NCBI GenBank assembly: GCA_028713125.1 | Contig: JAQTOU010000003.1 | Coordinates: 124,001-188,000, forward strand | DNA: 64,000 bases | Reading direction: 5' to 3' | Source: Elusimicrobiales bacterium | GTDB taxonomy: Bacteria; Elusimicrobiota; Elusimicrobia; Elusimicrobiales; UBA9959 | Shown here: positions 1-64,000 of the stretch, piece after piece | Position numbering within the stretch: position 1 is the stretch's first letter | Layout of the letters: every line of letters begins with the position of its first letter | The notes under the pieces: model-generated | The model's database searches: none | What the model was told of the DNA's origin: nothing | What the model saw: only the letters and a program-made list of their open reading frames with translations | Translations under genes and position numbers: made by a program

Positions 1-900
1 CGGCCACCTCCCTGGCTGACGGCTACCTAAGTTCCGCGGACTGGGCCGTGTTCAACGGCAAACTTGCGGTTAACGGAAATGGTTCGACCCTGACCGGCCT
101 TACGAAGACGCAGGTGGGCCTGGGCAATGTTTCAAATACTTCCGACGCGGCCAAGCCTGTGTCCACGGCGCAGCAGACGGCGCTGGACCTGAAGGCTGAC
201 CTGACCGGGGCGGTGTTCAGCGGCGCGATCAGCGCCACTAACCTGTCCGGGACCAATACCGGGGACGAGAACGCCGGTTCGATAAAGACCAAACTGGGCG
301 CGGCCACCTCGCTGGCGGACGGCTATCTGACTTCAGTTGATTGGGCGGCGTTCAACGGCAAACTGGCTGCTAACGGGAATGGTTCCAGCCTCACCGGCCT
401 TACGAAGACGCAGGTGGGCCTGGGCAACGTTACAAACACTTCCGACGCTGCCAAGCCCGTGTCCACGGCCCAGCAGACGGCGCTGGACCTTAAAGCTGAC
501 CTCGCCGGCGCGACCTTCGGCGGCGCGATATCAGCCACAAATCTTTCCGGGACCAATACCGGAGACGAAACCGGCGCCTCGGTGAAGAGCAAACTGGGCG
601 CGGCCACCTCGCTGTCGGACGGCTACCTGACTTCCGTGGATTGGGCGGCGTTCAGCGGCAAGCTGTCGGCCAACGGGAACGGCTCGAGCCTCACCGGCCT
701 TACGAAGGCGCAGGTGGGCCTGGGCAGCGCGGATAATACCTCGGACGCCGCCAAACCGGTCTCCACGGCGCAGCAGACGGCCCTTAACCTGAAGTCCAAC
801 CTGGATTCACCGGCTTTCACCGGCACTGTTACCGGAATTACGAGCGCGATGGTTGGCCTGGGAAGCGTGAACAATACGGCGGACGCGCTGAAACCGGTCT
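1..900 (+). repeat. Tandem 300-bp (100-aa) repeats, three copies, inside the tail-fibre-like CDS
   Basis: Positions 1, 301 and 601 each begin cggccacctcNctg..gacggct; the period is exactly 300 bp. Confidence 0.95.
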
Positions 901-2159
901 CGTCCGCCCAGCAGTCGGCGCTGGACTTGAAGGCGAACCTCACAGGCGCGGCATTTACCGGCGCTATCACGGCCCCCAACTTATCCGGGAGCAATACCGG
1001 CGACCAGGTCTCGGTAACGGGCAATGCCGGGACCGTGACCAACGGCGTTTATACCACGGGGTCATACGCCAACCCGGCATGGATAACCAGCCTGGCGGCC
1101 AATAAGATAGACCTGTCCACGGTGACGGCGGCGATAACGTCCCTGCAGCTCGCCCTTTCTACCGCGGTCTATACTGTCGGGAACCAAACTATAGGCGGGA
1201 TAAAAACTTTCTCAAGCGCCATCGCCGGCGATATCAGCGGCAACGCGGCCACGGTGACGACTAACGCGAACCTTACCGGCGTAGTGACAAGCGTCGGCAA
1301 CGCTACCTCCATCGGCGCCGGCGCTATCGGCAACGCCATGCTGGCGAACGGGGCGGTCGCGAACCTGTCCGGCACAAATACCGGTGACCAGACCACAATA
1401 AGCGGCAATGCCGGAACCGTGACCAACGGCGTTTATACTACGGGGAACCAGACCATAGGCGGGATAAAAACATTCTCGAGCACCATAGCCGGAGATATCA
1501 GCGGCAATGCCGCCACGGCGACCAGCGCTGTGAGCGCCGGGAGAGCCGCGAATATAGCCGGCGGTTCTATCGGCCAGCTCCCGTACCAGACAGGTGCTGA
1601 TGCTACGGGTCTGCTTGCAGCCGGCACGCCGGGACAGGTACTGCAGAGCAATGGCGCGGCGGCGCCGAACTGGATAACTCCCTCCGGCGGTGATGTCTTT
1701 AAGGCCGGAACCCAGACTTTCACCGGGCAGAACACCTTTACCTCGACCATTACCGCCAAGGGCTACGCGAACGCGGCCCAGACCGTGGTAATTACGAATC
1801 AGACCTCTTTCGCGGCCGACGGCTCGGGAGTGGTATTGCTGACCTTCTCCGGGACCGCTAACGTCGCTACCGTCACCGGCTGCGCCTCGGGAGCCGTGGG
1901 GCAAGGCCAGATCGTAACTTTTGTGGAAGCGGCCTGGACCGTCGGCGGCGTGAGCTTCGTCGACACCCTGCGCGCCAGCGCCGCGGACGATACGATGCTC
2001 CTGAACGGCGTGGCTGGCATCTGGACGCCCATCGCCGACACCACTTCGATAGGCTCGGCCATCACCCTTATGTGCACCACGATCAATACGGCTACGCCGC
2101 CGCTGATCACCGCGGTGAAGCTCTGGATCGAGATCGGGCGTTCGAAAACTTCGGATTAG
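1..2159 (+). CDS. Repeat-rich phage-tail-fibre-like secreted/surface protein, 5' truncated by window start
   Basis: Frame is open to the window edge (upstream of the called GTG at 48 it reads ATSLADGYLSSADWAV). Repeated GLTKTQVGLGNVSNTSDAAKPVSTAQQTALDLKADLTGA modules, typical of phage tail fibre repeats. Confidence 0.8.
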   Translation, partial: ATSLADGYLSSADWAVFNGKLAVNGNGSTLTGLTKTQVGLGNVSNTSDAAKPVSTAQQTALDLKADLTGAVFSGAISATNLSGTNTGDENAGSIKTKLGAATSLADGYLTSVDWAAFNGKLAANGNGSSLTGLTKTQVGLGNVTNTSDAAKPVSTAQQTALDLKADLAGATFGGAISATNLSGTNTGDETGASVKSKLGAATSLSDGYLTSVDWAAFSGKLSANGNGSSLTGLTKAQVGLGSADNTSDAAKPVSTAQQTALNLKSNLDSPAFTGTVTGITSAMVGLGSVNNTADALKPVSSAQQSALDLKANLTGAAFTGAITAPNLSGSNTGDQVSVTGNAGTVTNGVYTTGSYANPAWITSLAANKIDLSTVTAAITSLQLALSTAVYTVGNQTIGGIKTFSSAIAGDISGNAATVTTNANLTGVVTSVGNATSIGAGAIGNAMLANGAVANLSGTNTGDQTTISGNAGTVTNGVYTTGNQTIGGIKTFSSTIAGDISGNAATATSAVSAGRAANIAGGSIGQLPYQTGADATGLLAAGTPGQVLQSNGAAAPNWITPSGGDVFKAGTQTFTGQNTFTSTITAKGYANAAQTVVITNQTSFAADGSGVVLLTFSGTANVATVTGCASGAVGQGQIVTFVEAAWTVGGVSFVDTLRASAADDTMLLNGVAGIWTPIADTTSIGSAITLMCTTINTATPPLITAVKLWIEIGRSKTSD

Positions 2160-2319
2160 CGTAAGCGCAAAAAAACAGGGAGTCCGTCGTTAAATCTGTC
2201 CGGGAGTTCCGTAGTACTACGGAGCTGTCTAAGCAGAATTCCTAATAGATACTTAAACGGCCAAGGGCTATACTTAGATATCAAGCCAAATTGGCGGAAC
2301 AGCAAAGAGGTATAAAAAA

Positions 2320-5300
2320 ATGAGATTAATCAAATCGATAGTCCAGATGGGCCGGCTGCTCATGGCACTGACCCTGGTAGCCGGACCCACCGGCCCCGCT
2401 TTCGCGGGTCTCGCCGGCGCGCCGTCTTCCCTTAATAAGGAAGAAGCCGCAACGCTGACGGGCGGCGCTGAGAAAACTCAGAGCCTCCAGCCCCGCAGTG
2501 CGGGAAACTCAAAACTTCCGATGTATTTCGAGGCTAACCATGGCCAGACCGACGCTTCGGTAAAGTTCTTTACCCGCGCGGCCGGCTATAACCTCTACCT
2601 GACCGGGACCGAATCGGTCACGGTGATGCCCAAGGCCGCGGAGGTCAAGGGCCAGGAACCTGTGGTGGTGCGCATGACGCTGAAAGGCGGCAACGCCAAG
2701 CCGGCCGTCCAGGGCGTGGGCCTGCTGCCCGGCCGCACAAGCTATTTTTTCGGGAACGACAAGAAAAAATGGCAGGTCGGAGCGGAGCAATATTCCAGGG
2801 TGAAGTTCAACCAGGTCTATCCCGGCATCGACATGGTCTATCGCTTCTCCAAAGGCAACGCGGAATACGATTTCGTGGTGGCGCCCGGGGCTAATCCCTC
2901 GCGCATCATCCTTGGTTTCGAAGGCGCGAAGAGCCTCAGGCTGGACCCCAAAGGCAACCTGGTCCTTGGCGTCGAGGGCGGCGAGCTTACTTACAAGGCC
3001 CCCGAACTTTACCAGAAGCTGGGCAGCAAACAGGTTCCCGTGAAAGGGCGCTTCGTGCTCGCTTCCAACAATAACGTGCGGTTCGAAGTAGGGAACTATA
3101 TAAAGAGCAAGGAACTGGTGATCGACCCCCAGCTGTCCTATTCTACTTACCTCGGCGGCAGCGTCGAAGACAAAATTAACGCGATCGCCGTGGACGGGAC
3201 GAAGCAGGCCTATGTGACCGGCTATTCCCGCTCCGCGATGACCGGCTCCGGCGGCTTCCCCTCCACTACCCCGGCCGGCAGCCATACGCTCGCTGTGCAG
3301 GGTCCCGCCGAGAACGGCGGTTCGGACGTGTTCGTGGCGAAACTCAGCGCCGACGGGTCTTCCCTTTTATGGGTGGCCTGGCTGGGCGGCGGTCTCGACG
3401 AACAGGCTTACAGCATCGCTTTGGATAAATCAAGCGTCAGCACGCCCAAGGTTTTCATCACCGGCGTAACGGCTTCGGCCGGCGGTACCTCCTACCCCGT
3501 AGCCGGTCCCGCGAACGTGCTTAAAGATTGCGCCGTTAACCCGGGACTCTGGGCTTTCGTGACCGAGCTGCAGCAGCCCGCGAACATCCCCGCCCTGGTC
3601 TACTCCGGCTGCTGGGGCGGAGCGAGCGCTCTCTCAACAGTAGGCAATTCCATCGCCGTCGACTCTCTCGGCGCGGCTTATATAACAGGAACTACTTTCC
3701 AGACGGATTTCCCTGTCAGCCTGGGCATCCCGTTCCCTCACAACACGATGGGCGCCGCTTCGCAGGCGGCCTTCGTAACCAAGATCGCCCCTGCGGGCGC
3801 GGCCATAGGCTATTCCATGTTCATGGGGCCGCAGGACGTTATAACCAACGGCAACGCTATCACGGTGGACGCCGGTTTCCAGGCCTGGGTAGGCGGCATG
3901 ACGACTTCAAGCATGCTTCCCTCGGTGCTCGGCCACTTCTCCAGCTCGAAGATAGGAACGACGAACGCTTTCGTCGCTAAGATCAACGCGGCCGGCACGG
4001 GCCTGCTCTACGCTACCTATATCAACGGCAACTCGGATCAGGCGGCTACCGCCATCGCCCTGAACAATGGCGGCGCGGCGCCTTACCATGTGTTCGTGGC
4101 CGGCTGGACTCTGTCCTCTACCGGCTTTCCCTCCACCGCTTATTACAACCTGCCGGTTTCAGTGCGCCCCATAGTTTATCAGAAGGACCTGGTAGGCGCC
4201 GACGATCCTTTCATCCTGAGGCTGAACCCCGCTGAGCCGAACCCGGTCCCCGGCGCGGACAACCCCCTTGAAATGCAGTACGCGACCCACCTGGGCGCTA
4301 CCGGCGCGGACCGCGCTTACTCTCTCGCGCTCGACGACCTCGACGACGCCTATATCGCCGGCTGGACGCTTTCGTCCGACTGGACGCTTGCGGCCGACCC
4401 CGTGACCCCCGGCGCCAACGGCATCAACGTTACCGGCGCGACTACGCAGAACACCTCCGGAGGCCAGGACGCCTTCGTGGCGGCTATCGGTCCTACCGGG
4501 CAGTACCAGCCTTTCTTCACTTATCTCGGCGCGACCCCTCCCGGCCAGGCCGCGACCGGCATCGCTGTCGACTCGGCCCATAATATTTACGTGGCGGGCT
4601 ACACGCCGTCGGCCATCTTTCCTCTAGTGACCGGCTCGCTGATGGACGGCTCGACGCCGGCCAAGGCGATAAACCGCAGCGGAACCGCGGGCGCCTTCGA
4701 CGGCTTCGTCACGAAGATCGCCCCCGTGCTCACGTTCGGCGCGCCGCTGCCTCCTCCCGGAGTAGTCTGCACTATCACCGGCGTCAATCCCAGTTCCGGC
4801 TACCTTATAGGCGGCGACACCGTCACTATCACCGGCACCGGTTTCGACATCTCCCGCAGCACCGTGGAATTCGACGGAATAATTTCCTCGAGCTTCACCG
4901 TCTACGCTTCCTCTACCGTGATCGCGGCGGTCACCTCCAGCCATACCCTGGCCGGGGTGGTCCCGCTAACCGTGACGACGCCTAACGGAACCTGCTCGGC
5001 GAACTTCGCCTACGTCGTGCCCGTGGCTACCTGCACGATAACCAGCATCAGCCCGGTCTCGGGATTCACCGTCGGGGGAACTACCGTCACCATCATCGGC
5101 ACGGGTTTCTTTGGTCTCAATGTCTCGACCAACGTTACTTTCGGAGGAGTGGACGCCGTCAGCTATACGGTCAACGCTTCTTCCACGATGGTTTCGGCGG
5201 TCTCGCCCAGGCGTCCTCTTATAGGAACGCTTACCCCGGGCTCGGTCCTCCTTACGCTGAATACCAGCAGCGGCACGTGCACCGCGGTCTACGACTACGT

Positions 5301-5895
5301 CAACGCTCCGCCGTCCGTCTGCACCATCAGCAATATCACCCCCGGTTTCGGGTTTACCCCCGGGGGCAATGTGGTAACGGTCACCGGCACGGGCTTCTAC
5401 GGCTTCTCCGGCCCCGGCGGCGTGACTTTCGACGGGGTGAACGCTTCTGCCTACACGGCGAACGTTTCCTCCACCGTGATCACCGCGACGGTGCCCAGGC
5501 ACCCCCTGGTGGGCGCCCTGATGCCGGGAGTAGTGCCCTTCAGGGTCACCACCGGGAACGGAACCTGCTCGGCCTCCTATACCTATGTGCTGGCTCCCGC
5601 GGCCGCCAACGGCGTCTGCGGCGGGGAGGACTACTTCTTCCCCTCGCCGGCTACCGGCGATACGGCCAACTTCGCCTACTGCATGGCCCTCCCCGGGACG
5701 GTCAGGATCACTGTCTATAACGCTATCGGCGACCTGGTGGCGAAAATAGAGGACTCAAGGGCGGCCGGCGGACAGTTCTCGACGCTGAACACGGGCAGGC
5801 TGGCGACCGGGGTTTACCTCTACCGCCTTGAAAAAGACTACGGCGCCGGCAATTCCGCCGCCTCGAAAGTAAAGAAATTCGTAGTGCAGCATTAA
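2320..5895 (+). CDS. Secreted SBBP beta-propeller / IPT-TIG repeat protein with C-terminal T9SS-like sorting domain
   Basis: N-terminal signal; YFEANHGQTDASVKFF and DPQLSYSTYLGGSVEDKINAIAVD (SBBP-type); three CTIxxxxPxxGxxxGGxxVTIxGTGF TIG repeats; C-terminal VRITVYNAIGDLVAKIE..LATGVYLYRLE. Confidence 0.85.
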   Translation: MRLIKSIVQMGRLLMALTLVAGPTGPAFAGLAGAPSSLNKEEAATLTGGAEKTQSLQPRSAGNSKLPMYFEANHGQTDASVKFFTRAAGYNLYLTGTESVTVMPKAAEVKGQEPVVVRMTLKGGNAKPAVQGVGLLPGRTSYFFGNDKKKWQVGAEQYSRVKFNQVYPGIDMVYRFSKGNAEYDFVVAPGANPSRIILGFEGAKSLRLDPKGNLVLGVEGGELTYKAPELYQKLGSKQVPVKGRFVLASNNNVRFEVGNYIKSKELVIDPQLSYSTYLGGSVEDKINAIAVDGTKQAYVTGYSRSAMTGSGGFPSTTPAGSHTLAVQGPAENGGSDVFVAKLSADGSSLLWVAWLGGGLDEQAYSIALDKSSVSTPKVFITGVTASAGGTSYPVAGPANVLKDCAVNPGLWAFVTELQQPANIPALVYSGCWGGASALSTVGNSIAVDSLGAAYITGTTFQTDFPVSLGIPFPHNTMGAASQAAFVTKIAPAGAAIGYSMFMGPQDVITNGNAITVDAGFQAWVGGMTTSSMLPSVLGHFSSSKIGTTNAFVAKINAAGTGLLYATYINGNSDQAATAIALNNGGAAPYHVFVAGWTLSSTGFPSTAYYNLPVSVRPIVYQKDLVGADDPFILRLNPAEPNPVPGADNPLEMQYATHLGATGADRAYSLALDDLDDAYIAGWTLSSDWTLAADPVTPGANGINVTGATTQNTSGGQDAFVAAIGPTGQYQPFFTYLGATPPGQAATGIAVDSAHNIYVAGYTPSAIFPLVTGSLMDGSTPAKAINRSGTAGAFDGFVTKIAPVLTFGAPLPPPGVVCTITGVNPSSGYLIGGDTVTITGTGFDISRSTVEFDGIISSSFTVYASSTVIAAVTSSHTLAGVVPLTVTTPNGTCSANFAYVVPVATCTITSISPVSGFTVGGTTVTIIGTGFFGLNVSTNVTFGGVDAVSYTVNASSTMVSAVSPRRPLIGTLTPGSVLLTLNTSSGTCTAVYDYVNAPPSVCTISNITPGFGFTPGGNVVTVTGTGFYGFSGPGGVTFDGVNASAYTANVSSTVITATVPRHPLVGALMPGVVPFRVTTGNGTCSASYTYVLAPAAANGVCGGEDYFFPSPATGDTANFAYCMALPGTVRITVYNAIGDLVAKIEDSRAAGGQFSTLNTGRLATGVYLYRLEKDYGAGNSAASKVKKFVVQH

Positions 5896-5906
5896 CGGAG
5901 GATTTC

Positions 5907-7370
5907 ATGAAAATATCATCTATAGGATTAGGGTTTATCTCGGCCGCCATACTGTGCGGCCAGGCCTCGGCGGGTGAAACCGATTACGCCGCGGGCACCC
6001 GCGCCCTGCCCATGCAGCAGGCCGGCGGCACGGCGCGCGCCACGGCCATGGGGTCGGCCGCGGTCGCGCTCGACCAGGGCTCGGCGTCCCTGCTCTGGAA
6101 CCCGGCGGCTCTGAGCCGGATCAAATGTACGGAGCTCGGGCTCCATCATAACAGCGGCCTCGCCGGCATCAACCAGGAGATCGGCATCCTCGGCATGCCG
6201 CTGGGGGAAGCCAAGAAGGTATGCGACGGAAAGGAGTGCAACGGCGGTTCCCTGGGCGGGATCGCGGCCTCTTTTTCCTACCTCGATTACGGAAGTTTCG
6301 ACGGCAGGGATACCCTCGGCCAGAACATCGGGGACTATAAAGCGCGGGACTTTTCCGGCAGCATAGGCTGGGGCAAGAAATTGCTCCCCTACTTCGCCGG
6401 CGGCGTGGCGCTGAAGGTCAACCAGTCCATCTTCCCTGATAAGACGTATTTCAACTATGCCGCGGACATAGGCGTGTTATGGAACGTGATGCGCTCCCTG
6501 GACCTGGGCCTGACCTATTCCAATATCAGCCTCAAAAGCGGCATCGGCGACATGGTTTCAGGTTTGCGCCTCGGCGCGGCCTGGACCGTGGACAAGCACC
6601 TTCTGCTGACGGCTTCAGGCGAGCTGCAAAAAAGCGCGATGGACCGGCTGCAGGTGGGCGGAGAATACCTGATAGGCAATACCGAGAACAAAAAGAATAT
6701 TACGGCCCTCCGCGCCGGCTACCAGCTTAACTACCCCGATCCCCAGTTGAGCGGCCTGACCGGCCTGACCATGGGCATCGGTTTCCAGTTCACCCAGTCC
6801 ATGGCGCTTGATTATGCCATCGTACCCGTCGGAGACCTGGGCGCTTCGCATCGCCTGAGCCTGACCGTGAAGTTCGATTGCCCCAAAAAGCGCAAACCGG
6901 TCGTGGTCATGGCCCTGGAAGTTCCGGCCGAGCCCGCGCCCGCTGTTCCGTCGCAGACGGCGTTTGTCCAGCCCGCGGCGCCCGCGGTCCCGCCTGTTGT
7001 GCTCAAGTGGGTCATCCTGGAAGATTCGCATTTCGACTTCGACTCCTCCGTCCTCAGGCGCTCCGGCATGTCGGCGCTGAGGCAGAATATCCAGCTGCTT
7101 AAGGATAATCCCAAGGCCAAAGTGCGCGTTTCGGGGTATGCCTCCGCCAGCGGCACCGAAGAGTATAACCAGCGCCTGAGCGAGAGAAGGGCTGTCGCCG
7201 TCACGACGTTCATGATCAAGGAAGGCATCGCGCCTGACCGGATCGTCACGGTCGGTTTCGGGGAGCTGCGGCCCGCGGAGTTCGAGGAAGACCCTGATCT
7301 GATCCACACTAACGCCGCTAAAGCCAACAGGCGGGTAGAGCTGACTTCGCCCGGGCAGCGGATGCAGTAG
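5907..7370 (+). CDS. PorV/UPF0164-like outer-membrane beta-barrel fused to C-terminal OmpA domain
   Basis: ARATAMGSAAVALDQGSASLLWNPAALS N-terminal motif; C-terminal FDFDSSVLRRSG..VSGYASASGTEEYNQRLSERRAVAV OmpA-like motif; starts 12 bp after the upstream stop. Confidence 0.82.
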   Translation: MKISSIGLGFISAAILCGQASAGETDYAAGTRALPMQQAGGTARATAMGSAAVALDQGSASLLWNPAALSRIKCTELGLHHNSGLAGINQEIGILGMPLGEAKKVCDGKECNGGSLGGIAASFSYLDYGSFDGRDTLGQNIGDYKARDFSGSIGWGKKLLPYFAGGVALKVNQSIFPDKTYFNYAADIGVLWNVMRSLDLGLTYSNISLKSGIGDMVSGLRLGAAWTVDKHLLLTASGELQKSAMDRLQVGGEYLIGNTENKKNITALRAGYQLNYPDPQLSGLTGLTMGIGFQFTQSMALDYAIVPVGDLGASHRLSLTVKFDCPKKRKPVVVMALEVPAEPAPAVPSQTAFVQPAAPAVPPVVLKWVILEDSHFDFDSSVLRRSGMSALRQNIQLLKDNPKAKVRVSGYASASGTEEYNQRLSERRAVAVTTFMIKEGIAPDRIVTVGFGELRPAEFEEDPDLIHTNAAKANRRVELTSPGQRMQ

Positions 7371-7372
7371 GC

Positions 7373-7389
7373 AAAACGAAGGTCGTTTT
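7373..7389. terminator. Short inverted repeat AAAACGA-AGG-TCGTTTT, possible weak terminator
   Basis: Perfect 7-bp stem, 3-nt loop, directly after the stop at 7370. Confidence 0.4.
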
Positions 7390-7397
7390 CAAAAACT

Positions 7398-7423
7398 GCG
7401 CCCTTGCCCTGCGGCAGGGGCGC
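7398..7423. other. Strong GC-rich hairpin GCGCCCTTGCC-CTGC-GGCAGGGGCGC
   Basis: 11-bp stem (one G-U) with 4-nt loop; no T-tract downstream on +, an AGTTTTTG tract on the minus side. Confidence 0.55.
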
Positions 7424-7454
7424 GGCTGATTTAGACGGTTGATAAGGAGACAAT

Positions 7455-7772
7455 ATGACAAAAACGGAAAAGATGATAGAAGCTGGACTCGGGCTGGCGG
7501 CTCTCGCCGCGCTTGGAACTTACCTTCTTTACGGCAAGAGGGGCGCGGAGAACCGCGAAAAGATCTCCGGCTGGATGCTCAAGCTGAAAGGCGAGGTCCT
7601 GGAAAAAGCCGAAGAGATAAAAGACCTGAACGAGCAGGAGTATTACAAGATAGTGGACGAGGTCACGGAGCGCTACTCCAAGGTGCAGAAGGTGGGCGCT
7701 GAGGAACTCAAGCATTTGACGGGTGAGCTTAAAGGGGCCTGGGCGCACCTGAACCGGGAACTGGTGAAGTAA
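7455..7772 (+). CDS. Small YtxH-like protein (one TM helix plus coiled coil)
   Basis: aaggaga RBS; MTKTEKMIEAGLGLAALAALGTYLLYGKRG then a charged helical tail. Confidence 0.65.
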   Translation: MTKTEKMIEAGLGLAALAALGTYLLYGKRGAENREKISGWMLKLKGEVLEKAEEIKDLNEQEYYKIVDEVTERYSKVQKVGAEELKHLTGELKGAWAHLNRELVK

Positions 7773-7797
7773 CCTGCAAACCGGCGGCAATACTTTG

Positions 7798-7836
7798 ACA
7801 AAAGGGGACGCGTCCGAGGACTGCTAACCCTTTTGT
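7798..7836. repeat. Inverted repeat ACAAAAGGG...CCCTTTTGT with nested palindrome GGACGCGTCC, REP-like
   Basis: Arms 7798-7806 and 7828-7836; 10-bp palindrome 7806-7815. Confidence 0.6.
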
Positions 7837-7873
7837 TAGTGTGCCCCGCGGGTGCGGCAGGCCGGGCTGAATT

Positions 7874-8926
7874 ATGAAGACCAGAAGACGCCTGGCGGCA
7901 TGGAGCCTGGGCTTGTGCCTGACTTTTCTGGCGGCCGGGATAATTTTAAAAGAAGCCGTCGCTCCGGAACTGGTCCGGTGGCGGCTCATTTCTGAAGTTC
8001 GCGCTAAATGCGAAACTTGCGAGCTCTCGGTGGGCAGCGTCGACCTTTCGCTGCTGCCGCCGGCTCTGAGCGGCAGGGCTGTTAGTTTTACCGGCGGGAC
8101 TCCGAACGCTACCGTAGTTCACGCTGAAGCGAGGAATGTTTATGTGCCGTTCTCCATTCTCCCGCTTTTCAAGAGGTGCCTCCGCTTAGGCCGGATAGAA
8201 ATAGAACAGCTGGCGGTGGAGGTAACGGAAGGCGACCTGTATGGACCGTCTTCAGCCAAAGACGGTTCCGCGCGGCCTCTTGACCTTGAGATAGAGGGTA
8301 TCGAGGTAAAAAAAAGTTCATTTACCTACGTGCGGGAGCATCCTGGCCGGAAGGGAAGCCTGGAAGTCTCCGGCATAAATGCGGCCGCGGGGCCCGTCGG
8401 CACCACGGAACGCCTGCGGGATAAAGATGTTAAGGCAAGCGCGGAAGGCCTGCTGGAGCATTCCGGGAAATTTAAATTGCAAGTCCGGGCCAGATTCTTC
8501 GCGAAGGCTCCCGACGCGGATATTAATTTGCAGATCTCGGGGCAGGACCTCGTGACCCTGAACCCTTTCTTCGAGCCGAACGACGGCGTACGGCTGAAGG
8601 GTTTGCTTATTGAGGGCCGCGCTTCGGCGGCGATCCGCGGAGCGAGCCTGAAGGCCTCCTCCTACGTGCGCTACAAAGGCCTTATTGTCAGTATCCGGAA
8701 TAACGAAGAGCGCGGGGCGCTCTCCGCCTTCTTCCAGACTTTCCTGGCTTCCATCACGGTGCGGAAACAAAACGCCGATGACGGTAATTACGACCGCACG
8801 GGAGAGGTTGACCTTGAGCGGAAGCCGGAAGAGACGGTCATAAGCTTTGCGCTGAGGGGAATGAAAGAAGCCGCGATGAAAGTCTCTTCGCAGGGCCCCG
8901 CTGATTCTTCTTCCCGCGGTAAATAG
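7874..8926 (+). CDS. AsmA/DUF748-like envelope protein
   Basis: N-terminal TM anchor followed by VGSVDLSLLPPALSGRAVSF and LRLGRIEIEQLAVEV pattern typical of AsmA-like proteins. Confidence 0.55.
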   Translation: MKTRRRLAAWSLGLCLTFLAAGIILKEAVAPELVRWRLISEVRAKCETCELSVGSVDLSLLPPALSGRAVSFTGGTPNATVVHAEARNVYVPFSILPLFKRCLRLGRIEIEQLAVEVTEGDLYGPSSAKDGSARPLDLEIEGIEVKKSSFTYVREHPGRKGSLEVSGINAAAGPVGTTERLRDKDVKASAEGLLEHSGKFKLQVRARFFAKAPDADINLQISGQDLVTLNPFFEPNDGVRLKGLLIEGRASAAIRGASLKASSYVRYKGLIVSIRNNEERGALSAFFQTFLASITVRKQNADDGNYDRTGEVDLERKPEETVISFALRGMKEAAMKVSSQGPADSSSRGK

Positions 8927-8943
8927 CCTTATTGGAGGCCGGT

Positions 8944-9378
8944 ATGCATAAGATACTTATCGTGGACGATTCCGATAATATCCGTTTTACGTTCAAATCG
9001 GCGTTTGCCGAGGAGTATGCGGTTCTGACCGCGTCTGACGGGCTGGAGGCCGTAGCGCTTGTAAAAGCCGAGCGCCCGGACCTGGTTTTCCTCGACATCA
9101 ATATGCCGGGGATAAGCGGGGTAGAGGCGCTGAAACTTATAAAAGCGACCGGCGTCCCCGCCGTGGTCTGGATGCTTACCGGCGTAGAGGACCTTACCGT
9201 AGTGATGAAAACGCTCACTATGGGAGCCTCAGGGTACATAACAAAACCGTTCGATGTGGGGAATTTAAGGCGTGTTATGCTTAATGCCGTTACCGACCTG
9301 GAAGGCGAAAAGAAACCTTCGGATAAACCCTGGACGGTAAAGAGAAAGGAGGCAGGGCCCGGCCCGGGAGCCGTTTGA
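8944..9378 (+). CDS. Single-domain response regulator (CheY-like)
   Basis: KILIVDDSDNIRFTFKSAF..LVFLDINMPGISGVEAL..ITKPFDVGNLRRVM; ATG 8944 with ggagg RBS preferred over TTG 8932. Confidence 0.88.
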   Translation: MHKILIVDDSDNIRFTFKSAFAEEYAVLTASDGLEAVALVKAERPDLVFLDINMPGISGVEALKLIKATGVPAVVWMLTGVEDLTVVMKTLTMGASGYITKPFDVGNLRRVMLNAVTDLEGEKKPSDKPWTVKRKEAGPGPGAV

Positions 9379-9429
9379 GCGGCATCCCGAAGAATGGCTT
9401 TAGCCCCGGGCGGCTTTTGGTTTATTTTT

Positions 9430-10215
9430 ATGACCGATTTGCGCCAGCATCCCCGTGTCATCAGGCGGACTTCGAGCCCGCGGTTTTTGCGGTGCCTGTT
9501 TATTTTAATTCTCATTATTTGCGGGCGACTCTTTGCGGGGGCGCAAAGCCCGCCGCCGCAGGGGGAAACGGCCGTCTCTACGGTTCCGGCGGCCGGAACC
9601 GCCTCGCCGGTGAAAATAGATTTAACACTTAATTTATCAACAAACTCGGACGACTCGCGCGTAGAGCTGAATTATTCTGTCAGGTGGGACTTTAAAGACC
9701 TTCTGTCTTTCCGGCCCGGTTTTAAAGCGATGTCTTCCGGCTTTAGAGCGGTTTCCTCCTGGGATGTAACTAAAAATACCAGTTTCAACTTTTACGGAAT
9801 GAAGGGTAATCCGTGGAAGATTATCCTGTCGGAGGAGCGGTATAACAAGGACTACTCCGCAGCCGGGATCACGGGACAGGCCGGCGCCGGCCTGGTTAAA
9901 CGCGATCCGCCCGTTTCACGCAGGCGCCCGCGTACGGGATTGTCGCCCCTGATAGATGATTTTGTCGGGAATTATGACGAAATATTGCGGGACCTGCTCC
10001 TGCGGGCCTCGCTCCAATGGGTTTCGCCGCAATGGGGAAAAGCCGGGAACGAGGGCCGCAGGGAATTTGTCAGAGATATCCTCTCTATGGGCGTATGGGA
10101 CATCCCGATGCCCGGAGTGAAAGAGAGCATGAGAGGCCTGGAATACCTGTCGGATGAGCCGGATTCCGGATTCGGGAAAATGATCCATCAATCCACCGGC
10201 ACCCCGACGCCCTGA
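9430..10215 (+). CDS. Hypothetical exported protein
   Basis: ATG 9430 gives a signal peptide-like N-terminus (RFLRCLFILILIICGRLFAGAQ); no family recognised. Confidence 0.55.
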   Translation: MTDLRQHPRVIRRTSSPRFLRCLFILILIICGRLFAGAQSPPPQGETAVSTVPAAGTASPVKIDLTLNLSTNSDDSRVELNYSVRWDFKDLLSFRPGFKAMSSGFRAVSSWDVTKNTSFNFYGMKGNPWKIILSEERYNKDYSAAGITGQAGAGLVKRDPPVSRRRPRTGLSPLIDDFVGNYDEILRDLLLRASLQWVSPQWGKAGNEGRREFVRDILSMGVWDIPMPGVKESMRGLEYLSDEPDSGFGKMIHQSTGTPTP

Positions 10216-10314
10216 ATTTTATAGCGCCGCAGCGGATATTTTTAGCGTCCTGTTCCGGAAAAAAGCGGATATAAAGGGTAGAAGCGGTTTAAAAATAAAA
10301 GGAGGGACAGTCTT

Positions 10315-10377
10315 ATGAAAAAAAATAAATTTACGGAGAAAAATCCCCAAACGGCCGGCATAAAGCCAATAGTATGA
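10315..10377 (+). CDS. Putative 20-aa leader peptide MKKNKFTEKNPQTAGIKPIV, translationally coupled to ADH
   Basis: GGAGGG at 10301-10306, ATG 10315, stop TGA 10375-10377 overlapping the ADH ATG (ATGA at 10374); not in the ORF track because of size. Confidence 0.45.
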   Translation: MKKNKFTEKNPQTAGIKPIV

Positions 10378-11432
10378 AGGCCCTCGTCTTCCACGGACCG
10401 AACGACCTGGCGCTTGAGGAAAAACCAAAGCCGGTGATCGCGCAGGCTACGGACGCCATTGTAAGGATCACTACCACGACCATCTGCGGCACTGACCTTC
10501 ACATTCTGAAGGGCGACGTGCCCACGGTCGCAGCCGGGCGCATACTCGGCCATGAAGGGGTGGGCGTCGTGGAGGGGGTCGGTGCTGAGGTTGCGGATTT
10601 TCACAAGGGGGACAAGGTCCTCGTTTCTCTTATTACCTCCTGCGGCAGGTGCGGTTTCTGCAGGAAGGGGATGTTCTCTCATTGCATCGCCGGCGGCTGG
10701 CGTCTGGGCAACAGCATAGACGGCACGCAGGCCGAATATGTCAGGGTCCCTTTTGCGGATACGGGTTTGTACCATCTGCCGCCTGAAGCCGATGAGGAAG
10801 CGGCCGTCATGCTGAGCTGCATTCTGCCCACTGGCCTGGAATGCGGGGCCTTGAACGGGCAGGTAAAGCCGGGGGATATCGTGGCGATAGTCGGCGCCGG
10901 CCCGGTGGGCCTCGCGGCCCTTCTGACGGCGCAGCTTTACTCTCCGGCAGAGATTATAATGATAGATCTTGACGACAACCGGCTGGCGGCCGCCAGCTCC
11001 TTCGGGGCGACGAAACTTGTGAACAGCTCGGACGGGAAGGCGGCGGACCGGATTATGGAGCTGACGCGGGGCGCCGGAGTGGACGTGGCGATAGAAGCTG
11101 TCGGCCTGTCCGCGACCTTCGACCTGTGCCAGGCTGTCATAGCGCCCGGCGGGCATATAGCCAATGTGGGCGTTCACGGCAAACCGGCCGGCCTGCACCT
11201 GGAAAAGCTCTGGTCGGCCAATATTACTCTTACTACGCGCCTGGTGGACGCGGGCACGACGCCTATGCTGCTCAAGATGGTGCAGTCCGGACGCCTGGAC
11301 GCGAAGAAGCTGGTTAGCCACCGGTTCGGGCTGTCGGAGATCCTGAAGGCGTACGATACTTTCGGGAACGCCGCGAAAGCGCGGGCGATAAAGGTAGTGA
11401 TCAGGAGCGCTGGCGCGGAAGGAGCTAATTAG
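10374..11432 (+). CDS. Zinc-dependent (MDR family) alcohol dehydrogenase
   Basis: TTTTICGTDLHILKGD, GHEGVGVVEGVG, GRCGFCRKGMFSHC, VGAGPVGLAALLTAQ. Confidence 0.92.
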   Translation: MKALVFHGPNDLALEEKPKPVIAQATDAIVRITTTTICGTDLHILKGDVPTVAAGRILGHEGVGVVEGVGAEVADFHKGDKVLVSLITSCGRCGFCRKGMFSHCIAGGWRLGNSIDGTQAEYVRVPFADTGLYHLPPEADEEAAVMLSCILPTGLECGALNGQVKPGDIVAIVGAGPVGLAALLTAQLYSPAEIIMIDLDDNRLAAASSFGATKLVNSSDGKAADRIMELTRGAGVDVAIEAVGLSATFDLCQAVIAPGGHIANVGVHGKPAGLHLEKLWSANITLTTRLVDAGTTPMLLKMVQSGRLDAKKLVSHRFGLSEILKAYDTFGNAAKARAIKVVIRSAGAEGAN

Positions 11433-11433
11433 C

Positions 11434-13101
11434 ATGGCAAACTCGGAGATCACCGTAGCGGAATACCTGATAACCCGGCTGAAAGAGATAGGCGTGGACC
11501 ACCTGTTCGGCGTGCCGGGGGATTTTGTGCTGGGCTTTTTAAACCAGGTGCTGAAAAGCGACGTGAAATATATCGGGACCTGCAATGAGCTCAACGCGGC
11601 CTATGCCGCGGATGGCTATGCGCGCATCAGGGGCGTAGGCGCTTTAGCAACTACCTACGGGGTAGGGGAACTGAGCGCCATTAACGGCGTCGCGGGCGCT
11701 TTCGCCGAAAGAGTTCCGCTGGTAGTCATTACCGGCTCGCCGGCCGCGATAAATTTCCGCACCAGGCCGCTGCTGCACCATACCATGGGCGATTACCGGA
11801 TCCCGATGAAGATGTATGAAAAGATCACGGCCGCCTCGGCCCAGCTCTCTTCCGACGGGACGGCCCCCGCCGAGATAGACCGGGTGCTGTCGGCGTGCCT
11901 TTTACGCCACCAGCCGGTTTACATCAGCCTTCCTTCGGACGTGGTGAATGCTAAATGCGGGCGGCCGGAGCCGTTCCTTTTCCCGGCGGCCGCGGGGAGC
12001 GACAAGGAAGCGCTCGGCGAGGCGCTGAGGGAAGCGCTTCTTATGCTGGATAAAGCGCGGCGCCCCGTAGTACTGGGCGACTTGGAACTGATACGCTACA
12101 AACTGCAAAAGGAGTTTTCCGGCTTTCTCGATAAAACAGGCTTTCCGTACGCCACTATGATGCTGGGCAAGACCGTGCTTTCGGAGCAGCACCCGCAATT
12201 TATCGGGCTCTACGAGGGAGACCGCAGCCGGGAGTATGTGCGGAACCGCGTAGAGTCCGCGGACTGCATCCTGCAGTTCGGTGCCCTGCTGACGGATTTC
12301 AACACCGGCGGCTTTACCGCGGATATCGACGGGGCCAATTTGATAAGCGCCAATATCCGCTCCGTAAAGATAAAGCACCATAATTATGAGAATGTTCCCC
12401 TGCGCGATTTTATTCTCGGGCTCACGGAAAAGCTTTCCCGGCGGGATCCACGGGCCCTTGATATACAATGCGCCTCGGGCGGCTGCGTGCACCGCAGAAC
12501 AGAGCCTTACGCGCCCGAAGCGGGGAAGCCGCTGACTATAAAGCGCTTTTTCGACCGGATGAGCCACTTCATAGAAAAGAATTCCATGGTAGTGGCGGAA
12601 ACGGGGGTTGCCCTCTTCAGCGCCGCGGAGATGCTGATGCCGGAAGGCGCGACTTTTATAGGCCAGACTTTTTACGGTTCGATCGGCTACACGGTCGGCG
12701 CGACCCTCGGGGCCTGTGTGGCGGCCCAGGACCGGCGCGCCGTACTTTTTATCGGCGACGGCTCCTTCCAGGTCACCTGCCAGGATCTCTCCACGATGAT
12801 ACGGAACAACCTGAAGCCGGTCATCTTTCTTATTAATAATGACGGGTACACTATAGAGCGGGTGATCACCGACCGCTCTTATAATGATATCCAGCCCTGG
12901 AAATATCATAAGCTGCCGGAGGTTTTCGGCGGAGGGCTTGGCTTCGATGTGCGCACGGAAGGAGAGCTGGAAGACGCGCTGGACAAGGCCGCGAAGGCGG
13001 AGTGCCTTGTGTTCATTGAAATTCATACGGGTCGTATGGACTGTCCGGAGGCGCTGCGCAGCGCCGGCCGGTCGATGGCGAAGACAAATCAGCTGGAATA
13101 A
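11434..13101 (+). CDS. Pyruvate/indolepyruvate decarboxylase-family ThDP enzyme
   Basis: LFGVPGDFVLGFLNQ, TYGVGELSAINGVAGAFAERVPLVVITGSP, GDGSFQVTCQDLSTMIRNNLKPVIFLINNDGYTIE (ThDP motif). Confidence 0.9.
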   Translation: MANSEITVAEYLITRLKEIGVDHLFGVPGDFVLGFLNQVLKSDVKYIGTCNELNAAYAADGYARIRGVGALATTYGVGELSAINGVAGAFAERVPLVVITGSPAAINFRTRPLLHHTMGDYRIPMKMYEKITAASAQLSSDGTAPAEIDRVLSACLLRHQPVYISLPSDVVNAKCGRPEPFLFPAAAGSDKEALGEALREALLMLDKARRPVVLGDLELIRYKLQKEFSGFLDKTGFPYATMMLGKTVLSEQHPQFIGLYEGDRSREYVRNRVESADCILQFGALLTDFNTGGFTADIDGANLISANIRSVKIKHHNYENVPLRDFILGLTEKLSRRDPRALDIQCASGGCVHRRTEPYAPEAGKPLTIKRFFDRMSHFIEKNSMVVAETGVALFSAAEMLMPEGATFIGQTFYGSIGYTVGATLGACVAAQDRRAVLFIGDGSFQVTCQDLSTMIRNNLKPVIFLINNDGYTIERVITDRSYNDIQPWKYHKLPEVFGGGLGFDVRTEGELEDALDKAAKAECLVFIEIHTGRMDCPEALRSAGRSMAKTNQLE

Positions 13102-13121
13102 GGCGGGCAAAGCGGCTCTGC

Positions 13122-13157
13122 GTAATTTTACCCTCATTGCCGGGTATAACTCCGTAT
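13122..13157 (+). promoter_or_regulatory. Motif copy A: TAATTT-N16-TATAAC-TCCGTAT
   Basis: One of six copies found by eye; upstream of the 13212 OMP gene, same orientation. Confidence 0.5.
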
Positions 13158-13211
13158 GGTCCCTTGCTCCGGCCGCGGCTATACTTAATATAGAAGTCTA
13201 TCGGCGACCTT

Positions 13212-14762
13212 ATGCGCTATCTGATTTTGCTGCTCTGCCTGCATGCCGCGCCGCTGGAGGCCGCCACGCGCGCCGCTCTTCTGCTGCCAGCGGGGCTCGT
13301 TATTTCCTCAGTAACTGTAGATTCCCATAATGTCTTTGATACGGAGCTTCCGGCTGAGAATAAATTGCTCTACCGGGCGGCCAACCGGATACACTTTACC
13401 TCGCGCGACTCGACGATCCGGCGGGAACTGCTCTTTGAGGTCGGCGACCGCTACAGTGCGGCCCTGGCCGCGGAAACGGAGCGCAACCTGCGCGCCCTGC
13501 CTTTCGTGCGGCGCGCCGAGATAGAAGCGGTGGTCAATAAAGAGGGCGGCGTGGACGTGACGGTGCACACCTATGACTCCTGGACGCTGGAGCTTGTAGC
13601 CAACTATAAACGCGCGGGAGGGGCGACCAGCATGAAAGCGGGACTTTCGGAGGGGAATATCCTGGGCTTGGGAAAATCGGGCTCCGCCGTGTACAGCAAT
13701 GACTGGGGCGCGGCGTCAGCGGACCTGAGCTATAAGGACCGCCAGTTTATGCGTTTCAAGCGGATGCAATACTCTATAGCCGCTCACGCGGCTTCAGGGA
13801 GCAAGAATTTATCCATGGCCCTGGACCGCCCCTTCTACGCTTCGATCGCGCGTTCCGCTATGGGCGGCAATGTCAGTTACGGCACGGTGGATGTCGGCCC
13901 GGTCTCGAGGCGGACCCTGGCCGCCGGGGTGAACTACGGCATCTCCATGACGCCGTCCACGGAGCGGACGCGGCGTATCAAGTTCGGCCTCGCCGCCCAG
14001 CGCGCGGAGTCCACCGGCCCCGTTCCCGACCGGGCCAGGTCGCTGACCTTCCAGATAGGCGCGGAGTGGGAGGACCTGGACTTCCTGACGGCGCGGCGGA
14101 TACAAAAATTCACGCACGACGAGGACTTTAATCTCGGGCTGGGGATCTTCCCCTCCGTGGGGCTGGCGCCGGCTATCCGGGCTGTGGGGAGCAAGCAGAC
14201 GCAGATACTGCCCGCCGTCACCGTGCACAAGGGCTTCACCTGGGGGAGGCAGCTCCTGCTCTTGAATTCCGGCTATAGTTCCCAGTACGCCGATGGCGAG
14301 AACAGCAATTTGATGGCTTCGTTCGACGCCGCCTATTTCAGGCGCGGCTTCAGGTACCAGACCATGGCCATCCACACCAGCCTGGCCCTGGGCTGGCGGC
14401 TTGATCCCGCCGCGCCCCTGGTGCTGGGCGAGTTCAACGGCCTTCGCGGCTACGGCGTCGGCCAGTTCACGGGCAACCGCCGTTTCCTGCTCAACCTGGA
14501 GGACCGCGTCTATGTCTGGGACGAGCTGTTTAAGTTATTGGACATCGGCATGGTCTTCTTCTGCGATTCCGGCTATGTATGGCCGCAGTCGAGCCCGGTG
14601 AAGCTGTCCGACCTTAAGAACAGCGTGGGAGTGGGGCTGCGCGTAGCCCCGTCGCGCTCGTCCGCGAACAGCCCCGTGCGCATCGACCTGGCCCGCGCGC
14701 TGAACGGCAGCCCGAACCGCCCGCGCTGGTCGCTTTCCATCCTCGGGGGACAGGCTTTTTGA
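13212..14762 (+). CDS. BamA/TamA-like outer-membrane protein with POTRA-like N-terminus
   Basis: TIRRELLFEVGDRYSAALAAETERNLRALPFVRRAEIEAVVNKEGGVDVTVHTYDSWTL then a beta-barrel-like C-terminus (WSLSILGGQAF). Confidence 0.7.
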   Translation: MRYLILLLCLHAAPLEAATRAALLLPAGLVISSVTVDSHNVFDTELPAENKLLYRAANRIHFTSRDSTIRRELLFEVGDRYSAALAAETERNLRALPFVRRAEIEAVVNKEGGVDVTVHTYDSWTLELVANYKRAGGATSMKAGLSEGNILGLGKSGSAVYSNDWGAASADLSYKDRQFMRFKRMQYSIAAHAASGSKNLSMALDRPFYASIARSAMGGNVSYGTVDVGPVSRRTLAAGVNYGISMTPSTERTRRIKFGLAAQRAESTGPVPDRARSLTFQIGAEWEDLDFLTARRIQKFTHDEDFNLGLGIFPSVGLAPAIRAVGSKQTQILPAVTVHKGFTWGRQLLLLNSGYSSQYADGENSNLMASFDAAYFRRGFRYQTMAIHTSLALGWRLDPAAPLVLGEFNGLRGYGVGQFTGNRRFLLNLEDRVYVWDELFKLLDIGMVFFCDSGYVWPQSSPVKLSDLKNSVGVGLRVAPSRSSANSPVRIDLARALNGSPNRPRWSLSILGGQAF

Positions 14763-14764
14763 AT

Positions 14765-15121
14765 ATGGACAGAATAAAATTCGGTTTGATGGTGCTCGCC
14801 GCGCTGATAATAGCAGCCTTGCTTACGCTTTTCTTTCAGAAGCGTGACGTTTACCTCCGATGGACGCTCCCGGCGGCGCCCGCCGGGAACATCGCCGAGC
14901 CCGCCATGCCCGCTGTAGAGCCTGTTAAAGAAAAAAAGAGGGTCCTGAAGCAAAGCGCTGCCGGGCCGGGTTTGTCTAAAGCGGCCGCGGCTGCCGGGAA
15001 GCCGGGAAAAAAGCGCAAAAAACGGGTTTCGCCGCTCAGGGAGCCGGGCGAGGCGCTGGGCGGCGGAGTGCGGCTTGACCTGCCCGACAAGACTACGGAT
15101 ATGACTCTGCTGAAAAAATGA
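14765..15121 (+). CDS. Small membrane-anchored basic protein
   Basis: MDRIKFGLMVLAALIIAALLTLFFQKR TM segment and Lys/Arg/Ala-rich tail; start overlaps the upstream gene end. Confidence 0.55.
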   Translation: MDRIKFGLMVLAALIIAALLTLFFQKRDVYLRWTLPAAPAGNIAEPAMPAVEPVKEKKRVLKQSAAGPGLSKAAAAAGKPGKKRKKRVSPLREPGEALGGGVRLDLPDKTTDMTLLKK

Positions 15122-15194
15122 ACTTTTAATTATAGGACCGCGGCCGCGCGGACGGGAAACCCCTCCGGAGCGGAACGGGCGAAAAGGAGGCTCT

Positions 15195-16541
15195 ATGAGC
15201 CGCATACTTATCGTGGACGATAACAAAACAAACCTCGAACTGCTCGAGGCTGTGTTAAAGGAAAGCTCATACGAAGTGGTTTCAGGCAGTAACGGGCAGG
15301 AGGCCCTCGAGATTGCCCGAAAACAGCCGCCAGACCTCGTAATTTCCGATATCCTGATGCCGGTCATGGACGGGTATGAATTGTGCATGAAGTGGAGGGC
15401 TGACACGCAGCTGCGGCGGATACCTTTTGTTTTTTACACGGCTACATATACGAATCCTAAGGACCAGGCTTACGGCTTGAGCCTCGGGGCTGACAGGTTC
15501 GTGGTAAAGCCGGTGAAGATAGAGGCGCTGGAAAAACTGGTGCAGGAGCTGCTTAAAGCGGGCCCCGGGGAGACGCTGCCGGCCCCCGCCAGGGATCCTG
15601 TGGGTGAAAAAGAGATGCTGCGCGGGCACAGCGAGGTTATCTTCCGTAAACTGCAGCAGAAAGTCGTCCAGCTGGAAGCGGAAGTAGCTGCGCGCAGGAC
15701 GGCGGAAGAGGCGTTGACACGTACGGCCAAAGCGCTTAAGGAAAAGAACTGCGAACTGCAGGATTTTATTTATATAGCTTCGCATGACCTGCGCGGCCCG
15801 CTAGTGAATCTGCAGGGTTTCTCCGGAATCATCAAGAAATACTGCGCCGAGCTTCCGGGACTTTTGGCGGCTGGGCCTGGAAGCGCTGGACGGCTTAAAG
15901 AGTTGCTTAACAAGAAACTGCCGGAGGCGTCAGATTATATCGCTTCAGGAGTGGCCGATATGGACCGCCTGCTTAACGGCCTGCTCAGGATGTCGCGTAT
16001 CTGGTCCGCGCCGATGGAGCGTGGACCGGTAAATATGGACGTTCTTGCCGGAGAGCTTATAAAGTCCATGACCTTCCATTTTAAAGAGGCCGATGCCGGG
16101 GTCACATGCGGAGAACTCCCGCCTTGCTTCGGAGACAAAGCGCAGCTCGGGCAGGTTTTTTTCAGCCTGCTGGATAATTCGGTGAAATACCGCGATCCGG
16201 CGCGCAAGCTGCTGATAAATATCTCCGGAAAATGCGGCGCGGCCGGCGCGGTTTCCTATACAGTGTCGGACAATGGCCGCGGCCTCTCTCCGGCCGAGGA
16301 GCAGGGCCGGGTCTGGGACCTTTTCTACCGGGGGGCCCCGATCTTGCCGGCGGCGGGAGAAGGGCTGGGGCTAACGATAGCGAAACGGATATTGGAGAGG
16401 CATGGCGGGAGCATAACGGCCGGGTCCGTGCCTGGCGGCGGCGCGGTGTTTACGGTGGAAATGCCCGGACCCGAAAAGAAGGAAGCCGAAGCGGTTCCCG
16501 AAGGGGCGGCGCGGCCCGACCCGGTTTTGCCGGGGGGGTAA
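15195..16541 (+). CDS. Response regulator-histidine kinase (REC-HisKA-HATPase)
   Basis: RILIVDDNKTNLELLEAVL..VISDILMPVMDG; IASHDLRGPLVNLQGF; LLDNSVKYRDP; GLGLTIAKRILERHGG. Confidence 0.88.
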   Translation: MSRILIVDDNKTNLELLEAVLKESSYEVVSGSNGQEALEIARKQPPDLVISDILMPVMDGYELCMKWRADTQLRRIPFVFYTATYTNPKDQAYGLSLGADRFVVKPVKIEALEKLVQELLKAGPGETLPAPARDPVGEKEMLRGHSEVIFRKLQQKVVQLEAEVAARRTAEEALTRTAKALKEKNCELQDFIYIASHDLRGPLVNLQGFSGIIKKYCAELPGLLAAGPGSAGRLKELLNKKLPEASDYIASGVADMDRLLNGLLRMSRIWSAPMERGPVNMDVLAGELIKSMTFHFKEADAGVTCGELPPCFGDKAQLGQVFFSLLDNSVKYRDPARKLLINISGKCGAAGAVSYTVSDNGRGLSPAEEQGRVWDLFYRGAPILPAAGEGLGLTIAKRILERHGGSITAGSVPGGGAVFTVEMPGPEKKEAEAVPEGAARPDPVLPGG

Positions 16542-16554
16542 GATACTCCCGCGT

Positions 16555-16588
16555 GAATATACTTATAATAGCGGGTACAATTCCGCAT
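16555..16588 (+). promoter_or_regulatory. Motif copy E: GAATAT-N15-TACAAT-TCCGCAT
   Basis: Upstream of the 16618 OM protein gene, same orientation. Confidence 0.55.
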
Positions 16589-16617
16589 ATGCGGTAAAGG
16601 TGCCGGAAGGGTAAGAT

Positions 16618-17454
16618 ATGAACAGGACTACAGGGCAGAAGCCTGCCGAGGAAAATATCATGAAAATACTATTGGCATTGGTTTGCATCTTAACGACAGC
16701 GAGCGTTCGCGCGGAGCCGCAGCCCGCGGCCGCCCAGGCGGCGGACTGGAAATTCAGTACGTCGGTCAACTTCGACACCGGCAGGTACGGCTCCGAAGAC
16801 CGCACTAATTCAGTCTATATCCCGTTCACTCTTAAGCGCTATTTAACCAACGCGGACCTCTCCGTAACGGTCCCCTATTTGCGGCAAAGCTCTTCGGGGC
16901 AGGTTGCCTGGGTGGGCGGCAAGCCGGTGCGCGTTACAAAGGGAAGGGTGTCGGTCGCGACTTCCTCTAATTCGGGCCTCGGCGATATAATTTTGCACGG
17001 AACCTTCGGGCTGAAGCGGGATGGGCCGGGATCTTTCGACCTGGGGCTGGCCGGCAAGCTTAAACTGCCCACCGCCGACGAGAAAAAGGGCCTGGGCACA
17101 GGCAAGATGGATGTGGGAACCGGGCTTGAGTTCGCCAAGGAATTTTCCCCGGGGTGGACCCTGCTCGCCGACGGTTACTATACCATCATAGGCGAGCCCG
17201 CCGGCGTGAATTTCAATAACCAGGTCTCGCTGGACCTCGGCATTTACAGGCTGTTGAGCGAAAGGGTGAGTTTGACCGTCAGCTACGAGACCCAGAACAG
17301 CATAGTTTCCGGGAATCCGGGTCCCCGCAGCATCAGCGGCACGCTGGCGTACAATGTGCCGGACGGAGTTCAGCTCTTCGGCGGCGCGGCGCTCGGCCTG
17401 TCCGACGGCAGCCCGGAAATAGGCGTAAGCGGCGGTTTCAGCCAGAGATTTTAA
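16618..17454 (+). CDS. Outer-membrane beta-barrel (transporter/phenol meta-pathway-like), copy 1
   Basis: Signal peptide, alternating beta pattern, C-terminal Phe (GGFSQRF); strong paralogy to 18162-18968. Confidence 0.65.
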   Translation: MNRTTGQKPAEENIMKILLALVCILTTASVRAEPQPAAAQAADWKFSTSVNFDTGRYGSEDRTNSVYIPFTLKRYLTNADLSVTVPYLRQSSSGQVAWVGGKPVRVTKGRVSVATSSNSGLGDIILHGTFGLKRDGPGSFDLGLAGKLKLPTADEKKGLGTGKMDVGTGLEFAKEFSPGWTLLADGYYTIIGEPAGVNFNNQVSLDLGIYRLLSERVSLTVSYETQNSIVSGNPGPRSISGTLAYNVPDGVQLFGGAALGLSDGSPEIGVSGGFSQRF

Positions 17455-17489
17455 CGCAAAAGTTAAGCGCGGAAATATAAGGAGAAAAA

Positions 17490-18038
17490 ATGAAGAACAA
17501 TAAACTGCAGTTAATGCTCGCGGGGCTTTTCCTCTGCGCGGCGGCCATGCCCGCTTTCGCCGAGGAAAGGACCGGAGACGAAAAGAAGCTTGAGGCCGGC
17601 GCCGCCGTGCTGGATAAAGACGCCGCGAAGCCCGAAGGGGAGAAACCCGTGGCGGAGAAGATAAAGGCGGAGTTCAGCGTGGACGACGCCCGCGTGCAGA
17701 GCCTGCGCGACAAGAAGCTGGGCTATGGCGAGATCTCCATCGCGCTCGGCCTGGCCCAGGGCCTGCCCGGCGGGATCACCGACGCGAACGTCGACAAGAT
17801 AATGGCGCTTCGTCAGGGTCCGCCCGTCATGGGCTGGGGCAAGATCTCTAAAAGCCTCAACCTGAAACTCGGCCCGGTAGTAAGCAAAGTCCACAAAATG
17901 TCCGCCGATCCGAAAAAAGATAAAAAAGCGGAGAACGAAAAAGTAAAGAAAGGCGAAAAGATGGAGAAGCACGAAAAGATGGAGAAGCATGAAAAGATGG
18001 AGAAGCGCGAAAAGCCCGAGATGGGCGGCAAGCACTAA
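17490..18038 (+). CDS. Exported Lys/Glu-rich protein, copy 1
   Basis: Signal peptide; KLGYGEISIALGLAQGLPGG..RQGPPVMGWGKISKSLNLKLGPVVSKVHKMSAD shared with the 18999 gene. Confidence 0.7.
   Translation: MKNNKLQLMLAGLFLCAAAMPAFAEERTGDEKKLEAGAAVLDKDAAKPEGEKPVAEKIKAEFSVDDARVQSLRDKKLGYGEISIALGLAQGLPGGITDANVDKIMALRQGPPVMGWGKISKSLNLKLGPVVSKVHKMSADPKKDKKAENEKVKKGEKMEKHEKMEKHEKMEKREKPEMGGKH
17956..18009 (+). repeat. Three 18-bp tandem repeats (aaaagatggagaagcNNg) encoding EKMEKH-type repeats
   Basis: 17956-17973, 17974-17991, 17992-18009. Confidence 0.9.
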
Positions 18039-18059
18039 GTCCATAAGCGGAAAAATATA

Positions 18060-18102
18060 GGGACAGCGGCCGCCATTACAATGTAATTAAGGCCGCTGTC
18101 CC
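18060..18102. terminator. Hairpin GGGACAGCGGCC...GGCCGCTGTCCC with nested ATTACA-A-TGTAAT
   Basis: Perfect 12-bp outer stem and 6-bp inner inverted repeat; T-rich tract only on the minus side. Confidence 0.55.
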
Positions 18103-18161
18103 GTTTCCGGGGACTTCTTCGGCAGGAACAGCCGGGGTATAGCCTCGGATCAAGGACAACT

Positions 18162-18968
18162 ATGCGATTTTTTTTAAAGACGGCGGCGAAGCTATGCCGG
18201 GCGATTCCGGCCGCGCTCGCCTGCGCGGCGCTCCTGCTTCCGGCTGCCGTGGCGGAGGACTGGGAATTCAGTTCCACGGTCAACTATGATACCGGCAGAT
18301 ACGGCTCGAAGGACCGTGTTGAATCGGTCTATATTCCTCTTACCCTGAAGCTGAAATATTATGACGCTGATTTCGCAGTGACGGCGCCTTACCTGCGCCA
18401 GACCTCCAGGGGACAGGTAACACGCGTCGGCGGCAAGCCCGTACGCGTAAACACCGGGAACTCCGGCGGTGAAAATATCGCGGAGTCAGGTCCTGGGGAC
18501 ATGCTGCTAAGCGCCGCCTACACGCTCAAACTGGACGGCCCTCGGTCCTTCGACCTGGCGCTGGCCGGCAGGCTGAAGCTCCCGACCGCCAGCAAGAGCA
18601 AGGGCCTGGGCACAGGCGAAATGGACGAAGGAGCCGGGCTTGAATTCGCCAAAGAAGTCACTCCCGGCCTGACCCTGCTTTCAGACGGCTACTTCACCAT
18701 AATAGGGGATCCGGACGGCGTTGACTTCAACAATGAGGTGATGCTGGACGTCGGCTTTTACAGCCCGCTGAGTAAAAGTATCGGCCTTACCGTGCTTTAC
18801 GAAACCCGCAGCGCTATTCTGGACGGGAACGCGGACCCGCGCAGCGTAAGCGGGACTTTTTCTTATAGCATGCCGGGCGGCGCTCAATTCGCGGGCGGAA
18901 TTACGCTGGGGATGTCGGACGGAAGCCCCGACCTCGGGGCAGGCGCGGGTTTTATTAGCAGGTTCTAG
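18162..18968 (+). CDS. Outer-membrane beta-barrel, copy 2 (paralog of 16618-17454)
   Basis: DWEFSSTVNYDTGRYGSKDRVESVYIPLTLK..LKLPTASKSKGLGTGEMDEGAGLEFAKEVTPG matches copy 1. Confidence 0.65.
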   Translation: MRFFLKTAAKLCRAIPAALACAALLLPAAVAEDWEFSSTVNYDTGRYGSKDRVESVYIPLTLKLKYYDADFAVTAPYLRQTSRGQVTRVGGKPVRVNTGNSGGENIAESGPGDMLLSAAYTLKLDGPRSFDLALAGRLKLPTASKSKGLGTGEMDEGAGLEFAKEVTPGLTLLSDGYFTIIGDPDGVDFNNEVMLDVGFYSPLSKSIGLTVLYETRSAILDGNADPRSVSGTFSYSMPGGAQFAGGITLGMSDGSPDLGAGAGFISRF

Positions 18969-18998
18969 CCGGTTCCGGCGAAGGTAAAAGGAGAATAT

Positions 18999-19583
18999 AT
19001 GAAAAACCTGAAACTGCATTTTATGCTTACGGGTTTAATTTTGTGCCTGGCAGCCGCTTCCTCTTTCGCCCAGGAAAAACCAGGGGAAGAAAAAAAGCTG
19101 GAGGCCGTTGCCGCCGAGCTGGATAAAAACCATTCCGAGGGGCAGCAGCGCGTGGCCGACATGATAAAGGCGGAATTCGGGGTTGCCGACGGCCTGATAA
19201 TGGGCCTCCGTTTCAAAAAGCTGGGTTACGGCGAGATAGCCATAGCGCTAGGCCTGGCCCAGGGCCTGCACCGCACCATCAAGGACGAAGACCTGTATAA
19301 AATAGTCTCACTGCGCCAGGGGCCGCCGGTCATGGGCTGGGGGAGGATAGCTAAAGAGCTCGGCCTGAAGCTCGGCCCGGTTATAAGCAAGGTCCAGAAG
19401 ATATCGGCAGAGGTCCGCAGGGATGAAAAGGGCGATAAAGCCGCGGAAGATAAAAAAACTGAAGCCGAAAAGCTAAAGAAGCAGGAGAAGGCGGACAAGT
19501 CCGAAAAAACCGATAAGGACGGAAAAGCGTGGGAGCAGAAAAAATCCTGGATGGAACGGATGAAATCTTTTATGAGGCGGTAA
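18999..19583 (+). CDS. Exported Lys/Glu-rich protein, copy 2 (paralog of 17490-18038)
   Basis: FKKLGYGEIAIALGLAQGLHRTI..LRQGPPVMGWGRIAKELGLKLGPVISKVQKISAE. Confidence 0.7.
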   Translation: MKNLKLHFMLTGLILCLAAASSFAQEKPGEEKKLEAVAAELDKNHSEGQQRVADMIKAEFGVADGLIMGLRFKKLGYGEIAIALGLAQGLHRTIKDEDLYKIVSLRQGPPVMGWGRIAKELGLKLGPVISKVQKISAEVRRDEKGDKAAEDKKTEAEKLKKQEKADKSEKTDKDGKAWEQKKSWMERMKSFMRR

Positions 19584-19586
19584 TAT

Positions 19587-21254
19587 ATGGGGAGAGCTTT
19601 TCGCGCGGCGCTGTTCGCCCTGCTGTTATCTCCTGCCGCCGCGGCGCAAGGCGAAGCTCCGGCGGCTGAGCCGCAGCGCCTTTCCGCGTTCGGCGAAAGC
19701 GAACTGCGCGGGCTCCTGGCCTCGGGGAGCCTGGATATCCTGCAGCGGCCAAAGTTCGGCGAGTACCAGTCCGAGCTCGGGGATTTCTACAATTCCACCG
19801 GCTATGCGCTTACCTGGATCACGGGATCCCGGGCGACCGCGAAGGCCCGCGCCGTCATAAAGCGGCTGGAGGCGGCCGACAATGAAGGTTTGCTTGCGCA
19901 GGACTACGACAGCCCGTTGTGGGCCGGGCGCCTCGCGGAACTGGGAAGTTCAGGCGACGCTTCGGACTCCGAACTTCTCCGTTTCGACCTGGCCCTTACT
20001 GTCTGCGCGATGCGCTATATCCTGGACCTGAGGCTGGGCCGCATCAATCCCCAGCCTTTCCACTCCACTTTCGAATTAGAGCCGGATATACGCGGCCCTT
20101 CGGACCTCCTCAGGAAACGGATCCTGTCCGCGGCGGATGTGGAAGCGGCTTTCCGGTCCGTGGAGCCGGCATTTCCCTCCTACCGCCGGCTTGTCAAGGC
20201 CGTGCAGCGCTACAAAGAGCTGGCCGCCCGGGATGACGGGGAACAGCTTCCGGTTCCTGAAACCCCGGTCAGGCCCGGGGACGCCTATCCGGGCATACCC
20301 CGGCTTACGCGGCTGCTTAAGCTGGTGGGCGACCTTCCGCGCCGCGCCGCTTCCAGTCCGAGGCGCTATACGGGGGCTCTTGCGAAAGCCGTGAAGCGTT
20401 TTCAGCGCCGTCACGGGCTGCCGCCTGACGGTTTTCTCGGCGCCCAGACCATTGTCCAGCTCAATACGCCGCTGGCCCTGCGCCTGCGCCAGCTTCAGCT
20501 TACCCTTGAGCGGTGGCGCTGGCTGCCCCACCGCTTCTCCAGGCCCCCCATCCTCGTCAATATCCCGGAATTCCGCCTTTACGCCGGCAATGCGCCGTCG
20601 CAGAAAGTGGTGGTAGGCATGGCTTTCGAGCATGAAACCCCGGTCTTCGCGAGCCAGCTGACCGAGGTGGTATTCCGTCCTCCGTGGACCGTGCCCATGA
20701 GCATCCAGCTTGCGGAAATGGTTCCGAAACTGGAAAAGAACGCCGCCTACCTGGCGGAAAACGACATCGATGTTATAGACGGCAGGGACGCCATAGTCAG
20801 CACCGGGGCGGTCAGCGCGGAGGTCCTGTCCCGGCTCAAGGACGGCAAGTTGTATCTTAGGCAAAGGCCGGGCCCCCATAATTCGCTCGGCCTGGTAAAG
20901 TTCTTCATGCCCAACTCCCACAGCGTCTACCTTCACGGCACGCCCTCAAGGAGGGGCTTCTGGGAATCGGAGCGGGATTTGAGCCACGGCTGCATCCGGG
21001 TGGAAGATCCCGGCGCGCTGGCGGCCTGGGTGCTGCGCGACGAGCCCGGCTGGACTCCTGAACGCATCCGTGCGGCGATGGAGGGGCCCGAAACTTTGAC
21101 GGTAAAACTAGCCGAACCCGTCAGCGTGCTTCTCCAGTACGGGACGGCGGCGGTCAAGGAGGGGGGCGAAGTGCGTTTTTTTGAGGATATCTACGGCCGC
21201 GACGCGGCGGAAGGCAAGGCTTTCGAAGAGCGGGCGAGGCTCGCGGCCCGGTAG
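19587..21254 (+). CDS. L,D-transpeptidase (YcbB/LdtD type) with peptidoglycan-binding domain
   Basis: LAKAVKRFQRRHGLPPDGFLGAQTIVQLN (PG binding); HGTPSRRGFWESERDLSHGCIRVEDP (YkuD catalytic motif). Confidence 0.9.
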   Translation: MGRAFRAALFALLLSPAAAAQGEAPAAEPQRLSAFGESELRGLLASGSLDILQRPKFGEYQSELGDFYNSTGYALTWITGSRATAKARAVIKRLEAADNEGLLAQDYDSPLWAGRLAELGSSGDASDSELLRFDLALTVCAMRYILDLRLGRINPQPFHSTFELEPDIRGPSDLLRKRILSAADVEAAFRSVEPAFPSYRRLVKAVQRYKELAARDDGEQLPVPETPVRPGDAYPGIPRLTRLLKLVGDLPRRAASSPRRYTGALAKAVKRFQRRHGLPPDGFLGAQTIVQLNTPLALRLRQLQLTLERWRWLPHRFSRPPILVNIPEFRLYAGNAPSQKVVVGMAFEHETPVFASQLTEVVFRPPWTVPMSIQLAEMVPKLEKNAAYLAENDIDVIDGRDAIVSTGAVSAEVLSRLKDGKLYLRQRPGPHNSLGLVKFFMPNSHSVYLHGTPSRRGFWESERDLSHGCIRVEDPGALAAWVLRDEPGWTPERIRAAMEGPETLTVKLAEPVSVLLQYGTAAVKEGGEVRFFEDIYGRDAAEGKAFEERARLAAR

Positions 21255-21258
21255 CGGA

Positions 21259-21774
21259 TCACCAGCGTCTAACGCGGCCTACGTCCACGTGTACGAAATC
21301 GGAGCCGTGATAGTAGCCTACTCCGCCGCGCCTTAGGGCGAGGGCGGTGTCGCGAAGGCGGGAGGTGCTCACGCCCGGCAGGCGGATGTCGATAGCCTCG
21401 GCTTTCATATGCAGGCTGTTGCCGCCTACCCCGGAACTGCGGCTCCGGAGCTGTTTATTGGTCTTCGGGGTGCGGTAGCCGCAGATGATATTTATCTCGC
21501 CCGCCGGCCGCCCTACTTTGTCCGTAAGTTCGGTCAGGAGGTCGAAGAGCCGCGGATCGTAGTGCCTGACGCTGCCCACCCGCCAGTCGCGCAGGAACAG
21601 GTCCAGCTTCGCCAGCGCCTCACGGTCGTAGACGCCGTCCCGGCTGTAGACCACGTCGATGCGCTCCAGGGTATGGGTATTGAACATCCGCAAACGGCAG
21701 ACGCGCTGCGCCGGCAGCGATCCGTAAGCGAAAGTGAAAGGTACGAAGAGAGCAGCCAGGATCAGGTGTCTCAT
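21259..21774 (-). CDS. DUF882/YcbK (MepK)-like M15 peptidase
   Basis: INIICGYRTPKTNKQLRSRSSGVGGNSLHMKAEAIDIRLPG..GGVGYYHGSDFVHVDVGRVRRW. Confidence 0.85.
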   Translation of the reverse strand: MRHLILAALFVPFTFAYGSLPAQRVCRLRMFNTHTLERIDVVYSRDGVYDREALAKLDLFLRDWRVGSVRHYDPRLFDLLTELTDKVGRPAGEINIICGYRTPKTNKQLRSRSSGVGGNSLHMKAEAIDIRLPGVSTSRLRDTALALRRGGVGYYHGSDFVHVDVGRVRRW

Positions 21775-21818
21775 ACCTATAGTCTAGCAGGTATTCTCCT
21801 GCAATCACAGGGGGCTGG

Positions 21819-22949
21819 CTATTGGACTTTAGCTCCCTTTTCAGCAAGGTCCTTCCATAGTTTGTTCTCCAGCTCCACGGATTTTTCCAGGTTGTCATGG
21901 GCCTGCTGGATAAGGGCGTTAAGCTTTACCGTATCTATCGCCGCCCCGCCTGTTTTAGCTCCGGCCGAGTTCATGAAGAACACAAGCTCCTTGACCGAGG
22001 CGTTGAGGGAATCCGCGCCTTCGCTGAAGTCCAGCGCCGCGTTATAAACGCCGCGCTCGAGCTCGGCGGCCTTGGACGGCTTTTTAAGCAGGATCCAGGG
22101 CTGCCAGCGGACCTGCCGGGTAAGAGATTTAAGATTTGCGGAAGCTTTCTCCCCGTTGGCGATGGTGCGGCCGAGCGGGTCGCGGTTCTTGATCACGAAC
22201 TTGTCCAAATTATCTCCCGCCCGCGCCAGGGACTCGGAGGCTGAGTGGATTTTTATTACGGTGTCGTTGATGCTGTCCCTGTTGCCGGAGATGGCGGCGT
22301 TCATCGAGCCCGAGAACTGTTCCAGATTCTTTACGCCGTCGATGATGCCCCGCTCCGCGGCCGGGATGGACCTGTTAAGGGAGGCCATCACCGATTTGGC
22401 TAGGGCGCTGGTCTCCTTGAGGTTCGTAACGGCCGCGTGCGCCGCTCCTACCGTCTCCTTGTCGGCCAGTGCGGCGATAAAATCATCTATGCGCCGGACC
22501 ACGCTTCCGGCTTTTTTCGCCAGTTCCGTGATCGGGACCGGGTTGTCCCCGGTTATTTTATCTCCGGGCGCGAAGTTCTCGGCGGCGCGCCCCGGCATGA
22601 CCGTGAGCATAGAAATGCCTGTCAGCGAGCGGTCCACGGCTACGCTGGTATCCTTCGGGAACGCCTCCGCGTATATTACCCTGGCCGTGACCTCCACCCC
22701 GGCCGCGCGGCGGCCGGCCTCGTCCGTGAAATGAACCGCTTCTATGCCCGTTACCTTTCCCAGTTCCATGCCCATTACCTGGACGGGGTCTTCCACCTTC
22801 AGCCCCTGAATATCGGTGAACAGGATGCGCAGCGTCTGCTTCTTTTTGAACAGGGAGCCCCAGTTCCCGGTGGCGACCAGGATCACGCCCGCCATGAACA
22901 GCGCTGCCAGGATGACCGCTCCGGCTTTTATTTCAGATCGTGTTTTCAT
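21819..22949 (-). CDS. mlaD: MlaD-family (MCE) lipid-transport substrate-binding protein
   Basis: TM anchor then FTDIQGLKVEDPVQVMGMELGKVTGIE MCE domain. Confidence 0.88.
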   Translation of the reverse strand: MKTRSEIKAGAVILAALFMAGVILVATGNWGSLFKKKQTLRILFTDIQGLKVEDPVQVMGMELGKVTGIEAVHFTDEAGRRAAGVEVTARVIYAEAFPKDTSVAVDRSLTGISMLTVMPGRAAENFAPGDKITGDNPVPITELAKKAGSVVRRIDDFIAALADKETVGAAHAAVTNLKETSALAKSVMASLNRSIPAAERGIIDGVKNLEQFSGSMNAAISGNRDSINDTVIKIHSASESLARAGDNLDKFVIKNRDPLGRTIANGEKASANLKSLTRQVRWQPWILLKKPSKAAELERGVYNAALDFSEGADSLNASVKELVFFMNSAGAKTGGAAIDTVKLNALIQQAHDNLEKSVELENKLWKDLAEKGAKVQ

Positions 22950-22957
22950 ATTCTCTC

Positions 22958-23779
22958 CTAAAATCTCTCGATGAACGGCTCAAGCAGGTCCTCGGCGTAA
23001 TCTTTTCTCGATACACGCAGCGGTATAGGCCCGTCGGCAAGGCCGTTGATGAACTGCTGCACCAGCGGGTCGGCGGAAGAGCGTATTTCGGCGGGTGTTC
23101 CCACGGCCACCGCCCGGCCCTTGAAAAGCAAGATCATCCGGTGGGCGATCTTGAAAGCGCTGCCCATATCGTGGGTCACCACTATCGAGGTCACCCCGGT
23201 TTTTTTATTCAGGTCCATCATCAGCTCGTCTATCATCGCGCTTGCGACAGGGTCTAGCCCCGCCGAGGGCTCGTCGTAGAACATTATCTGCGGGTCCAGG
23301 GCCATCGCGCGCGCCAGGCCCACGCGCTTTTTCATGCCGCCGCTTATCTCGGAGGGCTTGAGGTGCTCGAAGTCCCGCAGGCCGACCATCTCCAGCTTCA
23401 TCTTGACCATGATCCCGATCACGTCGGCGGAAAGCTTAGTGTGTTCCTTGAGCGGCAGGGCTATGTTCTCCCCGACCGTCATCGAGTTGAAGAGCGCGCC
23501 CGACTGAAAAAGGATGCCGGTTTTTTTGCGCAGCTCGTCCAGCCCCTCTTCGTCCAGCCGTGTCAGGTCCGTGCCCAGCATTTCGATGCTGCCGGAGGTA
23601 GGGCGCATAGCGCCGATCAGCAGGCGCAGCAGGGTGGATTTGCCGCAGCCGCTGCCGCCCATGATGACCAGGATCTCGCCTTTATTGACGTGGAAGTTCA
23701 GGTCTTCGAGAACCAGCTGGTCGCCGAACCGTTTTACCAGGTTCCTTACTAAGATAGGCTTCTTTAGTTCTTCGCTCAT
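22958..23779 (-). CDS. mlaF: MlaF-like ABC ATPase
   Basis: Walker A GGSGCGKSTLLRLL; EISGGMKKRVGLARAMALDPQIMFYDEPSAGLDPV. Confidence 0.92.
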   Translation of the reverse strand: MSEELKKPILVRNLVKRFGDQLVLEDLNFHVNKGEILVIMGGSGCGKSTLLRLLIGAMRPTSGSIEMLGTDLTRLDEEGLDELRKKTGILFQSGALFNSMTVGENIALPLKEHTKLSADVIGIMVKMKLEMVGLRDFEHLKPSEISGGMKKRVGLARAMALDPQIMFYDEPSAGLDPVASAMIDELMMDLNKKTGVTSIVVTHDMGSAFKIAHRMILLFKGRAVAVGTPAEIRSSADPLVQQFINGLADGPIPLRVSRKDYAEDLLEPFIERF

Positions 23780-23783
23780 AAAT

Positions 23784-24590
23784 TTAGCGGCCCAGGAGTA
23801 TCCGGAATACCGCGGCGAACACGCAATCCGCGGAGATGATCATGACGATAGAGTACACCACGGAGCGGGTGGCCGCCTTGCCGACGCCTTCCGCGCCGGA
23901 GTCGACCCGCAGGCCCTCAAAACAGGCGATGAGGGCGATCAGGATGGCGAAAACCCAGCTCTTAAAGATCCCGACGACCACGTCGGAGGTGACCAGCGTT
24001 TCCAGCATCTTCTGGATGAAGAGGTCCGGGGAGATATGAAGGACGGTCCAGGCGATGCCCATCCCTCCCAGTACGCCTACAAAGTCCCCTACCATGGTAA
24101 CGCATGGTATCATCAGCGCCGCCGCGATGAGCCGCGGGACCACCAGGTAGCGGACCGGGGAGATAGCGAGGGCACGCAGCGCCTCTATCTCCTCGCTGAC
24201 GGCCATCGTGCCCAGCTCGGCCGACATCGCCGCGCCCGCGTATCCGGCCATGACCATGGCGGTCATAAGCGGCCCGAGCTCACGGAAGATCCCCAGCCCT
24301 ACCACGCTGCCCACGTATTCCTTGATGCCGAAGGTTTTAAGAAGGTTGGCCAGCTGCAGGGCGATCACCACGCCGATAAACAGCTGTACGAGGCAGACTA
24401 TCCCCAGGCTGGCGAAGCCGACGCGCACCATCTGCTCCAGGACCGGCTCGCCACGGACCCGGAGTTTGCGCCCGGTGAAAGGGGCGATAAAAATGAAATA
24501 CAGGGCGTCGGCGAGCAGCCAGGCCAGCCCACCTATATAGCGGAGCCCGGTATAGAACCGCGCGCCGATCTCTCCCGCTGCGTTTTCCAT
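23784..24590 (-). CDS. mlaE: MlaE-like ABC permease
   Basis: ELGPLMTAMVMAGYAGAAMSAELGTMAVSEEIEALRALAISPVRYLVVPRLIA. Confidence 0.92.
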   Translation of the reverse strand: MENAAGEIGARFYTGLRYIGGLAWLLADALYFIFIAPFTGRKLRVRGEPVLEQMVRVGFASLGIVCLVQLFIGVVIALQLANLLKTFGIKEYVGSVVGLGIFRELGPLMTAMVMAGYAGAAMSAELGTMAVSEEIEALRALAISPVRYLVVPRLIAAALMIPCVTMVGDFVGVLGGMGIAWTVLHISPDLFIQKMLETLVTSDVVVGIFKSWVFAILIALIACFEGLRVDSGAEGVGKAATRSVVYSIVMIISADCVFAAVFRILLGR

Positions 24591-24594
24591 GCCT

Positions 24595-24939
24595 TTATAC
24601 TCCCAGCGCTTCCTGCCGCGTGGCCGCGAGACTGAAAAATTTATCCAGCCTGGCCAGGGCGAAGACGTCCTTTACCTTATCGATCATGCCGGCCAGGACC
24701 AGCGCTACGCCCGCCGCTTTGGCCAGCTTCATCGCCTCTACCAAAGTGGCGACGCCCGAACTGTCTATGAAGGTGACCCCCGCGAGGTCCACGACCACGG
24801 CGGCCGGCCTGTAGCCGATGGAGTCGGCCAGCGCCTTGCGCAGCCTGGGCGACTCGTGCATGTCCACTTCGCCGTCGGCGGTTATCACGACCGTGCGGCC
24901 CGGGGCCCCGTCTTCTACGATCTCGGTTCTTATCTGCAT
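24595..24939 (-). CDS. STAS-domain protein (anti-anti-sigma / MlaB-like)
   Basis: VVVDLAGVTFIDSSGVATLVEAMKLAKAAGVALVLAGM; directly upstream of mlaE. Confidence 0.85.
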   Translation of the reverse strand: MQIRTEIVEDGAPGRTVVITADGEVDMHESPRLRKALADSIGYRPAAVVVDLAGVTFIDSSGVATLVEAMKLAKAAGVALVLAGMIDKVKDVFALARLDKFFSLAATRQEALGV

Positions 24940-26595
24940 TTATTTATTTCCTTTTCCGCGCACCAGCATATGTAGCTCGTTCCCGTCCCAGAGCTTGTCG
25001 TCGAATTCCACCACGTCCATGACCTCGCGGATATAGCGGACGCCGAGCCCGCCCGGGCGGATGTCGGCGAGGTCGCGCGAGACGAAGCGGCCGGGGTCCT
25101 GCCTGTCGCCCCAATCGCGGATATGGACAGAGAACTGGTCCGGGGACCGCCCCACTCCTATGCGGATCTTCTCGTCGGGGTTCATGCGGTAGGTATGCTT
25201 TATTATGTTGGACACGGCCTCGGTAAGCGCCAGCAAGATGGCGCCGGTGTTCCTGTCGTCGAAACCGTGGGCCAGCGCCAGTTTTTCCACGAACTTCCTG
25301 GCCTGGGCCAGGGACTTGGTTTCCGATGAAAAAGTCCGTTCCTCGTAATCCCCGTACCCTACGCCCACCACAGTGATATCGTCGGCCAGGGCCTGCCCTT
25401 CCGTAAAACGGCTGATGGCCTTCATAAGCCGCGGCACCGCCAGCTCCGGGCAGTCGGCCAGGATCTCATTCACCTTCTCCGGGCCGAGGCGGGCGCCGGA
25501 CGGCGATTTCGCATCCCAGACCCCGTCGGTCATAAAAACTATGCGTTCCCCAGTGGCAAGCGTGAGCCTGGTGCTCTTATATGTTATGTCCTCCATGATC
25601 CCTAGCGGGGGGTTATCGGAAGCGCCGGCCAGGCGGCAGGCGCCTGCGGCGGGGCCTACTATGATGGGAGGGAGATGCCCCGCGTTCACGAACTCCACCG
25701 ATCCGGAGGCCGGGTCTATCACCGCGTAAACGGCGGTGATGAAGATCCCCCGTTTCGAACGCTTTGTGACTATGGCGTTCAGGCGGTTAAACAGCGCTCC
25801 GCCTTCGGGGTCGGCTTGCGCGAGATATTCGAAATCGGCCGAGAATTTGGCGCCGAAGAGCGCCGCAGGCACGCCTTTGCCCGAGACGTCCGCCACCAGC
25901 ACGGCCAGCCTGCCGTCGGGCAGCCGGGTGATGTCGACCACGTCGCCCGCCACGTAGCGGCAGGCCAGGCTGCGGCATTCGACGCGCAGGTTCCGTATGG
26001 AAGGGATGTCGGAGGGCAGGGAGGCGCTCTGGATCTCCTCCGCGATCCGCATATCGTGCTGAAGGCGGTCCTGTTGGAGCGCTTTGCCGTGCAGCAGGGA
26101 GTTGTCTATGGCGATGGCGGCGACGCCGCAATACCGGGTAAAGAGCACCTGGTCTCCGGGAGTAAAAGCGGCCCCGTCCTTCTTGTTGATGACCTGGGCC
26201 ACGCCGATCAGTTGCTCCTTCGCGAAAAGCGGTACGCAAATCACGCTTTTTGTGTGAAAGCCCGTCTTCTTGTCTAAACCGGGAAAAAACCTCGGGTCCT
26301 TGTAGGCGTCTTCCACCAGGAGGGGCCTGAGATTTTTGGCCACCCAGCCGGAGAGGCCGACCCCTGCCTTAAGTCGCGTCTGCTCCATGATGCGCGGCCC
26401 GGCTTCGCCCAGGGCGACCTCATAGACCAGCTCGCCGGTGGCCGCGTCCAGCAGCATGATATTTGAGGCCTCGGCTTTCAGGGCGGCTCCGGCCTTGTTA
26501 AGCACCTCGGTCAGGACGGCTTTAAGGTCCAGCGTCGAGGTCAGTAAGGCATAAACATCAAGCAGCTTTTCTAGGTCTTTGGTCTTGCATGCCAT
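24940..26595 (-). CDS. GAF-SpoIIE (PP2C) phosphatase fused to RsbW-like HATPase
   Basis: GAF region (TGFHTKSVICVPLF); VAGDVVDITRLPDGRLAVLVADVSGKGVPAAL; C-terminal LLALTEAVSNIIKHTYR..GLGVRYIREVMDVVEF; start MACKTKDLEK at 26595 preferred over 26682. Confidence 0.87.
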   Translation of the reverse strand: MACKTKDLEKLLDVYALLTSTLDLKAVLTEVLNKAGAALKAEASNIMLLDAATGELVYEVALGEAGPRIMEQTRLKAGVGLSGWVAKNLRPLLVEDAYKDPRFFPGLDKKTGFHTKSVICVPLFAKEQLIGVAQVINKKDGAAFTPGDQVLFTRYCGVAAIAIDNSLLHGKALQQDRLQHDMRIAEEIQSASLPSDIPSIRNLRVECRSLACRYVAGDVVDITRLPDGRLAVLVADVSGKGVPAALFGAKFSADFEYLAQADPEGGALFNRLNAIVTKRSKRGIFITAVYAVIDPASGSVEFVNAGHLPPIIVGPAAGACRLAGASDNPPLGIMEDITYKSTRLTLATGERIVFMTDGVWDAKSPSGARLGPEKVNEILADCPELAVPRLMKAISRFTEGQALADDITVVGVGYGDYEERTFSSETKSLAQARKFVEKLALAHGFDDRNTGAILLALTEAVSNIIKHTYRMNPDEKIRIGVGRSPDQFSVHIRDWGDRQDPGRFVSRDLADIRPGGLGVRYIREVMDVVEFDDKLWDGNELHMLVRGKGNK

Positions 26596-26629
26596 ATTTC
26601 CGCCGTTGTCCGGTGCTGTTAAATTCAGG

Positions 26630-27346
26630 CTAATAGTGTTCGGCGGGGGGGCGCCCCGTGTCCTCGCTCTGGGTGCTCCCATCCGCCGGGACCACTTCTT
26701 CCAGCTTGCCTTTGTCCAGGACCGTGCCGACCATATGGATGAGGTGTTTTGCCGTTTTCACTGTCTCAGCCAGGCGGCCGGCTGAATCGGCGGATATCGC
26801 CGTTTTTTCTTTTTCTTTAATAAGTTCGAGCTGGCCGCAGATGCTGGCGAGGGGCGGGCGAAGATCGTGTAAGAGCAGGTTCACCAGGTTGTCGCGCATT
26901 TTTTTCAGCTCGCCCAGTTCGTTATAGTTCTCCTGCAGCCGGTTTTTCTGGCGGCGCATTTCGAGGTGGGTTTCAACGCGCGCCTCCACTTCCTCGAACT
27001 GGAACGGCTTGGTGATGTAGTCCACGCCGCCGGTGCCGAAGGCCTTTACCTTGTCTATTGTTTCGGTGAGGGCGCTCAGGAAAATTACGGGGATATCTTT
27101 AAGCTTTTCGTCGGCTTTAAGTTCGGTGCAGACTTCATAGCCGTTCATTTCCGGCATGTTAATATCCAGCAGGATAAGGTCGGGCGGGTCGTTGCGGGCG
27201 GCCTGCAGCGCCATTTTCCCGCTTACGGCGGCGCGCACTTTGTAGCCGCGCCCTTTCAGCATCCCGGAGAGCAGCTCGAGGTTCGCGGGCGTATCGTCCA
27301 CCATAAGGATGGCCGGGGGTTTTTTTGAGCTTATCGGATCCGTCAT
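26630..27346 (-). CDS. REC-HisKA-like protein lacking HATPase domain
   Basis: REC (LMVDDTPANLELLSGML..LILLDINMPEMNG) and LLHDLRPPLASICGQLELI, then stops; start MTDPISSKK at 27346. Confidence 0.78.
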   Translation of the reverse strand: MTDPISSKKPPAILMVDDTPANLELLSGMLKGRGYKVRAAVSGKMALQAARNDPPDLILLDINMPEMNGYEVCTELKADEKLKDIPVIFLSALTETIDKVKAFGTGGVDYITKPFQFEEVEARVETHLEMRRQKNRLQENYNELGELKKMRDNLVNLLLHDLRPPLASICGQLELIKEKEKTAISADSAGRLAETVKTAKHLIHMVGTVLDKGKLEEVVPADGSTQSEDTGRPPAEHY

Positions 27347-27452
27347 AGCTGTTTCCTTCGCGGCGGGTGAGGTGACTTCCACCCATAAAGCGGCCCGGAC
27401 AGCACCGCCTGCGCCCACACTTATATGATACCCTCCGGCGCCCATGGCCGCT

Positions 27453-27487
27453 ATACGGAGTAATACGCGCCGCTATAGGTAATATTC
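27453..27487 (-). promoter_or_regulatory. Motif copy B: GAATAT-N16-TATTAC-TCCGTAT (minus strand)
   Basis: About 107 bp upstream of the 27346 start, same orientation. Confidence 0.5.
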
Positions 27488-27539
27488 ACCGGCTGCCGCG
27501 GGGCCGCCGGCCGGACCGCATCGTCCGCGCCGGGGCGGG

Positions 27540-28676
27540 TTATTGCAACCCGGCGCCCTTCACCGGCAGCTCGAACCAGAAGGTGCTTCCCTTTCCCTCT
27601 TCGCTTTCCACGCCGATACTGCCGCCATGAGCCTCCACCGCCAGCTTGCAGAAGGTCAGGCCGAGGCCCGGAGAATATCTCTGGTTGCCGGCCCGGAGCT
27701 CTTTCTGGGCGAACTTGTCGAAAATTTTCTGCTTATACGCGTGGTCGATGCCCAGCCCGCTGTCTTTTACGCTGACGCGCACCCTGTCTCCCTCGGGCGC
27801 GACGCTAAGCAGTATCTGGTCGCCGTCCCGCGTGAACTTCAGCGCGTTGGACAGCAGGTTCTGGATGACCCTGAGGATGATCTCCCGGTCCGCAAGCACA
27901 ATAGCGGGCTGTGCCGCGGGGGTAAGGCGGATGTCGCGCTTCCCGGAAAGCGGCTTAACTCCGGATATCGCGTCTTCCAGGACCCGGTTCAGATCGCATT
28001 CCGCGGTCTTGAGTTTCATCCGCCCCTCTTCCATGCTGCTGGTCTCCAGGACGTCGCAGGCCATCTGGATCATCTGCATTACCGCCCTCATTGCCTCGGC
28101 GACATAGCCGGAGTGGGCAGCCGAGAGCGTATTATCCGCATTGTCCCTGATGAGCTTAAGATAGGCGAAGGTTCCAGTCAGCGGGGAACGCAGGTCGTGG
28201 ATGATCATCTGCACCAGGGAAGCGCGCAGTTCCTCAAGCTCGCGGAGCTTGTCGTAGGCCTCCTGCAGCCGCCGTTTCTGGCGGCGCAGTTCCAGGTGAG
28301 TCTCCACGCGCGCTTCTACTTCTTCCATCTGGAACGGCTTGGTGATGTAGTCCACGCCGCCGGCCCCGAAGGCCTTCACTTTATCCATCGTTTCGTTGAG
28401 GGCGCTCAGGAAAATAACCGGTATATCCTGAAGGTCCGGATCGGCCTTCAGCTTCTCGCAGACCTCGTAGCCGTTCATGCCGGGCATATTGATGTCCAGG
28501 AGTATAAGGTCCGGCGGGTTGTTGCGGATGGCCTGCAGCGCAAGCTTGCCGCTAAGGGCGGCGCGCACTTTATAGCCGCGCCCCTTGAGCATCCCGGAGA
28601 GCAGTTCCAGGTTCTCCGGCACATCGTCTACCATGAGAATTGCCGATTGATTCTCGGCGTGAATTGGCTCTTTCAT
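27540..28676 (-). CDS. REC-HisKA-HATPase histidine kinase
   Basis: LMVDDVPENLELLSGMLKG; IIHDLRSPLTGTFAYL; LLSNALKFTRDG; GLGLTFCKLAVEAHGG. Confidence 0.9.
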   Translation of the reverse strand: MKEPIHAENQSAILMVDDVPENLELLSGMLKGRGYKVRAALSGKLALQAIRNNPPDLILLDINMPGMNGYEVCEKLKADPDLQDIPVIFLSALNETMDKVKAFGAGGVDYITKPFQMEEVEARVETHLELRRQKRRLQEAYDKLRELEELRASLVQMIIHDLRSPLTGTFAYLKLIRDNADNTLSAAHSGYVAEAMRAVMQMIQMACDVLETSSMEEGRMKLKTAECDLNRVLEDAISGVKPLSGKRDIRLTPAAQPAIVLADREIILRVIQNLLSNALKFTRDGDQILLSVAPEGDRVRVSVKDSGLGIDHAYKQKIFDKFAQKELRAGNQRYSPGLGLTFCKLAVEAHGGSIGVESEEGKGSTFWFELPVKGAGLQ

Positions 28677-28716
28677 ATTTAATCTCCTCCGCGGCGGCGG
28701 TCTTTTTGCCGGATCT

Positions 28717-30111
28717 TCATGGCTGGGTCCTGCTGGTCGCTTTAGGGCCTAAAACCTGGTAAATGTGCACGGTTTCCTTGCGCCCCCTGACCGGCTTCTC
28801 GCCTATATCCTTGAATTCAAAATGCTCTTTGGTCGCCGCGTAAACGGGCTGGCTCACTATCAGGTCGGTGCCGTACTCTTTGTTGCCCGCTTCCATCCGG
28901 GAGGTAACGTTGACCGCGTCGCCGATAACCGTATATTGGACCTTCTCCTGGCTCCCGATATTTCCAGCCACCGCCTTGCCCGAATGTATGGCGATGCCGA
29001 TCGCGATCGGCTTGCGGCCTTCCTTGACGAGGATCTCGTTGAGAACCAGAAGGCGGGCCTTCATGTCCAGGGCCGCGCTGACGGCCAGCTTCTCGTGGTC
29101 CCGTGTGTAAACGGGCCAGCCGAAAACCGCCAGGATGGCGTCCCCTATGAACTTGTCCACCGTTCCGCTGTGCGCGCCGATCGAATGCACCATTTCGGTG
29201 AAATAGCGGTTCAAAAGGTTAACCACTTCCTGCGGCGGCAGTTTTTCGGAAAACTCCGTGAACCCGCGGATGTCGGACATCAGCACCGTCATTTCCTTCA
29301 GCTCGCCGCCGCCGAGTTCCATGGAGACTTTGCCGTTCAGGAAGCCGTCCACCACTTCTTTGGACATATAGCGCCCGAACGTGCTGCGGATCATTTCTTT
29401 TTCGCGCAGGCTGAGGACCATCTGGTTGAAGGCCTGCGTCAGCTGCCCTATTTCATCCGTACTGGAAAAGCCGATCTGCATGTCCAGGCGGCCCTCGCCG
29501 ACGGCCCGCGCCGCCTTCGCCAGCACGGGCAGCGGCCGCAGCATCCACCCGACTATGAGGATCGTGCCCAGCATGTCCAGTATGACCGCGAAACCGGCTA
29601 CCAGCAGCACCTGCCTCTTCGCGTCCTTAAGGCTGCTCGCCACGGAAGCCCTGGTGGAGCCGATATGCACGGTCCCCGTCCGGCGGTTGCCGGAAAATAC
29701 CGGTGCAGAAATATCGAAATAGGAAACTCCGCGGCTGGAATACTGCTGGACGAGCGCCTCCTTCGATCTCGAGGCTATCAGGGCGATCGGGCTGTCGTCG
29801 ATGCTTCCTATCTTCCGCGGATCCGTATGCGACAGGACCTTGCGGCCGGCGTCCAGGATCCCGGCATACTCCACCCCCTTTTCCTTCAGCATTTCATGAG
29901 TATTGAAATGAAGGGTAAAGGTGTCGAGCTGGGGGGAGATGGCCTCTCCCGCCGAGCGGGCGTAGGCGATGGACCTCAGCTTCATCTCCGCGGTCATCAG
30001 CTGCTCGCCCTGCTGCAGCAGGATCCAGGTCATGGCCGCGATGAGCGCCAGGACGAAGAGCGAGGCGAATAAGGACAGCTTTAACGCGATCTTGTTTATT
30101 TTCTGTAGCAT
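28717..30111 (-). CDS. Membrane-bound class III adenylate/guanylate cyclase with HAMP
   Basis: Two TM segments, HAMP, then VLMSDIRGFTEFSE..GTVDKFIGDAILAVFG..VQYTVIGDAVNVTSRME. Confidence 0.9.
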   Translation of the reverse strand: MLQKINKIALKLSLFASLFVLALIAAMTWILLQQGEQLMTAEMKLRSIAYARSAGEAISPQLDTFTLHFNTHEMLKEKGVEYAGILDAGRKVLSHTDPRKIGSIDDSPIALIASRSKEALVQQYSSRGVSYFDISAPVFSGNRRTGTVHIGSTRASVASSLKDAKRQVLLVAGFAVILDMLGTILIVGWMLRPLPVLAKAARAVGEGRLDMQIGFSSTDEIGQLTQAFNQMVLSLREKEMIRSTFGRYMSKEVVDGFLNGKVSMELGGGELKEMTVLMSDIRGFTEFSEKLPPQEVVNLLNRYFTEMVHSIGAHSGTVDKFIGDAILAVFGWPVYTRDHEKLAVSAALDMKARLLVLNEILVKEGRKPIAIGIAIHSGKAVAGNIGSQEKVQYTVIGDAVNVTSRMEAGNKEYGTDLIVSQPVYAATKEHFEFKDIGEKPVRGRKETVHIYQVLGPKATSRTQP

Positions 30112-30115
30112 AAGT

Positions 30116-33100
30116 TCAATAAAGTACCGCTAATTTGAATTGCTGCCTTTCAGTTTTGCCGGCATATTTCTTTTCTATGACGCACACGTAGCCGCCCGGC
30201 GCGGCGATCTTTCCCATGCCGTTTCGTCCCGTCCAGGGCCAGACCTTGTTGCCCGCCGAAGTTTCGGCGAGCGTCTTTTCATATACCAGGTCCCCCTCCA
30301 GGGTAAATAATTTCAAAGTCACTTTCGCCGGGGCTTTCAGATAAAAACCAAGCTGGGTCGGCCCGGCCATCGGATCGAACGGGTTGGGCCAGTTATAAGG
30401 CTGGACCATGGGGGACTCCTGGTTAAGGGACCAGACGGGGATGCCCGGCCCCTGATCCGAATAATCACTGATCCCCCCGGCATTGTTTTCCGCGCGCACC
30501 CGGGAGAAAACGGTCTTGCCGCTCGGCAGCCCGGTCTCCAGCGAGGAGAGGTTAAGGCCCATATTCTTGGCGCTTAAGAGGTCATTGCCGTTGAGAGCCG
30601 TCCCCAGGTCAAGCAGATAGGCTTTTACCCCGCTCTCCTGGTCGGCGGAGGCGGACCAGGAGAACAGCGCGGCGGAATCGTAGGAGTATTCGCGGTCCGC
30701 CTGCACGGCCCCGAGGCGGTCGGGCGCGGTCCGGTCCACCAGCACGCCGGGACTTGAGACGGGAGAGTATTGGCTCACGATCCCGCCTTCGTCGATGGCT
30801 TTGACCTTCAGGTAATAGGTCTTGCCGTTGGCCGCGGGGTCCAGGGTGAAGCTCGCCAGCGGACCGATCTCCGAATCGACGAGGACGTTGAAGTCCGCGG
30901 GCGTGGTGCCGACGGACACTACGTAGGTGGAAATAGCGGTGTCGCCGAAGGCCAGGGCGGGCGGCCAGTTCCAGGTGATCCCCGAAGTTGCGGTGAAGGC
31001 GCCGGGCACCGGGACGGGCTGGCCCGGCGGGATCACCGTGCTTAAGGCTACGTGAAAGGGCCCGACTTCGGCCGTCTTGTAGCCGAGCGCCTGGGAATTG
31101 TAGCTGCGCAGGTGGAGGAACCAGAAGCCGTTGCCCGTGGCGGTGGTCGTCAGGATCTCCAGGGCGCTCCAGCCCTGTTCCTGGTCGTTCCAGGCGTGGG
31201 TGGCGTTCCTGTCCCAGATAGCGCGGTAGAAGAGCAGGCCGCCCGTCCCGGTGGAGACCGTGTTTACGAAACTGAAGGTAGTTACGCTGACCGGGCCCGT
31301 TGTGGTGCTGGCCGAGACGGCGGGCGCGGCCGCGTAGGTCAGCTGGCCGCCGAGCTCCAGGCCGGAGGTAGGTATTCCGTTGTAGTTGCGCGCGCTCACG
31401 CGGGCGTAGTAAGTCGTGTTCGCCGCCAGCGCGAAGTTCGCGCTCACCCCCGCGGCGGCGGCACTTGCCCACAGGAGCGCGAAGTCGGGTCGCGTGGAGA
31501 TCTCCGCCTCGTACATCGTACCGGAGGGGTTGTCGCCCGCCGACCAGTTGACGGCCAGGCCGTTGTCTCTCAATGTGAAGGAAGATGGGGAGGATTGGGG
31601 GGGCATGGCCAGGGTCGCGGTGGAGATTATGGGGCTGGAATAGGGGCCGGCATTTCCGGCAAAATTGACTGCTTTAACCCTGGCTGTGTAGGTTGTGTTC
31701 GGAGTCAGCCCCGTGAAGGCGGCCGGGATGCTCAGGGTGGTAGAGGAGAATGAAACGCTCACGAAGTTGTCTTTTGAGATCTCGGCCACATAAGCAGTGT
31801 TCTGCGGGTTGCCGTTGGCCGTCCAGCCGAACTCAAGTCCCGAACTGGTCACCGCGCCGAAAGGCGCGGCGGCAAGGGCGGGCGACAGGGGCAAGGTGAC
31901 CTCTGTAACTACCTGCGAGTAGCCGCCAGGAACATTGTTCATATTCACGGCTCTGGCGCGGGCGTAGTAGGTAGTGTTGGGGAGCAGCCCGCCGAAGGTC
32001 TGGCTGAGGGCCAGGGTCGAGGCCGAGGAGATCGCCGCGCCGGGAGCGAAGCCCGCGCTCGACAGCTCGACGGTGTAGGAGGTCCCGCCGGGATTGCCGC
32101 CGGAAGCCCAGGTGAAGGTGAGGGTGCTGGCCGAGACCGCGGTGAACGGCTGGGCCGCATTCAGCGGGTCGGTGGCCAGGGTGGCCGTAGAGCGTATAGG
32201 GCTGGAGTAGGGACCGTCCACCCCGAGGAAATTAATCGCCTTTACGCGCGCCTGGTAGACGGTATTTGCCGCCAGGACGGAGAAAACCGCGCTGTTTGAC
32301 AGCGTGGCGGCGGAAGCGAGCATGGTGTCGAAATTGTTCCCGGAGAGCTCGGCCGCGTAGCGCGTGCCGGGCGGGTTCCCGCCGCCGCTCCAGTTGAAGG
32401 TAAAGCTGTTAGTGCTTATGGCCGTGAAAGGCCCGGCGGAAATAGCGGGGGGCAAGGTATAGGTAACAGTGGAGACCGCGCCTGTGTAGGGGGTGTAATC
32501 GCCGCCGGCCCCGACGGCGCGGACATGCGCGTAATAGGTGGTGTTGGCCGCGAGGCCCGTGAGAACGTAATTCAGATTGGTCGTGACGTCTGAAGAGACC
32601 GGGGCAGAGAAGCCGACGTTGGTGGAGAACTCCAGGTTGTAGCCGGTACCGGCGGCATTACCGCCGTCGCCCCAGGCGAAGGTAAGCCCTCCGGCGGAGA
32701 GGTTCAGAAAAGGCGCCGCGACGTTGACCGGCGCCGAGCCGGCGGTGGCGGTGGAAACTATGGGCGAGGAAAACTGGCCGGGGATGCCGGCGAAGTTGAC
32801 GGCCCGGACCCGCGCCTGGTATACGGTGTTGGCCGTAAGCGCGGAGAACGACGCGCTCGTAAAGCTGGTCCGGGCGGCGCTGGACACGCTGATAAACCCG
32901 TCTTTAGAGATCTCCGCCGTGTAGAGCGTCCCCGCCGGGTTTCCGCCGTTCTCCCAGCTGAAAGTGAAGCTGCCGGCAAAGACTCCCGTGAACGGCGGGG
33001 CGGCGGTAAACAGGGGCAGCGTGAGCGTTACGGTTGAAACCGCGGGGCTGGAATAGGGGCTTGCCAGCCCGCCGGTTCCGAGGGCGCGGACCCGGGCGTA

Positions 33101-36100
33101 ATAAGTGGCGTTGACCGACAGGCCCGTGAAAACGTAATTGAGGTTGACGGTAAAGTACGAAGAAACGGGGGCCGAGAAGGCGCTGTTCGTGGAGATCTCC
33201 GTATTGTAGTTCGTGCCGGGGGGATTGCCGCCGTCTTCCCAGGCGAAGGTTAGGCCGTCGGCCGATACGTTAGGGAAAGGCGCGGCGGCGTTGCCCGGCG
33301 CCGAACTGGCGGTGACGGTGGAAACTATCGGCGAGGAATACTGGCTCGGGACGCCGGCGAAGTTAAAGGCCCGGACCCGCGCCTGGTATACCGTGTTGGG
33401 AGAAAGCGCGGAGTAGGATGCGCTCAGGGAGGTGGTCTGTACCGCGCTGGAGACGCTTACAAAACCGTTCCCGGACAGCTCGGCTGCATACACGGTGTTC
33501 TGCGGATTGCCGCCGCCCGTCCAGCTGAACGTAATGCCAGAACTGTTTACCCCGCTGAAAGGCGCGGCAGGCAGGGCGGGCGGGAGCGTTAAAGTGACCG
33601 CCGCTTCGGCAGGAGAGTAACTGCCGGGCACATTATCCATGTTCACGGCCCTGGCGCGGCCGTAGTAGGTAGTATTAGGCAGCAGGCCGCTGAAAGTATG
33701 GCTGAGGGCAAGGGTCGAGGCCGAGGAGATAGCCGTGCCGGGCAGGAAACCGGAGCTTGACAGCTCTACGGTGTAGGCGGTTCCGCCGGGATTGCCGCCG
33801 TCGGCCCAGGTGAACGTAGCGGTGCCGGCCGAGACCGCGGTGAAAGGCTGGGCCGAATTTAACGGGTCGCTGGCCAGGGTGGCCGTAGAGCGTATCGGGC
33901 CGGAGTAGGGACCGTTCGCGCCCAGGAAGTTGATGGCCCTTATGCGGGCCTGGTAGACGGTATTGGGCGTCAGCCCGGAGAAGGCCGCGCTGGTCGACAG
34001 CGTGGAAGCCGAAGCGATAAGAGCATCGAAGCCGTTTTTGGAGAGCTCGGCCGCATAAAGCGTGCCGGGCGGATTGCCGCCCTCGCTCCAGCTTAAGGTC
34101 AAGGTATTGGTGCTGACGCCCGTAAAAGGCGAGGCCGTTATGACAGGGGCCAAAGTGTAGGTGACCGTGGAGACGGTGCCTGTAAAGGCGGTGAGGTTGC
34201 CTCCTACCCCGACGGCCCGTACATGGGCATAATGGGTGGTGTTGGCCGGGAGCCCGGCGAAAAGGTAATTAAGATTAGTCGTGAAGCCGGAAGAGACGGG
34301 AACCGAGAAATCGCTGCTGGTGGATATTTCCGGGTTGTAGCTGGTTCCAGGGGCATTGCCGCCGCCCCCCCAGGAGAAGGTAAGGCCCTCGGCGGAAAGA
34401 TTCGTGAAGGGCACAGCGGCGTTGACCGCCGCTGAAATAGCCGTGGCGGTGGAAACTATAGGAGAGGAAAACTGGCCCGGTATGCCGGCGAAGTTCACGG
34501 CCCGCACCCGCGCCTGGTATACCGTGTTAGCTTCGAGCGCCGGGAAGTCCGCGCTGAGCGCGCTGGTCTGTACCGCGCTGGACACGCTGACGAAACCGTC
34601 TTTGGAGATCTCCGCGGCGTAGAGCGTCCCTCCGGGATTCCCCCCGTTCTCCCAGCTGAAAGCGAAGCTGCCGGCGAAGACCCCCGTGAAGGGAGGGGAA
34701 GCGGTAACGGGTGGCAGCGTCAGCGTCGCCGTGGACACCGCGGGGCTGGAATAAAGGCTTGCCAGCCCGCCGGCCCCGAGGGCGCGGACGCGGGCGTAAT
34801 AAGTGGTGTTGACCGACAGGCCAGTGAAAATAAAATTAAGGTTGGTGGTGACTGCCGAAGACACGGGAGCCGAAAAGCCGCTGCTGGTGGAGAGCTCGGG
34901 ATTGTAATTCGTTCCCGCGCTGTTGCCGCCTGACTCCCAATTGAAGGTTAAGGCGCCGGCCGAGAGGTTTATAAACTGGACCGAAGCGTTCAGCGGGGGC
35001 GCTGTGTTTGTAATGGTAGTGACGGCGGCGGTGAAAGCAGTATCCAGGCCGTTATGGTTTTGAGCTTTGACGCGGGCATAGTACAGGGTATTCATTGCCA
35101 GGCCGGTGAAGCCGGCGCCGGCATTGAGGGTGCTTGAGGACCGGGCCAGCGAGGCGAAGTTGTCGGTGGAGATCTCGGCGATATAGCGGGTCTGCGGCGG
35201 GTTGCTGCCGCCGTTCCAGCTGAAATTAAAACCGGTAGAGCTGACGCCCGCAAGCGAGGGATCGGCGGGTTCAGCTGCCAGGGTCGCTGTGTAGGTAATG
35301 GAGGTAAACTCCGTAGGCAAACCGGCTATATTGATGGCCCGTACCCTGAAATAATACGTGGTATTGGGCGCCAGGCCCGCCGGGGCCGAGGAGAGGGACG
35401 TGATATATGAAGCGGAGACGTTGCCCCCGAAATTAATATCGGTGGAGCGGTTCACCTCGTAAATGGTGTAGCCCGGATTAGCGGGCTCACCCGCGCTCCA
35501 GTTCAGGCTTAAAGAATAGGCGGCCAATGCGGTGAAGGTGCTTGTGGCCGCGCCCGGCAGGCCCGCCAGGGTGTAGGTGGAAACCGGGGCTGAAGGAAGG
35601 CTGTCCGAGTGGTCCGTGAAAGCCGTTATATAGCGGGTGTAAGCGGTGTTAGGCAGCAGGCCGGTCTCCGTGGCCGAGAGAGTATCGCTGGAGGTTGCAA
35701 GCTGGGGTAAGCGGTCCTGGGTGCGATAGCTTACGGTCCCGCTGTACAGCCTGTACTTCCTTGAAGCTTCGGCCGCGTCTCCCCAATCAGGGGCGACCGT
35801 CCAGCGCCATGTGATGGAGGTCGCGAAGATATCCTGGAATTCCAGGCCGGCGGGGGGGGAAGCTACCGTGGCGAAAGAGACCGCGCCAATGAAACCGGCT
35901 TGGGCGTGAGGGCTGCCTTCGCTGCCGCTGCCGGATTTAGCTCCTTTAGAGCCGCCCGCCGTGCTGATGGCTACCGAGAAGGCCGCCTGCCTGTAGTAGA
36001 TCTTAACCCGTCCGCCGCCCCCGCCTCCACCGGGATAGGCCGTATCCCCGGACCCCCCGGCGGCGTCCCCGCCCTTGCCGCCATTGGCGTTGATGACGCC

Positions 36101-36823
36101 GTCCACGGTCGCGAAATCCATGCACCGCAGGAGCAAGCCCCCGCCGGCGCCGCCGCCGCCGGCGTCGGCCGGCCTGGTGGAGTTGCCGCCCGGCACGCCG
36201 CGCACGAAAATAGTGCCCGTCAAAGTGAAGGAGGAGGCTTCCAGATAGATAGAGGCGCCGCCCTGGCCGCCGCTTCCTCCTGTCTGCGTCCCGGAGCCGC
36301 CGCCCCCGCCCCCGCCGGAGCCGGGGAAAATGGAGCCGGTAGAGACCGGCAGGGTGCTGTCGTCATAAGCGGCGCCGCCGTCTCCCAGCACTCCGTCCGA
36401 GCCGCTGCCGTTGCCGCCATCTCCGCCGTAGCCGCCCCCGCCCCCGCCCATATTAGTATAGGCGCCTATGCCCGGGCCCCTTCCGTCGCCGTCTCCGCCG
36501 GGCTGTCCCGGATCGCCGCCTATCCCGCCGACCTCGCCGCGGCCGGATCCGTTCAGGAGGCCGGGTATGGAGATGGTGGAGGCGAAGATGACCAGGGGCG
36601 TGGCAGGGGTCACGAAGACCGTGGTTCCCGCATTTACCTGGAAGAGCCCGACATTAGTGAAGACGCCGCTGAGGACATCGTTAGGCGAGCAGGGAATAGA
36701 ATTGTCAGCCGTGCTTCCGGGTCCGCAGATAAGATTCTGGCCAGCCAGGTCCCTTCCGGAGATAGTGGCCGCTCCGGCCGGGGCCGGCAGCGTCAAAAGA
36801 TAAGCGAGGAGGAGGCGTATCAT
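30116..36823 (-). CDS. Giant (2235 aa) secreted protein: Gly-rich N-terminal region, about 16-18 FN3 domains, C-terminal FlgD/T9SS-like beta domain
   Basis: Repeated TFSWxxGGNPxGTxYxAExS..LxxNTxYxARVRAxNxxG; C-terminal NPFDPMAGPTQLGFYLKAPAKVTLKLFTLEGDLVYEKTL. Confidence 0.88.
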   Translation of the reverse strand: MIRLLLAYLLTLPAPAGAATISGRDLAGQNLICGPGSTADNSIPCSPNDVLSGVFTNVGLFQVNAGTTVFVTPATPLVIFASTISIPGLLNGSGRGEVGGIGGDPGQPGGDGDGRGPGIGAYTNMGGGGGGYGGDGGNGSGSDGVLGDGGAAYDDSTLPVSTGSIFPGSGGGGGGGSGTQTGGSGGQGGASIYLEASSFTLTGTIFVRGVPGGNSTRPADAGGGGAGGGLLLRCMDFATVDGVINANGGKGGDAAGGSGDTAYPGGGGGGGRVKIYYRQAAFSVAISTAGGSKGAKSGSGSEGSPHAQAGFIGAVSFATVASPPAGLEFQDIFATSITWRWTVAPDWGDAAEASRKYRLYSGTVSYRTQDRLPQLATSSDTLSATETGLLPNTAYTRYITAFTDHSDSLPSAPVSTYTLAGLPGAATSTFTALAAYSLSLNWSAGEPANPGYTIYEVNRSTDINFGGNVSASYITSLSSAPAGLAPNTTYYFRVRAINIAGLPTEFTSITYTATLAAEPADPSLAGVSSTGFNFSWNGGSNPPQTRYIAEISTDNFASLARSSSTLNAGAGFTGLAMNTLYYARVKAQNHNGLDTAFTAAVTTITNTAPPLNASVQFINLSAGALTFNWESGGNSAGTNYNPELSTSSGFSAPVSSAVTTNLNFIFTGLSVNTTYYARVRALGAGGLASLYSSPAVSTATLTLPPVTASPPFTGVFAGSFAFSWENGGNPGGTLYAAEISKDGFVSVSSAVQTSALSADFPALEANTVYQARVRAVNFAGIPGQFSSPIVSTATAISAAVNAAVPFTNLSAEGLTFSWGGGGNAPGTSYNPEISTSSDFSVPVSSGFTTNLNYLFAGLPANTTHYAHVRAVGVGGNLTAFTGTVSTVTYTLAPVITASPFTGVSTNTLTLSWSEGGNPPGTLYAAELSKNGFDALIASASTLSTSAAFSGLTPNTVYQARIRAINFLGANGPYSGPIRSTATLASDPLNSAQPFTAVSAGTATFTWADGGNPGGTAYTVELSSSGFLPGTAISSASTLALSHTFSGLLPNTTYYGRARAVNMDNVPGSYSPAEAAVTLTLPPALPAAPFSGVNSSGITFSWTGGGNPQNTVYAAELSGNGFVSVSSAVQTTSLSASYSALSPNTVYQARVRAFNFAGVPSQYSSPIVSTVTASSAPGNAAAPFPNVSADGLTFAWEDGGNPPGTNYNTEISTNSAFSAPVSSYFTVNLNYVFTGLSVNATYYARVRALGTGGLASPYSSPAVSTVTLTLPLFTAAPPFTGVFAGSFTFSWENGGNPAGTLYTAEISKDGFISVSSAARTSFTSASFSALTANTVYQARVRAVNFAGIPGQFSSPIVSTATAGSAPVNVAAPFLNLSAGGLTFAWGDGGNAAGTGYNLEFSTNVGFSAPVSSDVTTNLNYVLTGLAANTTYYAHVRAVGAGGDYTPYTGAVSTVTYTLPPAISAGPFTAISTNSFTFNWSGGGNPPGTRYAAELSGNNFDTMLASAATLSNSAVFSVLAANTVYQARVKAINFLGVDGPYSSPIRSTATLATDPLNAAQPFTAVSASTLTFTWASGGNPGGTSYTVELSSAGFAPGAAISSASTLALSQTFGGLLPNTTYYARARAVNMNNVPGGYSQVVTEVTLPLSPALAAAPFGAVTSSGLEFGWTANGNPQNTAYVAEISKDNFVSVSFSSTTLSIPAAFTGLTPNTTYTARVKAVNFAGNAGPYSSPIISTATLAMPPQSSPSSFTLRDNGLAVNWSAGDNPSGTMYEAEISTRPDFALLWASAAAAGVSANFALAANTTYYARVSARNYNGIPTSGLELGGQLTYAAAPAVSASTTTGPVSVTTFSFVNTVSTGTGGLLFYRAIWDRNATHAWNDQEQGWSALEILTTTATGNGFWFLHLRSYNSQALGYKTAEVGPFHVALSTVIPPGQPVPVPGAFTATSGITWNWPPALAFGDTAISTYVVSVGTTPADFNVLVDSEIGPLASFTLDPAANGKTYYLKVKAIDEGGIVSQYSPVSSPGVLVDRTAPDRLGAVQADREYSYDSAALFSWSASADQESGVKAYLLDLGTALNGNDLLSAKNMGLNLSSLETGLPSGKTVFSRVRAENNAGGISDYSDQGPGIPVWSLNQESPMVQPYNWPNPFDPMAGPTQLGFYLKAPAKVTLKLFTLEGDLVYEKTLAETSAGNKVWPWTGRNGMGKIAAPGGYVCVIEKKYAGKTERQQFKLAVLY
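31640..35035 (-). repeat. Higher-order duplication: two 1698-bp blocks, each of about six FN3 domains
   Basis: gtagagcgtat at 32187 and 33885; tctccgcNgNgtagagcgtcc at 32911 and 34609; both offsets 1698 bp. Boundaries approximate. Confidence 0.8.
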
Positions 36824-38718
36824 TTTAGCGCAGCCTCCATCTTGGCCTTAAGCTTTAAAGCCCCCTCGTTGCCAGGATCCAGTTCAAAGATACGGGACAG
36901 GGTTCTGGATGATTCCTGGTATTGCTTCTTTAAGTACTGGTCCACCGCCACATAATAAAGTCGCTCAGCTTCTTTCTTGAGTTCGGGTTTTATTTTGATG
37001 TGGACGGCGCTGCGGGCGGCTTTTAATTTCTCGCTGATCCCGGGAGCGGCGGGGGCCATTTGCAGTATCGCCTGGTAGGCCGCGACGGAGGCTTTAAAAT
37101 CTTTTTTTTCATCTTCGAGGGCGGCCTGCGCGGATAACTGCTCCACCTTTTCCCTTGTTGCCTGGTCCAGTTCCGCAAGAAGCGTTTTTGTCCGCTCATT
37201 GGCGCCGTCCGCCGCCAGCGCTTTTTTGGCTTCGGCGACGGCTTCGGCTAAAAGACCCTGTTCCCTGAAGCTCTGCGCGCGGGCCAGGAACTGCGAAACC
37301 TGGACGTCCAGGATCTCCTTCTGCGCCCGGGCGAGCATTTCCTGCTCCTGGGTCCCCAGGCGGGATTTTATAGTTTCAATAGCCTGCCTGGCCTCTTCGT
37401 TGGCGGGATCTACCTGGAGCGCGGCTTTCCAGTATTCAAGGCTGATAAGGATATTTCCCTGCTGGTACTGCTGCCTGGCCAGGATGACCGAGCTCTCGGA
37501 GATCTGGCTGCTGAACTGCCGGGCGGCTTCGGCCTTGAGCTCTTCAAGCTTCCCCTCTACCTGCTTATTGGAGGGGTCCAGAAGGTCCGACTTTTCCAGG
37601 TTGCCGATAGCCGCGGCCAGGTTGCCCTCTTTGGCCGAATTAAGTCCTTCCAGGTAATAGCTGCGGGCCAGGCTCCTGGCCTCCTCCTGGTCCAGCCTTT
37701 TCATGCCGCGTCTGATCTGTTCGGCCCTCTCGGGGCCTGTCATCCCGAATTTAAGCGAGAAAGAGATCATGTGGCTTGCCTCTATCTCGTGCATCAGGAC
37801 CGCGTAATCGAACTGGTAATTGGTGAACTGCGCCCCGGCGCCCAGTGAAAGGCCTTTGGCCTCCAGCCCGGCGCGGATGGCGAACTTTTCCAGGTATCGG
37901 AATTCCGAACCGATGCCCGGGTGGAACCTTGAGGCATAATAGTTGGACCGCGCGGCCAGAAGGGTTTTAAAATCTTTGCCGACAGGGAGCGCGTAAGCCG
38001 GAGAGACATCTATCACCCTCGGAAAAGTAACCGCTTTGGACACCAGGGTGACCGATGGCTTCATGATATTCCTGACTACGAGGCCCAGGGAAAAACCTTT
38101 CCCGTTGCGGTAGAGCAGACCCGCGTCGGCCCCGGAGCCGGAGCCGCTCACGGTATCTATCCTCTGGACGATATTCTTTACGCCGAAGCCGACGCTGATC
38201 CGCCCGGGAATACTGCGGGTCTGGATCGCGGGGATCGTGAGCGCCCAGCCCAGCTGGAACATGGTGTTCGTGATGGAGAAAGCGGTCGGGGCGTCATAAG
38301 GGGCCTCCCGCTTCTGGAAATTGCCGCTGCCCTGGCTGGTGTACCCGGCCCCGATCGCGCCGAAGCTTTTCAGGGGCATCCCGTAGCCGATAAAATCATT
38401 GCTGGTCCCGCCGAAAAGAGTGATATGGTTGATCGTCAGTTCCGGTTTTGTGAGCATGGAGAGGCCGGCCGGGTTCCAGTAGATCGCGCTTGCGTCGTCG
38501 GCTATGCCGGCAAAGGCGCCGGCGAGCCCAAGGGCGCGCGCGCCCGCCCCCTGCCTGGAAAAAGAACCCGGCAGGCCGCCATCAGGCTGCGCCGGGACGC
38601 CGGGGGGGAAAATCGACAGAGAGGGGCCGAGAATACAGGCGGCAAGAAGCATCCGGCCTTTACCACTGAAGGAAAGGCGGCTTGTCCGCGAAACTTTTTC
38701 TTCGCCTGTATGCGGCAT
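36820..38718 (-). CDS. PorV/UPF0164-like beta-barrel fused to TPR/coiled-coil C-terminus
   Basis: GARALGLAGAFAGIADDASAIYWNPAGLSMLTKPELTINH; multiple TPR-like repeats; overlaps the FN3 gene by 4 bp. Start may be ATG 38652. Confidence 0.82.
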   Translation of the reverse strand: MPHTGEEKVSRTSRLSFSGKGRMLLAACILGPSLSIFPPGVPAQPDGGLPGSFSRQGAGARALGLAGAFAGIADDASAIYWNPAGLSMLTKPELTINHITLFGGTSNDFIGYGMPLKSFGAIGAGYTSQGSGNFQKREAPYDAPTAFSITNTMFQLGWALTIPAIQTRSIPGRISVGFGVKNIVQRIDTVSGSGSGADAGLLYRNGKGFSLGLVVRNIMKPSVTLVSKAVTFPRVIDVSPAYALPVGKDFKTLLAARSNYYASRFHPGIGSEFRYLEKFAIRAGLEAKGLSLGAGAQFTNYQFDYAVLMHEIEASHMISFSLKFGMTGPERAEQIRRGMKRLDQEEARSLARSYYLEGLNSAKEGNLAAAIGNLEKSDLLDPSNKQVEGKLEELKAEAARQFSSQISESSVILARQQYQQGNILISLEYWKAALQVDPANEEARQAIETIKSRLGTQEQEMLARAQKEILDVQVSQFLARAQSFREQGLLAEAVAEAKKALAADGANERTKTLLAELDQATREKVEQLSAQAALEDEKKDFKASVAAYQAILQMAPAAPGISEKLKAARSAVHIKIKPELKKEAERLYYVAVDQYLKKQYQESSRTLSRIFELDPGNEGALKLKAKMEAALK

Positions 38719-38744
38719 TGTATTGGCCGGCCGACGCTGATATC
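38710..38744 (-). promoter_or_regulatory. Motif copy G: GATATC-N16-TACAAT-GCCGCAT (minus strand)
   Basis: At the 5' end of the PorV-TPR gene, same orientation. Confidence 0.4.
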
Positions 38745-38796
38745 CCGCCTGCGGATATAGCGGATCTCTCCGGGCCCTCCTTGACTGGAAACGCGC

Positions 38797-39948
38797 TTAG
38801 GTCTTGCCGGCCAGCGGCCCGGGACCGTTCAAGGGCAGTTCGAACCAGAAGGTGCTTCCTTCTCCTTCTTCGCTGTCAACCCCGATCTTGCCGCCGTGCG
38901 CTTCCACCGCCATCTTGCAGAAGGTAAGGCCGAGGCCGGTGGAATATTTCTGGCGGCCGGCCGGGAGCTCCACCTGGGCGAACTTCTCGAATATCTTCTG
39001 CCTGTATTCGGGCGCGACGCCTGCCCCGTTATCCTTGACGCTCAGGCAGACTCTGTTGCCGGAGGACTCGATCTTCAGTTCGATCAGGCCGCCGGCTCTG
39101 GGCGAGAACTTTATCGCGTTGGCCAGCAGGTTCTGGATGACCCTGAAGATGATATCGCAGTCCGCCATTATCAATGCCGGTTGCTTCGGCGGGGTAAAAC
39201 TGAGCTGGCGTCCCTCCAGCACCGGCTTCAGCCCGGGGGTGACCTCCTGGAGGATCCGGACCAGGTCCCATTCCGCGAGCTTGAGCTTCATTTTGCCCTC
39301 TTCCATCTTGCTCGTGTCCAGTACATCGCCGATTATATGGATCATCTGCTTCGCCGATTTCATCGCTTCGGCTATGTAGCGGGTGTGGTCCGGAGAGAGG
39401 GTTCCTCTCGTGTTTTCGCCGATAAGCTCGAGGAAGCCGTAGATGCCGGCCAGCGGTGAGCGCAGGTCGTGTATGATCATGTGCACCAGTGAGTCGCGCA
39501 GTTTTTCAAGGTCGCGCAGCTTATCGTAGTTCTCCTGCAGCTGGCGTTCTTTCCGGCGGAGCTCCAGTTGCGTTTCTACGCGGGCCTCTACTTCCTCGAA
39601 CTGGAAAGGCTTGGTGATATAGTCCACGCCCCCGGAGCCGAAGGCTTTTACCTTGTCCATGGTCTCGCTGAGGGCGCTCAGGAAAATAACCGGGATATTT
39701 TTTAATTTCTCGTCGGCCTTCAATTCGGCGCAGACTTCATAGCCGCTCATTTCAGGCATATTGATGTCCAAAAGGATCAGGTCGGGGGGGTCATTGCGCG
39801 CGGCCTGCAGCGCCAGCTTTCCGCTGACGGCGGCGCGGACCCTGTAGCCCCGTATTTTCAGCATTACGCTGAGCAGTTCCAGGTTCGCGGGCGTGTCGTC
39901 CACCATCAGAACGCTCGGCGTGGTCAGGGAAGAAGTTGGTTCATTCAT
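38797..39948 (-). CDS. REC-HisKA-HATPase histidine kinase
   Basis: LMVDDTPANLELLSVMLKI; IIHDLRSPLAGIYGFLELI; GLGLTFCKMAVEAHGG; start about 39948 (MNEPTSSL). Confidence 0.9.
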   Translation of the reverse strand: MNEPTSSLTTPSVLMVDDTPANLELLSVMLKIRGYRVRAAVSGKLALQAARNDPPDLILLDINMPEMSGYEVCAELKADEKLKNIPVIFLSALSETMDKVKAFGSGGVDYITKPFQFEEVEARVETQLELRRKERQLQENYDKLRDLEKLRDSLVHMIIHDLRSPLAGIYGFLELIGENTRGTLSPDHTRYIAEAMKSAKQMIHIIGDVLDTSKMEEGKMKLKLAEWDLVRILQEVTPGLKPVLEGRQLSFTPPKQPALIMADCDIIFRVIQNLLANAIKFSPRAGGLIELKIESSGNRVCLSVKDNGAGVAPEYRQKIFEKFAQVELPAGRQKYSTGLGLTFCKMAVEAHGGKIGVDSEEGEGSTFWFELPLNGPGPLAGKT

Positions 39949-41074
39949 GACTGTTTTCCTTCGGGCCCGGGGCGTTCGCCTCCGTGCCGCCGAATATCCC
40001 GGCAAAATCCGATTCTATACCCCTGAAGGCGGCTATCACCGCCGGGTCGAAATGGGTGCCGGAGTTTTTTAAGATGATCCCGCTGCTTTTCTCATGCGAA
40101 AAAGCGGGTTTGTACGGGCGTTCCGCCCGCAGGGCGTCATAGACGTCCGCCACGGCCATGATCCGGGCTGCCAGGGGGATCGCTTCTCCCGCCAGCCCTT
40201 CCGGGTAGCCGCTGCCGTCCCATTTCTCGTGGTGCGACCGGGCGATGTCTATTCCCATATTGAGGAAGCCGCTCCTGGGATATTTGCCGCGCGCCGTCCG
40301 CAGCGTGTTCGCCCCGATGACCGAGTGCGTTTTCATGATCTCCAACTCCTCCGGGGTGAGTTTGCCCGGCTTCAGGAGTATGCTGTCCAGGATGCCGACC
40401 TTGCCGATGTCGTGCAGGGAGGCCGTGTGATAGATGCTTTCGATAAAACTTTCCGTTATGCTGCCCGTGTGCCCCGCATCCTCCCGCATTTTTTTCGCCA
40501 GGGCCCTGGCGAAGTTCCGCGTGCGCTCGATATGGGCTCCCGTGGCGTCGTCCCTGGATTCAGCCAGCTTGGTAAGCGCGATGATGGCCGCCAGCTGCGA
40601 GTCGGAGATCTCCGCGACCTGTTCTTTAACCAGGTCTTCCAGGTGCAGGTTGTGTCTTTCAAGTTCAAGCTGCATTCTCCGGAGGCGCAGGTGGGTTTCC
40701 ACGCGCGCGAAGACCTCCTCGAACTGGAAAGGCTTGGTGACGTAATCGACGCCGCCCACGCCGAAAGCTTTTACTTTATCCATCGGTTCGCTCAGCGCGC
40801 TCAGGAAAATAACCGGGATGTCTTTCAGCTCCGCGTCGGCTTTCAGGCGCCGGCACACCTCGTAGCCGTCCATCGCGGGCATGTTGATATCCAGCAGGAT
40901 AAGTTCGGGCGGCTCGTTCCGGGCGGATTGAAGCGCCAGTTCCCCGCTGAGGGCGGCCCTTATTTTGTAATGGCTGTCCTTCAGCATCCCCGAGAGCAGT
41001 TCCAGGTTCGCGGGCATATCGTCCACGATCAGGATGCTGGGAACGCCCCGCCGGCCGGCTATGTTATCTTTCAC
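39941..41074 (-). CDS. REC-HD-GYP c-di-GMP phosphodiesterase
   Basis: REC domain plus HTASLHDIGKVGILDSILLKPGKL..HHEKWDGSGYPEGLAG; GTG start at 41074 preferred. Confidence 0.9.
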   Translation of the reverse strand: MKDNIAGRRGVPSILIVDDMPANLELLSGMLKDSHYKIRAALSGELALQSARNEPPELILLDINMPAMDGYEVCRRLKADAELKDIPVIFLSALSEPMDKVKAFGVGGVDYVTKPFQFEEVFARVETHLRLRRMQLELERHNLHLEDLVKEQVAEISDSQLAAIIALTKLAESRDDATGAHIERTRNFARALAKKMREDAGHTGSITESFIESIYHTASLHDIGKVGILDSILLKPGKLTPEELEIMKTHSVIGANTLRTARGKYPRSGFLNMGIDIARSHHEKWDGSGYPEGLAGEAIPLAARIMAVADVYDALRAERPYKPAFSHEKSSGIILKNSGTHFDPAVIAAFRGIESDFAGIFGGTEANAPGPKENSHE

Positions 41075-41078
41075 GCGA

Positions 41079-44000
41079 TCAATCCTTTCCCAGCAGGTTG
41101 AGTATGCGCTGCGTATCGAACTTGCCTGCAAGCGCGCGCAGCGCCCCGGCCAGGCGGCTGTCCAGCGCTTCCACGCGGCCGGTCAGCTCGAGCAGGAGAT
41201 GGAAGTCGCCGTTAATCGCGGCTTCGCGAAGCTGGGCGACCAGCTCTTGAGGCAGGGCGGCAAGAGCCCCGGGCTTCAGCGCCGCGGTTGCTTCGGCCGC
41301 GGCGGCCGCCGCCGGGCCTTCTCCCTCGTAAACATATTCGGCGTTCAGAAGGTCCCGCATCTTCTCGAAGAGTTCTACTTCCCTGAAAGGCTTGAGGATC
41401 AGGGCGTCCGCCCCGGCCCCGCGAGCGTCCCGGTTTATCTCTCCGAAGATGCTGGCGGTCACCGCGACTATCTTTACCTCCTTGCCCCCGGCCAGCACAC
41501 GGATGCGGCGGATGGCCTCGTAGCCGTCCATCACCGGCATCCGCAGGTCCATCAGTATGATCTGCGGCCGCCACTCCTCGAACTCCTTGATAGCGTCCAG
41601 TCCGTTAACCGCCTGGCGGAGGTCGAAGCCCGCGGGGCCGAGCAGCTGGGCAAGGAATTCCCGGTTATCTTCCTTGTCGTCTACGACCAGCACCTTATAG
41701 CGCGGTTGGCCCGGCTTGAGCCCTTTCACCTGGCGCGGCTGGACCTTCCCGACCGCGGCGGAGGGCGACGCTTCCGTCATTGCGACGTCGAAGCTGAAAA
41801 TACACCCCTGGCCGGGCCGGCTTTTAACCGTGATATCCCCGCCCATAAGGCGCGTATAGCCGCGGCTTATCGCCAGCCCCAGCCCGGTTCCGGTGCCGCC
41901 GGCGCGGCCCGCCTGCGCCTGTTCGAACGGGTGGAACAGCCGGGCTAATTCCTCGGGCGCTATGCCAGGCCCCGTGTCTTCCACTTCGGCCGTCAGCTTG
42001 AAACCCGGCTCTTTTTCCGGCCTGGCGCTCAGGCGCAAAGTGACCGCGCCCTTCTGCGTGAACTTTAAAGCGTTGCTTAGCAGGTTAAGCAGGATCTGCC
42101 GGAGCTTCCCCTCGTCGGCCAGCACCGAGCGCGGGAGTTCGCTGCTCCTTTGCACCACCAGCTGCAGGCCTTTGTCCTCCGCGCGCTGCCGCATCATCTT
42201 TTCCACATCGTCTACGAGCGCGTGCAGGTCGAAGGCGGACGGGTTCAGCGTCGTCCGGCCGGATTCCGCCTTCGCCATCTCCAGGATATCGTTTATCAGC
42301 GCAAGCAAATGTTCGCCGCTGCGGTTTATGGTCTCTATCTGCTGTCTTTGTTTGGGCGTGGCCTCAGGGTCGCGCCGCAGCAGCTGTGAAAAGCCAAGTA
42401 TGGCGTTCATTGGGGTCCGTATCTCGTGGGACATATTTGCGAGGAAGGCGCTCTTGGAGCGGTTCGCCACCTCGGCGGCTTCTTTGGCCTGGCGCAGTTC
42501 GGTCTCGAACCGCCTGCGCGCGGTGATGTCCTCGATCGACAGGAGGATGATGCGCTCTTTGCCCAGCACCCGCTGGATCTGCCGGGCGTTCAGCAGCATG
42601 ATGCGGCGGCCGATGTCGGCGAAGTCGTGCTCGACCTCGTAGTTGTCGAAGGTCGCCTTCTGGGGCAGGATGGTCTCCAGCAGCTCCCGGAGCTTCGGGA
42701 TATCCCACTGCTTATTGCCCAGGTCATAGATCAGCTGCCCGACGGTCTCTTCGGGGTTCACTTTGAAAACTTCATAGAAGGAGCGGCTGGCCGAGACCAC
42801 CCGCAGGTCCTGGTCGAGCGAGATGAGCGGTTCGCGCACGGTATTGATGATGCTGTCCGAGTATTCACGGGCGGCGTCTTCCGAGATCTTGGTGGCCGCC
42901 AGCTCTTTGCGGGCTTTTTCCAGCCCGTCCTCGATCTCCCTGCGCTCGGTGATGTCTTCGATGGACAGCAGGATGATGCGCTCTTTCCCGGAGGCCCTTT
43001 GGATCTGCCTGGCGTTCAGCAGCATGATGCGGTGGCCGATATCGGCGAAATCATGCTCCACCTCATAATCATCAAAGGTCGCCTTTTGCGGAAGTATGGT
43101 TTCAAGCAGCTCCCGGAGCTTGGGGATATCCCACTGTTTATTGCCCAGGTCATAGATCAGCTGCCCGACGGTCTCTTCGGGGTTTACTTTGAAAACTTCA
43201 TAGAAGGAGCGGCTGGCCGAGACCACCCGCAGGTCCTGGTCGAGCGAGATGAGCGGTTCGCGCACGGTATTGATGATGCTGTCCGAGTATTCACGGGCGG
43301 CGTCTTCCGAGATCTTGGTGGCCGCCAGCTCTTTGCGGGCTTTTTCCAGCCCGTCCTCGATCTCCCTGCGCGCGGTGATATCCTCGATAGCGAGCAGGAT
43401 GACCCGCTCTTTCCCCGAGACTCTCTGGATCTGCCGGGCGTTCAGCAGCATGATGCGCCTGCCTACGCCGGCGAAATCGTGTTCCACCTCGTAGTTGTCG
43501 AAGGTCGCCTCCTGGGGCAGGATGGTTTCCAGCAGCTCCCGGAGCTTGGGGATATCCCACTGTTTATTGCCCAGGTCATAGATAAGCTGCCCGACGGTCT
43601 CTTCGGGGTTCACTTTAAAAACTTCATAGAAGGAGCGGCTGGCCGAAACCACCCTTAAATTCTGGTCGAGAGAGATCAATGGTTCGCGCACGGTGTTGAT
43701 GATACTGTCGGAGTATTCGCGGGCGGCGTCTTCCGAGATCTTGGTAGCGGCCAGCTCTTTGCGGGCTTTTTCCAGCCCGTCCTCGATCTCCCTGCGCCCG
43801 GTGATGTCCTCGATGGCGAGCAGGATGATCCGCTCTTTCCCCGAGGCTCTCTGGATCTGCCGGGCGTTCAGCAGCATGATGCGGCGGCCTACGTCGGCGA
43901 AGTCGTGCTCGACCTCATAGTTGTCGAAAGTGGTTTCCTGGGGCAGGATGGTTTCCAGCAGCTCCCGGAGCTTGGGGATGTCCCACTGTTTATTGCCCAA

Positions 44001-45698
44001 ATCATAGATCAGCTGCCCGATGGTCTCTTCCGGTTTTACCTTGAAGAATTCATAGAAGGAACGGCTGACGGAGACCACCCGCAGGTCCTGGTCCAGGGCG
44101 ATCAGCGGCTCGCGCACGGTATTGATGATGCTGTCCGAGTACTCGCGGGCGGCGTCTTCGGAGATCTTGGTGGCGGCCAGCTCCTTGCGGGCTTTTTCCA
44201 GCCCGTTCTCGAACTCCCTGCGCTCGGTGATGTCCTCGATGGCGAGCAGGATGATCCGCTCTTTGCCCGAGGCCCTCTGGATCTGCCGGGCGTTCAGCAG
44301 CATGATGCGGCGGCCTACGTCGGCGAAGTCGTGCTCCACCTCGTAGTTATCGAAGGTGGTTTCCTGGGGCAGGATGGTTTCCAGCAGCTCCCGGAGCTTG
44401 GGGATATCCCACTGCTTGTTGCCAAGGTCATAGATAAGCTGCCCGACGGTCTCTTCCGGTTTTACCTTGAAGAATTCATAGAAGGAGCGGCTGACGGAGA
44501 CCACCCGGAGATCCTGGTCCAGGGCTATCAGGGGTTCGCGCACGGTATTGATGAGGCTTTCCGCGTATTCGCGGGTCGCGTCTTCCGAGATCTTGGTAGC
44601 GGCCAGTTCCTTGCGGGCCTTTTCCAGCCCGTTCTCGAACTCCCTGCGCGCGGTGATGTCCTCGATGGACAGGAGGATGATGCGCTCTTTCCCCAGCACC
44701 CGCTGGATCTGCCTGGCGTTGAGCAGCATGATGCGGCGGCCGATGTCGGCGAAGTCGTGTTCCACCTCGTAGTTGTCGAATGTGGCCTTCTGCGGCAGGA
44801 TGGTTTCCAGCAGTTCCCGCAGCTTCGGGATGTCCCACTGCTTATTGCCCAGGTCGTAGATAAGCTGCCCGATCGTCTCTTCGGGTTTTACTTTGAAAAA
44901 TTCATAAAAGGAACGGCTGACGGAGACTACCCGCAGGTCCTGGTCCAGGGCGATGAGGGGTTCGCGCACGGTATTGATGAGGCTCTCGGCGTATTCGCGG
45001 GCGGCGTCTTCGGAGATCTTGGTCGCGGCCAGTTCTTTGCGGATCGTTTCCAGCCTTTCGCTTTCCGCGATCTCGGCTGTCAGGTTAGCCGTTCTCGCCT
45101 CAACCATCTCTTCCAGCCGCTCGTTCATGGCGCTCAGCTTCTCCTGCGTTTCTATCAGTTCGGTGTTCCGGTGCACCGCCGCTTCATAGGTGGAGATGAG
45201 CAGGGTCACCATCTGCTGCTGGTCGGTGGCGATGGAACGCCGCTTGCCGGCGAACATGATCTCCGTTTCCACGCGGGGGCGATCGCTCTTGCGGAGCAGG
45301 GGCTTGCTGTCCAGGACCTGGGAGACATGCGCCAGGAGATAATCTTCGCTGTAGGGCTTGGTGATGAAACTGTCCGCCCCGCAGGCCAGGCCTTCGAGCA
45401 CGTCCTCCGCGGAGATAAGCGCGGTAAGCAGGATCACTGAAATATCCTGGGTTTCCTTATCCTCTTTGATCTTCTTGCAGAGAGCGTAACCGTTCATCCC
45501 GGGCATGACGATATCGCTGATGACCAGCGCCGGTTTGCGCTTTGACAGGACAGCCAGGGCTTCCCGGCCGTTGTTGGCCGCCGTCACTTCGTAGCCATGC
45601 TGTTCCAGCAGGTGCCGCAGGCGCTCGGACTGCGTGGGGCTGTCCTCGACGATGAGTATCTCTGTCGCGCTTTTGGCGGAATTTGTCCTGGTATTCAT
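41079..45698 (-). CDS. Giant hybrid histidine kinase: REC, six near-identical PAS modules, HisKA-HATPase, REC, HPt-like tail
   Basis: Six ELAATKISEDAAREY..LDQDLRVVSxSRSFYExFKVxPEETxGQLIYDLGNKQWDIPKLRELLETILPQ modules; FLANMSHEIRTPMNAILGFSQLL; C-terminal REC. Confidence 0.93.
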   Translation of the reverse strand: MNTRTNSAKSATEILIVEDSPTQSERLRHLLEQHGYEVTAANNGREALAVLSKRKPALVISDIVMPGMNGYALCKKIKEDKETQDISVILLTALISAEDVLEGLACGADSFITKPYSEDYLLAHVSQVLDSKPLLRKSDRPRVETEIMFAGKRRSIATDQQQMVTLLISTYEAAVHRNTELIETQEKLSAMNERLEEMVEARTANLTAEIAESERLETIRKELAATKISEDAAREYAESLINTVREPLIALDQDLRVVSVSRSFYEFFKVKPEETIGQLIYDLGNKQWDIPKLRELLETILPQKATFDNYEVEHDFADIGRRIMLLNARQIQRVLGKERIILLSIEDITARREFENGLEKARKELAATKISEDATREYAESLINTVREPLIALDQDLRVVSVSRSFYEFFKVKPEETVGQLIYDLGNKQWDIPKLRELLETILPQETTFDNYEVEHDFADVGRRIMLLNARQIQRASGKERIILLAIEDITERREFENGLEKARKELAATKISEDAAREYSDSIINTVREPLIALDQDLRVVSVSRSFYEFFKVKPEETIGQLIYDLGNKQWDIPKLRELLETILPQETTFDNYEVEHDFADVGRRIMLLNARQIQRASGKERIILLAIEDITGRREIEDGLEKARKELAATKISEDAAREYSDSIINTVREPLISLDQNLRVVSASRSFYEVFKVNPEETVGQLIYDLGNKQWDIPKLRELLETILPQEATFDNYEVEHDFAGVGRRIMLLNARQIQRVSGKERVILLAIEDITARREIEDGLEKARKELAATKISEDAAREYSDSIINTVREPLISLDQDLRVVSASRSFYEVFKVNPEETVGQLIYDLGNKQWDIPKLRELLETILPQKATFDDYEVEHDFADIGHRIMLLNARQIQRASGKERIILLSIEDITERREIEDGLEKARKELAATKISEDAAREYSDSIINTVREPLISLDQDLRVVSASRSFYEVFKVNPEETVGQLIYDLGNKQWDIPKLRELLETILPQKATFDNYEVEHDFADIGRRIMLLNARQIQRVLGKERIILLSIEDITARRRFETELRQAKEAAEVANRSKSAFLANMSHEIRTPMNAILGFSQLLRRDPEATPKQRQQIETINRSGEHLLALINDILEMAKAESGRTTLNPSAFDLHALVDDVEKMMRQRAEDKGLQLVVQRSSELPRSVLADEGKLRQILLNLLSNALKFTQKGAVTLRLSARPEKEPGFKLTAEVEDTGPGIAPEELARLFHPFEQAQAGRAGGTGTGLGLAISRGYTRLMGGDITVKSRPGQGCIFSFDVAMTEASPSAAVGKVQPRQVKGLKPGQPRYKVLVVDDKEDNREFLAQLLGPAGFDLRQAVNGLDAIKEFEEWRPQIILMDLRMPVMDGYEAIRRIRVLAGGKEVKIVAVTASIFGEINRDARGAGADALILKPFREVELFEKMRDLLNAEYVYEGEGPAAAAAAEATAALKPGALAALPQELVAQLREAAINGDFHLLLELTGRVEALDSRLAGALRALAGKFDTQRILNLLGKD
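42470..45045 (-). repeat. Six tandem 426-bp (142-aa) PAS-module repeats
   Basis: Landmark ggtgat(g/a)tc at 42522, 42948, 43374, 43800, 44226, 44652: exactly 426 bp each, no indels. Confidence 0.95.
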
Positions 45699-46741
45699 TT
45701 GTTTCTCCCGTTCGCTTTATCGATAAGGCCGGCCAGCATGGAGGCGATCCCCTCGGGCGGCAGGATGTAGGTGGCCGCGCCGAGCTTGACGGCCTCGCCA
45801 GGCATGCCGTGCACGACCGAACTGGCCTCGTCCTGGGCGATGGTGACGGCGCCTTTATCCTTCATGGTTTTCAATTCATCCGCTCCATCACGGCCCATGC
45901 CGGTGAGCAGTACGCCCACGGCGCGCGGCCCCAGGACCCGCGCCACGGAGCGGAAAAGATGGTTGACGGACGGCCGCAGTCCGTTCTCGGGGGCCTGATC
46001 GCTCAGCTCTATGCGCGGGCCGCCGCTTACGCCCATGTGAAAACCGTCCGGGGCCACGTAAGCGTGCCCGGGCAGCGGAGTTTCGCCTTGCGCGGCGATG
46101 TGCACCGGGAAGCTCGAGGCCCCGCCCAGCCACTCCACGAAGCCAGCTGTGAACCCGGCGGCAATATGCTGCACGATGAGCACCGGGGCGGCCAGGTCCC
46201 GCGGCAGGGCGGAAAGGATCTTGTGCAGGGCGGGAGGCCCCCCTGTGGAAGCGCCGATGGCGACGAGCTGTATTTCCCCGGCCGCCTGTGCCGCCGGCCC
46301 GGAGAGGCCCGCCCTGGCCGCGGGCCGGATGCGCCTGATCACCTTTATCTCCGACATCAGTTTTACCGTCAGTACCAGTTCCCGGGCGGCGGCCTCATGC
46401 CCCGGCTGCCCGATCCCGGGCGGGCGGAGGATGAGCGCTAAAGCGCCGGCTTCGAGCATGCGGAAGGAGGAGGCGACTTCCGTGGCGGTGGAGCTGGCGC
46501 TCACCATTACGATCGGGGTAGGCAGGGTTTCCATGATGGAGCGCGTCACCTCGAAACCGTCCATCCCGGGCATGTGGATGTCCATAGTGATAACGTCCGG
46601 GCGCTTTATCCTGGTCATTTCCAGCGCTTCCTCTCCGTTGTTGGCGACGCCGGCCACCTGTACCGAAGGATCGGAGGCGAGGATATGCGCCAGGAATTCC
46701 TGCGCTACCCGCGAGTCGTCCACGATGAGAACCTTGATCAT
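45695..46741 (-). CDS. cheB: CheB-family methylesterase/response regulator
   Basis: VLIVDDSRVAQEFL..VITMDIHMPGMDGFEV; LVAIGASTGGPPALHKIL; LLTGMGRDGADELK. Confidence 0.93.
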   Translation of the reverse strand: MIKVLIVDDSRVAQEFLAHILASDPSVQVAGVANNGEEALEMTRIKRPDVITMDIHMPGMDGFEVTRSIMETLPTPIVMVSASSTATEVASSFRMLEAGALALILRPPGIGQPGHEAAARELVLTVKLMSEIKVIRRIRPAARAGLSGPAAQAAGEIQLVAIGASTGGPPALHKILSALPRDLAAPVLIVQHIAAGFTAGFVEWLGGASSFPVHIAAQGETPLPGHAYVAPDGFHMGVSGGPRIELSDQAPENGLRPSVNHLFRSVARVLGPRAVGVLLTGMGRDGADELKTMKDKGAVTIAQDEASSVVHGMPGEAVKLGAATYILPPEGIASMLAGLIDKANGRNK

Positions 46742-46749
46742 AGTTGTCT

Positions 46750-49005
46750 TTATAAAAGCCTGCGGACCACTTCCAGCAGGTCGCTCTGGTCGAAACTGCT
46801 TTTGACGATATAGGCGTTGGCGCCGGAGTCGATGCCGCGCTCGCGGTCCTCGGCGGATTCCAGCGCTGTCACCAGCACCACCGGCAGCCCGGCGGTTTTT
46901 TTGCCGGCGCGGATCTTCGCCGTCAGTTCGAAGCCGCTCAGCCGCGGCATATCTACGTCTGAGACCACCAGGTCGAATACTTCGCTGCGGACCTGCGTGA
47001 CGGCGTCCATGCCGTCCACGGCCGTCTTTACCAGGTAGCCGGCCGTTTCCAGGATATTCTTAAGCAGCGTGCGCGAAGTGATGGAATCGTCCGCCACAAG
47101 GATGCGCGCTTTCCCGGTTTTAGCGTTTTCAGCCGCGGCCGCGGGCTGCGCCGAGGCCGCCGCGCGCAAGGCCGACCTCAGCAGGTCGGAAATATTAAGC
47201 ACGGGCGCCACCTGCCCCGTGCTGAGCACCGTAGCCCCCGCGATATTGCGCACGCGGGCCAGCTGCCTGCCCAGGTTCTTTACCAGGACCTGGTGTTCGT
47301 CGAGAACCTCGTCCACGAAAAAAGCCATGCGCTGCCCGGAGAAGGTCACTACCATCGCCTGGACATGTCTGTCGGCGGCCGCGGGATTGCCGCGGAGGAC
47401 CGGCAGTCCCAGCGCCTGGCCGAGCCTGACGGCCGACAGGACCTGCCCGTCAAGCCGGATGGTCTCCCTGTTCTCTACGGTCTTGATCTCTTCGCGGCTG
47501 ACGCGAAGAACGCGCTCGATATTCACGGAGGGCAGCACGAAGACCTGCCCTTCCTCCCTGACCAGGACGCCCCTGAAGGTGGCGAGCGTCATGGGAACCA
47601 GCAGGCGGAACGTGGTGCCCGCCTGCGCCTGCGTCTCCATGGAGATGACGCCGCCCAGTTTTTCCACTTTTTCCCGCACGATCGCCAGGCCCAGGCCGCG
47701 CCCGGAGACGCTGGTGATGATCGGGCTGGTAGACAGCCCGGAGCTGAAAATAAAAGCGCCGATCTCGTCCTGGCTCATTTTCTCGGCGTCTTTTTGCGGA
47801 ACCAGGCCGGCCTTGACCGCTGCGCCGCGCACCAGGCCCGCGTCCACGCCGGCGCCGTCGTCGGAGACGGAGATCTCCAGCTGCCGGTTTTCATTGGCCG
47901 CGAAGGTCAGTATGATGGTTCCGAGCGGCGGCTTATTCCGGATCGCGCGTTCCGCGGGCTGTTTTATGCCGTGGTCCACGCTGTTGCGCAGCAGGTGGAT
48001 GAGTGGGTCTTTCAGCTCTTCCAGGACGCGCTTGTCTATTTCCACCTCGGCGCCCCGGATGACCAGTTCCGCCTCTTTGCCCTGCCCGCGCGCCAGGTCG
48101 CGGACCAGCCGGGGGAAGCTTTCCGTCAGCGACGAAACCGGGAATATCAGGATCCCTTTCATGTTCTCGAGGTGGTCGTCCACCATGCGCCTGAGAGCGC
48201 GCTGGTCCTGTTCTACCGACCGGGTCACGGCGGCAGTCTGGTGGATAAGGGTATTCAGGCGCGTCTCGTTCCACTCCAGCAGTTCATTCCACTCCGGGCC
48301 TGCAGAGAGACGCTCTTTCCATTTGGCCGATTCCGTTCTCCACAGATCCAGCGAGCGGCAGAGCTCCTGCAATTCGGCCGCGCGCTGGCCGATGGCCATT
48401 TTGGCCGAGATCATTTCTTCCGCCTGCAGGAGGAGCGGGTCCAGCCTGGCCGCGGGAATTCTTACTGTTTCGGCCGACATGGACGGTTTTCCCGGGTGGG
48501 GTCGCGGCTCGGTCTGCGTCTCCACGGCAGGCAGGATGGAGATGTTCCGACCCGCTGCCGGGGGCGCCTCACTCGGCCCTGCGGGCGGCGCGGTTTTCCT
48601 GGACATGCCCGCCAGCTTCTTTATCTGTTCGCGGGCGCGCGCCTGGACCTGGGGGGAAGTTTCTTCTTCCGTCCCCTCTACGAGTTGCGTGATGATATCC
48701 ATCGCCTCGTGAAGCGCCTGGTACAATTCCGGGCCCGGGGCGAGTTCCTGCTTTTTCAGCGCGGAAAAAACGCTCTCTACCGGCTGGCAGAGGGACTCGA
48801 TAGTCTTCAGGCTGACGGAGCCGGCCGCGCCCTTAAGACTGTGCGCATCGCGGAAGATGGTTTCTATCACCTGCGCCCGCAACTCCGGGGCCAGGGTCTT
48901 TTCCAGTTCCATCAGGCCGGAGGAGATCGCGCGCAGGTGCTCCTGCGCCTCCGCCCTGAAGGTGGCTCTCAGCCGCTTAAGGAATTCTTCGTTTTCCGTA
49001 GCCAT
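46750..49005 (-). CDS. cheA: CheA-REC hybrid kinase
   Basis: HPt RDAHSLKGAAGSVSL; LLRNSVDHGIK; GRGLGLAIVREKVEKLGG; C-terminal ILVADDSITSRTLLKNIL..LVVSDVDMPRLSG. Confidence 0.93.
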   Translation of the reverse strand: MATENEEFLKRLRATFRAEAQEHLRAISSGLMELEKTLAPELRAQVIETIFRDAHSLKGAAGSVSLKTIESLCQPVESVFSALKKQELAPGPELYQALHEAMDIITQLVEGTEEETSPQVQARAREQIKKLAGMSRKTAPPAGPSEAPPAAGRNISILPAVETQTEPRPHPGKPSMSAETVRIPAARLDPLLLQAEEMISAKMAIGQRAAELQELCRSLDLWRTESAKWKERLSAGPEWNELLEWNETRLNTLIHQTAAVTRSVEQDQRALRRMVDDHLENMKGILIFPVSSLTESFPRLVRDLARGQGKEAELVIRGAEVEIDKRVLEELKDPLIHLLRNSVDHGIKQPAERAIRNKPPLGTIILTFAANENRQLEISVSDDGAGVDAGLVRGAAVKAGLVPQKDAEKMSQDEIGAFIFSSGLSTSPIITSVSGRGLGLAIVREKVEKLGGVISMETQAQAGTTFRLLVPMTLATFRGVLVREEGQVFVLPSVNIERVLRVSREEIKTVENRETIRLDGQVLSAVRLGQALGLPVLRGNPAAADRHVQAMVVTFSGQRMAFFVDEVLDEHQVLVKNLGRQLARVRNIAGATVLSTGQVAPVLNISDLLRSALRAAASAQPAAAAENAKTGKARILVADDSITSRTLLKNILETAGYLVKTAVDGMDAVTQVRSEVFDLVVSDVDMPRLSGFELTAKIRAGKKTAGLPVVLVTALESAEDRERGIDSGANAYIVKSSFDQSDLLEVVRRLL

Positions 49006-49015
49006 GGTCCGTGCC

Positions 49016-50647
49016 CTAGACTTTAAACTGTTCCACCAGGCCCTTCAGCTTCAGCCCCAGCTCGTGCAGGTTCCTGGCCGCGGTCGTCGCCTGCTGCATG
49101 CTCGACGCGGTTTCTGCCCCCGCCTGGTTTATCATCCCCATGGACGTCTTGATCTGGTCCATGCCCAGCTGCTGCTGCTGGCTGGACGCCACTATCTGGA
49201 TTGCCGTCTGCGCCGCTTCGGTGCTGCTTTCGGCCAGCACGCGGATGGACTCCCCAGCCTGGGCTGACTGCTTTACCCCTGCCTCCACCGCTTTGCTCCC
49301 CTGTTCCGTGGCCATGACCGCCGCGCTGGTGGCTTTCTGCACTTCGGTCAGGATATTGCGCACCTGCGTGGTGGCCTGCTTTGACTGCTCTGCCAGGCTC
49401 TTGATCTCCTGGGCTACGACGGCAAAACCCTTGCCCTGTTCGCCCGCCCTCGCGGCCTCGATGGCGGCGTTGACCGCCAGCAGATTGGACTGGTCGGCGA
49501 TATCGGTCACCGAGGCGATGATGCCGCCTATGGACTGGCTGTGCTCGCTCAGGCGGACGATCGTGCGGGCTATGGCTTCCATCTGGTCGCGGATGAGGCG
49601 CATCCCGGCGGCGGTCTCGTCGGTGGCTTTCTGCCCGGCGGCGGAGACCTGCGCCAGGCGCTGCGCGCTGTCGGCCACGAGCTTCGCTTTTTGAGAAGAG
49701 AGCTGGGTGGCCTGCTGCACCTGCGCCACGGTGGAGGTGGTTTCGCTGATGGCGGAGGCGTTTTCGGCGGTGCCGGCGGCCACCTGGGTGGTGGCGGCCA
49801 GGATCTCGCTGGCCGACGCGCCCAGCGTGGAGACCCCCTCGCTGATGAGCGTTATGGAGGAACGGAGTTTTTCCGTCATCTGGCGGACGGCGCGCGTTAC
49901 CGCGCCGATCTCGTCGGACCGCGCCTCAACGGTAATGTTGTCCGACAGGTTCCCGGTCGAGATCCGCAGCGCCGCCTCGGAGACGACGCCGAGCGGCTTG
50001 GCGATGGTTTTGTTCAGGAACACGATCATTGAAATGCCGAAGAAAAAAGCGAGAGCCCCCGTCAGCCAGAAGAACTGTACCGACGATTTTGTTCTCTGGA
50101 TGTCCATGGCGATAGTTTTCTTTAAACTCTCCTGCTCCCTCTCCGAAAGCTGGGACGCGAGCAGCCGGATCTTGTCGTAACGGTCCGCCTGGATCCCGAG
50201 AGAATATTCCCTCGCCGCCTCCGCTTTCCCCTGGGCGATAAGGGTGATCTGCTGGTCCTGCGTTCTGCGATACTCCGCCAGGGTGCTCTTTATTTCCGCG
50301 AACTGGCTCTGGGACCTGGGATCCGGGTCCAGTTTTAACAAGGTCTCGATGAGTTCATCTATTAACAGGGTGCGTTCAGTGATGCTCTTCTCTATCGCCT
50401 TCTGGTCCGCCCTGCTGGCGGCCAGGGTCAATTCCAGCATCTGCCCGCGGTTGTAGTTCCAGTGATTCCTTAGCTCCATGAGGCTAATTATTTTATTGAA
50501 GCTGAACTCCTCGATCCGTTTTTCGGATCCGGCTATATCCGTGAGGCTTTTATCGGCGGTAAAAATAACTACGGCCGACAAAAGCAGGACCACGCCGAAG
50601 CCGACGATCAGCTTGGCGAGGGTGGAAATATTGTTGAACCATTTCAT
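49016..50647 (-). CDS. Methyl-accepting chemotaxis protein (4HB_MCP-like sensor, HAMP)
   Basis: N-terminal [44 protein letters not shown] hairpin tip. Confidence 0.93.
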
Positions 50648-50680
50648 GATAAACGCTCCTTGTTTGACCGGTTGCAGGCT

Positions 50681-51223
50681 TTACTCCGCTTTCTGATTTA
50701 TGACGATCTTTTCGTCGTCCAGGATCTTTTCCGCGTCGAGTACTATCACGCCTTCTTTGGTAACGCCTTTCAGGTATTCCGCGCCGATCCCGGTGACGGT
50801 AGGGGGCGCTTCCTGGAGGGTGCCTTGGGGGATCAGGCGCGTGCCGAGAACGGCGTCCGCCAGTACCCCGAATTCCATGCTGTCATTGCGGATAAGGATC
50901 ACTTTATCGAGCTCGTTCAGGCTCTTTCCAGGAAGGCTGAAGAATTTTTTAAGGTCGACTACTGACAGGATCTGCCCGCGCACATTGATGAGGCCCAGCA
51001 CGAAGGGCGGCAAGCCCGGCAGCGGCGTGTAGTCTTTCAGCGGCTGGACCTCTCTCACATAAGCGGAGGCCAGGGCGTACGTTTCCGTGGCCAGGCGGAA
51101 TTCCATTATTTCCAGCAGGTCCTGCGCCGCGCCGGCCGCCGGTTCCTGCGCCAGGGCGCGGGCCCGCGCTTTGAGGATCAAGCGCTTGTCCGCAGCGCCG
51201 GTAGTGATTTGGTCCTGTTTCAT
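50681..51223 (-). CDS. cheW: CheW-like coupling protein
   Basis: VREVQPLKDYTPLPGLPPFVLGLINVRGQILSVVDLKKFF. Confidence 0.9.
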   Translation of the reverse strand: MKQDQITTGAADKRLILKARARALAQEPAAGAAQDLLEIMEFRLATETYALASAYVREVQPLKDYTPLPGLPPFVLGLINVRGQILSVVDLKKFFSLPGKSLNELDKVILIRNDSMEFGVLADAVLGTRLIPQGTLQEAPPTVTGIGAEYLKGVTKEGVIVLDAEKILDDEKIVINQKAE

Positions 51224-52659
51224 AGGTCCGCTCCCGTCAGGATGGTAGCCTGGATAATTTCCTTAAGTCGGCCCGCTGTCAGCCCCTCGGATTCAGGCAG
51301 GATATCCCCTTGTCCGAACTTGTTCAAAAGCGTCAGCGCATTCTCGAAATATTTCTGGGCTGCCGGCACATCTCCTCGGCGCAGCATCAGGTTGCCCAGG
51401 GAGTAGTAAGCCGGCGCGAAATCAGGGTCGAGGTAGAGCGTGCGCTTGAGCGAAGAGGCCTCTTCCACGCTGCGGTCCAGTTCCTGCAGGATTATCGCGC
51501 ATAGGAAATGGAGGCCGGGGTTCATCTTGTTGGCGGCTATGGCTTTTTCACACAGGGCCAGGGCTTCGGTGAGTCTGCCCTGGTTAGCCAGGGCCCGCAC
51601 CTCGAGCGACAGGGCGGGCGGGGTTTCCACGGCAACCTGCGGCGCCGGCCGCGCGGCGGGGACTTCAACGGCCCGCACTATAACGTTTTCCACGGGCCGG
51701 GGCGCTAAGGTTTCCTGCCCGGCGGCGGAAGCGGGTCCGGGCAGGAGCGCAAAATTTTCCGCGCCGGGAAGCGCCTCTTCGGCGGATAATGCCGGGAAGT
51801 TCCGGGTTTCCCGGTCTTCTTTGCGGTAAACGATAGCGCCGGGGAAGTTAACGGGCGTAAAAATATTAAAAACCTGCTGCGAGAGCTCGCTGGCTCCCAC
51901 CATCAGACAGCCGCCGCCCACCAGGGCGCGGAAAAAATTCCGGCCGACCTTGGCCGTGCTTTCAGGGGTAAAATACATGGTCACGTTCCGGCAGAAAATG
52001 ATATCCATGGCATTGGTATTGTTCAGGGGCGAGGGGTAGATATCCTCAGCCAGGTTCAGATAAGCGAAAGTGACCATCTTCCGGATCTCCGGCACGACCT
52101 CGTAGCGCCCTTTTTCTTTGGGGAGGAAATATTTTTCTTTCAGCCAGGGCGGCACATTCCGGAAAGACCAGTCGCCGTAAACTCCCGCCGCCGCCTTGCG
52201 CAGAACGCGGGGACTGATGTCCGTCGCCAAAATGGTGATATGCCAGTTTTCCGGGTCCGGAACGACCCGGCGCAGCGCTATCGCGAGCGAATACGGTTCC
52301 TCGCCGGTGGCGCAGCCCGCGCTCCAGAGCCGCAGCCGTTTTTCGCCGCCGGCCCGCGCGCGGACCAGCTCCGGCAGGATCCGGCCGCAGAGCGCGTCAA
52401 AAACCAGCGGCTCCCGCCAGAAATAGGTTTCGTGTATGGTCAGGTGGCTCGCCAGCGTGTCCAGTTGACCTGAAGTCAGCGGCGAAGCAAGCACCCAGCG
52501 CACGAAGGCCTCAGGGTCGGAAAAATCGAATTCTTTTGCAGCTGAAACGGTTTTGCGCTCCAGGTCTTCCCATTGTTCCCTGGGAAAATGGAGCGCCGTC
52601 TTGAGAGAAATATATTCGCTCAACTGTGACAGCAGGCTTTCCGGGAGAGATGTTTTCAT
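51220..52659 (-). CDS. cheR: CheR methyltransferase with C-terminal TPR
   Basis: TIHETYFWREPLVFDAL; LWSAGCATGEEPYSLAIAL; DIIFCRNVTMYF; TPR-like tail. Confidence 0.92.
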   Translation of the reverse strand: MKTSLPESLLSQLSEYISLKTALHFPREQWEDLERKTVSAAKEFDFSDPEAFVRWVLASPLTSGQLDTLASHLTIHETYFWREPLVFDALCGRILPELVRARAGGEKRLRLWSAGCATGEEPYSLAIALRRVVPDPENWHITILATDISPRVLRKAAAGVYGDWSFRNVPPWLKEKYFLPKEKGRYEVVPEIRKMVTFAYLNLAEDIYPSPLNNTNAMDIIFCRNVTMYFTPESTAKVGRNFFRALVGGGCLMVGASELSQQVFNIFTPVNFPGAIVYRKEDRETRNFPALSAEEALPGAENFALLPGPASAAGQETLAPRPVENVIVRAVEVPAARPAPQVAVETPPALSLEVRALANQGRLTEALALCEKAIAANKMNPGLHFLCAIILQELDRSVEEASSLKRTLYLDPDFAPAYYSLGNLMLRRGDVPAAQKYFENALTLLNKFGQGDILPESEGLTAGRLKEIIQATILTGADL

Positions 52660-53156
52660 TTCCCGGCTCCTGAAAGGGCGGCGTCCAGCTTTTGTTCCTC
52701 GTCGAGGGAAAGGAACCGGTCAAGATCGCAGATCAGGACCAGGCCGCCGTCTATTTTGGCGACGCCTTTGAGATGCTCCGCCAGGGGGGCGGCCTGGGCG
52801 GCGCTTGCGCTTTCCTGCTCCGTCAGCCCGCGGATCCCGGTAACTGAATCCGCCGCCAGCGCTACCAGCCGGCCGGCGGCGCGGGCTATGATAAACCGGT
52901 CGTCCTGGTCCATTTCGCGGTCCGGCAGGTGGAAGCGTTTGCGGATATCTATAACCGGGAGGATCTTTCCCTGCCAGTTTATCACTCCCAGCACTATCCC
53001 CGGCGCTTTTGGCAGCGGCGTGATTTCCACCGCGCGCACTATCCGCTCGACGGCCGAAAGATACAGGGCGTACAGGGGCTCGTCCAGCGTGAACAGGACA
53101 ATTTGATTTTGGCCGGCCTGTTTAAGGTCTTTCATTGGATATTCCGTCGGAAGCAA
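52656..53156 (-). CDS. cheW: CheW-like coupling protein
   Basis: VERIVRAVEITPLPKAPGIVLGVINWQGKILPVIDIRKRF; start possibly 53135. Confidence 0.9.
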   Translation of the reverse strand: MLPTEYPMKDLKQAGQNQIVLFTLDEPLYALYLSAVERIVRAVEITPLPKAPGIVLGVINWQGKILPVIDIRKRFHLPDREMDQDDRFIIARAAGRLVALAADSVTGIRGLTEQESASAAQAAPLAEHLKGVAKIDGGLVLICDLDRFLSLDEEQKLDAALSGAGK

Positions 53157-53218
53157 AGTCCGCTTTTAACCTCTCCGTGCCGCCCTGTGGAGATTCACCA
53201 TTTCCCTGGTCCCGCCTC

Positions 53219-54283
53219 CTAGACTATCCCGAACCGGACCCTTATGGCCGGCCAGATCTTGAGCAGCGAAAGGAGCATCGCCGCGAGGATCGGTCCGATG
53301 AGGACGCCTTGTATCCCGAACATCTGCAGGCCGCCGATGATCGCGATAAGGCCTACCAGCGGATGCGTATCGTCCCGGCCCTTGAGCACCAGGGGCCGCA
53401 CTAAATTATCGATCACGCCGGCCGCGAGAGCAATGGCTATCATTAGGGCCATTTGAAGCGGCGAGCCCTGGGTCGCGTAGAGATAGATCACGCCTGCCAG
53501 CGAAGCCGGGGCGGTGCCCAGCATCGGTATCCAGGCGAAAATAAAAGTCAGTCCTCCGGCTAAAAACGCGCCAGGCACTCCGATCGCCAGGAAACCGACC
53601 ACGATCAGGGCGGCCTGGGAAGCCGCCGCGGCCAGGCCGGCCAGGACGGCGGAGATAGTGGTGTCCCGGAACGACTTGACCAGTTTCTCCTGTACGCTCC
53701 GGTCGAATACGCCGAGCCCCAGAAGCCAATCCACGAACTCCTCACCATTGAGCAGGAAGAAGAAAAAGGCGAGCAGGACCAGGAGAAGCTGAAGCATCAG
53801 CTCCGGGAGGCCTTTGCCCAGTTTCAGCACGGCCGCGCTAGTGAACTGGCCGATGGTCTGTATCGCGTTCTTGATCTGCGCGTCGACCTGCTTCGGGTCG
53901 CCTATCACCGTCCTGACCACCTGCCAGCGGTTCAGGGCGACAGCGAGGGCTTTCGGGGAAAATTCCTTGAGCTCGGCCATGTTCTGTCCGATCGTGATCC
54001 CCTGCTTTACGGCCAGGATAGAGAAGCCGGTCAGCGGCGCTATGACCAGCGACAGGAGCAGGACCGTGACCGCGGTCGCGGCCAGCCGCGGGCCGAGCCT
54101 CTTTGCCAGGAGCCAGCGGTAGGCCGGATAAGTGAGCATGGCCAGCGTCCCGCCCAGGAACAGCGACAGCAGATAGGGCCCTGTCATCCATAAAACGGCG
54201 GCTATGCAGGTGAAGAGCGCCCCCAGGAAGGTGATGATATGTACCCGCTTGGTCACCGGGGTAACGGCAGGAGTTTGCGTCAT
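53219..54283 (-). CDS. AI-2E family (PerM/YdiK-like) membrane protein
   Basis: Multiple TM helices; GVPGAFLAGGLTFIFAWIPMLGTAPASLAGVIYL; LVGLIAIIGGLQMFGIQGVLIGPILAAML. Confidence 0.88.
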   Translation of the reverse strand: MTQTPAVTPVTKRVHIITFLGALFTCIAAVLWMTGPYLLSLFLGGTLAMLTYPAYRWLLAKRLGPRLAATAVTVLLLSLVIAPLTGFSILAVKQGITIGQNMAELKEFSPKALAVALNRWQVVRTVIGDPKQVDAQIKNAIQTIGQFTSAAVLKLGKGLPELMLQLLLVLLAFFFFLLNGEEFVDWLLGLGVFDRSVQEKLVKSFRDTTISAVLAGLAAAASQAALIVVGFLAIGVPGAFLAGGLTFIFAWIPMLGTAPASLAGVIYLYATQGSPLQMALMIAIALAAGVIDNLVRPLVLKGRDDTHPLVGLIAIIGGLQMFGIQGVLIGPILAAMLLSLLKIWPAIRVRFGIV

Positions 54284-54289
54284 AGAGGT

Positions 54290-54628
54290 TTAGGGAAGTT
54301 TGATCCCGTGGAAGAAGGCGTTGATGACCGAGAGCACGAGCGCGAAGACCAGCGCCCACCAGAAGCTGGCCACCTGGAAGCCCGGAACCAGTTTAGCCGT
54401 GATCAGCACCAGCGCGCCGATAATGACAAAGGTGAAAAGCCCCAGGGTCAGTATATTCAGGGGCAGTGTCAGCAGCATCAGCGCCGGGGCCAGGAACACG
54501 CTCACCAGGGCCAGCACTACCGCGACCATGACCGAAGTTCCGAAGCTGTCTATGGTCACGCCCGGAAGCAGGCGGGCGGTAACGAAAACCGCCAGGCTGC
54601 TGACCAGCAGATTTATCAGTATCTTCAT
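54290..54628 (-). CDS. Phage-holin-family-4 (PF04020-like) small membrane protein
   Basis: Four hydrophobic helices, VTARLLPGVTIDSF..LPLNILTLGLFTFVIIGALVLITAKLVPGFQV. Confidence 0.8.
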   Translation of the reverse strand: MKILINLLVSSLAVFVTARLLPGVTIDSFGTSVMVAVVLALVSVFLAPALMLLTLPLNILTLGLFTFVIIGALVLITAKLVPGFQVASFWWALVFALVLSVINAFFHGIKLP

Positions 54629-54655
54629 AAAACCTCCCTGTTTACTTTAGTTGCG

Positions 54656-54910
54656 TTAAACGGCTTGGCCGGTGATCTGCGCGACCTGCAGAGCGAAGTA
54701 CCGGCGAAGGAGGCGGGTGGCCGTCTGGCTCCGCCTTTCTTTGCGCGGCTTCTTCGGGGGTTTAACCGGAGTGGTCTTCGCGCAGGCGCCGGCTTTAAAG
54801 GAAGAACGGCGCGGAGTCAGGGCGTGGAGGGTCCTCAGAAGTTCTCCCTTGGTCGGCGGCCTGCGCAGCGGGCTGCTGAAAAAAACTATCTTTTTCAGGG
54901 TCGCTTTCAT
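54656..54910 (-). CDS. Small basic hypothetical protein
   Basis: 84-aa ORF, weak RBS; overlapping opposite-strand ORF also open. Confidence 0.35.
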   Translation of the reverse strand: MKATLKKIVFFSSPLRRPPTKGELLRTLHALTPRRSSFKAGACAKTTPVKPPKKPRKERRSQTATRLLRRYFALQVAQITGQAV

Positions 54911-54921
54911 TTTATCCGCCT

Positions 54922-55371
54922 TTAAAAGTAATACCGCAGGCCGAGGTCCATATTAATGTCCGTGCCGCCATGGTTGGAAAAGTGGACAACGGGAACCAGC
55001 TCGAGGAAGATCTCCAGCGGGTTGCGCGGCAGCCAGTAAGCGACGCCTGCTACGGCGCGCAGGCCGAAGCTGCTATCGTTGTGTGAAGAATTACCTATCT
55101 GGGCGCCGAGCCCGATATAGGCCGGTATTTTCCCCGCTTCAGGCTGCGGGAACACCCTTAAGCTGTGCCATAGGTAGTCGCCGTAGAGGGTCAAATTATC
55201 GTTGAAACCAAGGCCGGCGTCCAACGCTTTGCTGCCGTCAAGCCAGAACTTGGCCGTGGCGCCAGTCTGATTGCCGAGAACTATCCCGGCGCCGAAATCG
55301 CCGGCCTTCTGCGCCTGCAGCGGGCCGACACCTAGCGCGAATAAACAAGCCAGAACCATTAGAGTTTTCAT
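54922..55371 (-). CDS. Small exported outer-membrane beta-barrel-like protein
   Basis: Signal peptide MKTLMVLACLFALGVGPLQAQ; beta-strand pattern ending GLRYYF. Confidence 0.65.
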   Translation of the reverse strand: MKTLMVLACLFALGVGPLQAQKAGDFGAGIVLGNQTGATAKFWLDGSKALDAGLGFNDNLTLYGDYLWHSLRVFPQPEAGKIPAYIGLGAQIGNSSHNDSSFGLRAVAGVAYWLPRNPLEIFLELVPVVHFSNHGGTDINMDLGLRYYF

Positions 55372-55454
55372 AATCTCTCCTTATAAATGCGCGGAACTTA
55401 AGTCCCGCGTCGATACCTGCACTACTACGTTACCTTTCCCGCGCCTTTGCCGAT

Positions 55455-55489
55455 ATGCGGAGTTGTACCTCCCGGTATCGGTAATAGTC
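55455..55489 (-). promoter_or_regulatory. Motif copy C: GACTAT-N16-TACAAC-TCCGCAT (minus strand)
   Basis: Upstream of 55371, same orientation. Confidence 0.5.
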
Positions 55490-55540
55490 ACGAGACCCCC
55501 CTTTCTTTTAATAGGATACCCCTCAACTACCTGGCCTGCC

Positions 55541-55575
55541 ATGCGGAGTTATACGCCCGGTTATAGGTAGAATTC
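55541..55575 (-). promoter_or_regulatory. Motif copy D: GAATTC-N16-TATAAC-TCCGCAT (minus strand)
   Basis: Second copy in the same intergenic region, 86 bp from copy C. Confidence 0.5.
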
Positions 55576-55593
55576 CCGCCTTCGGCTTGACAT

Positions 55594-55622
55594 TTGACAA
55601 TACCGGCCGCAAACGGTAGAAT
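55594..55622 (+). promoter_or_regulatory. Sigma70-type promoter TTGACA-N17-TAGAAT
   Basis: TTGACA 55594-55599, 17-bp spacer, TAGAAT 55617-55622; upstream of 55656 CDS with aggggagg RBS. Confidence 0.75.
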
Positions 55623-55655
55623 TTGCTCAGATAAGTCCGGAGCAGGGGAGGAAAA

Positions 55656-56651
55656 ATGAAAAAAACTATAAACCTGTTTATTTTAGCGGCGGCTTTCATC
55701 GCAGCGGCGACGCCGTCCTACAGCCAGCAGACCCTTTCAGGGGACGTGAAGCAGCAGATCAAGGAAGTGCAGGACGCTATAGCCAAGAAAGGCGCGAAAT
55801 GGACAGCCGGCGAGACCAATATCTCCTCCGCCCGCGAAGACTGGAAATACCTTGTGGGCCTGAATTTCGAGCCCGTGGACGCCGAGCCGATAGGCCTGGT
55901 GGCCGCGGCAGAGCTTCCCGCCTCTATCGATTGGCGCGACGCGAACGGAAACTTCGTCACCGCCCCCAAGAACCAGAAGAAATGCGGTTCCTGCTGGGCT
56001 TTCTCGATGACCGGCGGCCTTGAATCCTATACCCTCCTTAAGGAGAATACCCCGGGCAAAGACCTGGACCTCTCCGAGCAGGTTATGCTCTCCTGCAGCG
56101 GCGCCGGCTCCTGCAATGGCGGCCGGCTTTCCGCGGGCTTCCTTAAAAAGACCGGGCTTCCCGCCGAATCAGCCTATCCTTATACCGCCACCGACGGCTC
56201 CTGCGCTACCGCCGCGGCCGGCTGGCAGACCGGGGCGAAAAAAATAGGCGCCTGGGGCTCCGTGTCCCAGGACTTGAACACTATAAAGACCGCGCTTGTG
56301 AAATACGGGCCGCTACCCATAGCCTTCATGGTCTATGAGGACTTCATGCATTATAAGACCGGCATCTACTCTTACACCACCGGCAAACAGCTCGGCGGCC
56401 ACGCCGTGCTTCTGGTGGGTTATAATGACGCTGAGAAATATTTTATCGTTAAGAACAGCTGGGACCTCGGCTGGGGCGAGAACGGCTTCTTCCGCATCGC
56501 TTATTCCGAAATGGACAATTCAGTGAACTTCGGCCTGAGCACGATAGCTTACAGGGCTTCCAAGGACGAAGTTCCCGTGGGCGAGGCGGTGCGCGCCGCG
56601 AGCTTCGCCAGGGTCAGCCCGCTGCTGGACGGCGTGTCTTCCTGGAAATAA
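55656..56651 (+). CDS. Secreted C1 (papain-family) cysteine peptidase
   Basis: KNQKKCGSCWAFSMTGGLE; GGHAVLLVGYNDAEKYFIVKNSWDLGWGENGFFRI (Cys, His, Asn all present). Confidence 0.92.
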   Translation: MKKTINLFILAAAFIAAATPSYSQQTLSGDVKQQIKEVQDAIAKKGAKWTAGETNISSAREDWKYLVGLNFEPVDAEPIGLVAAAELPASIDWRDANGNFVTAPKNQKKCGSCWAFSMTGGLESYTLLKENTPGKDLDLSEQVMLSCSGAGSCNGGRLSAGFLKKTGLPAESAYPYTATDGSCATAAAGWQTGAKKIGAWGSVSQDLNTIKTALVKYGPLPIAFMVYEDFMHYKTGIYSYTTGKQLGGHAVLLVGYNDAEKYFIVKNSWDLGWGENGFFRIAYSEMDNSVNFGLSTIAYRASKDEVPVGEAVRAASFARVSPLLDGVSSWK

Positions 56652-56668
56652 GCTAAGCGCGAGCAGAG

Positions 56669-56701
56669 AAACGGCGTCCGCGATGCGGGCGCCGTTTTTT
56701 T
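56669..56701 (+). terminator. Rho-independent terminator AACGGCG-T-CCGC-GAT-GCGG-G-CGCCGTTTTTTT
   Basis: Near-perfect stem plus T-tract right after the C1 peptidase. Confidence 0.85.
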
Positions 56702-56788
56702 ATGGGCCTTTCAGCCCAGCCAAATGGCTGCTGTTTTCTGGGCATTAGGGCCCTTTTGCGGATAACGCCTAAGGGGTATCATATAAGC

Positions 56789-58417
56789 ATGAGAAAAGCT
56801 TATAAACCCAATGCAGCTATGGCCGCTTCGACAGCGGCTATTTTTATTTTTTCCGCTTCGGTCGTTCTGCCCTGTAAAACTTACGCGGCCGGCGCCGCTT
56901 ACCAGGCGCTTTCCGCCCAGGCGAAACCGGCGGCCGTTCCCGAGGCCGGAAGCCCGCTGCCCGCTGCCGCGGCCGGCACTAAAGCTAATAAAATTCTTTT
57001 CGCCAGGGAAGCCGCTATCATCGCGATGAGCGACGCCCAGTTCGCCGCCGCCACCCCGGACCAGAAAGTGGAAATGCTCAAGACCCTTATCAGCCGCTCC
57101 ACGCCCAACCAGCAGAACGGCGACAGCGGCCCCGACCGGGACCAGGAAGACCTGGAGCAGGCGATACTCCGTATTTTGGCCTCGGCCCCTGACGCCGCCT
57201 CTTTCGACCGCGTTTATTACCGCCTGGACCTGAGCAAGCTTAATTCCGCCGTGACCGCCCAGAGCCGGATAAAAGAGATGGTGGAGCGGGCCCGCAACTC
57301 CGTGGTCCCGGGCGACTGGGACGGACTGCGCAGGTACGTGGACACGGTCACGGAGACCTCTCATTCCGGCCGCAACCTTATTAAATTCCTTATAGACGGG
57401 CGCGAATTCCTGCCGGAGGTGACGCCTGCCCTCAAAGCCGCCAATAGTTCCATCCATATAGAAATTTTCCACCTCCAGCCCGACAATGTAAGCCGGGACC
57501 TGGCCAATATCCTGGTCGAAAGGGCGAAGGCCGGCGTAGCCGTGCGCTTCCTTATCGACGAGCATGGCTCTAAAGTGGAGCATGACCCGGAGATAGTAAA
57601 GCTCATAGATCTTATGCGCGCCGGCGGCATCGAGGTCATAGTGAAAGAGCCGCCGTCTATAAAGGACCACCTGGACCACCGCAAGATCCTCGTGATGGAC
57701 GGCAAAGTGGGCTTCACGGGCGGGATGAATATCGGCAAGGACTACCAGGAGAACTGGCACGACCAGCAGACGCTGATCCAGGGCCCGGCCGTGGCTAAAC
57801 TGCAGGAAGCTTTCCTGGAGCGCTGGAAGGCCGCCGGCGGCCGCATAGCCGCCTACGAGACGCTTTTCCCGGCGCTGCTCGAATACCCGGACGGCGCCGT
57901 GACCCAGGTAGTGGGGCATATAGGCAAGACCGACCAGAATATTAAAGCCGCTTATTTGCGGGCGATAGGCACAGCGCAGAAGTCGATCCGGATAGCCACG
58001 CCTTATTTCACCGACAAGGACGTCGTTAAAGCCCTGTGCAGGGCCGGCGAGCGCGGGGTAAAAGTGCAGCTCGTTTTCCCGAAGGAGAACAATATCCCGA
58101 TAGTCCAGAACGCGGCCAGGTCCTTCTATCCCAGGCTCCTCAAGGCCGGGGTGGAGATCTATGAATATAAAGACCGGATGGCCCACCTTAAAGTGGCGGT
58201 CATCGACGGGCTCTGGGCCACTTTCGGCTCCTCCAACCTGGACGCGCGCAGCCTTAAGAACAATGACGAACTGAACCTTATCGTCACCGATCCCGGCGTC
58301 GCCGGCGATATAGAGCGGCGCCTGTTCGACGTGGACATCCTGAAGAGCGACCGGATAACCAGCTATAAACCCGGCTTCATGGACCACGTAGCGCACCCTT
58401 TCGGCGGGCTGCTGTAA
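56789..58417 (+). CDS. Phospholipase D / cardiolipin synthase-like protein, exported
   Basis: Two HKD motifs: DHRKILVMDGKVGFTGGMNIGKDY and AHLKVAVIDGLWATFGSSNLDARS; ATG 56789. Confidence 0.88.
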   Translation: MRKAYKPNAAMAASTAAIFIFSASVVLPCKTYAAGAAYQALSAQAKPAAVPEAGSPLPAAAAGTKANKILFAREAAIIAMSDAQFAAATPDQKVEMLKTLISRSTPNQQNGDSGPDRDQEDLEQAILRILASAPDAASFDRVYYRLDLSKLNSAVTAQSRIKEMVERARNSVVPGDWDGLRRYVDTVTETSHSGRNLIKFLIDGREFLPEVTPALKAANSSIHIEIFHLQPDNVSRDLANILVERAKAGVAVRFLIDEHGSKVEHDPEIVKLIDLMRAGGIEVIVKEPPSIKDHLDHRKILVMDGKVGFTGGMNIGKDYQENWHDQQTLIQGPAVAKLQEAFLERWKAAGGRIAAYETLFPALLEYPDGAVTQVVGHIGKTDQNIKAAYLRAIGTAQKSIRIATPYFTDKDVVKALCRAGERGVKVQLVFPKENNIPIVQNAARSFYPRLLKAGVEIYEYKDRMAHLKVAVIDGLWATFGSSNLDARSLKNNDELNLIVTDPGVAGDIERRLFDVDILKSDRITSYKPGFMDHVAHPFGGLL

Positions 58418-58437
58418 ACCCGGCGGCGGCTTAAATT

Positions 58438-58473
58438 AAGAACGGCGCGGGCTTTAGAGCCCGCGCCGTTCTT
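58438..58473. terminator. Bidirectional terminator, 16-bp perfect stem
   Basis: AAGAACGGCGCGGGCT-TTAG-AGCCCGCGCCGTTCTT between convergent genes. Confidence 0.9.
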
Positions 58474-58487
58474 TTATGCCTCCGGAG

Positions 58488-60443
58488 CTATTTTTTTATA
58501 GGGATATGGAAGAAGAAGCGGGAGCCGACGCCGAGCTCTGACTCGATGCCCATCTCGCCGCCGTGCCTGAGCACGATCTCGCGCGCGATCTTGAGGCCCA
58601 AGCCGAAGCCGGCTTTGCGCATGCCCTGGGCTTCTTTGGTCTGGAAGAACCGCTCCCACACGCGCGGGAGGTCTTCCTTGGAAATACCGATGCCGGTGTC
58701 GATGACGCTGACTATCACCCGGTCGGGCGCGGTCTCCACTTTTATAGTGATCTTGCCGCCTTCCTTGGTGTACTGGATGGCATTGGTGCAGAGGTTCTGT
58801 ATCACCTGGCCTATGCGCGCGTCGTCGCCGGCCAGCGGCGGGAGCACGGGCGGGGCGTCCATGGTGAAGCTGAGGTTCCGCTTCTGGGCCGCTATCTCCA
58901 CGCGGGAACAGACATCGTTCACCACTGAAAGAAGGTTCAGCGTGCCTATTTCCACGCGCAGTTTTCCGGATTCTATCGCGGCCAGGTCCACCAGGTCCGA
59001 GATCAGAACGTTGAGCGTCTTCGCCGAGGTCTGGATATTCGCGGCGTATTTGCCTTCGGTGGGCTGGTTCTTGAGCTTGGCGGCCAGGACTTCTGAATAG
59101 CCGAGGATGGCGGTCAGGGGACTCTTTACGTCGTGCGCGACCGTAGCGAAGAAATTTTTCTGGAAGCCGTTGACCGCGGCCAGCTGCCGGTTCAGGTCCT
59201 GCATCTCTTTAAGGAGGCGCTCGTTCTCCAGGATCAGGAAACGCCGCTCCAGGGCCTTCTCCACCGAGAAGATCAGGCGCGAGGCTTCTACCGGTTTCAA
59301 GATAGCGTCGTCGAGGCCCAGCTCCACTACCTGGCTGACGCCTTTGAGCGCGGCTTGGAGGGGATACTGGTCCACCATGAAAATGATACGCAGGTCGGGG
59401 TCGCGCTCGCGCATCTTCTGGGCGAGCTCGGCGCCGGAGTATTGCGCCGAAGTGGTGGAGGTCCCGACTACGGCCAGGTGGAAAGCTCCCTTCCTGCAGA
59501 CCCCCAGGGCTTCGTCTCCGTCCATGGTGGAGAAGACCTCGTAACCCGCGCCCTGCATCGCCTGGCCGAGGGAGGTTATGGCGGGTTTAAAATTGTCCAG
59601 AAGCAAAATGCGCTCCACTTCCCTCTTTTTCAGGCGCACGTCGGCGCCTTCGCTGTTCTCGATGATAATACCGGCGATGCGCCCGGCCTGGTCGCGGGGG
59701 ATGGCCACGTCGTGCCCGTCCTTTAGCGCCTGGATGGCGTAGCGCACGGTCTCCGCCCCCGAAACGTAGTAGCAGACCGCTTCCGGCGTGCCGCTCCGGA
59801 TGATAGCGTCGAGGGCGTCGGCCTCTTTCATCGTCCCAGTGAACTGCGCCACGATCACATTGCCGGGGAGAAGGATGGTTTCCGGAGTTTCTTCTTCGTC
59901 GCCGCCCAGAAGCGACCAGGATTTCTTGGGTTTGGGCTTCGCGGCTTCGACGCGGGCTTCGTTCTGCTGGCGGATGAAATCGGGCAGGCCTTTCGGGGAC
60001 TCGAGGGACATAGGCTGCACGCCGGCCTGCTGGAAAGCGGTCTGCACGGCCCCGGTCGTGAACAGGACCTGGTCGGCCAGTATCACTACGGGGCGCGCGG
60101 TGACCCTTACCTGGTCCGCGAAGCCCATCGGCAGCGGCCAGCTCAGGCGGCGGAGCGGCGAAGGCATGGTCGGCGCCAGGCTGGCCACGGACTCCAGCGT
60201 GAACATGTGCACCTTCGAGTACTGCATGTGCAGGGTGAGGAAGCCGTCCCGCTCGGCGGGAGGCACGCGGCTGTAGTCCACCACCATGGCGGAGCAGTCG
60301 CCGGTAGCGAGCCGGGTGGCGGCGTATTTAAGGTTCGGAACGCAGACCAGCTCCAGGCCCCTGCCGGACATGGAAGGGGTCATCTCGTCCAGGAGTTCCT
60401 TTCCGCTAGTGACTACGAGCACGCGGCCTTTGCTTTCGGCCAT
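58488..60443 (-). CDS. Histidine kinase with multiple degenerate receiver-like N-terminal modules
   Basis: FFATVAHDVKSPLTAILGYSEVL; FGLGLKIAREIVLRHGG; start MAESKGRVLVV at 60443 preferred over 60515. Confidence 0.88.
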   Translation of the reverse strand: MAESKGRVLVVTSGKELLDEMTPSMSGRGLELVCVPNLKYAATRLATGDCSAMVVDYSRVPPAERDGFLTLHMQYSKVHMFTLESVASLAPTMPSPLRRLSWPLPMGFADQVRVTARPVVILADQVLFTTGAVQTAFQQAGVQPMSLESPKGLPDFIRQQNEARVEAAKPKPKKSWSLLGGDEEETPETILLPGNVIVAQFTGTMKEADALDAIIRSGTPEAVCYYVSGAETVRYAIQALKDGHDVAIPRDQAGRIAGIIIENSEGADVRLKKREVERILLLDNFKPAITSLGQAMQGAGYEVFSTMDGDEALGVCRKGAFHLAVVGTSTTSAQYSGAELAQKMRERDPDLRIIFMVDQYPLQAALKGVSQVVELGLDDAILKPVEASRLIFSVEKALERRFLILENERLLKEMQDLNRQLAAVNGFQKNFFATVAHDVKSPLTAILGYSEVLAAKLKNQPTEGKYAANIQTSAKTLNVLISDLVDLAAIESGKLRVEIGTLNLLSVVNDVCSRVEIAAQKRNLSFTMDAPPVLPPLAGDDARIGQVIQNLCTNAIQYTKEGGKITIKVETAPDRVIVSVIDTGIGISKEDLPRVWERFFQTKEAQGMRKAGFGLGLKIAREIVLRHGGEMGIESELGVGSRFFFHIPIKK

Positions 60444-60506
60444 CAGGAGGGCTCCCGGAGGGGGCTGGTGTTTAAAAAATGTTCCATTAGATGAAGCACT
60501 ATCTTT

Positions 60507-60536
60507 ATAATACAAAAGTGCGGGGTTTTTTGTGAA
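60507..60536 (-). promoter_or_regulatory. Sigma70-type promoter TTCACA-N18-TATTAT (minus)
   Basis: Minus-strand -35 at 60536-60531 and -10 at 60512-60507, upstream of the 60443 start. Confidence 0.55.
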
Positions 60537-60552
60537 GTTAAGTCTGTCCGGC

Positions 60553-60581
60553 TTGCTAAAACGCCGCCCTCCCGCTATAAT
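60553..60581 (+). promoter_or_regulatory. Sigma70-type promoter TTGCTA-N17-TATAAT
   Basis: TTGCTA 60553-60558; TATAAT 60576-60581; upstream of the 60630 CDS. Confidence 0.65.
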
Positions 60582-60629
60582 AGCAGGACTGCCGCGGATA
60601 TCGTTCTAAGGTTATCCGCCCCCAATATC

Positions 60630-62384
60630 GTGATTAAAAAAGACAGGTTTCTGAAGTATCTCGGCTGGCTGGCCTTCCTTTTCTCGGCTTCTGCCTTTTT
60701 TCTGCCGCTGACGGACCCGGATATTTTCTGGCGGCTTTCGGCAGGGAAGTACGCCGCCTCGCACCTTGGGCCCCCGCGCCTGGATTTTCTTTCCTGGCCG
60801 CTGCCGGGAAAGGAATGGCTGGATCTTGGCTGGGTCTCCCAGTTTGTTTATTACCTTGCGCATAAAGCCGGGGGGCTCAGGGCCCTTTTCCTGCTTAAAG
60901 CGGCCCTGCTTTGCCTGGTCCTGCTTGTATTCCGCGGGCTGGCTCTTCTTTACAAGCGGCCCGCTTTCCTGCCGCTTGCGCTGCCGGTGCTGGCCGCTGT
61001 CCTGTCCGGGGGGAGCGACCTCCGGCCGGAAAATTTTACCCTGCTTTTTTTCTGCGCCGCTCTGTATGTGCTGGAGAAATGCCGTCTTGAAGGCTTTCCT
61101 CGCGGCCTGGCTTTCAGGTTCGGGGCTTTCTTGTTCTTCGCGCTCTGGATCAATCTCGACCCCGGCTGCTTCTACGGGCTTGCCCTGCTTGGCCTGTACG
61201 CAGCCGGGGAGTTCTTTTCGGAGCTGCTTCCGCGCCTTAAAGGCGGCCCTGCGGCGGGGCATGGCCGCAGTCTGGAATATTTAAAATTATTCTCCATTGG
61301 CCTGGCCGCGACCCTTGTAAATCCTTACGGCTGGAAGGTCTATCCGGAGCTGGCCGGCCATGTTTTCCGCGCGCAGGCCGCCGGCGAATATCTGCAGGGC
61401 TGGGCGGCCGGCCGGGGGGTCCCTTACCACTGGCTCTGCGTCCTGGCCGTCCTTGCTGTATCCGCGGGGCTGGCGTACTTCGCCTTGTGGCGGCGGCATA
61501 TCGTTCATGCCCACCTGGCCTGCCTGCTTTTCTTTGTCTGGGCAGCCTCGGAGAGCTCCGGAAGCATGCCTTTTCTTTTGCTCGCCGGCCTGGCTTTCGC
61601 GCTCTCACTCCCCTGGGGCGGGCTGCCGCCTATGCACTGGGAAAAACTGCTTCGCGGCGGCGCCGCTTCCTGGCTGCTTCTTAGCGTATGGTTCTATTCC
61701 TCTTTCATCTGGCCGCATTATATCCGGGGCGCTTCATTTTTCAGGACCAGTTCCGTGAACCTCGCGCAGTTCCTGAAATCGAACAAGAAGGAGCTTTCAG
61801 GGCTGCGGCTTTATAATAACGGGGATTGGGGCGGCTGGCTGGGCTGGGAGCTCGCCCCCGACTACAAGGTCTTCCTCGACGGGCGCCGCCTGTTCGAAGA
61901 CCGGGAAAGGGAATTGGAGGAAGCGCGCGCCAGCGTCGGGACCTGGAGCGGCTTGATAGAGAAATACAAATTCGACCTGATGCTTGTCACCCTTAACGAG
62001 CCGATGGTCCCGGTAAGGCAGAGCCTGAAAGGCGGCAAGGTGGAATTGTTCTGGCGCCCGGCCTATCTTTTTTACCTGCCGAAGAAAGATTGGGCCGTAG
62101 TCTACTGGGATTACAGGGTGGCGGCCGTGGTGAGGCGCTCGGCGCTGCCCGCGGCCTGGGTCGCGGAGCGCGAGTACCGGTATCTCCGCCCGCTGGATAT
62201 CCCCAACCTGGCGCAGCCGGTCCTGGCGGGCGAAGTTTCCCTGTCCGGCCTGGACCGGGAGCTCCGGCTTTTCCTCGATTCCCACCCGGGCGGAAAAAAA
62301 GCTTCTTCCAATACGGCTCTCGTGAGTTTCTGCGAAAAAATAAAAGCGGCCTGCGCTGAAAAAGGCGCAAGGTGCCTGCTCTGA
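60630..62384 (+). CDS. Polytopic membrane protein (GT-C-like topology, uncharacterised)
   Basis: About ten hydrophobic helices, then a soluble C-terminus GLRLYNNGDWGGWLGWELAPDYKVFLDGRRLFED; GTG start. Confidence 0.7.
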   Translation: MIKKDRFLKYLGWLAFLFSASAFFLPLTDPDIFWRLSAGKYAASHLGPPRLDFLSWPLPGKEWLDLGWVSQFVYYLAHKAGGLRALFLLKAALLCLVLLVFRGLALLYKRPAFLPLALPVLAAVLSGGSDLRPENFTLLFFCAALYVLEKCRLEGFPRGLAFRFGAFLFFALWINLDPGCFYGLALLGLYAAGEFFSELLPRLKGGPAAGHGRSLEYLKLFSIGLAATLVNPYGWKVYPELAGHVFRAQAAGEYLQGWAAGRGVPYHWLCVLAVLAVSAGLAYFALWRRHIVHAHLACLLFFVWAASESSGSMPFLLLAGLAFALSLPWGGLPPMHWEKLLRGGAASWLLLSVWFYSSFIWPHYIRGASFFRTSSVNLAQFLKSNKKELSGLRLYNNGDWGGWLGWELAPDYKVFLDGRRLFEDRERELEEARASVGTWSGLIEKYKFDLMLVTLNEPMVPVRQSLKGGKVELFWRPAYLFYLPKKDWAVVYWDYRVAAVVRRSALPAAWVAEREYRYLRPLDIPNLAQPVLAGEVSLSGLDRELRLFLDSHPGGKKASSNTALVSFCEKIKAACAEKGARCLL

Positions 62385-62430
62385 TCTTTCGCGATACATG
62401 CCCGGCCCAGTTGTTTGATAAAATTAAGGG

Positions 62431-63639
62431 ATGAACAACCTGCTTAACCGGTGGCGAAACGCCGACCCCGCTTTCAAGGCTTTTTTGCTCGGCGTATTTT
62501 TCCTGGGCATAAACGCCGGCGTGCTCTCCGCGGCCTTCAACAATTACCTGAACGATTCTTTCAGCCTCAGCGCCAAGCAGCGCGGCTTCCTTGAATTCCC
62601 GCGCGAGCTGCCGGGTTTCCTGGCTATTTTCATAACCGGCCTGCTGACCGCCCTTCCCGTCCGCAAATGGGCCGTGGTGACCAGCCTGCTCACCGCCGTC
62701 GGGGTGGCCGGGCTGGGCTTCATGTCCCCTTCCTATGCCTGGATGATAGTCTGGATGCTTCTCTGGAGCGCCGGCAGCCATTTATTCATGACGGTGGAAA
62801 GCGTGATGGGCCTGCGCTTCGCAAAAGAAGGCGGGCACGGCCGGCGGCTGGGGCAGATAAGCGGCATGACTAATTTCGCGGCCATCTCCGGCGCCGGCTT
62901 CGTCTGGGCGGTGGCCAAGCTGGCCGGGCCCTCCATCTACAGGTGGTCGTTCTTCGCGGCCGCGGCGGCCTCGCTGGCTTCCGCTTTCCTTTTCGCGCGT
63001 ATGGAAAAAGGCGGGGAAGAGGCGGCGCCCGGCGGCACGCGCTTCGTTTTCAGGTGGAAGTATAAATGGTATTACCTGCTGAACCTCCTTTTCGGGGCGC
63101 GCAAGCAGATCTTCCTCACTTTCGCGCCCTGGGTGCTGGTGACGCAATACGGGGCCAGCCCGGCGCTGATGGCTTCGCTTGCCCTGTCGGCCGCGGCCTG
63201 CGGCGTGATCTTCAGGCAGACCTTCGGGGCGCTTGTGGACAGGATAGGCGAGAGAAAAATGTTCATAGCGGACGCGCTCATCCTCCTGGTGATCTGCGCC
63301 GGTTTCGCTTTCTCGACTTTCAGGCCGCTGCTCTATGTCCTTTACGTGCTGGACAATCTGATGTTCGCGACGCGGATAGCCCGCACCACCTACCTCAACA
63401 AGATAGCCCAGGAAAAAGCGGACATAGCGCCTACGGTTTCTTTGGGCGTCACTATAGACCACGCTCTCTCGATGAGCATACCGGCGGCCGGCGGCCTGCT
63501 CTGGGCGGCTTACGGTTATAAATCGGTGTTCATCGCCGCTTCGCTGGTCTCCGTCCTGGGTTTCTTCGCCGCGCTTGCCGTCGACGACGGCCGCCGCAAG
63601 GCCGCCGCGCCAGGGCTGGAGCCGGCTACGCCGGACTGA
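62431..63639 (+). CDS. MFS transporter
   Basis: About 12 TM helices in 402 aa; FREQ-like RQTFGALVDRIGERKMFIADALILL loop. Confidence 0.85.
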   Translation: MNNLLNRWRNADPAFKAFLLGVFFLGINAGVLSAAFNNYLNDSFSLSAKQRGFLEFPRELPGFLAIFITGLLTALPVRKWAVVTSLLTAVGVAGLGFMSPSYAWMIVWMLLWSAGSHLFMTVESVMGLRFAKEGGHGRRLGQISGMTNFAAISGAGFVWAVAKLAGPSIYRWSFFAAAAASLASAFLFARMEKGGEEAAPGGTRFVFRWKYKWYYLLNLLFGARKQIFLTFAPWVLVTQYGASPALMASLALSAAACGVIFRQTFGALVDRIGERKMFIADALILLVICAGFAFSTFRPLLYVLYVLDNLMFATRIARTTYLNKIAQEKADIAPTVSLGVTIDHALSMSIPAAGGLLWAAYGYKSVFIAASLVSVLGFFAALAVDDGRRKAAAPGLEPATPD

Positions 63640-63649
63640 ACCGGGCGCT

Positions 63650-64000
63650 ATGAAATTCATACTTCCTCTTCTTGTCCTTCTCGCGGCCGCCGCTTCGGCC
63701 GGAACACCGAAGTATTCCCCGGTTGGCGGCGCGCTTGCGGTGCCCGTATCGCAGGATAACGCTTATTTCAGGAACCCGGCCAATACGGCCTATGATTACT
63801 GGAACCTGTCCGGCTTCTACATTCCGCAGACCACCGGCGCTTCCTGCTCCGCCGCCTCGGTAGCGATGGCGCTTAACGCCCTCCTGAGCGCCCGCCGCGA
63901 GCGCGGCGACGAAGAAGAGAATATAACGGAGGGGAAGCTTGTGGAAAAAGTTTCCGGGATCCCGTGGAAGTCGCTGGTCAGCGAGGAAGGCGCTGACGGC
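63650..64000 (+). CDS. Phytochelatin-synthase-like protein (N-terminal part; runs off window)
   Basis: My translation from ATG 63650: MKFILPLLVLLAAAASAGTPKYSPVGG..NLSGFYIPQTTGASCSAASVAMALNALLSARRERGDEEENITEGKLVEKVSG; absent from the ORF track because it has no stop in the window. Confidence 0.65.
   Translation, partial: MKFILPLLVLLAAAASAGTPKYSPVGGALAVPVSQDNAYFRNPANTAYDYWNLSGFYIPQTTGASCSAASVAMALNALLSARRERGDEEENITEGKLVEKVSGIPWKSLVSEEGADG

What the first reader, a model, noticed from the sequence alone, without database searches (positions are those of the whole stretch)
2320..7370. Giant secreted SBBP/TIG protein paired with a PorV-OmpA fusion barrel
A 1191-aa secreted repeat protein with a C-terminal T9SS-type-A-like domain is followed 12 bp later by a UPF0164/PorV-like barrel that carries an OmpA peptidoglycan-binding domain. 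PorV is the known T9SS shuttle for CTD cargo in Bacteroidetes. A PorV fused to OmpA would be a cell-wall-anchored variant. No PorU/SprA core genes lie in the window, so export mechanism is inference.
Basis: partly seen in the sequence, partly recalled or inferred. Interest (0 to 1): 0.75.

Follow-up and report, generated by a model that had tools for sequence, protein, structure and literature searches.

The report
Secreted giant with its own anchor barrel
A large surface-type protein from an Elusimicrobiota bacterium is encoded directly before an outer-membrane barrel that looks built to receive its tail signal and hold it to the cell wall, as part of a type 9-like secretion system in a phylum for which I found no published report of one.

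Summary
2320-5895 encodes a secreted DUF7948/SBBP/TIG protein with a C-terminal domain (CTD) of T9SS type-A kind. After an 11-nt gap holding a Shine-Dalgarno site, 5907-7370 encodes a PorV-family barrel with a C-terminal OmpA domain. The organism is an Elusimicrobiota MAG. The barrel model has 14 strands and its best PDB match is a chain of the SprA/PorV/substrate complex. The pairing holds in all 18 assessable close Elusimicrobiota loci; in two of them the passenger is different but the CTD and barrel are kept. The missing translocon was found: all 61 genomes searched (own plus 60 relatives) carry a divergent SprA. The genome has 28 PorV/PorP-like barrels, 21 beside a CTD gene, and barrel and CTD distances mirror each other (r=0.67). 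PorU sortase, GldL, GldM and GldN were not detected. Best reading: the barrel is a dedicated carrier and anchor for this cargo, doing in one chain what PorP plus PorE do in Bacteroidota. Peptidoglycan binding is plausible but one contact residue (Asp) is Ser. Export and anchoring remain inference.

The parts
2320..5895 (+). Cargo gene: 1191-aa secreted DUF7948/SBBP/TIG protein with C-terminal T9SS-type-A-like CTD
   Evidence: orthologs
2320..2406 (+). Predicted Sec signal peptide (MRLIKSIVQMGRLLMALTLVAGPTGPAFA)
   Evidence: read from the sequence; no signal-peptide program was run
2527..3129 (+). DUF7948 (residues 70-270)
   Evidence: PF25778 1.1e-55
4513..4623 (+). Best of four SBBP beta-propeller repeat matches (residues 732-768)
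   Evidence: PF06739 1.6e-18
5323..5586 (+). Best of three TIG/IPT domains (residues 1002-1089)
   Evidence: PF01833 7.3e-23
5623..5892 (+). CTD, proposed secretion and sorting signal (residues 1102-1191, ends KVKKFVVQH)
   Evidence: model pLDDT above 90 over most of it; best PDB fold match PorU 6za2; conserved while the passenger differs in L174 and L175
5897..5901 (+). Shine-Dalgarno GGAGG in the 11-nt intergenic gap
5907..7370 (+). Partner gene: 487-aa PorV/PorQ-family outer-membrane barrel fused to an OmpA domain
5997..6875 (+). 14-stranded FadL/PorV-type barrel with N-terminal plug helices (residues 31-323)
   Evidence: NF033709 103.5 bits; 14 strands in the AF2 model; top PDB match 8gl6_F, T9SS RemA-CTD complex
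6876..7010 (+). Low-confidence Pro/Ala-rich linker (residues 324-368)
   Evidence: pLDDT below 50 over 329-365
7011..7346 (+). OmpA C-terminal-like domain (residues 369-480); S413 (7143-7145) sits at the canonical Asp, N421 and R428 are kept

Best explanation
The two genes are a cargo and carrier-anchor pair of a type 9-like secretion system. The DUF7948/SBBP/TIG protein is exported to the periplasm by its signal peptide (inferred). Its CTD is recognised by the PorV-like barrel encoded next to it, which docks on the SprA-like translocon encoded elsewhere in the genome. The cargo passes through SprA and stays on the cell surface bound by its CTD to the barrel. The barrel's OmpA domain, in the periplasm, holds the complex to the peptidoglycan. 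One chain would thus do what PorP (barrel) plus PorE (OmpA domain) do as separate proteins for type B cargo in Porphyromonas. Shown by sequence and structure prediction: the gene pair, the domains, the fold matches, SprA homology, genome-wide pairing and mirrored divergence. Inferred: export, CTD-barrel binding, surface location, wall anchoring, and what powers transport.
For: Barrel: NF033709 over its cut-off; 14 strands, plug helices and a C-terminal OmpA domain in the model; best of 350,542 PDB chains is 8gl6_F from the T9SS RemA-CTD substrate complex, E 1.6e-10, and PorE's C-terminal domain (6top) is among the matches. CTD: TIGR04183 over its cut-off in the genome search; best PDB fold match PorU 6za2. 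Adjacency: a CTD gene at -1 to 31 bp in 18 of 18 assessable close Elusimicrobiota loci (with for L174 and L175), the passenger different in L174 and L175 with the CTD kept (49-50% identity). SprA: 61/61 genomes, E 8.5e-22 in the own genome; an Elusimicrobiota SprA profile hits only SprA among all PDB chains, E 7.6e-22; hhalign to Bacteroidota SprA 100% probability over 1646 columns; of 17 genomes tested together SprA is in 12 and absent from five proteobacterial ones. Genome: 19 of 28 barrels have a CTD gene directly upstream and 2 more directly downstream; Mantel r=0.67, P=5e-5 over 19 pairs, r=0.61, P=0.0003 without four pairs held to be PorP/type-B-like. Precedent: PMC9143113, PMC10994853, PMC7192894.
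Against: No PorU/C25 sortase, no GldM or GldN although both are found in 3/3 Bacteroidota in the same searches, only noise for GldL. The window CTD is below the curated cut-off when scored as a whole protein, and CTD models also resemble FlgD Ig-like domains. The OmpA domain lacks the contact Asp (S413), whereas another PorV-OmpA protein of the same genome keeps GHTD. Mirrored divergence can also come from co-duplication of gene pairs.
Confidence: 0.7

Rival explanations
1. Carrier only: the barrel collects the CTD cargo from SprA, but the OmpA domain does not bind peptidoglycan; it binds a periplasmic partner or is a spacer.
For: S413 replaces the Asp that contacts diaminopimelate in PorE and Pal; a sister barrel without OmpA (about 330 aa, 61-66% identical) sits next to another SBBP-CTD protein in several genomes; other barrels carry HEAT, CsgG/LpoB or TPR modules instead.
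Against: Asn421 and Arg428, the other two side-chain contacts, are kept and the fold matches Pal and PorE; another barrel of the genome has a LysM domain, also a wall-binding module.
Confidence: 0.35
2. The barrel secretes its neighbour by itself, as a two-partner system, without SprA.
For: Strict adjacency and a one-to-one pair layout.
Against: The fold is the FadL/PorV 14-strand type with N-terminal plug helices, not a TpsB/Omp85 type, and is too narrow for a giant folded cargo (general knowledge); SprA is conserved in every relative searched.
Confidence: 0.06
3. No secretion system: the C-terminal domain is an ordinary Ig-like structural domain, the barrel is a small-molecule FadL-type channel, and the pair is merely co-transcribed.
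For: Sub-threshold CTD scores, FlgD_ig cross-hits, FadL and TodX among the fold matches.
Against: CTD kept while the passenger changes, 21 of 28 barrels beside a CTD gene, SprA present in the genomes of this clade and absent from five proteobacterial ones, mirrored divergence.
Confidence: 0.12

Closest known systems
PorP-PorE-PG1035 complex (Porphyromonas gingivalis) and SprF-SprB (Flavobacterium johnsoniae), PMC9143113
   Same: A 14-strand FadL-family barrel holds one cognate CTD cargo; in F. johnsoniae the PorP-like proteins are several and thought cargo-specific; an OmpA domain links barrel to cell wall (PorE).
   Different: Here barrel and OmpA are one chain; the barrel is PorV/PorQ-family and the CTD is type-A-like, not PorP with type B.
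PorV of the T9SS (6h3i, 8gl6; PMC10994853)
   Same: Same fold, same CTD type, SprA homolog present.
   Different: PorV serves many type A cargoes in Bacteroidota and hands them to PorU; here many barrels each sit beside one cargo, no PorU was found, and this one has a C-terminal OmpA extension.
PorE OmpA_C-like domain (6top, PMC7192894)
   Same: OmpA fold, Asn and Arg peptidoglycan contacts kept.
   Different: Contact Asp replaced by Ser; attached to a barrel rather than to TPR/propeller domains.

Membership tests
Type 9 secretion system | SprA/Sov translocon in the genome | tested here: met
   TIGR04189 in 61/61 genomes, below the curated cut-off; PDB profile search hits only SprA; hhalign 100% over 1646 columns to Bacteroidota SprA
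Type 9 secretion system | Cargo with type A or B CTD | tested here: met
   20 TIGR04183 matches at E <= 0.01 in the genome, 15 marked over the cut-off; fold match to PorU; TIGR04131-like CTD below its cut-off beside a PorP/SprF-like barrel
Type 9 secretion system | PorU C25 sortase | tested here: not met
   The NF033707 matches listed lie only in its C-terminal CTD part; PF01364 0/21 genomes, but no positive control rang in that search
Type 9 secretion system | GldL/GldM (PorL/PorM) motor | tested here: not met
   GldM absent from own genome, found in 3/3 Bacteroidota; GldL only noise-level; a diverged motor is not excluded
Type 9 secretion system | GldN/PorN ring protein | tested here: not met
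   0/10 outside Bacteroidota, 3/3 within
Type 9 secretion system | GldK, SprE, SprT, PorX/PorY | not tested
   no search was made for these
PorV/PorQ family (NF033709) | Score over the curated cut-off of 90 | tested here: met
   103.5 bits
PorV equivalog (NF033710) | Score over the curated cut-off of 250 | tested here: not met
   38.9 bits
OmpA peptidoglycan-binding domain | PF00691 over cut-off and OmpA fold | tested here: met
   72.4 bits; matches to 4g4w, 6top
OmpA peptidoglycan-binding domain | Asp, Asn, Arg peptidoglycan contacts (Asp576, Asn584, Arg591 of PorE) | tested here: inconclusive
   N421 and R428 kept, Asp replaced by S413
Type 9 secretion system | SprA-dependent export of the cargo | not testable with these tools
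   needs a cultured relative

The most novel reading that the evidence does not exclude
Elusimicrobiota run a T9SS-like export system outside the phyla where it is reported, with SprA but without the GldLMN motor and PorU, in which most cargoes have their own carrier-anchor barrel and the barrels carry interchangeable periplasmic modules (OmpA, LysM, HEAT, CsgG/LpoB, TPR).
Probability: 0.45. Interest if true: 0.82.

Novelty: new variant of a known kind. Interest (0 to 1): 0.66.

Why it matters
Recent papers hold that T9SS genes are confined to the FCB phyla (PMC11285876). A SprA homolog in all 61 genomes searched, with many CTD-barrel pairs in the genome examined, widens that range and raises the question of what drives transport without a detectable GldLM motor. 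The fusion offers a direct, testable model of how a surface protein is tied to the wall, and the paired barrels offer a natural code of CTD-barrel recognition.

Tried and rejected
The first CTD profile was spoilt because minus-strand loci were read on the wrong strand; rebuilt. I first read the passengers in L174 and L175 as ice-binding-like; Pfam does not support this, so they are called different passengers only. OmpA matches in Desulfobacterota, Nitrospirae, Nitrospinota and Helicobacteraceae loci are not taken as orthologs of the fusion: the two that were checked (L187, L206) have an OprF/OMP_b-brl-type barrel, the others were not checked. Some protein-family calls failed on coordinates or frame and were repeated. 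Plasmid search: no match. Papers: no hit describing T9SS or SprA in Elusimicrobiota in the library; the library lacks many journals. One paper search failed on its terms and was not repeated.

Full report
OBSERVATION. Both ORFs are present at the stated coordinates. The upstream protein has a signal-peptide-like start, DUF7948, four SBBP and three TIG matches and a C-terminal domain close to the T9SS type A model. The downstream protein is a PorV/PorQ-family barrel with an OmpA domain. They are separated by 11 nt with a GGAGG site, which suggests one transcript.

ORGANISM. The window is G000:C26:124001-188000 in a 3.48-Mb genome listed as 100% complete. Named relatives are Elusimicrobia MAGs.

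STRUCTURE. With an alignment of 31 sequences (the window protein and 30 relatives) the barrel model (mean pLDDT 71.5; most of residues 41-323 at 70 or above) shows 14 strands, N-terminal plug helices, a low-confidence linker and a C-terminal OmpA domain. Its best match in the PDB is 8gl6_F, from the T9SS complex with RemA-CTD substrate; FadL and TodX follow, and PorE's OmpA domain (6top) is among the OmpA matches. The CTD model (pLDDT mostly above 90) matches PorU 6za2 best.

CONSERVATION. Full-length fusion matches (61-100% identity) occur in 12 of 101 genomes including the own one, so the fusion is patchy within the family. Among the close loci with enough upstream DNA, 16 of 16 are preceded by an SBBP-CTD protein at -1 to 31 bp. 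Two further loci, L174 and L175, are preceded at 5 and 13 bp by a protein with a different passenger but the same CTD, and there the CTD passes Pfam's cut-off. So it is the CTD, not the passenger, that goes with the barrel. A divergent barrel in FCPU426 (L185) also follows an SBBP protein with a weak CTD. A further PorV-OmpA fusion occurs in an unclassified bacterium (L189). The adjacency refutation test is survived.

TRANSLOCON. SprA (TIGR04189) gives collinear sub-threshold matches in one ORF of about 1800 aa in the own genome and similar sub-threshold matches in the 60 relatives searched, none in 14 controls. A profile of 16 such proteins hits only F. johnsoniae SprA among all PDB chains (E 7.6e-22). 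Profile-profile alignment to Bacteroidota SprA covers 1646 columns at 100% probability, with stronger scores to a set of Ignavibacteriales, Delongbacteria and Caldipriscus proteins and to a set with FCPU426. Of 17 genomes tested together, the 12 positive ones include Bacteroidota, Ignavibacteriales, KSB1, Delongbacteria, FCPU426 and Elusimicrobiota; the five negatives are proteobacterial genomes. Whether the other positive genomes also hold CTD-barrel pairs was not surveyed.

GENOME-WIDE PATTERN. The genome has 28 PorV/PorP-like barrels in the set examined; 19 have a CTD gene directly upstream and 2 more directly downstream. The CTD model for that count was built from the genome's own TIGR04183 hits; by TIGR04183 alone, 16 of 20 matches lie within about 1 kb of a barrel on the same strand. 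Distances among barrels and among CTDs correlate over the 19 upstream pairs, r=0.67, P=5e-5, and r=0.61, P=0.0003 when p15-p18 are left out. Of those four, the barrels of p15 and p16 carry PorP_SprF and TPR matches and that of p17 a LysM match, and the p15 CTD scores as type B at 32 bits, below the cut-off of 35; the barrel of p18 was not scanned. Several barrels carry other C-terminal modules: HEAT, CsgG/LpoB, LysM, TPR, and TSP3-OmpA.

WHAT IS MISSING. PorU's model matches, in the rows listed, only through its own CTD and C25 was not found (no positive control rang). GldM and GldN are found in 3/3 Bacteroidota but in none of ten other genomes, including Ignavibacteriales with a strong SprA. 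GldL gives noise. Diverged versions cannot be excluded.

ANCHOR. In PorE, Asp576, Asn584 and Arg591 contact peptidoglycan (PMC7192894). The window protein has S413, N421, R428; S413 is invariant in the 16 sequences of the first alignment and held by 20 of the 23 rows of the wider set that have a letter there. Another PorV-OmpA protein of this genome keeps GHTD. Binding is thus likely altered but not excluded.

MECHANISM. In F. johnsoniae, PorV's extracellular loops bind the CTD inside the SprA pore (PMC10994853). In P. gingivalis, PorE (OmpA domain), PorP (barrel) and a type B cargo form a complex held to anchor the cargo (PMC9143113). The window pair combines both: a PorV-like receiver fused to a PorE-like wall domain, next to its cargo. 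Export and binding themselves were not tested.

NOVELTY. A 2024 paper says T9SS genes are absent outside the FCB phyla (PMC11285876). I found no report from Elusimicrobiota in the library. The pieces are known kinds; the fusion, the one-barrel-per-cargo layout and the phylum are new as far as I could check.

Noticed in passing
window 30116-36823 (-) and 36820-38718 (-): A 2235-aa FN3-repeat protein with a weak CTD (FlgD_ig-like) overlaps by 4 bp a PorV-like barrel fused to TPR repeats: a second pair of the same kind in the window.
   Followed up: partly
G000:C35:~226000-269206 (L128 holds its end): An open frame of 14,446 aa ending in a CTD, followed about 500 bp later by a PorV-like barrel; several relatives have frames of 10,240-12,767 aa with a match in the same part of the PorU model.
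   Followed up: no
window 48-2159 (+), start lies before the window (L110:7696-11160): 1154-aa tail-fibre-like repeat protein overlapping a PorV-like gene by 4 bp; homologs lie upstream of the SBBP gene in several relatives. No Pfam match up to E 0.01.
   Followed up: partly
own-genome barrels in L122, L130, L131, L125, L139, L134, L138, L132: PorV/PorP-like barrels with C-terminal HEAT, CsgG/LpoB, LysM, TPR or TSP3-OmpA modules.
   Followed up: partly
L187:1909-6384, L206:1617-6378: In loci of an unnamed bacterium (STA_72) and a Desulfuromonadales bacterium, adhesin-like proteins with an ice-binding-like domain are followed at 3-19 bp by an OMP_b-brl-type barrel with an OmpA domain: a similar adhesin-plus-OmpA layout, without SprA in the one of these genomes that was checked (L187).
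   Followed up: partly
G000:C11:313770-318365 (-) and C11:331821-335555 (-): Kelch/CarboxypepD_reg and FN3/CarboxypepD_reg proteins of 1531 and 1244 aa with CTDs; frames of like size with the same match occur in several relatives.
   Followed up: no
window 7455-7772 (+): Small YtxH-like gene directly downstream of the pair, 96% identical in the nearest relative.
   Followed up: no

Follow-up and report, generated by a model that had tools for sequence, protein, structure and literature searches.

Partner switching relies on one STAS protein with two competing partners and on a phosphate that decides between them. In Bacillus subtilis, the RsbU-RsbW-RsbV and SpoIIE-SpoIIAB-SpoIIAA modules consist of a PP2C phosphatase, a HATPase kinase and a STAS protein with a DS(S/T)G motif, and their output is a sigma factor. 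The Mycobacterium tuberculosis protein Rv1364c includes a STAS domain of its own and is not known to be linked to the Mla system. In Vibrio fischeri, serine kinase and phosphatase are combined in one protein, SypE, which acts on the stand-alone STAS protein SypA; SypA controls biofilm formation, and the papers describing it connect it with no transporter genes (PMC4517449, PMC8256260). In Escherichia coli MlaFEDB the STAS protein MlaB, of only 97 aa, is encoded in the MlaEFD operon, and MlaF contacts it through a C-terminal extension whose interface residues include Tyr261, Leu265 and Leu266 (PMC7367683). Regulation of MlaB by phosphorylation at Thr52 was proposed in 2016 and 2020, with no kinase named (PMC5016091, PMC7367683). 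Our literature search, with subscription papers mostly outside it, returned neither a kinase for MlaB nor a partner switch that acts on an ABC transporter.

This article describes a five-gene cassette of an Elusimicrobiota genome, located on the minus strand of the window (the whole stretch of 64,000 nt that was analysed). Judged from its genes, the cassette probably constitutes a self-contained partner switch (probability about 0.7), the output of which would be the Mla phospholipid ABC transporter instead of a sigma factor. Its parts are known; their combination is new. The order on the minus strand is GAF-SpoIIE-HATPase, STAS, MlaE, MlaF and MlaD, and the features are the following:

26630..27445, minus strand: receiver (REC) + HisKA protein without HATPase (Pfam), separated by 34 bp from the kinase/phosphatase gene downstream
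24940..26595, minus strand: GAF-SpoIIE(PP2C)-HATPase_c_2 protein, 551 aa (Pfam), predicted bifunctional phosphatase/kinase
26107..26529, minus strand: GAF domain (Pfam); closest to the cyclic-nucleotide GAFs of PDE2A and CyaB2 among PDB entries; NKx(5)FxxxDQ-like motif
25363..25920, minus strand: SpoIIE/PP2C phosphatase domain (Pfam); motifs AGDVVDI, ADVSGKG, TDG and ADD
24967..25332, minus strand: RsbW/SpoIIAB-type HATPase kinase domain (Pfam); N box TEAVSNIIKH, G2 box RPGGLG
24595..24939, minus strand: STAS protein, 114 aa (Pfam STAS, 1.5e-21), RsbV/SpoIIAA-like, proposed subunit in the MlaB position
24760..24762, minus strand: codon of Ser60, predicted phosphosite (alignments; position of SpoIIAA Ser58 and E. 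coli MlaB Thr52)
23784..24590, minus strand: MlaE permease, 268 aa (Pfam MlaE, 7e-74)
22958..23779, minus strand: MlaF ATPase, 273 aa
22961..23041, minus strand: MlaF C-terminal extension (GLADGPIPLRVSRKDYAEDLL...; Tyr261, Leu265, Leu266), from alignment; role of the E. coli residues from PMC7367683
21819..22949, minus strand: MlaD/MCE protein, 376 aa (Pfam MlaD, 1e-7, a modest match unlike the other domain assignments)

The preliminary description had the GAF-SpoIIE-HATPase gene abutting the STAS gene and mlaE, mlaF and mlaD following at once, and the coordinates bear this out: the TAA of the former gene ends at 24940, the STAS ATG starts at 24939, and the intergenic gaps are, in order, 0, 4, 4 and 8 bp. 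The FIDSSGVA motif reported there is likewise present in the STAS protein, and its first serine, Ser60, corresponds in the alignment to the first one of the SpoIIAA DSSG motif. As in E. coli MlaFEDB, MlaE, MlaF and MlaD/MCE are encoded together, the STAS gene sits within the MlaEFD operon and a Ser/Thr occupies the MlaB Thr52 position; gene order and MlaD length differ between the two loci and, unlike the cassette, the E. coli operon has no kinase or phosphatase.

In the protein encoded by the first gene, Pfam recognizes the SpoIIE (4e-43), HATPase_c_2 (3e-21) and GAF (7e-15) domains. The N and G boxes of the kinase domain and the metal-binding Asp motifs of the PP2C domain, the hallmarks of the RsbW and RsbU types, are intact, and the N, G1 and G2 boxes as well as the PP2C metal-site motifs are invariant or nearly so among seven aligned cassettes; the cassette of genome G002 (L059), whose PP2C domain carries a deletion of about 33 residues, was excluded from this alignment. 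A second possible start (ATG at 26682) precedes the one at 26595, which is the one supported by the relatives. PP2C and RsbW-type domains also share one chain in Rv1364c (sequence match to 3ke6), and a dual kinase/phosphatase protein acting on a stand-alone STAS would find its nearest functional parallel in SypE/SypA. The predicted structure of the whole protein is poor (pLDDT 56). From these motifs, the HATPase domain is a candidate kinase and the SpoIIE domain a candidate phosphatase for Ser60 of the STAS protein.

The STAS protein scores 73.8 bits with the anti-anti-sigma superfamily model TIGR00377 (cut-off 53.45) and 28.9 bits with the MlaB equivalog model NF033618, below its cut-off of 90 (E. 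coli MlaB, 127 bits). Its predicted fold (pLDDT 92.8) retrieves in Foldseek, as best matches, RsbV of RsbV/RsbW and SpoIIAA of SpoIIAA/SpoIIAB (6m36, 1th8), with E. coli MlaB also among the matches; the B. subtilis modules are thus the best counterparts in sequence and fold. Like SpoIIAA, the model possesses a fifth strand and a last, C-terminal helix, both absent from E. coli MlaB, and its C-terminus is longer than that of MlaB. By sequence model and predicted fold, a protein of the RsbV type thus occupies the place of MlaB in the operon, and its DSSG site is invariant or nearly so among the aligned cassettes. It is proposed to work like MlaB; since it falls below the NF033618 cut-off and MlaBs are diverse (those of E. 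coli and Acinetobacter baumannii are less than 20% identical; PMC7367683), it is termed MlaB-like in working and not an MlaB equivalog.

MlaF provides an indication of a second partner. The C-terminal extension of the cassette MlaF (GLADGPIPLRVSRKDYAEDLL) holds Tyr261, Leu265 and Leu266, numbered identically to the MlaB-docking residues of E. coli MlaF. Its D[YF]xxDLL motif occurs in 8/8 cassette MlaFs versus none of the 34 intact MlaFs at STAS-less Elusimicrobiota MlaE loci, counts that are not independent because the genomes are related. In Planctomycetota, the strict motif is found in nine of twelve MlaFs beside a STAS and in one of 14 controls. The extension argues for MlaF as the putative second partner of the STAS protein. 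The preliminary description had held that an RsbV-like STAS with no MlaF interface, together with a separate MlaB elsewhere, would speak against its proposal; the STAS is indeed RsbV-like, but the docking extension of MlaF is kept and the genome encodes no other stand-alone STAS.

The assembly (3.48 Mb) was scored 100% complete. Its three STAS domains are the cassette STAS and two SulP permease tails, and the only strong HATPase_c_2 match is the cassette kinase domain (78.6 bits); one further match, at 30.1 bits, lies barely above the Pfam cut-off and the remainder fall below it, these weaker matches lying in larger proteins that are presumably histidine kinases. The possibility that the genome encodes a further MlaB or RsbW was considered and rejected, the other STAS domains being SulP tails and no other convincing RsbW-like kinase being present. 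No sigma factor lies near the cassette, as already noted from the window, and the genome-wide set comprises RpoD, one RpoS-like group 2 factor and seven ECFs, with none of the SigB/SigF/SigG type that would be cognate to an RsbV/SpoIIAA protein; a sigma factor of the SigB/SigF type was therefore discarded as target of the switch. Given the single stand-alone STAS, the single strong HATPase_c_2 match and this sigma set, the kinase domain and the STAS protein have no obvious partners of these kinds besides each other. Another contig carries a second mlaE, which belongs to the type that nearly all relatives possess; no STAS is nearby, and its MlaF (254 aa) is without the C-terminal extension. MlaC has one match, on another contig, and MlaA none in the genome; both are sparsely distributed in diderms (PMC10665443).

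Among 238 genomes of the class, a STAS profile search found the cassette STAS type in eight, seven within the genus and one in another family, and in all eight the five-gene cassette is complete; these genomes represent two families, and the cassette has at least two kinds of flanks. In genome G024 (L057) the flanks are different, with Omp85 and TamB genes among them. The five genes have pairwise distances that correlate at 0.93-0.98 among cassettes, and dN/dS of about 0.05-0.4 indicates purifying selection on all five. The neighbourhood is thus conserved in related genomes and the adjacency is not due to chance, since the five genes stay together in eight genomes; chance is also ruled out by the Planctomycetota loci described below. 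Most congeners are without the cassette. A STAS-MlaE fusion was considered in the relatives L064 and L065, where MlaE is N-terminally extended, and was rejected as Pfam finds no STAS in the extension.

MlaE relatives were also collected by a contig scan (7 loci). Because one of them lay in a Phycisphaerales MAG, from the name of which the phylum was taken, 250 Planctomycetota genomes were searched, so that the phyla sampled were Elusimicrobiota and Planctomycetota. STAS adjoins MlaE in 27 of the 30 best Planctomycetota MlaE loci; in the best loci with wider flanks, a STAS gene is present in 20/20 and a separate RsbW-like kinase gene lies directly upstream of it in 19/20, versus both genes in 4/19 of the lower-ranked loci. 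Since the rank of a locus reflects how similar its MlaE is to that of the cassette, these rates describe that MlaE branch and not the phylum. Across both phyla, the 31 kinase-paired STAS proteins all keep the DSSG site, and their kinases the N-box Glu and Asn (31/31). A PP2C gene is adjacent in only two of the Planctomycetota loci examined, and several have no adjacent mlaF. In the STAS tree the cassette STAS is nearer to Mla-linked planctomycete STAS than to six sampled non-Mla Elusimicrobiota STAS, with weak support (88/71); in both this tree and the HATPase tree few branches are supported and the terminal ones are long, so that they serve as weak support. In five proteobacterial plasmid MlaE loci, the gene tables of which are incomplete, no separate STAS or kinase gene is annotated beside mlaE.

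What is directly seen, namely that the domains and motifs are intact, how the genes are ordered, that they are conserved and inherited together, and that MlaF has the residues for docking on MlaB, is consistent with the following mechanism. The STAS protein would replace MlaB on the MlaF ATPase and, unphosphorylated, would sit on MlaF. The HATPase domain of the upstream protein would bind the same helical face of STAS and phosphorylate Ser60, and phospho-Ser60 would release or disable STAS on MlaF, so that transport stops. Once the GAF domain or the adjacent receiver protein has been signalled, the SpoIIE domain would strip the phosphate and restore the STAS-MlaF complex. That the proteins bind, that STAS is phosphorylated, that its two partners exclude each other and in which direction the switch works is what we infer here. 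The preliminary description had already suggested phosphorylation as a possible switch of the Mla STAS subunit; with the STAS gene beside that of a likely kinase/phosphatase, and the kinase pairing kept in two phyla, the Mla pump is probably phospho-switched. In E. coli, MlaB T52E shows reduced MlaF binding (PMC7367683), the effect that phosphorylation would have on the STAS protein, and T52A still binds but ATPase activity is lost (PMC5016091); since T52A stays bound without activity, the phosphosite is perhaps not a simple on/off contact and the sign of the switch is uncertain. Counting against the partner-switch reading are the extra fifth strand and C-terminal helix of the STAS model, which MlaB lacks, the poor model of the SpoIIE protein, the rarity of an adjacent PP2C and the missing adjacent mlaF in Planctomycetota, and the absence of the cassette in most congeners.

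Another explanation is an ordinary RsbU-RsbW-RsbV module, in which the HATPase would act as anti-sigma factor and be antagonised by STAS, while the Mla genes would be no more than co-transcribed neighbours or members of the regulon. The TIGR00377 score, the RsbV/SpoIIAA-like fold and the existence of other sigma factors in the genome would fit such a module, which we nevertheless consider unlikely, as the genome, scored 100% complete, has no SigB/SigF/SigG-type factor, both phyla have specifically MlaE as the neighbour, the MlaF extension tracks STAS and the STAS tree, weakly, places the cassette protein with its Mla-linked counterparts. It is about as improbable, or a shade more so, that STAS serves constitutively as an MlaB-like subunit, with the SpoIIE-HATPase protein regulating another process or being a mere relic: E. 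coli MlaB functions without a known kinase (PMC7367683), but here the genome offers the kinase no other stand-alone STAS as substrate, the kinase and phosphatase motifs are under purifying selection, and kinase adjoins STAS in 31 loci across two phyla.

Information might also flow in reverse, MlaF occupancy sequestering STAS and thereby reporting the state of the transporter to the kinase/phosphatase and then to the neighbouring receiver proteins. A partner switch could in principle be read from either end, and receiver/HisKA proteins are kept directly upstream of the cassette in most congeners; they are missing, however, upstream of the relocated cassette (L057) and of that in the other family (L094), and no output factor is known, so that we regard this direction as very improbable.

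Under the preferred reading, a switch acting on Mla, the locus supplies side by side a candidate kinase, phosphatase, substrate and target for the hypothesised phosphorylation of MlaB, and Planctomycetota likewise keep kinase and substrate paired. If true, partner switching would reach beyond transcription to the direct control of an ABC transporter, and outer-membrane lipid traffic would be linked to cytoplasmic signals. More tentatively, and at somewhat less than even odds, there would exist in at least two phyla a class of Mla systems with a phospho-switched, removable STAS and its own kinase, of which the E. coli-type MlaB would be either a simplified descendant or a parallel without genetically linked kinase.

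As to the input, stress, named in the preliminary description, is a putative one, and the REC/HisKA protein encoded next to the kinase/phosphatase gene is a possible source. A cyclase gene also lies upstream, its end 2.1 kb from the SpoIIE start; since the GAF domain resembles cyclic-nucleotide GAFs and this gene is nearby, a cyclic nucleotide is a possible input of the GAF domain, offered as a lead.

Signalling genes lie upstream of the cassette (GAF-SpoIIE-HATPase, STAS, MlaE, MlaF and MlaD) and genes for a peptidase and an L,D-transpeptidase flank it on the other side; these are listed below by window position, together with the MlaD of the second Mla locus of the same genome (L063).

30116-36823, minus strand: 2235-aa protein with many repeated domains, adjoining the cyclase gene
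28717-30111, minus strand (as the cassette): sCache-HAMP-class III adenylate/guanylate cyclase, upstream of the cassette
27540-28676 and 26630-27445, minus strand: two REC-HisKA proteins, upstream of the cassette
21259-21774, minus strand: M15-type peptidase (DUF882), operon flank
19587-21254, plus strand: YkuD L,D-transpeptidase, operon flank
16618-19583, plus strand: two-gene unit duplicated in tandem
L063, 5861-7165: MlaD

The cyclase gene also occurs beside the cassettes of two related Elusimicrobiota (L054 and L059), and the GAF domain of the SpoIIE protein most closely resembles cyclic-nucleotide GAFs. The REC-HisKA protein nearer to the cassette lacks a HATPase domain. The peptidase and transpeptidase genes are kept beside the operon in most congeners. 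The duplicated unit comprises a Phenol_MetA_deg-like protein and a Lys/Glu-rich protein, the latter matching no family in a Pfam search.

In the relocated copy (L057), genes for Omp85 and TamB, another envelope transport system, adjoin the cassette. The PP2C domain of the L059 copy (9190-10746) is missing about 33 residues, either a real loss or an assembly error.

In the Planctomycetota loci L140, L142-L146 and L151 the order kinase-STAS-MlaE is followed directly by MlaD, and mlaF was not found within the examined stretch; the ATPase must either be supplied from another place or have been lost.

A search of the window's own genome gave no match to MlaA. The C-terminal part of the L063 MlaD appears outer-membrane barrel-like, judged by eye only, in which it resembles that of Veillonella. 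At the SulP locus (L003), a single chain combines the permease, a STAS domain and a cyclic-nucleotide-binding domain.
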